From positions 7,564,001 to 7,628,000 of the forward strand of contig OU612065.1 of the NCBI GenBank assembly GCA_914767715.1: a stretch of DNA of 64,000 nucleotides. Reading direction: 5' to 3'. This DNA comes from Membranipora membranacea (Eukaryota > Bryozoa > Gymnolaemata > Cheilostomatida > Membraniporidae). Under the pieces are notes generated by a model that saw only the letters and a list, made by a program, of their open reading frames with translations, was not told the origin of the DNA and did not search any database. Position 1 is the stretch's first letter. The number at the start of each line of letters is the position of its first letter. Positions 1 through 64,000 of the stretch are shown one piece after another. Made by a program: the position numbers and the translations under genes.

Positions 1-1221
1 GTATTTACTGTTAGTAGTTAGAAGTGATCAGATTAGATATGATTCGATAAGGTATTAGACTGCAGTGGCAGTATTTTAGTATTGGCAGGGGTATTCTGTA
101 TTATACGTAGGTCTGCAATGATCTGCAATCTGAATTATAAGCAATCAGGTTTCTTTTCTGCATGTATTCTTTATCAGAGCTATTTTGTATGTTTATTTAT
201 TTGTACAGACAGGAGGAATTCTTTATTTTTTTAAACGTCCTCAACAGTATTGCCCTCTCACTCTCCTTGATAGTCTCTCATTGTATCTGTGCATAACTCC
301 ATTATCATCGTATTTTATGTATAAATTAAACAGTAATAAATATTCGAATTGTTAACAAGATTCACCTCTGAAACTTAGTCAGTGCAGCAGTCTGAAAGAA
401 AAGTGCACTCCAGATCAAGTTTTGAGAATACAACACCAAAGCATCCGTATAAATATGTAGGAGTCAAGAGCTGTTTGATATGAGTGGATAGCTCGAAGTT
501 TTCCATAATTGAAGTATTGGTTAGAAAAGAACTACATAGGACATGGTTCATTGTGCGCACTTGTTGCTTCCAGCCAGATTCATCTCCAAGAGAATTGATT
601 GGGGCAAACAGTTCTTGAGTAAGAGTTTGTCAAAAACTGGTCACAATATTGAGTGAATTTATGGATCAGTTGATTTAGGGTGAGGGGATCATCAAGAAGG
701 ATACCAAACAAAGAATGTTTCAGAGGTGCTAAATGTTTGAAACCGGAAGTTCCAGCAAATCTCTGGTAATTGTTGAACAGGTGGTAGCTTGTATAAATGC
801 GCTACGCCTCGATTCTCGACTTTTGCATTCATGACCACCAGAGGGAACCAACTTGCTTGTGATCCAGTTCACTCCTTTCTACTCTTTTCAAATTCTCTAT
901 TTATCAGCAGGTAATAATTTGGAGTCAAATTTGACACTCACAATATATTTTGAGTTACCTCCTCCATGGAGTCAGGGAGGGTGGGAGGAGTTAGGGACAA
1001 AACTCTCAGACTCTGAGTTGCCTCCTCAATGAAAACATTTCATCACCAATATATTTTGACCTTTGATCCCAAAATGACAACAGTTGCTTTTAACTCTCCA
1101 GTATAATCAGTGATCGATGAATAGCCTTGATGACCTTTGATAATAGAGCATAATGTAAAGCTGGAGTTGAATCATTCACAAGAAAACATGCAAGAGTTGA
1201 GTGAGGAACTGTCAACATAAC
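1..1221. other. 5' flank of the acyltransferase gene, no intact gene
   Basis: No intact gene is visible. The stretch is AT-rich, and its only coding-like signal is the decayed reading frame on the minus strand described separately (375-815). The promoter and 5' UTR of the acyltransferase gene should lie in the right part, just before the ATG at 1222, but I see no clear TATA box or other core element. Confidence 0.5.
375..815 (-). pseudogene. Decayed coding remnant with a frameshift, family unknown
   Basis: On the minus strand two consecutive open stretches lie in different frames. The first (about 815 to 585) reads like protein and includes GFKHLAPLKHSLFGILLDD and LIHKFTQYCDQF. It stops at a TGA, but the neighbouring frame is already open (ELFAPINSLGDESGWKQQ onward) and runs to a stop at 375. 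The switch near 610-625 has no GT donor or convincing AG acceptor, so a frameshift in a dead copy is likelier than an intron. I do not recognise the family. A retrotransposed gene fragment or a transposon ORF would both fit. It could also be chance open frame, so confidence is low. Confidence 0.33.
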
Positions 1222-4200
1222 ATGATGATCCTCTCATGGTTGCTGTTGGCTCTGCCAGGGATGGCTCTGGTGGCTCTGGCAATTGTTCTTGCTGTGTTTG
1301 GTAAATCATTTGGTTTAAGACTATTCTATGTCAATACACTGCTACAGATATTTGATGTAAGTAGTTAGTATAATAAATAATCTCATTTATTTAATTCATT
1401 CAAATCACTGACTGTCTGGACTACCAGATGTGAATATCTGTTTACCTGCCCTATCATTATTATATGTCATATGATCAGTATCACTAAAGAGTACTCCCTG
1501 GTATCACTCACATGTAATGGTAGAGAAACATCCAGAATTACATATAAAATATAATCCTCTCTCTATAGTGACTCAGGAAGGGTCATCAGTCAAGTCCTTT
1601 CTGCTCATACTATGAACAGAAAGGACCCTATAATTATGAGTCATAGTTAGCAATAATCATGAATGTTAACAAATTTGATTGTTACAATTTGTACATACCT
1701 ACCTAACATCAAAGAGTAATCCTTGCTAACACACATTATCTCATATATATCTGTAAAATCAACACACTGGCACTATATTGCTGATATCGTTGATTTTTCC
1801 CATGAGGATGTGAAATCATGAGAAAAATTGAGCAGTATTTTGCTTCGATTAAGCAATCAAAACTAAATCGCACAGTCTTATGATGGCTTGATCAGCTAGT
1901 TTGCCAAAAAGAGTTGTAAGATTTAAAGCAGAATTTTTTGAAACAAGTGTTTTATTCATACATTTGATAGGTGGAGAAGGGAAAAAGAACTGCTTGGTGT
2001 TAGCTTAGATAGGTAGATCGGTTGATTTGAGCCACCTCTAGACTAGACTTGGTTCTGTCAGGGTATTGATTTGGTTTTAAAGAGGCTCATGATATTGGTT
2101 TAAACTGTTTATGTTGTTTGTAGCCCTTCATGTTTTACATACTATACAGTTGAAAACATATACATGTTTCTTTTGGTTCAATTACATAAAATGTAATAAA
2201 CTAAGTTGAGGCCTTAAAACATCTAGTACTTGGACAAGTCGCCCTTGGAATGCTAGAAGTAATGGGCACATTTAGTTTCAACTCATAGACCACCACTGTT
2301 CAGGCGATTAGCATACTCTCCTCAATTTTGGGTGGTGAAGAATTTTAAAATTGATTTAATTTTTCCAAATATGTAATTTTCAATGTTACCTTGTTTGATT
2401 TTTCTCAATAAGCGGTAGGTGATTGAGGGATCCATCAGGGGCGTATATTCTAAAAAATTTCACTCACTGACTTTTCAGAGATGAGCATAATAATCGGGTG
2501 CAGCCCGATCCACACGCCGTAGGAGTGGCGGGGAGGGTGTGGGAGGGGCGCTTAAGCGCCCTCCCACCACGGAAATTTTTGCATATCGGTAGCAAAATAG
2601 TGCAAGCAGAGAGGTATTTCAATAGCTCACTGAGCTGTTGGGTACTTTCAGAAAACAACTCAATAGCAGTAGAAGATTACGGTAAAAATGCTACAGTTAT
2701 GAAGCACCCATTTGAAAAAAAACTGACCTTGGTGGGATTCAAACCCACAACATTCTTATTATCAGTGATTATAAGGCGGACGCTCTACACACTGAGCTAT
2801 TCAGCCACTCACGGAAATCCGTGGGCCGTGAGTGCTAATATACGCCACTGGGATCCATGATATGATATCCAAGTTTTGAGTTGGCGCTCATATCTGCATG
2901 CAATACATAACTTATAGCCAGAATTATAAAATATTTTCTTATGTGCATATGTTTGTTGTATAGCTGTTTATTTCTTTTACATTTTAGTTTGGAAAGGAGC
3001 GTGCTAGAGTCAGACAAATACAATCTGAGGATACACAGTCATCAGACTCTGATAGTGATGGGGAGAAAAATTTAAAATCACTCAATGGAATACCTGATAA
3101 CAACATGAATGGTGATCAGCATGTTAAAGTTAATCTCATTCACCGTCAGACAAAAACCTACACACGTAAAATACCTCCGGTCAGATCTCTCGCTACAATG
3201 GAGAATGAATTTGAGCTCAGTGACGCTATGTATTTTTGCAAGAGCGGTATTGAGGTAAGTCATATAAAGTCTTATGGTGAAAATTGAAGCTATAGCTTGG
3301 CAACAATTTCACATATCCCATATCACCCCTTCTCCCTCCCTACTACCCCACAACCGCTTTACACCTGATCATTGTTATGACAGTTCCCACAATAGCATGC
3401 ATAAAGTTAGCCGCTTAGTGATTACGTTATTTTAGACCACCGGATTTTAATTTGATTCTCGGATTTTAATAGCACTTCGTTTTTTCGTTTAGTCGATCGT
3501 CGAAGACGAGGTGACTCAACGATTCATGTCTTCAGGTGAGCACTTATTCATTAAAATCATAAATACTGTGGAAGAGCTGTCACAATTTCCACAAATACCA
3601 GATACAACTAGTGTATGAGCGGCTTGTTTTCCATGTTTGTATTGTGAAGAATGAATTTTCTGAGTATTCTACATTTTATAGATTGAACTGTTGCATAATG
3701 TGGTACACACAACTATGAATAGTGGTGTGTCTATTACATTTTGATCTATCTGATATGGGAAAAATGAAAAAATAATATGATTCTATGAATTTAAAATAGT
3801 GAGACTGAACATTACTTCGATGTGTTATTCATGTACCATTTACTCGCTTACTATACATTACCTGTGATTCTGTAATCCACCTCTATCTTCTCACCTCAGA
3901 GTTAGCATCTTGGAACCTGCTGACAAGAACAAATAAAGGATACCAACATATCAGCTTTAGACTGACCCTTCTGTGGTTTCTGGGAGGGATATTCAGATAC
4001 TGCTGTCTCTTACCTGTCAGACTCTGTATACTGAGTGTAGGACTGACTTCTCTAGTACTAACTACTGCCATAGTCGGTTATCTCCCTTCTCGTCGGTGAG
4101 TTCATGATTAAAGTCTTTGTGTATCACTGTTTAATCTGATGATTTTACTTCTTGTTGGTATTAACCTATCAGTAAGTGGTTGCACTTGTTTCACTGAGGA

Positions 4201-7200
4201 TCAAAGGAATGATTCTCTTTTCAAACTGTTATTTGCACTTTCAGATGGACAGGGAGATTCAGGTATGATATCGCCATGTTTGAGGTTCACACACCGACCC
4301 CTTTCGTCCAAGTCTAACTTTTTCTGGTTTCGGTCAAAGCTACTCATTGTTTGAATATATGTTGTAACCTTCATCCTAAGTACTACTATGTTAAACCATG
4401 AGTGTATCCTTACTCTGTGAGTGTATGTATGTAAAGTTGAGGATTGTTCTGCATTCTGGGGTCATCTTGTCTAGATTATTGCCAAGATGGATTTTAGTCA
4501 CTAGTTCCAGGCGGTTTATCATTTAATTGATGTTGGTGGGTTATTGTTATCTCATTTGTACTTTAAGTATTCTTGTTTCTTAATTGCAGTATGAAGTATA
4601 TTGCTAACAAATACTTCACAATAATGAGTTGCCGGGTGATAACGAGAGCTTTTGGGGCAGTCATCAGGTTCCACAATCTGTAAGTTTGGTGATACACAAT
4701 CTGGAGTAGTCTGGATATTTAAAACGTGTCTATTTTTGAAACTAATTGGTCTATGGAAATAAAAAATGAGTGCTGATGGCAGTACAAAGTACATTATTGT
4801 CACGCAGTGGCTCTTCTAGTGTAAGAATTTGTAATATATTGCTTTGTCTTTCTTCACGCTATTGTGTTCATGCTTTTGTTTCATGAAAATTGTATGTAAT
4901 TCATCAATCAAATCATAATTAATTTGAAGTTCCAGACGTAGATATGTGTGACTGGCGCATGTTGTCCTAAGGAATTTACTGTAATGTCACTTAGAACTTA
5001 GAAGATTCCTTTGGCTTTCTGTAGAGAGAATCGAGCTAAGCCTGGAGGGATTTGTGTGGCTAATCATACATCACCCATAGACGTGATAATACTACAGAAT
5101 GATAACAGCTATGCTATGGTACGTATACACACCATAGCACACATACCTAGATAAATATTGATCATGTAATGATGTCACAGTGTTGATGGCCTCATACAGT
5201 CGTTGGCTGGTACTTATGGAATAATCTCCTCAGTTGCAAAAACGTGTATTCATATCAATGTACTAGGCTCAGACGAAGAAAATGACATGATGTAGATGAC
5301 CCTCCCTTAGGGTAAAAATTGTACCCACAATTTAATGCGACACTTACCAACAAAATTGAATGATATGATGGGTTTTATACATACAACGCCTATATTTTTT
5401 TCTCTGGGAGTCGCCATGAAGATTCAGTCTATTGCAACTACATGTCCATAATTCTCTCCTGTAGATGGGTTTAATTGTATATTTGTTGCAAATCAGGTAC
5501 GCAGAGGATCAAATTCAATCATTAACCAATTAAATGCACTTTAGATGAGGAGTGGTATTAGCCATCCCAGACACATCATACAAGTTTATATGGTTTAAGT
5601 TGATCAATCAACAAGTATGTGATCAGTTATCCAGGAAACAGCTGATTGTATGACACGTTGTATACTAATTGATTTAAGCCGAGTGTAGTGTAGGTCCAGG
5701 GTCCACACACTCCACATACGTGTTGATAACAGCTTAATGTTGTTATACCAAGAGTCAGAAGTGCAATCCTTATCAGCTCTCAGGGTTAAAGTTGGAGTAA
5801 GCCAAAGTCTATGTATGGTGTGATACTGCTGGACCTGAAAACATCCAAGCAACCAACTGCTCATTGCTGTACATTTACTGAAAATTGCCCATATCACCGA
5901 TGAAAATTGTCTACATCATTACTTTCATCAGCGTAAAAAAAAGAAGCTAACATCATCACAATCTATTTGTTGGTCCATGTGGGAATGGTAATGCTACACA
6001 TTATTAATTAACTCAAAAGAGCACTAGTTGTCTGCCTTTCCATATAATCTGATTTGTTTGTAGATTGGACAGAGACATGGAGGGTTTATGGGAATGATAC
6101 AGAGAGCGTTATCTCGGGCCACAGATCATATCTGGTTTGAGAGATCAGTGTCAAGAGATCGAAGTGCTGTAGCAAGCAGGTAATAAAAATCTCCTCTTAT
6201 CACCATGTGGACAACTATGTATGTGTAAGTGTGTCTGAAGACCTTCGTTGGCTAAACTATCAGGCGCTTTGTAAACTTGGATGATTGTACAATCTAGTCC
6301 CTTTGTCGCATGCTTTTTCCATTATGTGTAAATTTGTTGTGTTTCAGATTAAAAGCTCACGTCCAGGATCAGAATAAGCTGCCAGTATTGATATTTCCAG
6401 AGGGAACGTGTATCAACAATACTTCAGTGATGATGTTTAAGAAGGGAAGCTTTGAAGTTGGAGGCACCATATACCCGCTGGCTATCAAGGTGAGATTCAT
6501 ATTCATACAGCACATCGTTACTATTACTATTACTATTACTACAGCATGTCACTCACAAATCTGTGTGCCTGTTAGCTGTTAAAAGGAAATGTCAATCTAA
6601 ACTGATGCCCTCCAATTGTCCTCTATCATTTCTATTGCATTCAATTATCTAAACCTGTCAATTCCCATGTGGTAATATTACATTATTCCGATGGGCTTAG
6701 TTGAAGCGCTCAAACTCTCGTTATTAACCACTTTCCCCACGGTCCCAGCTATCCCTCCTGGCACAGTTTGAGCGCTTTAACTACCATGTGCTATGTGCTA
6801 TGTGCTATGGGTATGACACGCTCACCGCTCACCGCTCACTTAGCCACTGATATGAAATGGCAGACATGCAACAGAAGCTAAGCAACAGTTAATATTCTAA
6901 AATGTTATATCATGTTGATATGTTGAGTATCCTTCCTCACATATTTATTGTGTATTTTCAGTATGATTCCCGATTCGCTGACTGTTTCTGGAACTCTAGT
7001 AAATATAACATGTTGGAGCACATAGGGATGCTGTTGACTAGCTGGGCTATAGTAGCTGATGTTTGGTACTTGCCACCAGTTACCCAACTGGAGGGGGAGT
7101 CGTCCATCACTTACGCTAACCGTGTCAAATCTGAAATCGCAAGACAGGGAGGCCTAGTGGATTTGGAATGGTACGTTTGGGTCATGTATCATTATATGTC

Positions 7201-8612
7201 AGTAATTATTTTTTTATCACATTAATTACCTGTATGTAGTTTGTCAGTTCAGGTTGGTTATCCTTGCACTGTAGCAACTTAACTATACTCCATCAAGGGT
7301 TAACCAGGGGAAGGCAATTTCTAATTTATTCATGATCTGTACTACTCACCCTTGTAACATTTATTATTTGTCAATCTTGAATAATCTCGGCATTGAATAA
7401 AAGTGATGACAATGATTGATGGTCAAAATTAACTAAGCAATGCCAAGATTAAAATTATTTTCCTATGTAGTTGAGAATTTCTGCATTTCTGAATATCTCC
7501 ATTGTTGATCATAGTCCCAAAAAAAAGCTTGCAGGTAAAAAGCCAAATGAATTATTTTAGCAAATTGAGCATACTGACTCTCGTGATCTGACTGGGCATG
7601 TAGATCACTGATAAACTAGGCTATCATTACCACAAAGTAGGTGTCGTAAGGCTAAGCATGCATCATGCGTGACTTGAATTCGCGCATGTGCAAGAACAAT
7701 GAGTTTAGTTTGGGTTCTGATTGCAACTTTTGAAAGGGGAAATGGGATATCCCCTGCATACACTGTCGAGCAAAATCAGCTAATATTGACAAGAGAGGAT
7801 AACTATCAGTAACAAATCCACACGCTTTGGGGAGTATGTCACCAGAGCAGGTAGCCAATCAGATGGCTTCGGAATTCCGAGGCTCAATTTTGCAGAGATC
7901 AGCTCATGCCCAGAGCTGAGCATGCGCAGAATGCAAATTGAGAGCAGATAACTCCAAATTTATACAGCCCATTGTTTTTTATGAGTTTGAATCCACATGA
8001 AAAGTATATAAAAGTGGTTCAATAATGTGAGTGGCACTTAGGTGAGTTGGGGGGAGTCTATTTTACACACCCATGCAGAAAACTTCATTCAGTCAAATGA
8101 ATTTAAGCTTTATATATACCACTTTCCCATCCCCCTATCAATCCTTGACCCAGTATAATTCAAATGTTCCTGAGTTCTCAAACTGAAACAGTACTCCCAG
8201 TCTGCACTGGGAAAATGTAAGCTTCTATAAGAAAAATTTTCAATTGGGCCGAATCGTGGTACTGTTGCTACGATACAGAGAAGCTTGTCTCTTAGAGTCG
8301 ACCTGCAGCAAGGTGACATGCATGTAATGAAGTGACGCCTTGTTATCTTTGTGATCATGTGCGAAAATTCAACTTTTATTCAATTTATTGGCACAACCTT
8401 CTTAGTTTAGATCATTTAATTTTGTTGCCAATTAAGTTTTTGTGACATCATGAGAAACATGAGAGATGATGAATTGTTACTGATAATAATTTGATATTTT
8501 ATTTATTTTATGTACTTGAAGGGATGGAGGATTAAAACGAGAGAAACCTAAAGATTCGCTAATGAAAATACAGCAAGACATGTTTTATAGCAGACAGCTG
8601 AAATCTGACTGA
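1222..8612 (+). CDS. GPAT4: Glycerol-3-phosphate acyltransferase 3/4-like (GPAT4/AGPAT6 type)
   Basis: ER-membrane enzyme that acylates glycerol-3-phosphate to lysophosphatidic acid, the first step of glycerolipid synthesis. Ten exons: 1222-1356, 2988-3254, 3493-3535, 3900-4095, 4590-4679, 5025-5118, 6064-6179, 6348-6489, 6962-7170, 8522-8612. Phases agree throughout and give 460 aa, close to the roughly 456 aa of human GPAT4. The protein starts with a hydrophobic segment (residues 2-25). It has the GPAT3/4 signature FELSDAMYFCKSGIE, a hydrophobic pair around 150-195, the catalytic acyltransferase motif NHTSPIDV (H258 and D263), GGFMGMIQRA, the substrate motif FPEGTCINNTS (330 on) and YPLAIKYD. 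The start is the first of two adjacent ATGs. Intron 1 carries a hAT-type MITE. GPAT3 and GPAT4 are vertebrate paralogues, so this is best read as the single ancestral type. Confidence 0.95.
2436..2850. mobile_element. hAT-type MITE with 8-bp target duplication
   Basis: A 415-bp element in intron 1 of the acyltransferase gene. Both sides are flanked by a perfect 8-bp direct repeat GGATCCAT (2428-2435 and 2851-2858), the target-site duplication length of hAT transposons. The ends are inverted repeats beginning CAGGGGCGTATATT on the left and, read inward, CAGTGGCGTATATT on the right, with a CACTCAC block further in. The terminal CAGNG is hAT-like. No transposase is present. The interior holds a GC-rich hairpin (near 2549-2567) and a tRNA-like segment. 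Confidence 0.85.
2724..2810 (-). repeat. tRNA-derived segment inside the hAT MITE
   Basis: Read on the minus strand it has an A-box-like TAGCTCAGTGTGTAGAGCG, a B-box GGTTTGAATCC with a complementary T arm, and a run of eight Ts just past the 3' end, which is a pol III terminator. The acceptor stem does not pair and the anticodon arm is abnormally long, so this is a tRNA pseudogene or SINE head, not a working tRNA gene. Confidence 0.65.
6698..6783. repeat. 86-bp foldback repeat in intron 8 of the GPAT gene
   Basis: Nineteen-base inverted arms (6698-6716 and 6765-6783, built around TTGAAGCGCTCAAACT) differ at one base and enclose about 48 bp. It is followed by small tandem runs of GTGCTAT and CGCTCAC. 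This is probably a short MITE relic. Confidence 0.6.
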
Positions 8613-11004
8613 TACGTCTTATTTATAAGGCTTATCTATGCTGTGCTAAACGGTGGAGAGAGGAACCAGATAACTAAACTCTGGTTATATGGTGGTCTTT
8701 GGTCAGCGCCAGAAGCCAGATTAATAAAAGAAGTCTCCCACCATTCCAATATACAAATGAGACCGGTGATCTACTGCTCAATAGGAGAAAATAGCGTTGC
8801 GCATCAAAGTGACATGGGCCAGGCTCATAGTCAACAAGTCTACCTTTGTTTTGGCAACTATAAATGCCAGCATTTTACTTAAAATTCATTGTCCCTTGTG
8901 TATTTGTGTAGTCAATTGCGCATAATTTTTTTCAGACATAAAAAATGATCACTGTTAAACCTATTATACATTTCCAATTAATTATTTTGCTCAAAGTTGA
9001 GCGTCTCATATCATCAATGTACTGTTGGCTGTTACCAGCATATGAGCAAAAAACCTCTTGCAGCTGATTGTGTGCTCTAACTAAGGTGTATGTTTACCAC
9101 TTGGGTACCATCTCATGAACTACTCTGTCATCTGTGAATATGGCAATGTGATAAATTCTTTGCGTAATTATTCGATCATTACTCAGTTATATACCTTTAA
9201 TACTGTGGATCAAGCAGGAAGTTCGGCCAAAACTCCCCAGATCAAGGTTGCCTGTATTTGGAGTTGCGGCCCCGCTTATGATAAACTTATCAGTGCCAGC
9301 ATAGTAATATGGATCCAAAACATAATAAATTGTCAAGGATTATGCTCTACAAAAGGCCAAGAATATGTCTATTTTTGCCAAAAAAATATTTTCTCGAATG
9401 TCCTCACTCTATCTTTGTGCTTTTCTCGAGAATAAAAACTCAAAAGCTAAGTGGTATATAACATTGGACCGCTATTATTTCAATCTTGATTAGTTTCTGA
9501 GAATGTCACAGTTCATTGATGACTTTCATCCCAAGGAATGGGCACTCATCATCTGTCACGTTATTTGCCATGTCATGATAGCTTCAGGGTTTATTTCTTA
9601 TGATACGCACAATCATAGTTCACAAAAGCAGCTTGTTTCTTCTCTGGGGTTGAGCTTTTTTTACGAGATCTAGGAATGGTAGGCAATTATATTTTTTATT
9701 TCACCTAAAATACATCAATAGAGCTGAAGTTGAACTACCTTACCCACGAGCCATCCATGCTTTAGCTATTTTGACCTACACACTTCATTCAATCTTTTAT
9801 TTCAAAGGCTTATTTTCAGCTTGTATTCATGGCTATGTTTTGTGGCAACAGCTACCATAAAAATCACACTCGCCTGAGATAAAGCATTTCCGTGATTGGG
9901 CAATGTTAGAAGTACGGAGCAAAAAATGGATTGTGGCCTAGCATAGATTTCTCACACTATCTCCTAGTGCATCATTTGTAAGATACTCAAGTTTCACTTT
10001 ATTACATTATGCAAATGATACTGTAGAAGTTATTATACTTGGAAGCGAAATTTAGTTTATGGTAATGATACTCATGATGGTTTTCATTATACTGTCTTTG
10101 CTACACGTTAAAATATCATGACATAAGCGCAGGTCTTCAGACCTATGATTTAATTCACTTCATGTCTAGGAAATTGAACAGGCTCATTTTGCGAATTTTG
10201 TTTGTGCAGAACCGTGTCGCACCGTCAGAGAGAGTGGCAAGGGCACTTTGAAGTGTAGTGAACCATTGCACAAAAAGATTATTAATTAGGATGTAAGTCA
10301 AGCTGCTGAATACAACTGGAAATGATCTACATTTTTTAAGGGTATGCAATATTTTGATTTGGAGATATTTCATGAATTGAAAATTGTTCATTGTCAACAA
10401 GGTGCTCAGAGATTAATGAACTAAAATCTACCAGTATATTATTAATACATTTATAAAGATTTTTGGCGATTACCAGTGTGGATGATATATGATCCTAATC
10501 CCGACGCAAGTTATCCAAGCAAATCATCGTAGTTGGCAGGACTAATGTTCCAATTGTATGGATACAACAGGCGTATTGACACCTTCTATCATGTAATACT
10601 GTAAAGTATTTATAATAGCTCAGTTTGTGGAGCCGTAGGTAGAACAGACACTTGAGATGGGTAACTACCTGTTGTTGATTGGTTTGAGAGAGCTTCCTAC
10701 ACCTACTATTGTTTGAACACTTTTTTCTCTTTTATTTAACATTTTGTGCACTAAGATCTCTCTCAGTAGGTAAGCATGATCCGCGGCAGCAGGTGGTATA
10801 ATTAGCTCACACTAATTACTGATCCCATCGTACACATCAGCAAATAGACTAAACATCGCGGCTGAAGAACCTCATGTCCGACAAAGACAAGGATCGGAAA
10901 ATTATCTAATATCGGAGCCGTCTAAAAAAATCAGCTTACTATATTGAGCTTTATTGTAATAACCTCTGCAGTACAAAAAAGGAATACTCTAGCCAGAGAG
11001 AAAC
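8613..11004. other. Intergenic region, GPAT 3' UTR and GPCR upstream region
   Basis: The left part is the 3' UTR of the acyltransferase gene. The rest is AT-rich with no open frame that has coding character, no recognisable RNA gene and no clear repeat. The GPCR promoter and 5' UTR should lie at the right end. Confidence 0.6.
8723..8728 (+). terminator. Polyadenylation signal AATAAA
   Basis: Canonical AATAAA about 110 nt after the acyltransferase stop codon, and the first one on this strand after the gene. Confidence 0.5.
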
Positions 11005-14000
11005 ATGGGAGACACTGAGGTCTATGCATCTGTACCTGTGGATGGAGACAATATGTCTAATTTCTCATACGATTATCTGTATGATCTACCTGAAGAAGAC
11101 CTTGATGCCTTATTCAAAGGTATGGATTACCCTGGCAGCAAAACGATTTGGAGGGAAGACTTGACAACGCTCGAATTGACAATAAAAATAATGTTCTTAA
11201 TCCTTATAATCTCAGTGAGCATAGTTTGTAACATGCTGGTTTTGGTTGTGCTGATAAAAAAGAAAAGTATGAGAACAGTGACACACATGTTGATAATAAA
11301 CCTGGCTATATCTGATATACTGGTGACTTTATTCGCACCTTGGATACACCTGGTGGACGATATCACAGAGATATGGATACTTGGATCGTTTATCTGCAAA
11401 TTTCAGCCTTTCATGCAAGGTAATCAAAAACTTACCTAGAAATTTTTTTAGCACAAGGCAAGTGGTATCTGCCTGAAATGAGATTGACTTACAAATCATC
11501 AAAGCATCGCTCATCCTCAAAGATTAAGCAACTATTAACTGCTGACCAAAGAAGTACAGAATTGACTAATTGGTCATCACAGTGCAATAAAATGATGGAT
11601 GTCAGATGTACAGACTGACTGTAATGTAATGTAAATGTAAATCAATTTTTTATTTAGCTGCTCTCCAGCAATCTTTACATGAATATAAGATAGATACACA
11701 GATACATATTCAATTTAGCGCACTCCTGTACAAGGTAGGAGTGGGCAAGCTAGGCTATTGTCCAGAGAGCTCACCTCCTTCAGCAGCATGGGTAGTGACC
11801 GGGATTCGAACCTGCAACTCAGATTGAGATGCTCGAATCCTAACCACTACGCCACCCTGCCTGCCTTAGCTTTAACTTTAACTTTAACACCAAAAAGTTA
11901 AACTAAACCCAAACTCGTGAACTCCCATAACCTTTGGTTATCTCCATATAATCGTAAAAATGGAAAATAATCGCCCTCAATATATTTTTTTCTTAGGACT
12001 ATAGATTAACAGTACAGATAAAGATCTACAGTAGTGTTACTAGTGTAATTCAAACTCAGGCAAAAGAATCACACCATCCTTATACACCACCTTATACAAG
12101 TTTGCATATAGACAGGCCATAAATAGAGATTTTTGGATTAAGGATGGCAGAATTCTAAGTTCAATCTTCTGTTCTGATGTGAATGTCTCCCCTAATTTTT
12201 AGTTGTGACATTTGTGTCTTCGGTAATGACAATGACAGCCATGGCCACAGAGAGATTCTTTGGAATTGTTATGCCATTCGCCTTTTGTACGAAAAAGAAG
12301 GAAAAGGTGGTGATTGCTGTAGCGACAATCTGGATTTTCTCCATTGGCTATGCTATTCCGCCAGCGGGTAAGTTGAACATGTTCATAACACGAAATTGTA
12401 GCTTGAACGCAATACCTTGGTGAAAACACCAAAAAATACATAGATTTAGAGTGCGCTGGAGGCTCCCCTCCTGGTAGGCCTAGGTCTGATACACTATCTC
12501 CCTTATTAGTACGGTTTAAACTTCTTAATTGAGCGAGGGAAATTCAAGACATAATACTTGGCTAAGGATGGCTTAGCTGGGTGGGCTTTATGGTTGGTTT
12601 AATAATTAGCACGCTGACTTGGTCTTGGCAGGCTGTCGGGTGTGTGTGGGTGTCGCCCCCATACAACCACCAACCCTGACAGCCTGCCCAGGCTAATCCT
12701 GAATAATAAACTGAAAATTGATTCTAGTAAAAAGATTCAATCTTAAACCTTGTTTGGTATTTGGTTAGTAATCTGTACTGTCATTTAGAGATTGATAGAA
12801 AGATTGGAGCAAAGTTTTTCCCGTTGAAAAACAATTTTTCCGTGGCAGCCCCTGCACAATGTGGCTAGAATGCAACTTCATTTAGAGATTGAATGGATAG
12901 GTTTGACAGTTTGATAATTGTTTGGAGCTGTTTGCAAAAACGATAACACACCTTACATCATTTTGCACAATAAGCGGATTATTGCCAAAAAATGTCGCCA
13001 GCAAATAGAGAATGTAATCAAAAGCAACTATAGACCCGATGAAGCGACGGAATTTTTTGTAGCTATTTACTTTAATATACTTTTCCCTTTACACCTTATC
13101 CTATGGTATTGCTGCCAACAACATAATTTTCTAGACAAGAACTCGTGCCAAGTGGTCAAGTGCTTAACATGACACCTGGGAATCCCTTAAAGAGGGGTCT
13201 CCTACTAAGTAACACAAAAATAATACTTTGCATGGTATTTGTGTTTCATTGAAATCGCTGTTGAGTTACTTTATTTCCTAGACACGATAGACGGCCCTGC
13301 AATATTACATTTACTTATCAACCATTGCTATATTTCAGTGTATATGAATATGGAAAAGAGAGAATGGAAAGACCACACGGAGGTGGCTTGTATACCACTC
13401 TGGCCAGACAGCGATATGAAATCTGAGGAGCCGCTATCATTACGGCAGTTCTACTACACAATGCTCTCTGTGCTGCTCTTTTTCCTACCAATGACTATTA
13501 TGACATTTGTGTATGCAGCTATAATCATGAAACTACAGACCCAACAGTCCCAGATTACAGAGCTAAACAATAATCCGCAAAAAATAAAGAATAGCAGCCG
13601 TAAGCGGGCAAGTATTCTAATCACCTCATCAGAGGCCTCCAATTATTTTCGTACAATCTTCTTCAATCGCATTGGAGGCACCCTAAATGTTTAGGAATGA
13701 CTTTTGAACTGCTTAGAGGCCATTGCAAAGCTCCCATTATCAACGAGGCAAGGTGCTTTTAAATAGAAATTTGCAGCATTTAGTCAAAGGCGCCATTCCT
13801 AATAATTTTTTTTCTGTTGAGAAACAGCACTGGCTAACATTCCAGATTTGACTGTTGCCAAATCAATCAATATGCTACAGACGAGAGTGATTGTGCAATG
13901 TGAGAACGTAGGCAAAAAGTGGCAGTAAGTCCAGGATGCAATGAGGTTTTGTAAGGGGATTAAAAAAACACTATCTACAAGTGTAATGATCCATCACCAA

Positions 14001-16334
14001 GTCCCTTGCTTGCTTAAGGCGACGTGATGCAAATGCTTGAAATATTTGTTTTTTTCTCGGTAAGACAGCATTATTCCAAGAGGTTTGATTACAGAAGCAG
14101 ATAATTCCTCTCAGAGAAATGCTTGAAAAGAGTATCAAAATTTTTCTTACCATTATGTAATAATGTGATGCTCAAATTTCGAGTTGGTTCAAAGAAATTT
14201 GGACAAAATACTTCTAGCCAGGTATCTTTAGCCAAATTTGAGTGGGGCTGCTATCAGATCTAAAAATTTTACCATATTTCAAAGCTCAAGTTTCTTCATG
14301 ACTCAAATTGTTGTTATTCAAACTTGAGTAAACTTGTACGGGTTTTTTTCCTAGGAGATAACAGTTTGAATAATTTCAATAGTCAACCATTTAGTAATCT
14401 TGCCCACAAACCAACATACAACAGCAAGACCTTACTATTTGATGTCCCATCGTATTAAGATACACCCGAGGGTGCAGAGGGCTTGCACAAGCAATCAATA
14501 ATTGCCCCCAACGGGAATTGAGGTTATGAATCCTGAGGCCATTTTTGGCTGCTGTTGTAGAAAATTGGTGATTTATTCTTCATTTCCTTTAGTAAATTAT
14601 AATCTCTGAGGTGTTTCATATATTTCATATATGTATATGTATATGTACATGTATATGTTTCATATATTATGGTGTTTTTAAAAAAAACTCAGAAAAATAA
14701 TTGATTGGTTGAGATCATAGATTTAAAAACTGTTTTTAAATCTATGGTTGAGATCCAGGACCTGTATCCTTTATGATAGCCCATTTTATATTAAGTGTAA
14801 TGTTTACAATATAAATCAGTTTAAGGTTGTTAAAGGTTGTTTAAGCGGTTAGATGAAGAGAGTTGACATTGAGACGAGTTTGAAAACATGACCTGGTTCT
14901 CAAGGTTTATTACTTTAGAAAGCTGTGAACAGGGTTTTGGTTTCCACCCTATGTTAATTAGTGTATGGTCTCGACATGGAGGATTGCTTCCCCCTGCATA
15001 TACCATAATAAATCATATGCCTTAATGGTAACGGGATATCAGTGGCCTTACCCATTTCCCAATGACAATAAAAAATGACAGTGGTTTATGAGATTACCAG
15101 CGTTTATATTTAAGTGGATAGACTCATACCATTTTTGTCGGCTGACGATGATGTGACACTGGTCATACCACCAAGCAGTTCTATCCTAGATATATCCTAA
15201 TCAATCACAGCTATATTTGCCTTCCACATATGAGGGCTGGGAAGACATTCAAATATATAAAATGGATCCATTTTTGAATCAGTAACTTTTTTGTTTTTGC
15301 TTGTAGGTGGTTATTATGCTCATCATACTATTAGTTATTTATATGCTGTGCTGGTTGCCTTTCCAAATTGCGATGCTGTATTACGAGTTTGCACTGCATG
15401 GTCAGGCTGTGGTAAGTACAATCAAACAAAGGAAACTGGTGTTGGGGAATTATCATAACTTATAAACTTTACCCTAACATTAATATATATAATATATAAA
15501 TTGGTGCTGGAGAGTTTTCAGAGCGTATACAATTCACCCTTACATTACTATATACATAATATATAGAAATATTTGTCATTTAAACCAGAATTCTTGAGAA
15601 GAGCACCGACCCCTATTTTGTGAGGACTTGATACACTCACAGCACAGCAGGTATGAGATATTTCACGCTTATAGCATCATGATTCTTTTATTTTCAGCTA
15701 CCCAAAGGTTGGAAAAGCTTTGTTTACTATTCAAGATACATGGCGGATGCTAACAGTGCATTTAATCCGGTGATATTCATCTGCTTCAGTCAGAAAATAA
15801 GGAAAGGTATGGAGTTATCTTCTTTATTTTATCAAGCTGACAACTCCCATCGTAGACCACTATTTTATAGTTACCCCTGGCAGAATGGAGTTTGGGACAA
15901 CCCCTCAAACTCCATTACAGCAAAGAATGCCCTAATGAATACACATGGGTATGAGGACTTCATTTGTTGACAACACATCAAACTGTACAGAGCCCACAAT
16001 CGTGTCAGTGTCTGTGACATAGTTATGTAATCCACGACCATAGTGTATAATAATAACTCTATGTCCACGAACTACACACACTGGTATCCATACAATTTTG
16101 TAGACAATATTACACTTTGAGAAATATCCTTTGCATAAACATTTACAATATACACGACATATTATTATATGTATTCATCATTCCAGGCAGAAATCATAAT
16201 TATATATGTAAAATTGTTTTTTTCTAGCTATTTTCAAGTTAGTGTGTAAGACCAATACTCTATGGAGGCGCTCCCCGACAGGTTCCTCCAGAGCTAACAG
16301 TCACAGATCATCGACTAAACGAACTCTAGTCTGA
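11005..16334 (+). CDS. Class A (rhodopsin-like) GPCR, neuropeptide-receptor type
   Basis: Seven-pass plasma-membrane receptor, 389 aa, six exons: 11005-11419, 12203-12367, 13339-13607, 15307-15411, 15698-15806, 16228-16334. The acidic N terminus has NMS and NFS glycosylation sites. Family landmarks: TM1 N76; TM2 NLAISD (D104); TM3 C131 paired with ECL2 C211; ERF at 155-157 in place of D/ERY; TM4 W182; TM6 CWLP at 298-301; TM7 NPVIF at 341-345, with F in place of the NPxxY tyrosine. TEIWILGSFICKFQPFMQ resembles the TM2-TM3 loop of peptide receptors such as the NPFF, QRFP and orexin types. The ligand cannot be assigned. Intron 3 (13608-15306) reads in frame only with a GC donor (GCAAGT). Introns 1 and 3 hold SINE copies. 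Confidence 0.92.
11640..11866 (-). mobile_element. tRNA-derived SINE, Glu-like head
   Basis: Lies in GPCR intron 1. On the minus strand the 5' head (about 11866-11793) has an A-box-like TGGCGTAGTGG followed by TTAGGATTCG, and a B-box GGTTCGAATCC, as in tRNA-Glu. A body of about 130 bp follows, ending in an A/T-rich tail with a short TTACA-type repeat. No cloverleaf with a sound acceptor stem forms. I could not define a clear target-site duplication. Confidence 0.7.
12627..12688. repeat. Short foldback repeat in GPCR intron 2
   Basis: Inverted arms GGCAGGCTGTCGGGT and ACCCTGACAGCCTGCC enclose a G/T-rich then C/A-rich loop. A related sequence (CCTTGGCAGGTTGTCGGGGT and flanks) recurs at about 30210-30300, so this is a dispersed repeat family. 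Confidence 0.5.
14459..14545 (-). mobile_element. Degenerate, truncated SINE copy
   Basis: The block starting ATACACCCGAGGGTGC, with GCCCCCAACGGGAATTGAGG further on, matches the T-arm and body of the SINE at 56609-56866 in the same orientation, with many substitutions. The tRNA head is lost or unrecognisable. It lies in GPCR intron 3. Confidence 0.6.
14627..14662. repeat. TATATG-type microsatellite
   Basis: An imperfect run of ATATGT/ACATGT units in GPCR intron 3. A short perfect hairpin (ATAGATTTAAAAAC and its complement) follows at about 14717-14744. Confidence 0.6.
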
Positions 16335-16914
16335 CTTTTTCAATTATCTATTACAACATCAAAACAGTAGAACCTTGCGACTCCCCTCAACTATAGCTGA
16401 TTCTGACCATAGTATCATCTTCAGGAAGTGATTTGTAAAAGTTCTACTCCGCTTATTTAAATAATTTTCTGATGATAATCATTTCACAGAACAACTTCAC
16501 TGAGTTCAAATTTTTTCTTTATATCTGAGATAGTATTTACATGTAGTTAATTGTGTGCGAATGAAATTAAATTTGAACTAAACTATTGGGTACCCTGTTG
16601 AATATTTTTTCTGATTGATGTTTTCAGCAATGAACTAGTTCATTGTTTTCAGTATTGATGGTACTCATTCATATTTGATACTTAGAGCTGCTGTCATGAA
16701 TATGCAAGTTATTGGCCTCACCTTAAATCATAACCTCAAGACCTCAATGATTAATTTTTGCTTTATTTTCTATGTTTGTTGATGGAGTAGACACTAGACA
16801 CTATATTTAACATCATTCATTGCATGGACATCCAGATCATTGATACTTATAAATGAAGCAAAATATTAAACAAATACTCCAGTTTACATGGTTTCACATT
16901 CAAAGCTACCATTA

Positions 16915-18010
16915 TAATAATATATTATGAACTTTATTAACCACCGATCAATGCATGAAGCAAATAAGCAAATAAGACCATGTGAAAACAACAAAAAAAT
17001 AAAAGAAGCAATAAGAAGGCATTGAAGGTATTTATGCATATTTATGAAAAAGGCTTTTTCTGCAAAGAGCAGTGTTGGATTTAGGGAGGGTCGTGGTTTT
17101 ATGATGGTGCCTGTTTTTTGTTGCTAGGTGATGTAGATGATGGTGATGTGGATGACTGGTGTTCTTTTTCACATTATTGACATACTTCAGGCAGCATATG
17201 TGTAGATAAACACTTAGTTCTGTTAAATATAGTGCTGCAAGACGCTCATCATAATGTTCTAACCATGGCAAAATAACCCTGAGGCATAACTTCTGAAGTC
17301 TTTCAAGATTCTCCTTGTCCCCTTTCGATAAGTATGGGAACCAACTTGGTGCTGCGTACGAGATCACTGATAGAATTCTCGATCGATAAAATGTGACCAG
17401 ACTAGACGTGGAGACCCCAACTTTCCTGAGCCGAATAATGGCATGCACAGCTGGCCTTAACTTACTTATTATAGAGTCAATGTGAGCACTGAATCTCATA
17501 TGATTGTCAAAGCAAACCCCTAAAAGTTTGACTGATGAATTTTGTGAGATGGGCATGTCATTTATCTTGATAGGATCACAGATGATGTTCTTTTGAAGGG
17601 TTAGAGTCAGTGATTGTGACTTAGTGATGTTTAACAGCATTGTATTTTCTTTACACTAGCTTGCAGCATAATCAGCTGCAGACTGTAACGGATTGTCATG
17701 AAATACGTGAGATGCTTTATGAGATGTCAAGTTTTCGATGCGCACTTCCGAGCTTGCTACCACATTATAAACTGTAGTGTCATCTGCGTATTTGATGCAA
17801 GGTATTTCGGGCAGCAGATCATGCACAAAAATGTTCCACAAGAGCGGTCCCATAATAGTACCCTATGGAACTAAAGAAAGGGGCTCCCTGATCATAAGAC
17901 CGTGTTCAGAGATGAGACAGGATCCTCGAGAACCAAGCGTCAAATCTTCATTTTTCGTTAGACTTCAGGACTCTCACACAATATTGAGCCTGACATCTGT
18001 TTAAGTTCGT
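16915..18010 (-). mobile_element. Truncated, inactivated non-LTR retrotransposon (jockey/CR1-like LINE)
   Basis: The C-terminal half of a reverse transcriptase read on the minus strand. It shows a GTIMGPLLWN-type block, the catalytic KYADDTTVY motif (near 17775-17800), a thumb region with KLLGVCFDNHMRFSAHID, and ISYAAPSWFPYLSKGD downstream. The frame is broken by in-frame TAG codons, one just before GTIMGPLL and one at 17656-17658. Upstream domains are missing, as expected for 5' truncation. The 3' end (toward 16915) is an AT-rich tail with AATAAAG and short TA-rich repeats. Clade assignment is from motif style only. Confidence 0.88.
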
Positions 18011-18667
18011 TTCATTCTTGAAACAATCATATTTTTCAAAATGATGTTTTCGATGATAAGAAAGAGGGCTTCAGCCAGAAGCCTTGTGGGGCGCATTTCA
18101 AATGACTAAGAGTATGTCATTATGTCTTATGTTTTTGTCATACATTTACTCATTGCATGACAAGACAACTCATAATATAGCTTAGATGGCTTAGTGTGAG
18201 CAGGAGGGTTCTTTGTCTGCGCTAATTAAATGACATCATATCGTTACATCGCACAACATTACAACATGATGAAGAAACAAATCTGAGATGCAACACCTGA
18301 AGCACTACCGATCTCTTGGATCTCAGGAATTTGTTTTTGATCAGAATAGGAAATGGAAATAATTTTCCTCAAATTGTTTCCCTAATTTTTAGTTGAGTAA
18401 TTATTGAGATCATCAGATTAGAATAACAAAAATGAATAATGAAATAATTTGATTGTCAGATTTTGACGCATATTTTTATTCCCGTTTTAAGCATCCATTT
18501 CTAGCCTACTTAGGGAAACGTCCGAGTTCCAACTTTTTAGAGCAGAACGTGAGGTGAAAATAATGTACTTCTGGCCAGCCAAATAAACAAAAGGCACATG
18601 GCGCCCCACATGGTAACTGTACTGGACTGGACCTATTATCTCCTAGTCTGAGCCGGCCAGACTTTAG

Positions 18668-18682
18668 CCCCCCCCCCCCCCC
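18668..18682. repeat. Poly-C tract, 15 bases
   Basis: Uninterrupted run of C in an otherwise AT-rich intergenic region. The assembled length may be unreliable. Confidence 0.8.
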
Positions 18683-19506
18683 GCTTAACGGCCCATAGAT
18701 TTATTTTACTAATGTATATGCTGCCAAATCACAGCCGAAATTTTTCATATAGCAACTATGTGAATAAGATGCAGTTCTTAGTAAGCTCATTTGCCATGCA
18801 TTTATTACGGATGCCTAATTATTACCACAAATAATATTGATAGGGATGTATAATCTATGTATGATGAGCTCACAGCCTCACAGTGCTGAACACCCACAGT
18901 GGTCTTATAACTCTAGTGGAGTAAGGTCAGCTAGCTCAGTTTCGTAGAGGGATTAACATCAAGTGTACAGGAAATTTTTCTGGGACAGACAAGAGGTACA
19001 GTAGACATTTTGTATCAGCAAACCGGACATTATTGCCGTTGCTGATTCTTATCAGTATAAGTAGTAACTGGTATTGGCAGGGAATGATCAACAGTCAAGG
19101 CTTGTAGAACAGTGAGCTTTGAACACAGTTATTTTTTGTTAATGCATATACACAGATTTATTCCTCAGTCAGTAATGGTCTTTGTGATTATTTTTCTTTT
19201 AAATTTAATTTTTCATATGATCGATAAATTTCTATTAAAACATAATGCATAAAAATATAATCGTATTTTTGACAAAGTCTGGCTTCAGAGGGCTTTGGTT
19301 TTTAGGGGCAGAGGTTAGCCCAAATAAAAACTGAGACAAAATGAGAAAACAAGTGTGGGTGCTGAAGAGATAAAGCACAGCATGCAAAACAAGGAAATCG
19401 ATGCCGAGATAAAAGATAATAAAAAAATCTTTGAATAATTTGTTGTGTGAAAGTCTGATATCTGTACAGTTTGAATTCTAACTTATGCCTGTTCTAGTAT
19501 TACAAA

Positions 19507-22500
19507 ATGGAATCTCTGAATGTTACAGGTAGACTGAGAGCACTCAAAATGGACGGATCCTCAGCAGGAGTTAAGGTAGGTATCATCAAAGCGCTCCATT
19601 GCTAACCATGGAAATTTAGCACTTTTTACAAAGTTTGTGCCAGAAATTGTCGATAAAACTTAAAATACAGTTGTACAGAACATCTCTCACTTGCATTTTG
19701 CAAAATCAAACATAGTCAATATTTTATATGTGTGCTTATGACACATCATATCACAGAGTAGGGATTTATCCTTACTCTGTGATCGTATATATGCGGGATA
19801 TGGTGTCACTGACACTAGGAACATATCATCTGTGACACCTCTCATCAGGTGCTAGGTTCCTAACCTGACTAAGGAAATTGATCTCACTTGAGTACAAAGC
19901 CGTGACATCAGGTTAATGATGAATGACTCTCAGGTGAGGGCGATGGCAGCTCTCATCAAATTAAAATGTATCAAATACATTTCTTAGCCGATATATGTAG
20001 TTGTACATGCACAAGGCTATTACCCTACAAATGTTGTCTCTATCGTATGTGAACACTGCAAAGCCTATTGTATTAACTGAGCTAAGTGTATTCTTGAGAT
20101 TATGCACTTCACGATGCTTTAGTTTAATAAGAGCTCTAAATTCATGCAACATCACATCTCGCTGTTTGACATACAAGCTTGTCCATACGCTGAGAGAGAT
20201 TCCATTATACGAAATAACCCAACGCAAAACTTTAACTGAGTTTTGCTCCTCGTTTATCGAATTTACTCAGCATGAGCGGCAATCAAGAGGTCAGGGATTT
20301 GTTAGCGAGCCGTCAACTGCTCCTGGGTATTGCAAAAAACAAGGTATATATCGTTCGCTTAATTCTTAACCCTGAAACAAGTCAGGTGATTAGCTAGTTA
20401 ATCTAGAAAGTGCTTGTCGGTTATTTTGCTCAGTAAAATGCTAATTGTTTTTCATAACACCAGTTATTAATTTACATACATATAAATAACTGTAGATATT
20501 GTAATTCCATTTATTTATCTGATCATGTACTTTGTTTGTTATTGGGTAATGGACGCAGTCTGTGCAGTCCCAGACAGAACAATTTACTAAAATTCAATCC
20601 AGATTGGTAGAGTCTTGATTTCGACATTCCTATGATTTATCTTGCCTCATCTTCAAGCAGCAGGAAACAGACATGTAGGCAATGAATTGATTACAATTAT
20701 TGTAAACTGTGAGCTAATTACTTAAAACTTGAATGGTATTACTAAACTATTTCATAAAACTTATGCAAGAAGTTCCAACATTGCAAAGAGTGCTTCAAGG
20801 TTTGAACGGTAAATAATACAAGCTGCAAGTGAAATCATAAAACATAATATAAATGATGTGGACGGGTTCTGCTATATGATGATTGCTGGGAGTTGATTAA
20901 TAATTATTCTCATTATTGCAAAATTTATTGCAATAGTACACATCAGTTTTTTTGGTTTGATAGCAACAATACAAAGGAGCTTTCAGAAAGACTCAACATT
21001 TGAGGCGTTTTCTCTCCATCACATGCTGCCGTAAGAATTGAGGGGATGTATGCTGTGTTTTCGAATTGATAATATCAATTGTAGTTGAAACTCAATAGTC
21101 TCCTCATAGTCATGCTAGCTTATCAAGACTATAAGTCCGCTGTATCACAAAATATGTTCTAGTTACTCATGTTGTGATCTCTTTTTTTCTGTAGCTGATC
21201 GCTAAGTATGATCCAGCAGCAGAAGAGGAAGTTAGAGAATGGATACGAGCTCTCACAGGAGCTGATATCCCAGCTGGTCCTGACAGCATGTTCAGAAATC
21301 TCAGAGACGGTGTCATCTTAGTCAAGTAAGATATCAAATATTAGAATAAGATAGACTTGTGATTCCTATTACAATGACAGAGAAATCTGTAGCTTTCACC
21401 TGTTAGACAATTTTGTGCCATAAACTGGAATTTTGTTTTGATGACAATGAATAATGATGCTACCACAAATTTGTATATGAGTATACTACGTGTTTATGGA
21501 TGTTACACACAGAGGCTATACTGAACCTCTTTTTATTTTAGCCTGGTTGGTGCTGTATACTCAGGATCAAGAAATCTCCCACCACAAGCCCAACAGTATG
21601 CTCCATTCATCAAAGCTAGTGACTCCAAAATAGCATTCAAACAGGTAAGAAGCTGTGGAGTGTGAATCAAATGATCACCTGAGCAAAGGGCCCGACACAA
21701 AAGCGGACCCTCATTCAACTATATTACTGAGAACATAAGACAACTATTAACATCATACAAAAATACTTGCCTGATATACAACAGTATCATTACGGATGAA
21801 AAAATAATTATTTTAATGTTTCAGATGAATAACATTGAGGTATTCCTCACTGGTTGTGAGCTCTACGGAGTACCACAGACAAGTATCTTTCCAACAAACA
21901 ACCTGTTTGAGAATAAAAACATGGGAAATGTTCTTGATTGCATCATCCAACTGGGTACAGAGGCTCAACGAAACAATTTTGAGGGACCAACATGTGGACC
22001 TCGTCCAACTACGAAGAACAAACGAAACTTCAGCTATGAAAAACTGAAAGCTGGTCAAGGCATTATTGGCTTACAAGCAGGTAAGTGAGAGCTCAACACT
22101 ATTTGCTAACGAGTGGGTAAGTGAAATCTCAGCATTATTGGCTTACAAGTGGGTAAGTGAAATCTCAGCATTATTGGCTTACAAGTGGGTAAGTAAAATC
22201 TCAGCATTATCGGCTTAAAAGAGAGTAAGTGAGAAAGCAAATCAACGAAGATCGGAATTGCCTAAATCTGGTATAACCAACTAACACTCTTTGCTGAACC
22301 AAATACTGATTATAACAAAAATGATGCTTACAAGAGGCCTGATTTCTGGAAGTGTTTCACTTAATAAATATCTAGCCATATCTAAGACTAAAAATATACA
22401 GGCTAAGATGGAAAATAATCGATCCAAAACAAATATGTCTACCTCTATCATACAGGATCTAACAAATTCGCTAGCCAGAAAGGCATGTCAATCGGTGCTG

Positions 22501-25419
22501 TAAGGCATGTGTCTGATATCAAAGCTGACGACATGACACAGGAGGGACAGGGAATCATCAACCTGCAATCGGGAACAAACAAGTTTGCCTCGCAAAAAGG
22601 CATGAGTATGGGCGCTGTAAGACACGTCTCAGATATTAGAGCTGATGATATATCTAATGAAAGTCACGGTATTATCAACCTACAAGCAGGTGAGCACATG
22701 ACTCCTACGTATACTAATGTCATGACAAATCTAGATATGGTGATGCATCTCTACCTTAGTCATAAAGTCGGGAAAGTGAAAGGAAGTAGTACCGGTCACT
22801 AGCAATGAGGCAATGTGGGAGGATTCGTTTGGCGAATGTTAAACATATTCATGTTTATGTTAACACAATGAAGAGTGTTTTACTGAATCATCATTTTACA
22901 GGAACGAATAAATTTGCATCACAGAAAGGCATGAGCATAGGATCGGTGAGACATGTTTCGGATATCAAAGCAGATGACATGAGTATGGAGTCACAAGGAG
23001 TAATTAATCTACAAGCAGGTACTAATCAATTCGCATCACAGAAAGGAATGTCTATGGGAGCAGTACGTCATATCTCAGACATAAGTGTCGACGCAATTAG
23101 TCGTGATGGCCACGGAATCATAAACCTACAAGCAGGTACAAATCGATTTGCTTCTCAGAGAGGCATGAATATGGGGGGTTCAAGGCACATCACTGATGTT
23201 AAAGCTGACAGACCTTGTCTTGAAAGTGAGGCTGTCATTCGACTCCAGGCTGGTACAAATCAGTATGCAAACCAGCAGGGCCTGAATTTTGGAAAGCCCC
23301 GTGGCATCAATGACATAAAGGTTTCCTCTCGGGCCAATGATCTTGCTCAGGATCAATTCAGAAGATACTATGACTATGACTATATCCCCACAAACTCATA
23401 TGGTCCACAATACCGTGATGACGATGATGGCTGGTTGTGAAGATATCAAAACATTTTTGTGAGACACTAGAAATTCCCAGCGAAAGTCTTTAGAGTAGCA
23501 AAAAGTCGTTGTGAAATAATATGATAGGTACAGGACACATTGCAAAACATATACTGTATGACAGTATGTATATGAGGACTGGCAAAGGCCACTAGAATTG
23601 TTCACTCATTTGACAAAAGTGCAACCTGTTAAACATTCAATATCAGATCAGTTTTTCATCATAATTTTACAGCAACCCTGCCAGTATTTTAGAAGATCAA
23701 TTTCAATTTGTGTAGGTTTTAGAGAGCAAAATTACCCCACTATAATTTGTCTAATATAATATATATCCGTAGCTCAGTACGATATGTAAACATGCTGTTA
23801 GCTTGATGTAGGATTATTAATCTGATCAACTTGATGCAAAGATAGACTCATGCATCGAATCAATTACTCATTCATAATTGCATAATGTATAAAATTGTAT
23901 ATCCAGTAGGGCAATGCTTTTCTATGCACACTATGAACACTAAAATACGGTGAGTTAGGATGTAAAAGTGTATATGTGAATGAACATTCCTTCACAATGC
24001 CTACTGCCTGATGCCCTGACCTAACCCTCCAAAACCCGGTTCATTTACCAAATCTCTCTATTAGCTGCTTAGAGCAGACCCACAATGTACTTATAATATG
24101 ATAAAACCTTCAAATATTAGGAGTAACCATTTTCTTTTTCAATAGCATCATGGAATTTCTGATTTCACACTATAACCAAGTTTCCCAGTCTTACTGCCTC
24201 ACGGCGCAGATCTGAACTTTTGACCTTGAGATGTGCAATGAGCTCATGTCTTTGCCAACCTTTATTTTCGAGTTGTATGTCTAATTTTCTGCACTGTAGT
24301 AACTGTCTAGCCAGGCCCCTGTACAAGCTTTATATGTTTCTGTCTGTCTCAATTACAAGACCGATTCACCACAATCCAGTAGATTCCTTTCCATTGTTTC
24401 CCAGATTAGATTGACCCTTCCTCATGATCTGTAACTGATTTACTGACTTATTGAACACCCTAATATCTTTGCGCATATGTCTTAGACATAATTTTGTTAC
24501 GTCAATTTGTCAATGATTCTAAATGATGCTAGTAGGTCTTTTGACAACAAGGAGCTGCAACTATCCCAAGTAATGGTGCAGTCCCTGAAACAGGGCCACT
24601 TTATAGGATTAATCTTATAATTGTCATATTATTAATTTTCCAGGTACTAATAAGTTTGCATCACAAAAGGGCATGTCGTTTGGCTCATCTCGACATGGTT
24701 CCGATATCAGAGCAGATGATATGTCACGAGAATCTCAGGGTATAATTAACCTTCAGGCAGGTTCTAATCAGTTTGCCTCTCAGAAGGGTATGGCTATGGG
24801 AAGAAGCAGACATGCTGCTGATATCACTAGTGAGCAAATGGTTCAGGAGAGTCAAGGAACAATCAATCTTCAAGCTGGTAAGAATCAACCCGAATTTGCC
24901 TACCCATTTTCAATGAAAGGACAACTACCGAACTGACCTGATCCATTGTAGTGATCAATTGCTGATATAATGCTTATGTATGCGTCTTTGATATTCTCAC
25001 TAACCAGATAATTAATTAAACTACCTCACACATGGTTTATTTGCAGCACATATCCTATTTTATTACTGTTCGTTTTTCTAGGAACAAACCAGTTTGCTTC
25101 ACAAAAAGGTATGAGTATCGGGTCAATTCGTCATGTGGCTGACATTGACACAGGGACCAGCTCACAGGAGAGTCAGGGTCTTCTCAATCCCCAGTTAGGT
25201 ACTGGAGAGTATGCGTCTCAGAGGGGAATGTCTATAGGTAGATTCAGACATGTTACAGACGTAGAGACAGGGATGCAGAGTCAGAGCAGTCAAGGAGTGA
25301 TTGGTCTTCAGTCAGGTACAAATAAGTTTGCCACTCAGAGCGGTATGTCTATTGGAAAGGGTCGAGGCGTCAGTGATATGAAGGTTACTAAAACTTATGA
25401 TGACGCGGATTTTATGTAG
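19507..25419 (+). CDS. Calponin-homology protein with multiple calponin-family repeats
   Basis: Predicted actin-binding cytoskeletal protein. Exons: 19507-19575, 21195-21325, 21542-21644, 21825-22080, 22456-22689, then either terminal exon 22902-23440 (443 aa) or exons 24644-24877 plus 25082-25419 (454 aa). A single calponin-type CH domain spans about residues 24-135 (KYDPAAEEEVREWIRALTG, FRNLRDGVIL). It is followed by calponin repeats of about 39 residues with the core INLQAGTNQFASQKGMSMG then RHISD. There are two repeats in exon 5, four in exon 6 and five in exons 7-8; the first and third straddle introns. Exons 5 and 7 are each exactly 234 nt, phase 1-1. The exon 6 isoform ends in a Tyr/Asp-rich tail. 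The domain order resembles transgelin/calponin with expanded UNC-87-like repeats. The ATG at 19507 has a good context (ACAAAATGG). Confidence 0.93.
22061..22233 (+). repeat. 36-bp tandem repeat carrying copies of a 5' splice site
   Basis: The last 20 nt of calponin exon 4 and its donor start the array. GTAAGT recurs at 22081, 22117, 22153, 22189 and 22225, exactly 36 bp apart, each copy but the last followed by a variant of the exon end (ATTATTGGCTTACAAG). The units are intronic in the standard model. Reading through the first donor meets TGA within three codons. Confidence 0.9.
23441..24643 (+). other. 3' UTR of calponin isoform A, or intron of isoform B
   Basis: Between the stop of the first terminal exon (23440) and the acceptor at 24643 no coding frame or repeat stands out. 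In the long isoform it is part of the intron after exon 5. Confidence 0.6.
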
Positions 25420-26505
25420 AGAATATGACTCTTAGCAAATGATCCCAGATGAAACAGACATATTTGGTAACTTCTGTACCGGTGTCTTGTGATGTTTAGA
25501 GGGATTCTGATAGGACAATGATAAATGGTCAACAGGACTACGCATTTCCTCACTGCTTTTTTGCACTTTTATAGTGAGCCCATTGTATATTTTTTGTGAA
25601 CTTAGTTCCCGCACTTAGCTGTTTGTAACTCAACCAGGGCCATAAGTAGACTTCACAAAGCTAACTGTGACACAACTCTGCAAGTAATCTTCGTTACACT
25701 ATGACTTTAATTTATTGATAAGTAGGTCAGTGAAGTCTTATATCTTCACATTTATACACTTTTTGTGTTCTATTTCCCTCGTGGTTTACCCCCTATGCAA
25801 TATTATAGCAACTTTTTTTTACAGTTTGGTGCCGTTTGATCTCTCCCCGTTTACACCCTCCAGTTTGTTCCTTTTCCTTTTTTCACTCCCCACAGCTGAT
25901 ATATCCCCCTGACAATGAGTGCAGGCATGATTACTTTTGATAGCCTTTTTTATATTTTTTTTTCAGAAAGTCAATGTTAAAATAATAAAAATGAAAGTAG
26001 AATAGTATGATATTATTATAAACTTGGTAATGCAGCTCAGCTTACCAATAGACCAGATTCAATCACTCCTTTATCTCCACCACATTACATCTGGAAATAG
26101 ACAACACAGACTTCTTGAAAAGTTGGAAAGGAGAGAATGAGCACATTCGCATAGTTTAATAGTAAGGTTCTACTTGGTTCTGTGTTAAAAACGAAGTAGG
26201 CAGATTCCGAACCTACATTTTTGAAAAACTATCCGAAAGGTTAGTTTAATTTTTATGTTATATATCTGATATAGGATGTATATATATATATATACAAAAG
26301 ACCTCTCAATCGGCAGTACATATATAATATAGTAACTGTACAACACGCAAGTTTCCGCATTAATCGATATGGTTTACAAAATTAATTTCCTTTTACATAT
26401 ATCCTACTATTTCTCTGCAGATGAAAACTTTTGTGTGGACGGAATGAAATATATGAAACATATTAAGTATATATAAATACTTCACACTTTTCATATTTAA
26501 TAGTC
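25420..26505. other. Convergent 3' regions of the calponin gene and PSMD9
   Basis: An AT-rich stretch with a possible AATAAA at 25984-25989 (+) for the long calponin transcript, and a short TA dinucleotide run near 26278-26295. No gene is seen. The two genes run tail to tail here. Confidence 0.6.
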
Positions 26506-28702
26506 TCACCCTAATAATCCTCGTCCGGACCAGGCATGAGGAGTCAACTCCAATCTGTACTCATTGCTCTCCCTATCTATCACCAGCTTTACAACTTTCT
26601 ATAAATGAAAAACAGAAAGACAAATTTAGGGATTCTATGATCAAGATCATGACCTGATTCACTTCCTTGGGATGATGATATCAAAATAGGTAAAAATCAG
26701 GCACTTGTATAGCGTATAGTGACAATTGTGGCGGTCTTTGCGTAATAACATTCACTCATTTCATTTACATCAGCATAGAAAATGAAAGTTTTCAAACATT
26801 ACGGGGTGTTTTTTGAGAAGAGTGATTTACTCTGGGGTGATTGTCCAAATCATATTTGCAAAAAAACTTGTTAGGGGTGTTAGGTGGGTACTCTCCGCAT
26901 CAACCTGGTGAATTATTTTCACTGTCACTAATTATTCCTTCCACCTGTTGCTATCGACTTTATTCTTTTGACAGTTGGAGCTCCCTGCTTCTTCTTTGGG
27001 AAGTATGCAAAAAGAAGTTTTTCCCTCTAATTAAAAGTTTATGTGTAGATAACGCAAGTCATACTTACATCTTTGCTGTGCTGAACAACCAGGGCTATAT
27101 CTTGAAGATTCTTGAAGTTGGTGATGGTCACACTGCCAAATTGCTTTATTTTGTCCCCGACCTTCAAACCCTGCAATGACAAATCTTGAAATGTTCGTAT
27201 GATTGGTTATAAAACAATATAATATTTTCACAAGAGAGTAATAGGAAGAAGCGGACAAACAATTCAAACACGCAGAGCATCGAATAAAAGGATCCATACA
27301 TCTGGAGTGAAGCTCCAACCCAGTATATAAAAGTTATCCAGCCCCAAAGTCACATATCATTATTGAGCATGGGTAATGAGGAACAAAAAGATTTTCTAAT
27401 GGCTATATCAAAAGTTTTTTTGAAAAAACCGAAGTCAAAAGTAATCTAATGGCATTATAGTCGATGTATTAAATAGACATTACGGCTTGGTCAGCTGGTC
27501 CCCCTGCAGCCAGATCATTGACAGTTAGAAAAGGTGTCAGCACTATGGCAGCATTCTGTTGGCTTGTATAACCACTGGACACTGTCTGGGTTTTTCGAGC
27601 ACAGTCATGTATTTGGTAGAGTTTCTCCTCTATCTTTTTCATCACATCCTTATAATCATTCTGTGAACCTAAGAATGAGAAGCATCACATAATTCAGTAC
27701 TGTCAAAAATCATTTTTGGAAAATGGCTATCACTTAAATAATTGGCAGAGAGGAAATGCATATACATACACTGTACAGAGACTCCCTTCCTATTGATGTC
27801 ATGACAGTAAATTCTCTGTGATGTTCGAATGTTATATTTTAGAGACCTTTGCTGACAACTTAACCTAATCAGCTATGATCAAGGCTGTTCCCACATATTT
27901 TGATTTAAAACTAAGGTTAACCATTAATTATCATTTTAATACCCTCACTGGCATTTAATTCTCGGACCATGACACAGGACAGGTTTGAAGCGATGTTTTA
28001 TTGTTAAAATATAATGTGCGCAATGTGTTTTTGAATTTATTTGCACCATTTTCAAAAATGCTGATTGAAATTATGATGGAATATTAACTGCAATTATCTG
28101 TTCGCATTGCCTCACTTTCATTATATATTTTATTTTTAATCCATATATCGCCCTAGTAGTATTGCAATTCACAAGCAATAAACTAAACTTTGATTTAGTG
28201 ATAGAAACTTACATATAATTTGGTGTCTGGCATGTCGGACAGAATACACATCTATATCAGCTCTCGGGTAGCCTTCCCCATCAACAAGTGCCTGCTCCAT
28301 ACCCACATTGGAATTCTATAACAGAATTTCAAGTTTATGATATATTTCATTGGTGTTCTTTCCACTGCAAGCTTTAATAACACAAGAGATTGTCATTATT
28401 ATCACTTGTTGGGAAAGTTCAAAATAAATGGACAAGAACAATATAGAATAAAGAGCTGTAGGATACTTTTCCAACAAAAAATCCTCCGAAATATATTGTC
28501 ATAATTATGCCAGAATGTGTATTAACAAAACAGTATCAGTCAAGAGTGGGTATTTTTCCAGTAAATAGTACAAAATTATAACTGACCCCATGGCCAAATA
28601 AATACTCACGCATGCCAGAATTTCCCGCAAATCATCTAGTTTTGCTTCTATCTCTTCTTTTTCACTGTTCAGGGCCTTATATTCTGCCTGCAGTTCATCC
28701 AT
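26506..28702 (-). CDS. PSMD9: 26S proteasome non-ATPase regulatory subunit 9 (p27 assembly chaperone)
   Basis: A PDZ-domain chaperone of proteasome base assembly (Nas2 in yeast), acting in cytosol and nucleus. Five exons on the minus strand: 28702-28610, 28315-28213, 27668-27484, 27170-27069, 26598-26506; all phases agree, giving 191 aa (human 223). An N-terminal coiled coil ([20 protein letters not shown]) is followed by the family signature [19 protein letters not shown] and [20 protein letters not shown]. Next come the linker with [13 protein letters not shown] and the PDZ core [15 protein letters not shown] and [11 protein letters not shown]. The C terminus is [14 protein letters not shown] then stop; the human protein continues about seven residues past LLG. 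The first in-frame ATG is at 28702. Confidence 0.95.
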
Positions 28703-29195
28703 ACTCAAAGTAGTAAGAAATAATCAGAGCGGCGTCTCAGGAAGAAAGACTTTTGAGAGTTGTAACATCAATGGTAAAAATACAAACAGAAAGTTTGCTC
28801 CACACTTTTGCGGTTCTGATCTCTTAGAAGTGCACCTGAAATAAACAGGTGAGCAGATAAGTAACCCCATGTCTGTTACAACAAGAATGCTCAAATGTAA
28901 CAGCATGACATACATACATGTGTGACACTCCGGCTTTGTCAGTGGGATGTCAGTTGTAACAAGGAGTATACCTTGTTTGTATTCAATGATCAGATTTGGT
29001 TTGACTGTTTGGTGGGGGAGCCAATAGCCAGCATTGGCTAGGTTAGCTACCGGATACAAGCAGGGAGAATAGTACACAGTGTGGTAAATCAAGTGACCCG
29101 AGCATTAAAACTATTTCAGAGAACTGTGGGCTTTTTACCACTGAGCATCAGATGAAGGGGGCCAGTTACACAGCCTGCTCACTCGCGGGCCGCTC

Positions 29196-29246
29196 GCAAT
29201 GTTTGACTGCCCCCCCTTGAGACTCAAGGGGGGCAGTCAAACATTG
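29196..29246. repeat. Near-perfect 51-bp palindrome
   Basis: The arms GCAATGTTTGACTGCC... and ...GGCAGTCAAACATTGC run to the centre (TTGAG A CTCAA). The only difference is seven Cs on the left arm against six Gs on the right. It would form a very stable hairpin and is probably a minimal foldback element. Confidence 0.85.
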
Positions 29247-29915
29247 CCAAAATCCCAGGTTTTGGAGTAGACCTGTGATTTATGCCCTATCAGTATCACC
29301 AACAACAACACATATAAACACCCCATGCAGTGTGTTCTGCCACCTCATCCAGTTGCAGGAGCAGTAAATAAGTTTTGTAATGAATCCAAAAAGTCTTTGC
29401 TTTAACTGTCAAAGTATGTCTTAACGTTTACTGTTTGAGAAACATGTGCCATGTGGGTCCATTGATAATGTTTTGGAGTAGACCTGTGGATTAGCCACTG
29501 ACTTTTTCTTGAAACCAACAATAACATATATTCCCCCTCGACAATAACTCAGCATTTTCAACCGGAAACCATTTACTAATGCTTTTACTTGAGAAACTAA
29601 AACATTGATTATTTAGTATTGCCTGATGATATTTATTGTCAAAAACCTGTAGATCTCAAGTATTGAATAAAGAGGTTTAACTTGTCTCGACACATGGCGC
29701 GAATAATAATACATAATTTTAAGAATAATGAGTCCTCAACCACAAAACTTCTTGTACACACTGTAGAATGCATTTGCCGCTTTGGATCACAATCATAGCT
29801 TTGAACTCACAACTTAATCACATTGCAGTTGTCTAGAGTGATGTCCTCTCTTTAGGTTAGTAACAGTTGGTTGTTCCTTGCTTGCCTTCTTTTGATTGGA
29901 TGGATTGGTTGGTGC

Positions 29916-29951
29916 AATGAACTCCCTCTTCCTCGGAAGAGGGAGTTCATT
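29916..29951. repeat. Perfect palindrome, 17-bp arms
   Basis: Arms AATGAACTCCCTCTTCC and GGAAGAGGGAGTTCATT with a 2-bp spacer TC. GGTTGGTG occurs on both outer sides as a direct repeat. Confidence 0.85.
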
Positions 29952-30055
29952 GGTTGGTGGACCTGAATGAATGCAGTGTGAGCCCAGGAAAATCCAGCAG
30001 AGAAGGGTGAGAGCAAGGAGTCTCCTGCATATGACATATATTAATATATAGAGAT

Positions 30056-30153
30056 TTACAAGCATGTATGTATACTTTACACATACTGTCCATGTTCAAT
30101 GGACATTGGCAAAGCAAGAAGTTACCCTCTGGGCAAAGTATACATGCTTGTAA
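30056..30153. repeat. 98-bp foldback element
   Basis: The outer arms TTACAAGCATG...TATACTTT (30056-30078) and AAAGTATACATGCTTGTAA (30135-30153) are inverted copies, with four extra bases (GTAT) in the left arm. They enclose a second small inverted pair (TGTCCAT/ATGGACA). Confidence 0.7.
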
Positions 30154-30337
30154 CTCCATATATGCCTATGGCATATGGTATGGACTGGAATGGGCAGGCA
30201 TGGGCTTCCTTAGCTAGCCTGTCCTAACCTTGACAACCTTAGTCGGCCGTGCCCTCCTAGCCTTGGCAGGTTGTCGGGGTTGGCTGCTCAGGCTACCCAT
30301 GTTGTGATAAATAAGTGTCCGCTTCTTAGTGCAGCAA

Positions 30338-30358
30338 CCCCCCCCCCCCCCCCCCCCC
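30338..30358. repeat. Poly-C tract, 21 bases
   Basis: Uninterrupted C run about 440 bp upstream of the TOP3A start codon. The exact length is likely to vary and may be mis-assembled. Confidence 0.8.
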
Positions 30359-30798
30359 AAGCGGGAGTATAGTTTCTGTTTCGGTAGCATTATTTTTCTA
30401 GTGTGCTGAGTATCTGAGACATTCTGGATTAGCCTGTGTCTTGACGAGCTTTGCCAATACAGGCTAGTGCTGTGTATGCCCTTGAAGAGAAAGTGTTGAC
30501 ATGTATATGGCCAACCTTGTTGCGGATGTGATTGGTAAGCCTTGAATGCTTTCTTCCCTGTTTACCTTTTTTTTTCATTTATGATTTTTTGCTCTATGCC
30601 CTCTTACTGTGAATTGTTTTATCTGGATATGTGATGTTGTGATCATTAATGTTTCACTTGTTTCATACTTTTGCAGCCTGTGCGATCCTCATACTTCATC
30701 AGTCAATCATCACCAATATCCTTCAATAATTCTCCATTTTAGAGCAAAGGAAAACAGTGAGCTCTCAATGCTGAGGTGATGATGTCGTGACTGCTTCC

Positions 30799-33700
30799 AT
30801 GTGGAGAGCTATCTCATCCAGCCTATTTGGTACGCCCTGCTCCAGGCGTTCTTTTTCTTTGTCCTGTAACTTGAAAGAGAAGATGAAAATTTTAAATGTC
30901 GCTGAGAAAAATGATGCAGCAAAATCGATTGCTAATGTCATGTCCAGAGGCGCATCACAAAGGGTGAGTGTTACTGCCATTATTTGGTATACAACTACTG
31001 TAATAAATGTCTCTCTGACTGATACACAACAAGCAAATATGTCTTGGTGGCGTTCCTGTTCCATAGCCATCATCAAGAAATCTTTTTTTTTTGCAGTTAT
31101 GGTTCTGTTGTAAGGAACATGAGACCTACTATGACAACTCAACTGCGGTATTAAATATTTTACAGTTTTGAAAACGAAAATGTGGGATGTTTGCCATTAA
31201 TCAAAGAAATATTTTTGAAGACAAGATTTGTGTTACTATGCTGACTGAGAGTCAGTATGATTGTTAATATGAGTTTGCCTTATTTTATCAACAGAGGGAG
31301 GGCTTCTCACAGTACAATAAGATCTATCATTTTGATTACATGCTACATGGGAGACAAGTTACTATGAATATGACGTCAGTCTCCGGTCATCTGCAGGATC
31401 TCGAATTCGGTGGACAATATCGTTCCTGGTAAGTTTGTCATATTTAATTACATTAATCATATATGCCTGTTTACAGGTCCGTACCTATAAGCACCACATG
31501 TACTGCTATATAATACTAAAATTCATGCTAGGTGTAACTACTATCATGTATATTTGCTAGTGGAGTGTAGTTTATGCAAGATACAAGGTTCTGGTATTCA
31601 AACATATTCTTTCATGAATAGGACAAGCATTCAGAAACTGGTGTAAATGCCTCTTTTATTGCAGGAAATCATGTTCTCCTCTGGCTCTGTTTGATGCTCC
31701 TGTTGTGAAGTTTGTACCTGATAAGTTTGAACCAATCAAAGTGAGTATCATACTAGAGTTCAGGATATCTGTATCTGTGTATTGGCCCCTTCCCTAACAT
31801 GGCAAGGAAAAATTGCCATACCTGAAGCAAACTTTGCCTGAAGTGTATTAAGAGTACTCTGAGATGGACATATGTTAACCTGGTGGTAACATCACTGACT
31901 TCTTTTTAATTTCCAAGACAAAGACTTTGTCATATACATCCACGGATTTATGGATTTATCATCACTCTGCTCAGAATATTATGACACAAAAAGCCAAGAG
32001 CTCAAATTTAGCCATCATAACCATGCAGTGACAGGAACCTGTGACTCTGAACCATTTAATTGCCATTACCTGCAACTACTCTGAACCTTTGATATTGACA
32101 GATTTTTTATGCAGCATTGGATGAATATTTTCTTGTTTACAGAGAACTCTTGAACGTGAGGCGAGAGGAGCTAAAAAACTGATAATATGGACTGATTGTG
32201 ACAGAGAAGGAGAGAATATAGGCTTCGAGATTATTGATGTTGTCAGAAAAGGTAAAGATTAGTCTTAGCTGCCAACTGAGCATTTCTATAGCACCAATTC
32301 TATCAATCTTGTGTTTGCTAGTGGTTGCTTGTTTCATATTAGGGCCTACTTCAACACTAGCTATCACCACAGACTTTCTCTTTTCTCATTCATTTGTAGT
32401 GAACCCTCAGATTGAAGTTCTCAGAGCTAGATTTTCAGAGATAACTAATGCGTCTGTAAATAGAGCAATAGCTACACTGGCACCGCCGGACTCACTACAG
32501 AATGATGCTGTGGAAGTGAGGAGAGAGCTTGATCTCCGTATCGGTAACGCATTGTAATCCTGTTGGCGTATTTATAATTATTGTTGTCTGATACTGTACC
32601 AATGCTCATTATTGAAAGTTTTATATTTGGATTCAAACATCTATAAGGATGAATCAAACCATCGCTTATCTTTGGCTTGTGAGATGGTAGAAAAATGTCA
32701 TTGTTATATTTATGTATTTCCAGGGGCCTCATTTACCCGCTTCCTCACCACAAGATACCAAGTAGCTTTTCCAGAGTTAGCTGACCTCATTATCAGTTAT
32801 GGAAGCTGCCAGTTTCCTACTCTTGGCTTTGTCGTAGAACGTTACAAGCAGATACAAGAGTTTATGGCAGAACCCTTCTGGAAATTGAAAGGTAAGCTTG
32901 ATCAGCCTGAGAATTGTGTTGAAAATATTTTTGATATTTTCCACATTCGGGTAAAGAATCCAGCAAAATTTTGCTACTGTTAGCCACTAACCCACTGACC
33001 TGGAATTTCACTCGTCAAGCTTTAATCTGGGTTCTTTTCCATGCATTCTGTTTTCTAACAATGACACATTATTTTTTTAAATTTCAGCTGTACTGGAAGA
33101 GGATGGAAAGCAGGTTGACTTCAACTGGAAACGGTCAGTGCATCATTGAGTTAGATTAATGAAGGAGACATCTTATATTATCTCTAGTGAAAACAGACTC
33201 TCTTTTCAATAGACAGTTTTCTGAGCTCTTATTTATGCCTCAATTCGGAGTTGTCCTCTCTCCAGTTTGGTACTTTTAACCCACGCCGCATAGGAAAAAC
33301 CTGCTGAAAGAGGGTTATCTTGAAGACCGCTTATGTTAGGATAAAAATGAGTTTTGATTCAGAGTCTGCACCATTGAAAACCCTGTGAGACAGGGTTTCC
33401 AAATCATTGGAGGCTTGAATGTCGATAAATCCTAATTTTAGTGACGAAACTCATGAAAACTTATGTCAAATTGTCCGCAAAACAGGCAGAAAATACTAGA
33501 ATTGACTATCCAAATATTAAAATTATTTCCCAAACATGTCCATGTAAGGTTTCAATGCTGCAGATTCTGAATCAAAATAATTTTTATCCTATTATAAGCG
33601 GTTATCAAGATAACCCTCTTTTCAGCACGTTTTTCCTATGCAGCGTGGGTTAAAAGTACCAAACTGGAGAGAGGACAACTTCGAATTGAGGCTTAAATCA

Positions 33701-36700
33701 TAGCTCAGAAAACTGTCTATCGGGACAGTTGAAATTGAAAATTGTAGTTGTTGACACTTTAGGTTATTGGATCAATGAGAGAGCAACTCCTAATGACATG
33801 TCCTCAAAGTATAAACTACAAATGTATGGTTGATAGTTTTTCTTATATTCTACAGTGTACGGTTATTTGATTATGATGCAGTCAGAGCCATGTATGAGAT
33901 CTGTATTCAAGACCCCATAGCGACTGTCAGTGATGTCAAGAAGAAAAGTAAATCTAAGTGGAGACCTGTGGCTCTTGACACAGTGGTATGTTCACCATTC
34001 TCTTCATTTAATACCTATTTTCAATAAAGAGCATGTGATGCTGATTAATTCCTAAAGCAATGACATGGTCGCAAGTGTAAACAAAAAGTCTCGAGCCCGT
34101 GAATTTGTAGGGAATGTTTGGCTCTGGAAGTTTTACCGGCTGTATGTGTAATGTAACCCCATGACGAAGAAGAAATTCCCATTTCTGAACGTTGAAATAA
34201 TCTACTGTTGGCTGAACTAATTGACTCCACATTATATAATTGTAGGAATTTGAGAAGAATATGTGTAGGAAACTGAAGATGAGTGCCAAACGGGCCATGC
34301 AGATAGCAGAGAAACTATATACCAGTGGATTTATTAGCTACCCTAGAACTGAGACCAACCAGTTCCCAAAGGATTTTAATCTAAGGGAACTGGTCCAAAA
34401 TCAGACCCCTGATGGCCGCTGGGGAGGTTGGTAGAAAGTTGAAGTATTTATTTTGTGAAACTGATAATGTATTACAACAACATAAATGTGCCACCATGAT
34501 AGTACCAAGGACATAGATAAGATAGTAAGGGCAATAACCTTGTTGACAACTTATCTAAATTCTGATAATTCCCGTGCAGCTGTCAGTTTTGTTCTCATTT
34601 TCAGAGTTTGCGGAGGGACTTTTACAAAACGGAGTAACACCCAGAAACGGAACAAAGTCGGATCAGGCCCATCCCCCTATACACCCAATTAAATACACCA
34701 ACTCTTTAAATGTGAGTAAAATTTGTACTCAATATTTTGCTCATGAAAACATTCCTATGATTTACGTCATCTGTAGACATATCAATGTATAAATGTAACC
34801 CAGTGATGCATGTCAGTATCAACATCAGAGTTTATAACTGTTCACAAACATAACAAATCAGTATTATGAATGTTAACCATTTCACTATCATCTTTTATTT
34901 TTGGTTGAGAATTGCTTGGAAGGATTTTTCTATGACCATTTCAATACTCCAGGGTGAAGAGGCCAAAGTGTATGAGTTTATTGTCCGCCATTTTTTGGCT
35001 TGCTGCTCGCAAGATGCGAAAGGTTTTGAGACTACTGCAGAAATAGACATATCTGGGGAAAAGGTCAGTTTTGCATGTACACCACTGCGTCTTTGATAGA
35101 AACTAGAGTAGTGCTGTGGACTAGAACAGGAAAAAATGTACAAAATGTCTCTATGTGAGAAGATGAATAAATGATAAATCCAGTGCATTTTAATCACTCA
35201 ATTTATGTTTGACAGTTTAGGTACTATCAGTTTATTTCATTTAAAGTTTTGTATAGTTGTGTTGCGGGCCTTGTAGTTATCGCCAAAGTGGTGTCTGTTG
35301 GTCTGTCAAACATGATAGACTCAACCTTGGGTCATCAATTCCAAAATGTATATAGCATCTTTTATTATTACAGTTTTCTGCTAGCGGTCTGGTGATTCTG
35401 GAGAGAAATTATCTGGACGTCTATCCATATGAAAGATGGGCAGACAAAGATATACCAAACTTTGAGCAGGGAGACTGCTACCAGCCTCAATCACTGGAGG
35501 TATTCAAGTTTTCTCATTAGTCCCATTAACTCAAATCTGGTTAAAAATTAAAAAATGTGTTAGGTTTTTGGTCAATTTTTTCACTTATCCATGGATAATA
35601 TCATACACTCTAATTGATAAGGCTCTAATCTAAGAATGGTCAGCAGCTGTACTCACACTTCCAGTTCTCAGTCTCTAAAGCATTAAACTAGTAATTCTGC
35701 ATGGATGTGTTTTGTGATGTAAATAGCTATTGTACTAATTTTTAATCTCCAGATCCTGGCAGGGGAGACAAGTCCACCCAATCTGCTGACAGAAGCTGAT
35801 TTGATCGCCCTGATGGAGAAACATGGAATCGGAACAGACGCAACTCATGCTGAACACATCGAGAAAATCCAAGAGAGAAGCTATGCCGGAGTGCAAGATA
35901 ACAAGTTTCTCCCTGGTAAACTTGGCATGGGGCTAGTTGAAGGTAAACACCAAAGGACAATCACATGGCTATCACATTTAATATTTGTAAACGGCCGCTC
36001 AGTAATCTCTCATGGAAAGACTTCTTATGGCATGGATTTGTGTTTGTCTAGGCTAAAAATGAGCCAGCCATGTTTTTTACTGAGGATTCATTCTGTCAAA
36101 CACCTCCAGTTATTTCGTTATTGTGATTCATAAAATATGCTGTTTTAATAGACAGTTTTCTGAGCTCTTATTTATGCCTCAATTCGGAGTTGTCCTCTCT
36201 CCAGTTTGGTACTTTTAACCCACGTCGGATAGGAATAACCTGCTGAAAGAGGGTTATATTGAAAACCGCTATGTTAGGATAAAAATGGTTTGTGATTCAG
36301 AGTCTGCACCATTGAAAACCCTGTGAGACAGGGTTTCCAAATCACTGGAGGCTTGAATGTTGATAAATCTTAATTTTAGTGACGAAATTCATGAAAAATT
36401 CTGCCAATGTGTCCGCAAAACAGCAGAAAATGCTATAATTGACTATCCAAATTCTAAAATTATTTCCCAAACTATGTCCATATGAGTTTTCAATGTTGCA
36501 GATTCTGAATCAAAAATAAATCCTGTTATCAGCGGTTTTCAAGATAACCCTCTTTTCAGCACGTTTTTCCTATGCGGCATGGGTTAAAAGTACCAAACTG
36601 GAGAGAGGACAACTCCAGATTGAGGCCTAAATCAGATCTCAGAAAACTGTCTATATCACCACAAACACAACTCAAAACAATCCAATCATGATGACTTGCC

Positions 36701-39700
36701 ATTCAAAGGCTCTACACCTCTATTTTGATATGGGTCAAATTCTAGGCGAGGGGAGTTTTTCAGCTGGGCTGCTAAGAGCAGCATTGAAAAAACCCCCATT
36801 TTTTGCAGCACATTTTTACTGCCTTCCAGTTGCAGCTCAACTGTCAAATAGAGGTGTTGTACTGTACACTCATCCGGGTGATTATCCCTTCAACTTCTAT
36901 AACTGTAGAATCAGTTTTATTGAAATTCTCTAGTTGGTGTGTATCAAACAAATGAAAGAAATTCGAAGCACTGCATGAAAGAACATTAATGTAGCAGAAA
37001 TCATACGTTGAACTTTATCGGAACTGGCTTTTACTTTCAGGTTATGATGCGCTCGGGTTTGAGTTTTCTAAACCATACCTAAGAGCTGGACTGGAAAATG
37101 ATTTGAAACTAATTTGTGAAGGCAGGAAGCCGAGAGATGGTAATAAACTAATAATATTTTCTCCAAACTATACAGAAATCATTGCCATTGATATTCTGAT
37201 TGAAGAGTATCTATGTACAAGGTTTTTGTATTTTCAACCAGCAGCAGCAATGGCTGTTATAATGAGCTGTTTTGTTATAATATATCATGGGATATGCGGA
37301 TAATATGAGGTTGATGGTTATGTATTCATATTGATACAGAAGTGTTACGAGACCAGATAAGGACATACAAAGAGAAGTTTGAGATATCTCTACAGAGAGT
37401 CGATGAGATCGATGGACAGATGAAGAGATATCTCGATACACAGATGAATGATCCCGGTCCTCTCCAACAGCAGCAAGGTTAGCACTGCGCACGCATAGCT
37501 GATGAGATGAGACCCTATAAAAAACTTTTTTAAATTTTGTTAAAATACTTAGTTTTGTATTTAAATGTTCATGGTTGATACTTGCTTACATGATAGCCCA
37601 CTGTATGATATTGCATTGGAAAGCATGAAAACAATCCTTCTGATAAGATAGTTATGTTGCCTTGGTTAAGATTGTAACCTTGCTATTCCTGTAAAAGTAT
37701 AGACAAAGGTTAATAAGTTGCCATCTGATTTTGATTTGCAGGCCCTCCTCAGCCTACAGTAAGGAAATGCCCAAACTGTGGTAGTGATATGACCCTGAGA
37801 CAGAAATCCTCGAGCACCAGTTATCAGACACAGTCTAATACTCAGACTACTCCTGGTCGGAGTAAGATATCATACTATATCGGCTGTATGGGTTATCCTC
37901 AGTGTAGGAATGTTATGTGGTTACCTAGACAAGCTCTAGAGGTCAATGTGCTCGACCAACCATGTCACAGGGTAAGATGTGTATAATATCTATTGTATCA
38001 CTGTATTCATTCCAAGTTTTCAAGTTAGAAAAATATGATAGAATATCACTTTGCCCTAGGTTATTTCATTATGAAACCTTACTCGAATGCTCATTGTTGA
38101 TATTGTTGTGCCTTCTTTTTGGGCACAAAAATGTCCGTTACCCCAGGTGGTTCTGAGGGCATGTGGTTGATTAAAGCATTTAGAACGTAAGGGAGAAAAA
38201 ATTTGGAGCATTATTTATTCACACAACAATATGCTTTGTTTTCAGTGTGGACCTGATGTCAAAATGCTGAACATCAGATTCAAACCTGGCTCCATTCCTC
38301 CGTATATAGACCACGACTATACTGGCTGTGTAATGTGTGATAAAAACATACAGGAAGCCTTCAACTTGTCTATGAAATCATCGGCAAATAATCAGAATAC
38401 TCAAAACAACAACGGAAACAACAACAGGCCACAGACTAATAATGGTAACAGAGGAAACGGACCTGGTACTATGGGTAATAACAATAAGGGTAAAACAAGT
38501 CAGAAACCTCGGACGAATAATAACAATAGTGCTGGTGTGAGACCGAGACCACAGGCAGACAATCAGGGAGAGGGGGGAGATAATCAGCCAGTGTGTGAGT
38601 GTGGAACACCAGCTATACAGCTTACTGTGAGGAAGGAAGGGGCTAATCAAGGTATGCTGTAATTATGTTAATACATTGTGTGTGTGACATTGCTTCTGTG
38701 AGGGGGTCTCCAGGATTGGTAATCTTACTAATATCAGTCCAGGATACCTAGCTCATTTTGAAAATACACAGGTTTGTGATACTTCTTTTTAATGGTTTTA
38801 ACAACCACACTCTTCAATTTTAAGGACGACAGTTTTACAAATGTGATGGAGGGAAATGTCAATTCTTCACATGGGCTGATCAGCCTGCTGCTCCACAAGC
38901 ACCAAGACCACCAGCCAGAGGGGGAGTCGCCAGTAACAATACACCTACTCGTGGTATGCGCTCCCCACCGACTCGTGGTATGCACACCACAGGAGTGGAT
39001 CAGGGGAGACCAGCTCTGGGTGATGTGCAGAATAACCAAACAGTCTGCGAATGTGGGCAGCCATCAATAGTACTAACAGTCAGGAAGGAAGGTCCTAATC
39101 AAGGTAACCACTGGTACTTTTGTTGGTGACACAATTTTTACCAAACTCACAAGCCACAGAAACATTATATGTGTATGTGAAAGTGTGGATGGTTTTGCTG
39201 GTATCGAAGATACAGCAAATGTAGTTATGATATGATGAAGAGGAGGGAAACAACTAAATGTTCCTGTATCAATTGCTGCTTATATCAAATCTGTCAATGG
39301 CATTAGATCTAAATTCAGGTGCAATTAGTTGAGCTGTTCGTTCTTATTTCTAACTTGTGCCTACAAGATAGCGATAAAAGTGGATGACTATAATGCTTAC
39401 TTTACAGGCCGCCAGTTCCACAAATGCAATGAAGGCAAATGTAACTTCTTTGTGTGGGCAGACCAGCCCAATGATACCGTCTCAAGACCTCAGCACAACG
39501 CCACATTTGGGGGAACTCCACAGCGAGGTGGTCCTGATAGCCTAGATAATACAAACTCAGTGCAGTGCAGCTGTGGGCAAGAAGCTAAAAGGTAAGTTTT
39601 CAGGTCACCTTCAATGACCTATCTCTGGACAAGCACCAAATAGGTAACGCTGTCTCGAAAAAGCTAATCATTAACCAATAATGCTCACAGCGTCTGCTGA

Positions 39701-40584
39701 TAAACTGTGGCGCTTTCAATTGAGCTGCTGCACGTTATGATAAGTTGTAACTGACTTTCTGAGTGAATGAATTCTGGTCTGTGAACAATAGCTGAAGTGA
39801 CCTGGATGTAAGTGTGTGACAAAGGTTAGAGAGAAGGTGATATCGTTAGGATGAGTGTCAAATTTGAAGATATGAAGTAGTTGTTTGCCTTATTACAAGC
39901 TGATGACACATTACTGATATGATACTGCATGGCAGCAAGTCATAGTAGCGTCTCTTCGTATGAATGCTTGTGTAAATGTAACAAATTTACTACATGTGGA
40001 CGACAAAATGGAAAATTTTCTCAGACAAAGAGGGTCACCTTTGAGTTCCCATTTGTTATAATGCTCTGGTAATCTACATTTTTGTCTTACTTAGGTTAAC
40101 GGTGCAGAAGGATGGTCCAAACAAAGGACGTGAATTCTTTGCCTGCCAAAAACCACGAGATCAGGGATGTGGCTTCTTCCTATGGGCAGATCAGGATCAA
40201 AATGAGCCGCCACGAAACAACGCTGGGTCTGCTAGGGGTGGATATCAGGGAGGCCGAGGTGGTCAACAGTCAAATAGGGGTGGAGCCAGAGCTGGTGGGA
40301 ACACTGGAGGGGGTACAAAAAGGAAATGTGGACAGTGCAGGGAAGAAGGTATGTGGGTGATACACTGTTTATGGCATTTAAGAAGACAATGTTAATGTTA
40401 ATGCTGAGATGTTTAATCTGTGGCATCGTCATCATCGAAATGCACAGTCATGTTAACAACTGTGCTGTTCTCAACTAGTATTAGAAGCATGAAGGCAAGT
40501 TACGCTGTCTGTGAAACATAAGTCGATTTGTGTTGTTTGATGCTTTTAGGACACACCAGAAAGAAATGTCCTCAGCTGAATTGA
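30799..40584 (+). CDS. TOP3A: DNA topoisomerase III alpha
   Basis: Type IA topoisomerase; with BLM and RMI1 it dissolves double Holliday junctions, and it also decatenates mtDNA. Exons: 30799-30963, 31295-31428, 31665-31740, 32143-32251, 32400-32543, 32724-32891, 33088-33133, 33856-33985, 34246-34426, 34605-34711, 34953-35063, 35374-35499, 35753-35942, 37041-37139, 37340-37477, 37742-37971, 38246-38651, 38825-39103, 39408-39591, 40095-40348, 40550-40584; 1103 aa (human 1001). Toprim glutamate in [11 protein letters not shown] (E36), DCDREGEN (145 on), catalytic Y356 in SYPRTETN, and conserved [15 protein letters not shown]. The C terminus has a C4 finger (CPNCGSDM...CMGYPQC), an Asn-rich linker, three GRF fingers, an RGG segment and a terminal CCHC knuckle. 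The Arg/Ser-rich first 28 residues resemble a mitochondrial presequence. Confidence 0.97.
33212..33717. mobile_element. TA-flanked MITE, copy 1
   Basis: A 506-bp non-autonomous element in TOP3A intron 7, flanked by TA on both sides. Long terminal inverted repeats start GACAGTTTTCTGAGC and extend roughly 85 bp. A second inverted pair lies inside (TAGGAAAAACCTGCTGAAAG against CTTTTCAGCACGTTTTTCCTA), so the element is almost a full foldback. No ORF of its own. Confidence 0.88.
36151..36651. mobile_element. TA-flanked MITE, copy 2
   Basis: A second copy of the 33-kb element, about 501 bp and TA-flanked, in the same orientation in TOP3A intron 13. It is highly similar over its whole length, with scattered substitutions and a few small indels. 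TA flanks and GACAG ends suggest the Tc1/mariner group or a relative. Confidence 0.88.
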
Positions 40585-40861
40585 TGCAAAGCGGATGATA
40601 TTTGCCAGATTCCGTGACCAGTTATGTTTATTGTACCAGTTTAGAGAGTCTGCTGTATATCGAGGTATGAAGTGCTCTATACATTTTATACGAAGCTGTA
40701 GTTTCGCAGCAAATGAAAGAAAAAATTTTAATTGTTACTTGGGTAATTGACATGTTACATTTTTGTTGTTTACTGATTTATGGATACAAAAAATTCTGTT
40801 ACTATTTTAGAGTTTTATTTTTATTTAATTTACGTTTTTTCCCAGAATTTTTGGATGACAG

Positions 40862-40867
40862 AATAAA
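40862..40867 (+). terminator. Polyadenylation signal AATAAA for TOP3A
   Basis: Canonical AATAAA 278 nt beyond the TOP3A stop codon. Confidence 0.45.
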
Positions 40868-41294
40868 TGAGAAATCAATACAAGCGGTTATAATTGCCAA
40901 TGAAACTAGTCTTCACCTCACATTCGGTTGTAAATAATAATCAGTAAAATAGGTAAATATATTGATTAAAAAGACCGTTTTCTTCTCATTGGGCTGACAT
41001 GGAACAACGATTGGGATATTGAGTTTCGAATGGTATATTGGAGTATTTTGAAAGCGAACAGTTGGATGAACCAGCGAGTCATGTGAACCCTAGATTACAT
41101 GCAGCATGGTAGGTGTGTCCTAATTGCCTTCCTTGAGCTGTTGGGGAAACATGGTAGGATGTGTGTCAACGCACCGGGTGAGGGAGGTAACGCATTGTCA
41201 ATTGGCCAATACCATATCACCTATAATATGTGGCTCAAATCTCCCTTTAGTTGATTTGGTTAGGTCTAATATGTTATGAATTAGTTTTATAATC

Positions 41295-41300
41295 TTTATT
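41295..41300 (-). terminator. Polyadenylation signal for the Kazal-like gene
   Basis: TTTATT on the plus strand, AATAAA on the minus strand, about 36 nt past the stop codon at 41336. Confidence 0.5.
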
Positions 41301-41335
41301 TTCTTCCAAAGATAAATATTTCCATTATATAAGTT

Positions 41336-42724
41336 TCAGCTGTTAGCGTTTAGTTTTTTCTTCGCCCATTCTACGAGACTTGAGTCTCCAGTATGAGACA
41401 TGATACATCTCTGATGCTTCGCTAGCTGTACAAAGTCACCTGTACCTAAAAGTAAAGCTAGAGAGCTAGAGGGTTAGCAGAAACTGTGATAACATGGCAG
41501 AATATGGGTAGAGGTAAGGCCCTCTCAGCATGCTTTTGTGATCCTTTCCTTAGAGGTTCTCTCAGGTTCTGTTCAGATGGGCTTTTGAAAAACCGTGTGA
41601 ATATTTGCCTTATTTGAACTTGTAACCAGGAAAGGAGTTCATGATCAAATGATTTTTTCTCTTCCCCCCCAACTTTTGCCTTAATTTCTATGGCATGTTA
41701 TAAAAAACCTCCGTCCAGGATGATATTGTCTGCCAAATAAAATAGTGTATATATATATACACACAGCTCTGAGCTATCAATATCAGTCATTTTCAGTTCT
41801 GTAATTGTTCCTGCATTAATGGATTTATATATTTCATATCGAATTATTCGTATCTGAATTATCAATGCAATGAGCAATGACTGTAAAATTATAATCTAAA
41901 GATGATGGTTGTATGAGATTTACCTTTACGATCAGCCTCTGACATACACGCCTCACATATATTCATATAATATTTATTAGTGATATATCCACATACAGGA
42001 GATGTCTGGTCACACTTATTCTTTGTTAGATGGTCGGTGCAGTCTTCCTACAAATCCCCAATATACACCACTCATAAGACATGTGTCATACTTTCTAGGG
42101 ATATGATACACACAATACAATTCATAAAGGTTTTATAAGCCTGATCTCATCACCTTGATACGTTTAAACTATGTTCGGGGACGAATAAGTGAACCTTTGA
42201 TTAAAATAGATAATATTAGGTAAAAGCCTACTTGTTCCATTCTAATAAAATTGATTAGTAATAATCAGTGTAAAATCCCATAGCAGTAGCTCTCAACTGG
42301 TATGGGATTTTACATTGATTATTAATAATCAATTTTATTATAGTAGGTAAATTCATGACATGAAACTTAGAATTATCTCCTCATTGGTAATAGAGAGACA
42401 ACTTGAATTCAAGTTGGATTCAGTTGGATTTCCCAATGAAAATGGGATTTCCATTGATTATTTATTGATTATTTAATATAGATACCAAGGTCGCGAATTT
42501 ACCTAGTGGAACAGGTCCGCTTTTGCCTAATGGCTTTATAAATGATTTTACCTTTGGATTCATTAAATGCGTGAGATCGTATAGGTAATATTCAGACTAA
42601 CCATGGTTGGTGCGTCACATGAAACGTGCTCTGCTTTAGCTGGTACTTTCTTTTGGCACTTTGCTGCATGGTATTCACAAGTGCTGGCTACAAACAGGGT
42701 TGAAGCTATGCACAGTGGAAACAT
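41336..42724 (-). CDS. Small secreted cysteine-rich protein, Kazal-like
   Basis: Three minus-strand exons (42724-42602, 42047-41924, 41445-41336) with matching phases give 118 aa. The first residues (MFPLCIASTLFVAST) look like a signal peptide without a charged n-region; in-frame TGA codons lie shortly upstream, so this ATG is the first available. The mature part has about nine cysteines. The segment DQTSPVCGYITNKYYMN then ICEAC, with a later lone Cys, follows the Kazal pattern C-x(n)-PVCG-x(n)-Y-x-N-x-C-x2-C-x(n)-C, typical of serine-protease inhibitors and follistatin-like domains. The match is by pattern only and spacing before the last Cys is long, so another Cys-rich fold is possible. 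Intron 1 carries a palindromic MITE. Confidence 0.62.
42214..42537. mobile_element. Palindromic MITE in intron 1 of the Kazal-like gene
   Basis: The outer ends are imperfect inverted repeats: ATTAGGTAAAAGCCTACTTG at left, and at right, read inward, ATTAGGCAAAAGCGGACCTG. Inside is a strong palindrome of about 40-bp arms (42242-42282 and 42301-42343) built on TAAAATCCCATA, plus a partial third copy near 42440-42478. No ORF. A target duplication is not obvious. Confidence 0.7.
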
Positions 42725-44201
42725 CTGCAACGGTCTACATATTTTATTCAATTTTCATCAGCTGTTTCAGCTGTAAACTGCGACCAATTGAATTCGTATT
42801 GGATACATTTTGCATGTGGCAAAGAGGATCAAAATGGGTAGAATATTGCCATGGTCACAGGACCGAAATGTCTTGGCTGTATTGGCATTATGTTACTTAC
42901 AAAAAATGTGACCTGTGGCTAGACAGATGTCCCGACGCTCACAGCTCAGGTCTCGGAGACTCTCCATACACACCATCTGTAGTAATGAATCTCTATCAAT
43001 GTTATATGGACGAGGTACTGCTTGGGCTTTTGGTATGTTGTCACCTGGTGGTAATTGGTTGTCTTGGTTTGCTGTGAATTTGGGAGAAAGGAAATATTGT
43101 TTAGTAGTATAAACTGATGAGGTATTTTCATACCCTCACTAAAAATATGAAGCTTTCCATTGAGAGTTTCGAATTAGGTGAATGATAAAGTAATAATAAA
43201 AGTGTCTAATATATCTCTCTATCCAATTTATTTAGATGTTAGCCTTCTGAAAATTGCCCTTCCACAAGTCAAGAGAGGAAAACCTAGCAGAACATAAGTA
43301 CTTTTCCTCATCCGGTGCATGCACCATAAATTTGGCCTTTATTTTAGGCTAGTTTGTATACTATTTTATCAAGAGCGTAGGCTTCATGGATGGTCAGCTT
43401 ATAGTTCAAATGCCATCTTTATGAGCCGTGGATCTTCACAAGGGTCTGGGGTGGTTGTCCTTCATTCAGAACAACAACGGTAAGATGAGATTTTATTTTG
43501 ACCCTCACATAAAGTTTTTTCAATAGGAGTGGTTTAATACTTAGTTGCAATTAACTTGCGAAACAATTTTTAAAAAATGTATGAGATCTGTAGCAAAATC
43601 ATTGCATTTGCTCAACTACCTTTCAATTCCAAAGTATTTGCAAGCATTTTAAAATAAAACCCCTAGTTGCTTTCTGTCCCCAAGTAAGGAAGGAATGACG
43701 ATTTGTGCGACCTTCAATAGACGGGCCCCAACTCTCCCTCCCTTCTTTATTGCCTCAGTAACTAATAAATTTATTTTCGATGGAGTTCCTAAGCATATCT
43801 AGACTTCACTTACCGTAGATGACAGTTATGTACAAAACCAGTACCAAGGAAATGCAGTCCATGTTGTTTCAGACCAGGTAATTCTGCGACAATAAGCTGG
43901 CAAACAACTGACAATTGTTTATAGTATTTATTTCAAGGCGCAATAACTGTTACTCCTTGTTTGTTTAAACTGTGTGTTGGAAGATTATAATATATAATAT
44001 AATTAAATTTATTATGTCAAGAAGATAATAACATATGTAACATATGGCTCCTTTCTCAAGGGGCAGTACATCCGTAAAATTTTGGCTCTCTATATATCGT
44101 TGAATAACCTCATGTTAAGGACATTCCGGCTTGCAATCATGGGGGGTCTAACATGTGACTAAGTACTGTTACTATCAGGAAAGGGATGAATGGGCATCAT
44201 T
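42725..44201. other. Intergenic region with one possible orphan exon
   Basis: Mostly unassigned. On the plus strand 43348-43479 is an open 132-nt block (LVCILFYQERRLHGWSAYSS and onward) with a good acceptor (TTTATTTTAG) and donor (GTAAGA), both phase 2. A short open stretch upstream (about 42927-43080) contains LYGRGTAWAFGMLSPGG. They might be pieces of an unrecognised plus-strand gene, but I cannot join them into a model. A possible polyadenylation signal for the gene to the right is at 44008-44013 (-). Confidence 0.3.
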
Positions 44202-47200
44202 TTAGCAACTGATAGATTGTTTTGAGATTCTCCTGTTCATTTGTGGTTTACAGATTGTGATACTAGCAATGCTGTATCCTCTACTTGAGATAACTGTCTC
44301 TAGTGTAATTTTATAATCCCTCAGTGCTTCCATTAGTCTTGTTTGAAACTTGTTTGGTTGATATCTGCTTTTAAATACATAATCTTCTATCCCTGAAATG
44401 ACAGCCTTAACATCTGGCTGATTTTGGCAGACGCCAGCTCCTACCGGTGTGGATTCCACTGGTGGTGCTTCTGTAATTTCTTTCACGGAGGCCTGCATTA
44501 GTTTTCTTGTAGTCCTCCCCTTTTGTGCTGCTACATCTGCAGCCTTAATCACATCAACTGCCTTAATTACATCTGCATCGCGGCTTTTCTCTGACTCAAA
44601 TCTCCTTGACCTGGCCATCATTGCGGAAGAGGTCCTTTTCGATTTACTTTTTTCTATGCCGAGAGTGTTTGGCTTCAATAGTTTGGCCTGAAAAACAGAT
44701 TATGACTCAGTAAAATGTGACATCAAAATCTCAAGCAGTTGAAAATTTTCATAATAGGCAAAGGTTATAGATCGCAGTTTTGTCGACAATCCAAATATCT
44801 AAAAAAAAGTATGAGATGAGTTGGTGTCGAAAAGATCATTGGCTGGCTGCAGCCAATTGTGCTCTTTCAATATATATCAACCCCTGCTAAAAGTGGCAAT
44901 TTAATTATTAAAATTGACTGGAGGAGGTTTGACCACTGTTTATGGCAGAGTTTTTTGGCTGATTGCAATGATTTCCTTACATAATGTTGCACAAAAAGAA
45001 GCAAAATACCAAATTTGTTGACAAAGACTCAAAGAAATCGCCAAGCATTCTTTAAAAGAAATTATGTGGAGAAGTTTCACTCGAACCTATTACTATTAGC
45101 ATTTGGTGGTTAATGAATTTATTTATTTGAAAGCAGATATATACCTGGCTCCATTTGTTTCTTCTAGGTGAAGAGGTTTTAACATGCATCGAAGATTTCG
45201 GTTTTTCAAGCTTTATCATAATATTATTATGTCGGCTTGAAGGTCTTGCTTGTGTATCAGAGGCATGACTTCTCAGTATGGTGTAGTCAGCAGACTCCGA
45301 TGCATCACTGTCTGCTCCCACATGTGGATATGGTGTGATATTCTCATATGATGATGATCTCTGGAAGGTGCTTGCTTTCTTGTGTACGACTGGATCAACC
45401 ACCTAAAATTGAAAATTCAGGGACAGCCTTGTCTGTTAATAAGGTATTCTCTTTTTTAAATAAAGAACACAGTTATTCAAAGTCCTAGTTCATCTCGCTG
45501 AATAAAGGTATTTGATCAAGTAAAAAATTACACGACTAGATGTGTTGGCAAAATATGATGTCATATTTACCTTTTTGCCCTTTAGTTGACTTGCTGTAGC
45601 ATTGTATGACAGTTTTGTAAGTCTGCGCAGTTCATATCTTAGCAGTTTCTCTATAGGGATTGGTTCTGCTAAGGGAGTCTTCCTTCCACTCCTATTAGAT
45701 CCTAACCTTTCGAGACGACGTAAATCTCCTGCAGACATGTTGACATCTAGCGAGATGTGTCGAGGTTGTGCTACAGGCTTCGAAGGCAGGTCCTTCTCTT
45801 TTACTCTAGATGAGTCGTCTCTATAAATATCTTTTGCTGAAACATGTGATGAGAAATGCTGAATACCTAACCCTACAGTAGCTGAAAATAAAAAAATGCA
45901 GATTTACTTGAACATTATTGGCCTGTTTGCTCAATTTGAAAGTACACCCAGCTTAAACTTAATATTGAAGTGTTGGTTCTGTGTACATCAGATTTTTAGC
46001 AGTATCTGTATGGGTATGCTTTGTCAAGGTGGTCAATGCCGTCTCTAGCTAAGTTTAAATTTGATTGCATGAAAGCAGCACTCGCTTGCTCTGCACAGTT
46101 TGGCCAAGGGTAAGGGCTAAGGTAATATATTCATGCGGTAAGCCAGACAACTACATACATGTATAAGTATGATCAGGCCTAGCTTCAGTAAGCTGATCAT
46201 CAGTACTGTATTGTGGGATATCCGACTCATGGAATACATGCTCTGTCCCTCCATCCACCGCCTGCTGTGATGACGTCTCAGATACTGCTCTTCCTGTTTT
46301 ATTTAGGTTTTCCAAAGCAGCTGCAGAATATAATTACAACATATGGTTTCTGATCTTGCTCACTCACTCATGATGTGTGGTGGTAGGATAATTATCTGCT
46401 TCAACTCAATTATATAGCGATATAAGTTATGCCCCCGATGTATATAAGAAGACAACTCTAGTTGTTAACATTCTCGCTAGCTTGTCATCAGGGAGTTTGG
46501 GATATACCCTCCCTGTTGTCATCAAAGCTATTATCTTCTGACTTTTTATTGTTTCGATTTTTTATTTTCGTTGAGCAAAACAGTAGAGGCAGTAATCATA
46601 ACAATTCATTGCAACTGAATGAAAGGGATTTCCCATAGCCCTACCTTTTCTGGCAGACAGCAGGTTGCTTACTTCATTATATTTGGACTTGGCTTGTTTT
46701 TCCTGTTGCTTCGCACGCCTCTTTGCTCTTTTGCTCAAAAAGATCATTTTTCCTCCTTTATCTGGAGATTTGCTATTCTTTTCCGCTCTGTATAAATTAG
46801 TTTAATAAAAATACTGGTTGCTAAGTTTTGTTTTATGCTTAAGCGCACGCAGCCGCATCCGCGCCGAATCACCCCAGCCCTCATCCCTGCGTGCCCGCAG
46901 CACAACAAGATCGCCAAGCGGGATACACAAAGGATGGTTAGCAAAGCAGTCATATGAAGGTTGTCATTATTTTTAAGCTGAAAACCACTTATCAATGATA
47001 AACTGATGCCAATCCCAGTAGCCATCCCACACCTAATGACATTTTGATCTTGGCATTTGCTCTCTTCGCATATGTTCTAGGTACAGTTCTCAGCTACTAC
47101 GTTTGATAACATTAAAATATCTGTGCCCCTTCACTCTCTAACATGCACTTCGAGCCTAGCCCATCTGACAATTCTCAAACTGTAAGCCCAGAAATCTGGA

Positions 47201-50200
47201 AAGTTGGAGGTGGTACTGGAATCAGATCTGTGCTGATATTAATCCAATCCCCCACATTGGTGATGTAAACTCTTTATCGCTGTGCTCTTATTTTATATTT
47301 ATATAAGACACAAAAACACTCACTGTTGTGCAGGTTTTGGTCTTCCTCGGTTATGACATTCTGAGAGAGTTGGCATCGGGCAGGTGATAGTTTTGCTTGC
47401 AGAAGTTGCGCGCAAGACTTTCTTACATGCCTCTGGCCATTCTCTAACTCTCGGTACAGGATAACTGGGATGAGTAGAAGCCTTCTCCGACTGCTCTGAT
47501 TTCAAGGCTAATATAAAGAGGGGATGTTTGTATGATCATTCACGCTGCATAGCAGGGAATTTTTCTGTGGAGATCCGAAACCATGTATGTTTGGCACAGT
47601 GCTGATTACAGTCTCTTAGGCCAGTCTGGAGTCAAGATAGATAGCGGGATGCATTTCACCGGTTTGATACAACCAAAAACACAAACATACTAATAAACTT
47701 GTATTTAATACCAACTAGGATAATGGTAAAGTCAGAATTAGGATGTGAAAAATTACTTACATAAGTATTCTTCTACATTTACTCCCTGTGTGGCAGCACT
47801 TTTTCTTGCTTTAAACAGGTTGGGGTTATTGTGTCCAGTGCTGCATAGTTTCCTAGCGAGCTGCCTTGTATTGAGTAAGTCTATCAGTGTGACCAGTGAA
47901 GATTCCTTACCGACTAGGCTCTCTACGCTGATCGATATATCCTTAAACTGGGACTTGTGTGCGTCAATGAAAGGTTCAAGGTACTCATAGTATTCTGTTG
48001 GCTCTTCGGTTCTAAAAAAAACAACTTTATTTCTGAAGGAAACAAGAATCAGATTTATCTGGCAGTAAGTTACTGTCTTGAAGGTGCGTCTTGCTCTTAA
48101 ATGAGAAAATTTTGGCAATATGCATGAACTATGAATACCCTGTCCTGGCAATTCACCTTGTACCTCTGATGTGTTGGTAGCTGGAGATTGGTTGTGTGAG
48201 ATTTAGTGGTATTCTATTAACAAAAACACCGTTACCTATTATCGCCATTAGCCGTTTTAATAAATAATTGGTAAACAGAATTATTGTACGATATGACGTA
48301 CCTATTGTAGATGAAATGTGGCAGCCCTAGCTCAACTCGGTTTTGGTGTCTTTGATCGATTTGGTCATAGTCTCGGTATGATTGGTTAGATCCAGAATCG
48401 CCCACTGGTGACACTTTAGTTCCTGCACCAGATATACTGATAATCTGGGGTAGTTTTTGCCTTTCTGATAAAATAGAAGAATTTAAAATTTAAATACCTG
48501 AAAATTTATACTTGGGCATCAGAGCTGGATCAGGGTGTAATGTTGTCAATAGAACGATGCTGGTAGATGTCCATTCCATAAGTTACTGTTGTTATGTAGT
48601 TTGCTATTAGGAGGTGGTTTATTGCTGTTGCTATATAGACATTTTTTATAGATAAATAGGCCAATATATACATATGGAATAGATATGGTTGACATACATC
48701 TACCTTAATAGATTCCACAAGAGCAGTGTTTGAAGTTATAAGTTACCTGGTTTGGGTGGGGAGTGATGACTGGATGGTTTAGGTGTCACACAGGGTGTAG
48801 TCACAGGTGTTGGCCTCTTACTACTGGTAGCTTTTTTCTTCTTGCCGGTTTTCACTCGTAGTGAATCGGTGGCAAATTTGGATCTTTTATAGGTTCTGGC
48901 GTCGATCAGTCTTTGACTCAGGAATTTACTGAAAAATCAGAGAAGATCAGGTCTCAATATCATTGCCACGAGTCATGAGTCATCATTTTGAGAATGAACA
49001 TTTCTTATTGAAGTCCATTACTAACTACCCTAAAAAAATCAAATTTGAAAAAAACAGCGGTGATGATTATTGCGTTCTGTAAATAATATGAGCTGACCTG
49101 GTCTGTTTGTTGAGCTTTGGAGGCTTCATATAATTCTTCATTGCAGAGTACTCTGTAGAGTCGAATCCAATCTCTTGATCACTGGATTGCATAAGAAAGT
49201 ATGTCTTAAAGTTATATTTCCTTATATAACCAGGGTGCCAGTCAAAGATCACCTCTCCATCCAGCACCTTACATTTCTTACTCCGTATAGCTTCACCTTC
49301 AGATTGCTTACCTACCTAAATTATGTATAAGGTAAAATATACGGTTCAAACTAATGATTATAGTATTTCTTTGGTTATTGGATAGCTCTTTATCTCATGA
49401 CCCACAGGGATGCTTGCCCGTGAATGTGAGAGGGAACAATTCAACGTTTCTAACTGCCTTTGTTGTGCCTTCTAACAAGGCTTTTCTGACAGGCTGTTAA
49501 CGAGGATCATTATTGTCAGTTGAAGTCTTAGCCAGTCAATGTGGCTGATTTTTGTCCCATGGTAAAGTGGTAATAGATTTGTCAATCTACACACATCCAA
49601 CCTACAGCAAATTCGTAACTGTAACTGTTTATCATCGATTTCTTTTAATACCACAAAACAGGTCCCCCAGGTATATCAAACATGCAATGGTAAATACGGC
49701 ACTGTCAATTGAACCCTGTCACCCTACTTTTACAGGTTCCTGTTGTCAGGAAATAATTGAATATGGCAGTTCTCATTGTAGGGATTTATTGTTTGCTGTT
49801 CTGCCTGGCCCACCTTTGCTCTGCCTTGTAGTGGAGTTCCATATTTATCTCCTGACTGTGGTTCCTCATCGTAATCTAGTATCACCATACTGTCTACTAT
49901 CCTGTTAGCTTTCAGACTCTCTAGGTGATGGAGCATAGTCGAGTACAACATACCATCACAGATTCTTATCTGATCACCATAATCCCACTTCTCATCAAAG
50001 AACTCCCAGAAATTATCTGTGCAATAGTCGATTTGGTCAAGTGAAAACACTCTTTGTCAACTCTTGGATAAGAATTTCTCATTCAAAAATATCCTGACTT
50101 GTCATTAAAACATCATATTGGGTGCATCTATGGGTTGAACGTAATTCATACCGGGCATTCGTTAGCGTGCTCCAACTCTGCCCAGGGCACTGCTAGTGGC

Positions 50201-50953
50201 ATTCCGTTTTCAATTTTGTAATAGAAAAGTAATGGAATGCCACAACCAACAACCAGGGCAAGGGGCCATTGATGATTGGCATCAAGCTGAGTATTTCTAG
50301 CTAATTGACAGATTAATGATTTGGTGACCGTTGTAAATGTTGTTACCTTCGGATAATCCATATAGTTTGATTGCTATTTTTGAGGTCCAACTCTCTATCC
50401 AGATAAATGATTCACTTGGATGGAATTCCTCAGATAATCTCCATTCGTCAGCACCTACATCATTCACCACTTCAAACTTGTTGTCGGGTTTGCGAAAGCT
50501 GTACCAGTGCTCAGGAGTAAGCCCAGGCTGAGAGAAACCAAGATCATCCGTTCTAGAAAAACAGTTACAAAGCAGTCATCAGTATGATAGTTATTCTGCT
50601 AGCCTTATCAAGTAAGTTTATACACTTCCCAGCAATAGAAGTCAGATAATGTCAGTCATCAATCTGAGCGCCTTGTTCAGCAAGACAGAAGAGAGTACTT
50701 TACCAAGCACAAGATATATATTATGAATAGAATAGTGCTCATCTTCAGAATTCTATTGCATGAAGCAGTGTGTATATAGTTCAGGCTTCAGATTGCTGCC
50801 TCACCTGGAGACAAAGAGAGAAGTTTGATTTATGCTAGCAATATCACTACTCAGGTTTTCTCTCGGATCTGTACGAATAGGGGAGTCAAACGTTCGCCAC
50901 TCTGCTGCACTGCTCCTAAACTTTCCAATAGCTTTCAACACTTTTGGCAGCAT
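44202..50953 (-). CDS. Unrecognised 971-residue basic protein
   Basis: Thirteen minus-strand exons with consistent phases: 50953-50805, 50552-50347, 50016-49814, 49315-49098, 48928-48747, 48464-48302, 48011-47761, 47507-47324, 46787-46645, 46320-46159, 45881-45571, 45402-45145, 44687-44202. I do not recognise the family. The N-terminal 260 residues look globular (RTDDLGFSQPGLTPEHWYSF, FEVVNDVGADEWRLSEEF, NFWEFFDEKWDYGDQIRIC, VIFDWHPGYIRKYNF). The rest is mostly low-complexity, Ser/Lys/Arg-rich, with basic clusters such as GKKKKATSSKR and KRAKRRAKQQEKQAK that could be nuclear signals. An island EEPTEYYEYLEPFIDAHKSQ reads as folded. There is no signal peptide or transmembrane segment. The start is the first ATG, in a good context (TCGACATGC). 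Confidence 0.82.
46838..46930. other. GC-rich island in an intron of the unrecognised gene
   Basis: About 90 bp strikingly richer in G+C than its surroundings, from AAGCGCACGCAGCCGCATCC to GATCGCCAAGCGGGATACAC, with internal inverted similarity (CGCACGCAG and CTGCGTGCCCGCAG). It interrupts an AT-rich intron (46788-47323). Its origin is not recognised. Confidence 0.45.
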
Positions 50954-51374
50954 GTCGATTTATGATTATGTCGTCCGGAAAATCAAGTTGAAGCCATAAA
51001 AATATCTGCAGTGTCACAGTAATCTTTTTTATCTGAAAACATTGTGACTCCTTTGTTCATATTGCACTTCGGTTCATCGCACCGCAAAATACAAAACCAG
51101 TCTCATTATTGCATCACAATCATTGAATTCCATATGAGTACAATTCAATGATCACAATGCTCAACTGCTGCAATTTGGTAGAGGATAATCATGATAAATT
51201 TATTGCATACATGACGGTCAAAAACAGTTACATTCATGATGGAAAGTAGACTGTAGAGTAGAAAAAAATTATAATTTAAGCAGGACTTAGCAGTAATATA
51301 GTATGTTAAGTTTGACGAGCATGTGATTTTTTTACAATGGTGAAATGGCTAAAAATATTCTTGAATAAATTCAG
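50954..51374. other. Promoter region of the 971-aa gene and 3' UTR of the His/Asp-rich gene
   Basis: A 421-bp gap between two genes on the same strand, so the 3' UTR of the upstream gene and the 5' flank of the next must share it. There is no coding signal. Confidence 0.6.
51199..51204 (-). terminator. Polyadenylation signal for the His/Asp-rich gene
   Basis: AATAAA on the minus strand, about 170 nt after the stop codon at 51375-51377. Confidence 0.5.
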
Positions 51375-54300
51375 TCACTTCAAACTGCTGGATGTGGATG
51401 TACTTGAAGAGCCAGCATCATGTACCATTCTAGAAACCTGAGTCTTAAGCTCATCTCCCTGAAGTGAATAAAGATGTTGAAATTTGCTGTTTGCACCCAG
51501 TTCGAGATCATCATCACTTTTGGATCCAAGCCACGCTTGTTCCTCATCAAACTGATCCTTTTGATTCCACCATACATCAGCGCTGAATCGGCGTTTTCTT
51601 GTGATGACAGTGACTATCCCTACGATCAGTGCACATATACATGTTAGCGAGAAAGTGATACAAACACCAATAATCAGCCAGTTCACTGAAACTTTGGTTT
51701 CAACCATCTTGTCTATTAGTGTTTTATTCCCTCCAGTCTCCTTTTTTACCTCTTTTGTCTGTTCTGCTGTCAGAGAAACGTTGTGCATAACATAGTCTAG
51801 TATCTTTGCTTCTATAGCCGATTCGAAGGTGTTTGTGATTAGAGTTGTTCCCTCCTCAGTGGCTGTACTGTAGATCTCTGTAGAATTATCATCTTGAATG
51901 ATGGCCTCAGACCCATAAGTATCGGTGGAATTTTCTTTCATAATCCGTTTAAAAGTCATTCCATATTTTCTTCCTTTCACATGAAAAGTTGGATTACCAG
52001 TTGATTTCCACCACTTAGGATGTTTTGCCTTATGTTTTTTCAGAAAGCCATGACTCAATCTAAATGGTAACTTTGGTTCAGTCATTTCAGTACTGACTGG
52101 TGTCTTATGTTTAGGCTTGATTACAGGCGGTCCATCTGCATACAACTCCAACGCTGCAGATAAAATCTCTGAGTCATCCGCTGTAATCTGTAATATCTCA
52201 TCTAACCATTGGTCTATCTCATCTGACTCACCATTTGCCTTCGAAATCGCTTCTGTTGTGGTTGTTCTCCTTTCACTGTTATATTGTTGGAGGAGCTCAA
52301 CCAGTTTCGAAGTCATCTTATCATCATGTGAACTGGCTTCTGTGTTGTCATCATTTAAGACATTTTTGAGTGGGGTCTGAATATGTTTCAGATGTGCCAT
52401 GTTGTTTTCAGCCTTGTGGAGATGGTGGTTTTCCTTCTCAGGGTGATGGTTAGTGTGATGTGGTTCTTCCTTCTGTCTAATATCGGGATGGTACACAGCG
52501 TCCAGCTCATCTGTTGGTGTCTCATCTATATCATGAGGGTTGTCATGGTGAGGGTCAAAGGGTAGGTGCTGACTTCTCTCTATCATGTCACTGTTTGCCA
52601 AAGCCTCCTTTTCATCATGTTCAACATGTCTGAAAGAATTATCTCAAATTTACAAATGCTTTCATTGTGAGCTGGAATCAAAGATAAAGCTGTTGTAAGG
52701 AATCTAAAGATACAGCACAACCTCAAATCTAAACACAGATCTCTTACTTGAAGGGTACTTTCTTGAGGCAGTTTGGGAATACGAGGCAAAACTTATTCGC
52801 AAACATTAGCAATTGATGAACACTTGGATCGGATATCCTAAACCTAAGACCCCGGTTGACGCCCAGCTGTGCATCTTTTTATTGGTATGTACTGCTAGCA
52901 GACTGGTATGTATATTACAGACCAGTCTGTTTATTTGTTGTTGCAAAATTTTGAATCAGACAGGAGATCTTCCATGACCCTATTTACCTGTGATAGCTAC
53001 CCATTGACCTCTGATCTGGTACATGCTCATATGTAGGAACTATCGGCACGACTTCAATTCCATCAACTTCTTGTCTGTCTTCATCTGCGAACAATATTCA
53101 CTTATGCTGAACCATCAATCAACTTCTCGGTGTTTTAGAATTTCAATTTTGCTCTTTCACTAATAACTATGTCCATATACATGTACATATACATTTTGAA
53201 TCTGTTTGTTATTGGGCAGAGTAAGGTTTTTCATAATACATTCTCTATCATAATACATTCTCCGTTATAATACCTCCACCATCATATATTAACATAAGTC
53301 CTCGCTTGTTTTGCAGAGACCGGGAGAACAACAACCAACATTTATAAACATTTACCTGTTATTATTAGAAACTCCTGTATCAATAAAGGCAACCTCACAG
53401 ATACTGAAAGAAATGATTTGAAGATATCTGCTACCAGGTTTGTGGACATCATTGCTCATAATCTGAACGTTGACGAATTCAATACTTGCTCACCATCTAA
53501 ATGATGTCTGACTTTTGGATTCCTATGCAGTGAAGGTGGAACATGATCATCCACCCGTTTAATATTTTCATAATGAGAATCACCATGTCCTTCGTCGTGG
53601 TAGGAGTGATGAGGTCCGGCAGTCTCTTCGTGACCATGTCCTGGTCTATGCTGATCAAGTCTGCCATCTTCATCTGTAGTTGAATGAAAATTTCATATTC
53701 AGACGATTGTTGTTTGAATTACCTTGAAAGTTTTGTGTATACAGATCCTCATAACATTGCATCACTGTTGATGTCCGTACACGGCATTTAAATAAATTCA
53801 AATTTTCTATTTAACTGTAGAGAGTTTAGCATGTAACCTCACCTGCCTCCTGAGTCCTCTCATCCATATAATGCTGTGAATCTACATCCATATGTTCCAT
53901 GCCGTCATGTGTGGCATCATGTGGAATATGCTGTCGCTTATTGTCCCAATGCAGTACATTTCCCATCCCTTCATGGTCGTTGTGGATATGACCGCGTTTA
54001 TCTGTAACAATTATGAAAGAAGGCTAAACATACTAATTTCAAGAGATATCAGATACTTGACAATCTGGGTTCCTTCAAAATTATTAGTCTTTTAAAACTA
54101 CATTGTAAAGTCGTCGCTCCACTCTTAATTAATTTCTATACCCCAGTTCTCTGTGTCTCCGGAGATGGTACTGAAATCAATCTGTTCATGTCTATCTGGG
54201 GATTGATCTGGATATTGTTTGTTCTTGTTGTGCAGATCTAACTCCTCTTTTTCGTTTATATTCCCTCTAACTCTGGTATCGGTATGATGATTCCTGCCTT

Positions 54301-57300
54301 CCCACCCCATTGCCTCATGTTTGGTATCATCCTTTGTATCATCAACTGGTTTTGGTTGTACTTCACTTCGTCGGAATCCGGGATCTATAAGTGGTTTAAA
54401 TGTCTCTGGATGTTCGGCAGGGTTGTAATTATTCATGAAATGTGTGTGAACATGTAGATTAGGGTCATCATCATCAGGAATCTCTGCGTCCCAGATGGTA
54501 TCCCCTAACCGCTTATATGTAAACTGCTTGTCCTCCTCTAACATTTTATTAGTTCTCCTGTTAGCGTCAAAAAGCTCAAACTGGCTGATATCCCCATAAA
54601 TATCAGGATCGAATTGGTGATGTTTTCCAGGCTCTGATCCAAACAGGCTCTCGACCTCCATGGCGTCAATAGGATCATGTCTTCTGCCATCTTCTGCTGT
54701 ATCATATCTTTCATCAGATAGGGAGTGGTGGTCACTATCAGAGTGTCCGTCAATCCCATCAGTTCCCTCCAGTGTATCCACATGGTGGAGATCAGAGTCT
54801 AATACATCTACTACATGATTCTGATCAGCTTCAGACAACTCCCGATGTCCATTGTGATCTATCAAAATATAGGGAGACAAGTTAGCAGCATGTAAACTGG
54901 TGTACAATTTTTTAAATGAGGTTTTTGTTTGTGCTCAACTGAAATCCAGCTGGACAAAAAGTAAAGCAGCAAACTCATGAAAGATAGTATGTCTCTGTCA
55001 TCTTGCAGGAAGATATTGATATTGAGCTGTTAACTTATTTTATATATCAATTGTATTTCCAACTCTATAACCCTACATATTATACATGTACCGTTTCGCT
55101 CATTTCCCCCTTTCCTGGTTGTTTCCCCCTTTTATATAACCCTTTGTTGTAATCATTTAGCATGTTTTGAAGAACATGATATTTTTCTATCTGAATAAAA
55201 GTTGTTGTAAACTAACCGAGTACATGCTCATTCCCCTGCCAGTTATGGTATTGCCAGTTGCGTTTTGCTTGTTTCTCATGGTCCAAATGTTGAAGTCTCT
55301 TCCAGGCATACCTATGATAGTCTGGGACGGCGTTTGTAATCTCATTAGACCATTCATCATTTAAATTACCCTGATGGTCATCCAGCTCCTCTGGATATCT
55401 TGTTTCAAGCAGATGGTTTGGATTGACATAATTTATTGAATGGGGACTTTTATCTTTGCTCTGCTTTCCTCCAATCGTATACCCATCATGGCGAGTTTTC
55501 TTTCTTTTTATTGGCTCGTTATCTTTGTTTGGGTTGTCATAGGTGTTATGATCAGTTTCTATCAACCTCTTGCCATACACTCTACCATGAGTATCAATAT
55601 TGTGACCACCATAATACCCTGCCTCATCATGGTCCTGGTCCTCATCTCTTTTCAAGAATTCTGCATACATTTTCATCTTTTCTAGCTCTGACTCTGTTGG
55701 GTAGTGGTGCCGCTCAGGCTTTTCTATGCTTCTTTTATTAAAATGATGGAGCTTCTGAGCCAATATTGTTTTTATGTTTTCTCCTGTCAGCCGTTGACCA
55801 TCCTGACGCTCTGCATGTTTGATTGGATGCCGCTTTAGCCACTGTGCATAATAAAGCTGTCTAGCATCGCCGTCGATATGATCATAAGGCCAATATCCAA
55901 GCTTCGCATATAAATCTGGATCAAAGTTGTGCAGGGCACCATGATATGACCCGTGGTGTTGACCATCATGTAATGCATTGTCTAGGGTGTGATCATTGTG
56001 GTGCGGTTGGTGACTGTTACTGGATGCAATGTCATCACCTTCATTGACCATCTCCTGTTGTTCAATATTGTGGTCGTTTGGCATATGAGCTGATGAGGAT
56101 GCCGTTAATTCTGCTAAATCATTGTCAGTGTCATGTGATTCTATGTGATCACCATCATCATTTACAATCACAACCTTACCTGTGTGCTCAGGCTCATGAG
56201 GCTCGTTTCCGTCTACGTGATGTGGAGTCAGCTCCTCCTGATGAAGAAATGAATCATGATCCTGATCATCATTGTGATCATGATGTGAGGAGTGAAAGTC
56301 ATTGATATCATTCTGATGATGATCCATTCCTTCATGATGCTCATCCTCTCCATTATGTCTGTCTCTCCCATGTTTTGTATCATCGAGAAGAACATCGAGA
56401 TTGGTGTCTGAGATAGCAGGTGGTCCATGCTCATCCTCACGATGACCTTGATTGACTTCATGATCCATAACATCATCAATATCTCCATGCTCTGCAATAG
56501 CATCGCTGTGGCCTTCAACATCGTGTCCTGGATAAAATAGCTCTGGATCTACATCTTCTGCTAAATCCCCTGTGCATGAGAAATGAAAAGACAACTCATT
56601 TGACAACTTGGAATCTCTAGAGATGCCCACCATTACCGCCTAGCCAATGCGTTGACTCCGATATGATCGGCTGTCTGACGGGAAAGACAGCCAGTGTCAG
56701 GTCAAAGAAAGCCCGTATAGGAGAGGTATACACCCGAGGGTGCTGGGGGCTGGAACAATCAACAATGAAAGCTCCCCCAGTGGGACTCGAACCCACAACT
56801 CCTGCGGCACTAATCGCCTGGCAGTGAATAGCAAGCGCGCTAACCGATTGCGCCATCTCACCATCCCCAAAAAAAGAATGGGTCGATGGCGCTAATTAGA
56901 TAGCCCGCTATTCACTACTCGGAGTTGTGTTCTCTCATGCCACAGCACATTCCAATCCACCATTGCCACCCTATGAAACACAGCGTCTAGAGGTATAATC
57001 ATCACACAGCACAACAACTATAAACAAAAACATCAGAAACACATAATCAGTCTTGAGACATTCTTAGCATAGCTGCATACCTCTGTTGATGGCGACATCA
57101 AGTGGGTCAAGATTGTGAGGATCATGGTTTTCCATTGCGTCACCTGGTATGTGCAATACAGAGTGTGGGCTGTGATACTCTATCTCGTGGTTATCAATGG
57201 CCTCTCCTTTCTCAAAGCCAGGGTCTACCTCTATCCCAGCTGCATGTGGATACGGGTCCACACTGTGTAACCCATCATTGAACTCCGCTACAAAATTTGA

Positions 57301-60300
57301 TTGTTAGATAATTATGTTGTTTTAGTTCGTAAAACTACGGTAATAAAGGTAACTCACAAAGAAGTGCAAGCTTGAAAATACTCACGCAACTCGTTATCTG
57401 CTTGATGGTGACCAAGATGCTCGTTTGTATCCCCATGGTCTTCATGTTTTCTGTTCACTAAAACAGTTAATAGTAAATATTCATTCGTACACATTTATTT
57501 GTAAAGTGTGTTTTCTTGGCATAACCATGTAACACAGATAAACAGGCACTATACTCAAATCATTTGTGGCTTCAAAAAATAAATAAAAGTATTTTAGAGT
57601 TATCCACTCATATTGATTAAGAGCATAACTCCTACATCTGGATATGAAGTTAATAATTTATAGCCGTCAGGCTAGTCTATGTCAATATCAAGGATACAGC
57701 CGGGGAGCCGTGTACGGTATTTATCTTGATTCACTTGTGTTATTGATGTTTCATCACTTGTAACACAGTGATCACTGACTCACCAAGAGTGACAATGCGA
57801 TGATCATCCAGCTCTTTGGTAAATAGATTCTCTGAGTGATGGCCATTTATCCCTCTATCATGCTGCTGGCCTATGGGGAACACTTTCGAACCAGAGTGCA
57901 TATGTCCATCACTCTCTTCTTCATCTTCGTTGTGATTCGGTTGGTGATTGTGATAATCATGTAATCTGCTCAATAAATGGGAGGGCACAGATCCTTCAAA
58001 TTTTGGTCACAAAAGAAAAACTCAATGTCAACTTATTATTTTAATAGCAGAGGCTCAGGTATGCATTAGAACCAATAAATTGTACTATACCTCTCGTGTT
58101 GCTCTACTGGTTGGTGTTGCAGCTGTCTTTCCTGGTGGCGCTCATGATGAAAACTGTTTGTTTCTCCGATGTCATGCTGTGGGTCTGATTCATCAGGATC
58201 ATGGTCAGGTACATGTAAGCTATAGCGCTTCGGGTGATGGTCCTCACTGTGTATATCTCCTTTGACAGCTAGGTTATCATCCTCTGGGTGAGACCTTTCC
58301 TCTAGGTGCTCAGCCTGATGGTTATCTCCATGTTCTCCATCACCCTCTGCAAAATCAGGGCTATGGTGTTCCCTTCTTACATCGTCTGTATCATGATGGC
58401 CAGCATTATCATGCTGCACACGCTGGGCCTCCTGTATGAAATGACCTTCCCCATGATAACCCTCACTGTCATCACCATCATTTTTGTATCTCATATCATC
58501 ATCATCACTATCTGCGTGGTGGTTTCTCTTGACGTCTATCATATTGTGGTCTCTATCATGACGATGTCTTTTGTCAATCTCATCATGGTTTCTCCATTGG
58601 TCTTCCACCGCATGATCTTGCATACTATGATCAAACACCTGCTTAGCATTATCATGTTCATTGTGGTGTCGTTTCTCATGATCCTCAGTATGATGACGCT
58701 TATCCTCGCCTTCATAGTCATGGCGCTGTGAATTATCATGGTGGGCTCTTTTGTCCTCATCCAGGTCTTCATAATGATCTCTTTTACTATCAGATAGATC
58801 TAAGTTATATGCACTGTTGTGATGATTTCTTTTTGTGTTAAAGTCGTGCCTCTCTTCCTCCTCTTCCTTATTGTGGTCAAAGGTACCATAATGATCTCTC
58901 TTTTCATCTAATCCATGATGCTGTCTTACACCATTATAATCTGTTTCAAAGTCATGATTGCGCTTAGTCTCCACCATATGCCCGTCTGGTGGAATGTTAA
59001 ATACTGTATCTGGTAAATGTTCCTCTTCGTAGGATTCACTTTTCTCAGCATGATGCTTCTTCTCTACAAGATCTTCATTGTGCTGGTCCTCAAGATGGTG
59101 TTCTCGTTGCATAACATGGTCGCCATCGATGTGCCCATGGTTCATCTCTCCATGATGGCTCATTATCTGATCATCACTGGCATCCTCCTGGGCTCGAATA
59201 TCCTCCTCATGATGTCTCTTGTCGTCATGTATTGTCTCCTCGTCATGTTTGTGGTCTGAAGATGAGTGAGCATCATTGTGAATTCTTCTATCAGGATCTC
59301 TAGCCTCATGTTGCTCTCGATGTGCTTCGTCGTGATGATCTCGCCTCTCGTACTCATATTCATTATCAGAGTTATGGTGCTCTTTATTGTGATTGTGTTC
59401 CTGGCGTAGCGCTATCAGTACTGGATGGATTTCATGGTCATATTCAGGTTCAACCTGGTCATGTTGGAGTTTTCCTCCCTCATGCTGCAGAGTGTGTTCA
59501 CTCTGTGACTCGTGATGATTCTTTTTCTCAGTGATGTAGTCTGGGTTATCATGGTGTGATGATTCATGAGTGTGGGTTTCTCCATTCCTGTAGCCTGTAG
59601 CTTTTTCATGAACTTCCCTATCATCATAATCAAAGTATTCATTATGTTTCCTCTTAACCCAATCATTATCAATCTTTATTCCATGATCGTCATGTAGAGA
59701 TTTTGTCACATCAATGTGATCATCAGGCTGTTGACGTTTATCATCACCATGCTCCCAATGGGAATGATGCCCAGAATGTTCTCTTGGCTCGACATGGTCA
59801 ACATCATTGCCGTAGTCACCATGCTCATTGTGTGGGTTATGATGATCTCTCTTTAGATTGCTTACATAGTCCTCATCTTGGCGTCCATGATGCTCGGCCC
59901 CATGGCCATCCTCATGGTTAGCATAATCTCTTTTGTCGTGAGCGGTACCATCATCAGTATCTATATTGTGATGACTCCTCAATTCCACCACATGGCTCCC
60001 ATCATGCTCAGAGAGCCCACCATGATGTGGTTGCTCTTTCTTAACCACTATTGTCTCCCCTTCATCAAAGTGGAATCTGTTTTCAATATCTAAAATACAC
60101 AAGAAAAGTACTGTAAGATACCAAACAATGGTATGACAGCTTTCAACCTTACACAACATTTTTATTAAATGTGTAGATGGTTTGATTAAAAAGTCAAGCG
60201 GGCAGTGTTATATGCCAGTGGAACATGTTTGTTCCCCCTGGCGGTGTAGTGATATTGCCAAGTTTTGAAAAGTTTCCCACCATTACCATAGAGAACAATG

Positions 60301-63300
60301 GGTCCTAATTTGCCAGACTGAAGAATTATAATTTAGGAATGTTTAGGTACCTTACCTTTCGGTGTGGTTGTCATTTTCAAATGATGTTGCTGATATCTGA
60401 TATCATGATCGTCTGCGTGAGCCTCAATGTGATTACCATCTGTGTCAGGCTGGTGATTCCTCTTCCTCTCATCATAGTCTGCCTGCTTAGGGGCAGGCTG
60501 AGCATGCTGTCCCTCGATAAGCTCATGTCTCCCTGTATCATGTAATCTCTTTGAGAGCTGCTTATTCTGTGATTTTGTTTTGTTTGCAGTATCCTGGAAT
60601 AGTTTCTCGTGGCCTGAATCATGATAAGACCTATGGTGGTATTTGCTATCATGTTTATACTCTACCTGATTCAACTGATCATCATAATGTCGGACATTGT
60701 CCGGGTCATCTTGCAATGCTTCAAACACATTATCATCTTCAACTTCCGGCTCTGAAAGCTCCTCTGCCTTAGCATCCTCAGCTCCATCGTCAATCCAGTC
60801 ATGGTCATGGTTCCAGTCTGGCTCCCCGTGGTGGGTACGTTTAACATTATTATGTGGATAGTAGTTCTCTGGATGCCATGTCTCTCCATTCGTTAAATAT
60901 TTGTAGTCACCATGGACTCTCTTCTCCTTGTGACCGTGGTCATCATCATTATCAACAGGTACTTTATTTGTGTCATAGTTTTGATCACCATCAAACCACT
61001 TACGCTCATGTATTATCTCCCCTTGCCCTGGGTTATGTGATGAGTACTCTTTAACATAATCGCTGTGCAGATTCATATGTGGATCAATCTGTTTCACATC
61101 ATCGGGATGTTCAAAGTCTGTATGATGCGGGTATAGCGGTTGAGATTTCTTCTCTGGGATAGCTAAGGATGAAAATATGATCATGATAAGTGAGTGATTT
61201 TGAAAAAAGATAAAACTTGTCAGGATTCTGATAATAAAAGGTTTGATCTGGTGTTCGGGTTTTCTTTGTCCGTAATTACAGACAACTCAAAAACTTATAG
61301 GTTTTAACCTCAAAACAACCTTTTTGCATGCAAGTTCTTATCATTTTGCTGAATGGCATTTTTATCGAATTTGTCAGTTCCCAATCTAACCTTGAACCTT
61401 CCCAAACCTTCCACAGCAAGATAAAATAAGTCTCACCATGATTATCTCTATGTGGTGATTCTTCATGATGTACTGTTGGGTGATGCTCAGGTCCTGCCAG
61501 AAGAACACTCCTATCTTCAATGTCTATTCTACCGTGTTGACCATCAAGTGCTGGGTTTCCATGTGGTAGATGATTTACAGCCATTGTATCGTCTAAATAA
61601 CTTCTCCTCATTTCTGGTTCTTCTCGATGCTCATACGCATTGTGTTCACCTAGTTTTCGATATCTATGCCACTCATCCTCTCTTCGCAACTCATGTGGAT
61701 CATCATGGTGGCTCTCTTCATGTAGCAGCTTGCGTAATTTCATAAGGACAGCTTCAGCTTCATCAATTTTTAAACCGGAGGGACTGTTCTTAGCAGAATT
61801 ATCACCTGCACTCTGTCTGCCAAGTTCATTCTCTTCATGGTGGTCTACTGATTCATCCTTATGATGGGATCTAGTTTCATGAAGCAGCCTTTTCAACCAT
61901 ACCTCCTCTGAGAATCAAACAGCACACATGAATGGGCTTCTGCGGTCCCGAGGAACTCAGGAATCTCTTGGACACAAGTGTACACAATTTGTGTTCCAGA
62001 TTTATATATGCCAGACCAGCCAAAGAGGTAGTTATTTAACTCATTTATTTAAGCTCTGGTCATTTGAAAAACTATATTTAACAGGATAACTAAGAACTAA
62101 ATGCCAATACAGAGTTATCCACACATGCAAGGAAAAAAGACAACCTCCTGCTACATTTTTCAATGGATGACAGTATATTATATGAGGTGCTCTTACCTGG
62201 TAAATGATCTCCAGCGTGATCATAATCCTCCAAATAATCTTTGTTGTTTTGTTGATGATGTTCATTGGTATCTGTAGGTACTAAAACATCTTCATCATCG
62301 TCATCATCGTCGTCATCACTCCCAAAATCTAATGACTCTGGCCATTCTCCATTCCATATTCCATCGGCATGATCCCTTTTATCGTGCATCTCCTTGTGCT
62401 TAGAATGCTGATAATGTTCTGGTCTGTGGGCCACTTTTTCAACCTCTGAATGTGAGAGCTGATCATGATGGCTCTTTCTAGCTATCGCTGCGTGATGACT
62501 TTCTTCACTATTCAGCTCCGGCTCCCCATCATTGTGAGTATGATGGAATGAGTTGTCACCGCTGTATGGGCGCTTCACAGCTGGACTATCTTTGAAATCG
62601 TTTTCAATACTCATACTTTTTTTACTTGATTCAGACCAGAGATTGAGAAAACCATTAGAATTGATTGGCGCCTTTAGTGTGTCAGTGTGATACTGTTGTG
62701 TGTGGACGTCATCATTATCCATGTGTTTGTGAGTCCCATTGTTTGGTATGATCGGTATATTGTCTGTATGCTGCCTTGCTGCTTGGTGATTAGTCTGATA
62801 TTCTGCTGCATGGTCCGTTTCATGCTGATAATCTTCTTCCAAGCCGCCATCATTTGTCAGCCCTGCGTCTACAGAGTAATGCTCAGCAGTCTGTGGGTGC
62901 TTAGGCCATGATCTAACGTCCACTATTTCGTCATGCTCATTTGTCCTTGCTATGGGATCTGGATTGTGGTGCCCTTGTTTGTGCTCGCCATTTTCACCAT
63001 AATGATTTTCTAAATCATTTTCATGTTCATAAGTCTCATGATCAAAGTTTGGATGAAACTCATGTATACCGTGACTATCTCTTTGGTGAAGATCTACTTT
63101 GGGAAGCTGCAGTAAACTATCCTGCAACGATTGAGAGAAAGTCATACGCATATTTCCGTAGAAAAGGTGAAGACGGGGGATAACTGGGGTAAGGGTAATT
63201 CTTCAGATATTGCCATGAATAAATACAAAAAATTACAAATCCAGGTCTTTTAGGATTATTGGAGTAATTTATTACTCATTATAGTCATTTCCACACAAGT

Positions 63301-63890
63301 GAGTGGAGGATGTATATATTTAGTAATTAGCTGGTTACCTCTATTTCCGAGTCCCTTCTCACATGATTCGGCTCATGCTCTCCTGTGATATGTTCTGATA
63401 GGTGTGGTGTTCTCACATAGATCTCATCATTTCCCTCTTTGTCACTGTGATGTTGTTTTTCTGTCTCCAAGTGATGACCTTCGTGGGTGTCTGTTATGTG
63501 GTTATTAGTGTCTATATACACACAAAAATTCATTTATTTTAAATACGTAATATCACAAATTAAGTTATACCAAATTAACCTATTGGATAAATTAGTCCAC
63601 ATATGCTGAAATCTAGAAATTGCCCTCCTTCGAAAAAAAGTAAGCATTTCGAAAATATTAACTCTGCTATGATATAGAAATATACATCAAGTTAGTCTGA
63701 GTACCACCCTAGCTAGACAGATAGTCTGAGTACCACTCTAGTATCACCAACCTTTGTTATGCTCCTCATGTAAGAATGGATGATCCAAGCCTTGCTCCTT
63801 TAAATGGAGGTTTGTTCTCTTATTTGGATTATAGATCACCGTACCATGATTATGGCTATCCATAACTGTCAATCTGTCGACATCATCATG
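51375..63890 (-). CDS. Giant His/Asp/Glu-rich single-pass membrane protein, 5' end missing
   Basis: Fifteen phase-consistent exons in the window: 63890-63752, 63511-63339, 63121-62197, 61907-61437, 61162-60356, 60089-58091, 57965-57784, 57457-57386, 57287-57081, 56569-55217, 54858-54142, 54001-53843, 53673-53494, 53084-52988, 52629-51375; 2,911 codons before the stop. The gene enters from the right edge, so the signal peptide is not seen. The ectodomain is extremely rich in His, Asp, Glu and Asn, almost free of Cys, and includes a run of eight Asp. Dibasic KR recurs in K-R-(D/N/H)-H (KRDHH, KRNHH, KRHHTEDHE); about 15 KR lie in the 1999-nt exon alone. The last exon has one helix (WLIIGVCITFSLTCICALIV on), then RKRR and a tail of about 75 residues ending Ser/Thr-rich. 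No family recognised. Metal or Ca2+ binding, or a processed precursor, are inferences. Confidence 0.85.
53356..53403 (-). other. Possible 48-nt cassette exon of the His/Asp-rich gene
   Basis: Between two confirmed exons there is a good acceptor (TTCTTTCAG) and donor (CAG|GTAAAT) around 48 nt of open frame, phase 1-1, encoding a hydrophobic stretch VSVRLPLLIQEFLIIT. Its character is unlike the rest of the protein, so it may be a decoy or an alternatively used exon. It is left out of the main model. Confidence 0.35.
56609..56866 (-). mobile_element. tRNA-derived SINE, full-length-like copy
   Basis: On the minus strand it begins with a tRNA-like head: A-box TGGCGCAATCGGTTAGCG, B-box GGTTCGAGTCC followed by CACTGGGGGAGC. 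A body of about 160 bp follows, containing CACCCTCGGGTGTATACC and a TTTCCCGTCAGACAGCC region. It sits in an intron of the His/Asp-rich gene. A degenerate relative lies at 14459-14545. The anticodon arm is abnormal, so it is not a tRNA gene. Confidence 0.82.
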
Positions 63891-64000
63891 CTGCAAATAG
63901 GGAGCTCTCAGAATATTAAACTTAAAAGCTTCTCCAGAAAACTCAAGTCTTAAAGGGTATAAACTATTGATTCAATGTGTTGTCATCATCAGTCTTCACA
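63891..64000 (-). other. Intron of the His/Asp-rich gene running off the window
   Basis: The exon starting at 63890 is phase 0 and preceded by a clear acceptor (TATTTGCAG), so at least one more upstream exon lies beyond the right edge. Confidence 0.7.

Follow-up and report, generated by a model that had tools for sequence, protein, structure and literature searches.

A giant histidine- and acid-rich, predicted membrane-anchored protein with Lys-Arg sites in Membranipora membranacea: a possible pH-condensing granule-matrix protein

To our knowledge, how dense-core granules are built in animals without vertebrate chromogranins is an open question. The granins (chromogranins A/B and secretogranin II) are acidic, dibasic-rich, soluble proteins without transmembrane segments. 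HRC of the sarcoplasmic reticulum is a soluble, luminal, His- and acid-rich protein with tandem repeats and is far smaller than the protein described below; CD36-type proteins are anchored at both ends, and their one large loop is a folded domain that contains Cys and spans about 400 residues; and ZIP and ZnT transporters are multi-span proteins with short His-rich metal-binding loops. Chromogranins are reported to be disordered and granule-forming, and the purified proteins form droplets at pH 6.1 and none at 7.3 (PMC9526250). According to the same report, millimolar Ca2+ promotes chromogranin B droplets yet is dispensable, and Zn2+ yields droplets when dilute and aggregates when concentrated (PMC9526250). 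The His-rich proteins Nvjp-1 and Nai11527 of Nereis jaws are described as secreted and Zn-binding (PMC13120676); the word "transmembrane" is absent from the main text of that paper.

In this work, a minus-strand gene for a giant His- and acid-rich protein was reconstructed from the genome of Membranipora membranacea. The window, by which we mean the whole stretch of 64,000 nucleotides that was analyzed (C1:7564001-7628000), contains 15 exons of this gene between 63890 and 51375, with the same ends as in the original prediction. The window exons were joined from stop-to-stop reading frames and splice sites; spliced, they comprise 8,736 bases, with 2,911 open codons, TGA and no internal stops, and all junctions are GT-AG and frame-consistent. 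The upstream part was modelled from 30 kb of genome with a 1 kb overlap with the window, and it completes a model of 28 exons over 18.8 kb, from ATG to stop, encoding 3,730 residues. The start codon, with an in-frame stop 5' of it, lies 6.2 kb past the window end, and exons 1-13 are located at C1:7628053-7634191. The 27 introns of the full model range from 98 to 976 bases and are mostly of phase 1 (17), with 7 of phase 0 and 3 of phase 2. Features within the window are listed in Table 1.

Table 1. Window features of the giant gene
Feature	Position	Strand	Basis and remarks
Exon 14 of 28, first in window	63752..63890	-	Gene model; phase 0 in, 1 out
Exon 15	63339..63511	-	Gene model
Exon 16, with 8-Asp run	62197..63121	-	Gene model
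Exon 17	61437..61907	-	Gene model
Exon 18	60356..61162	-	Gene model
Exon 19, densest KR region (15 KR sites, 17% His)	58091..60089	-	Gene model
Exon 20	57784..57965	-	Gene model
Exon 21	57386..57457	-	Gene model
Exon 22	57081..57287	-	Gene model
Exon 23, 7 KR sites	55217..56569	-	Gene model
Exon 24	54142..54858	-	Gene model
Exon 25	53843..54001	-	Gene model
Exon 26	53494..53673	-	Gene model
Exon 27	52988..53084	-	Gene model
Exon 28: end of the His-rich part, juxtamembrane region of lower charge, C-terminal hydrophobic segment, tail and stop	51375..52629	-	Gene model
C-terminal transmembrane segment, predicted	51603..51677	-	Hydropathy maximum 2.73; limits by eye
Predicted cytosolic tail of 74 residues, beginning with RKRR and including an S-D-D-D acidic cluster; stop codon	51375..51602	-	Sequence
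Candidate polyadenylation signal AATAAA, 171 bases below stop codon	51199..51204	-	Sequence

Several other features were observed in the window. On the plus strand lie an acyltransferase domain exon at 6298-6582 (PF01553, E 4.9e-11), exons of a rhodopsin-type GPCR at 10993-15970 (PF00001 in both frames scanned; extent by eye), exons with many calponin repeats at 21675-25419 (PF00402 in one frame scanned; the others by eye), and, at 32558-40395, a gene that resembles DNA topoisomerase III and includes GRF zinc ribbons (PF01131 and PF06839 from scans of two frames; named and delimited by eye). Beyond the 3' end of the giant gene, at 44202-50575 on the minus strand, there are several coding-like frames, six of which were scanned with no Pfam match above the cut-off. 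An intron of the giant gene holds a tRNA-like match at 56779-56856 on the minus strand (Rfam RF00005, 32.5 bits), where ARAGORN called no tRNA; it is perhaps a tRNA-derived SINE. On a 14,741-bp mitochondrial contig, cox1 reads with the invertebrate code, and the order nad5, cox1, nad2, nad4L, nad4 was read by eye on one strand; mitochondrial gene order is described as highly variable in several lophotrochozoan phyla in a bryozoan paper (PMC3285623).

In the full model, hydropathy over 19 residues exceeds 1.3 in two regions only, one N-terminal and one C-terminal, and both peak above 2.7. The exon 1 product, MMAIKSKLGDGKGETACIICALVVLALLFAGSIALVVVLHTKD, consists of a short N-terminus with three Lys followed by a hydrophobic stretch of 24 residues, which exceeds the usual length of a signal peptide and is typical of signal anchors. 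Between the two segments extends a loop of 3,588 residues without a single Cys, the five Cys of the protein all lying inside the segments; those of the window part (2817, 2824 and 2826 in window numbering) fall within the C-terminal one, in agreement with the nearly Cys-free ectodomain foreseen by the original prediction. Judged from sequence, both ends look membrane-anchored around the Cys-free loop. With both segments left uncleaved, the protein would have two cytosolic ends and a doubly tethered loop; with the first one cleaved, it would be a type I membrane protein. The original prediction had proposed one transmembrane helix and an extension of the contig to find a signal peptide: the single helix holds for the window part and not for the full gene, which adds the N-terminal segment, and the extension yielded a 5' end with an ATG, where the hydrophobic segment found is more anchor-like.

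The predicted dominance of His, Asp and Glu is confirmed in the window part (H 12.6%, D 12.5%, E 10.2%), as are the gene structure and size (15 spliced exons, 2,911 codons) and the predicted C-terminal anchor. The loop contains 436 His and 786 Asp plus Glu, and its excess of acidic over basic residues, 396, is near the His count; the window part gives 361 and 365 His, respectively. With textbook pKa values, the net charge of the loop was computed as about -364 at pH 7.4, -97 at pH 6.0 and +8 at pH 5.5, with a pI of 5.54, and replacing His by Asn in the calculation for the window part lowers the pI from 5.34 to 3.93. The pH switch that had been proposed for the protein is thus present in calculation. 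In 80-residue windows of the window part, His count and acid-minus-base correlate (r 0.45; 1 of 1,000 shuffles as high). Locally exact charge neutrality was considered and dropped: local net-charge variance in the window part is not significantly lower than in shuffles at windows of 10-120 residues, the exception among seven sizes being the 200-residue window (39 of 1,000 shuffles as low), so the claim is one of global balance and coarse correlation. The window part falls on the disordered side of the charge-hydropathy boundary (0.328 vs 0.459), and a single-sequence AlphaFold model of the last exon has a mean pLDDT of 45. Tandem duplication was rejected as the source of the composition: the sole array found by Tandem Repeats Finder in the gene region, of 17 bases at 53231-53286, is intronic, and exon-to-exon alignment (351 pairs, composition-corrected scores, 30 shuffles each) revealed no convincing homology, with short matches and a best z of 5.3.

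Scanned in pieces, the 28 exons gave no Pfam match above the cut-off, and none to a granin, HRC-type or CD36 family; a PDB sequence search with three stretches gave no credible match. The sub-cut-off Pfam matches (Phage_Mu_Gam, CotZ and, for exon 1 alone, the Trypanosome TFIIB ribbon at E 0.004) were attributed to chance or composition, and PDB matches to designed helical proteins (E 0.012-0.43) were rejected. Within their own genome (339 Mb, 18 contigs), exons 19 and 28 each match only themselves, and no such protein is described in titles or abstract openings among the literature matches listed. The earlier statement that no family with this architecture is known therefore stands as far as Pfam, exon by exon, and the PDB, for three stretches, are concerned.

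The strongest signal beyond composition is the enrichment of Lys-Arg (KR), and of no other dibasic pair. When 361 dipeptides in the loop were compared with the expectation from composition, KR occurred 41 times against 10.4 expected (z 9.5) and was the sole dipeptide with z above 3, the next being QH (z 2.6), whereas RR (12 vs 7.7; 160 of 2,000 shuffles as high), KK (13 vs 13.8) and RK (12 vs 10.5) were not enriched. The repeated dibasic sites, which stood in the title of the original prediction with no role attached, thus exceed chance as KR (35 vs 7.2 in the window part, with a maximum of 16 in 1,000 shuffles) and stay near expectation as RR, KK and RK. In the window part, the repeat-like exon 19 has a KR excess (15 vs 2.2), and so do the other exons together (20 vs 5.1), with 0 of 5,000 shuffles as high in either case; the clustering of KR in exon 19 may partly come from an old internal duplication. 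KR is encoded by 12 codon-pair types. A DNA-level bias was rejected as the source: shuffling that kept the first and third codon bases gave 10.1 KR on average and at most 21 in 1,000 shuffles for the 35 observed in the window part, and no excess appeared in three antisense frames, three intron frames or sense frame +2, but sense frame +1 showed a mild one (30 vs 17.5, z 3.0).

The sequence context of KR is also biased. His occupies P2' at 18 of the 41 KR sites; the corresponding figure is 23 of 240 for lone K/R (Fisher 5e-7) and 7 of 37 for the remaining dibasics (p 0.03). Outside exon 19 the preference is weaker (7/20, p 0.01, window part). Such KR-X-His sites might tune cleavage by pH or leave metal-binding X-His N-termini. 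A Cu(II) amino-terminal motif, with His at P3', was considered and is not claimed (9/41, p 0.05). Since Lys-Arg is the classical proprotein convertase site, selection for cleavage in the secretory pathway is the simplest cause of the KR excess. As would be expected of a prohormone, a dibasic pair lies above chance in a protein of predicted luminal location, which holds for KR and not for RR. The KR-only enrichment points to convertase processing in a regulated secretory pathway more than to a static extracellular polymer.

The reading that we favour, tentatively and with somewhat less than even confidence, is that of a membrane-tethered, convertase-processed, pH-condensing granule-matrix protein, which by function, and outside the granin family, would be a giant histidine-switched granin. 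From the features above we infer expression, compartment, topology, cleavage, condensation and metal binding as follows. A giant, largely disordered luminal or extracellular protein, with a membrane tether at the C-terminus and probably a second one at the N-terminus, would most likely enter the regulated secretory pathway. At the neutral pH of the ER, the loop would be strongly negative and soluble. With the fall of luminal pH, first towards 6 and later 5.5, the 436 histidines would become protonated and cancel the acidic excess, and the loop would condense against the luminal side of the nascent granule's membrane, perhaps aided by Ca2+ or Zn2+ bridging of His, Asp and Glu. Proprotein convertases would then cut the KR sites and produce His/acid-rich fragments for release at exocytosis, with N- and C-terminal stubs remaining in the membrane.

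Several observations weigh against this proposal, for which transcript, peptide and localisation are all predicted from sequence. Gly precedes KR at just 2 of the 41 sites, so that classical amidated neuropeptides are not indicated, and the loop holds one furin-type R-X-K/R-R site (R-X-R-R at residue 321). The variance result at six of the seven window sizes, the mild excess in the sense +1 control, the weaker P2' His outside exon 19 and a possible old duplication within that exon count on the same side, as does the soluble nature of granins, which have no transmembrane segments. The dispensability of Ca2+ for condensation, as reported for chromogranin B, is a further point (PMC9526250).

The best surviving alternative, which we consider unlikely, is the one suggested by the original prediction: a cell-surface or extracellular-matrix polymer, intact and anchored, that binds metal or Ca2+ and buffers Zn2+, Cu2+ or Ca2+. 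The wealth of His, Asp and Glu in a Cys-free loop would suit it, as would the four N-glycosylation sequons that exon 28 encodes in its juxtamembrane region, all within 90 residues of the membrane. It leaves the enrichment of KR alone among the dibasics unexplained. Moreover, composition would predict 6.3 HHH triplets and the loop has none, a result matched by 8 of 2,000 shuffles; no His run is longer than 2, and the loop is therefore no poly-His repeat, unlike the His runs of chelators.

Less probable still is a structural precursor that would be processed at KR on secretion and give rise to a hard or adhesive product such as jaw, tube, glue or mineral matrix, with His coordinating Zn or Cu. 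Its model would be the Nereis jaw proteins, with which the giant protein shares its His-rich character, the secretion and Zn binding being those reported for Nereis (PMC13120676). The Nereis protein is described there as Gly/His-rich (29% Gly, 16% His), with a signal peptide and a size of ~53 kDa for a partial sequence (PMC13120676), whereas the giant protein has 5.4% Gly, an acidic chain and hydrophobic segments.

We give yet lower probability to a precursor of many bioactive peptides, either neuropeptide-like or antimicrobial-peptide-like. KR sites do bound short segments (among them segments 7-32 residues long in exon 19 and, in exon 23, four that are 19-31 residues long), but these are not copies of one peptide, similarity between exons is weak, GKR amidation signals number two, and the protein is far bigger than the peptide precursors familiar to us. 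Finally, an in silico artefact, in which chance would have linked exons from two genes or open frames that are not expressed, is very improbable: the model is known here from genome sequence and includes one doubtful junction (the weak exon 10 acceptor gcagag/GAA, where a better-looking AG two bases earlier breaks the frame), but all 27 junctions are GT-AG and preserve the reading frame through 3,730 codons, stops number 166 and 524 in the two alternative sense frames of the loop, exons of the window part have a GC content of 0.43 vs 0.36 for its introns, and most exons share the His/acid-rich composition.

If the granule-matrix reading is true, such a precursor, anchored in the membrane and condensing through a histidine switch, would give a directly testable answer to how dense-core granules form without chromogranins, and a natural design for a pH-dissolving protein material. 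A bolder version, which we regard as speculative and improbable, is an undescribed protein class: a Cys-free, His/acid-balanced loop of ~3,600 residues, fixed to the granule membrane at both ends, with a pI of ~5.5 set by His and with KR-X-His coupling cleavage to acidification, which would act as a self-dissolving scaffold unrelated by sequence to granins. Whatever its role, a protein of 3.7 kilo-residues with KR as its sole strong dipeptide signal is unusual.

Compared with the known systems, the giant protein shares a His-rich composition with the loops of ZIP and ZnT transporters and differs in having just two hydrophobic segments. With CD36-type proteins it would have in common two membrane segments near the termini and one large loop, a topology that is predicted for the giant protein, whose loop is free of Cys and has no CD36 Pfam match. 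It resembles HRC in its His- and acid-rich luminal character, the lumen being predicted here, and differs by the lack of an exonic tandem array and of an HRC Pfam match and by its KR sites and hydrophobic segments. The granins, like the giant protein, are disordered and acidic with many dibasic sites, represented here by the KR excess and by the disordered side of the charge-hydropathy plot; the giant protein is several times larger than granins, has 12% His and a loop without Cys, and is enriched in KR only. It also carries one or two predicted membrane anchors and matches no Pfam granin, and because of the absent sequence match and the predicted membrane segments it is not filed as a granin. 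Granins have been reported to condense when acidified and to respond to Ca2+ and Zn2+ (PMC9526250); the counterpart here is a calculated charge. In the proposed mechanism, histidines would strengthen such a switch and the anchors would hold the condensate at the granule membrane. The granin is the closest working model for the giant protein.
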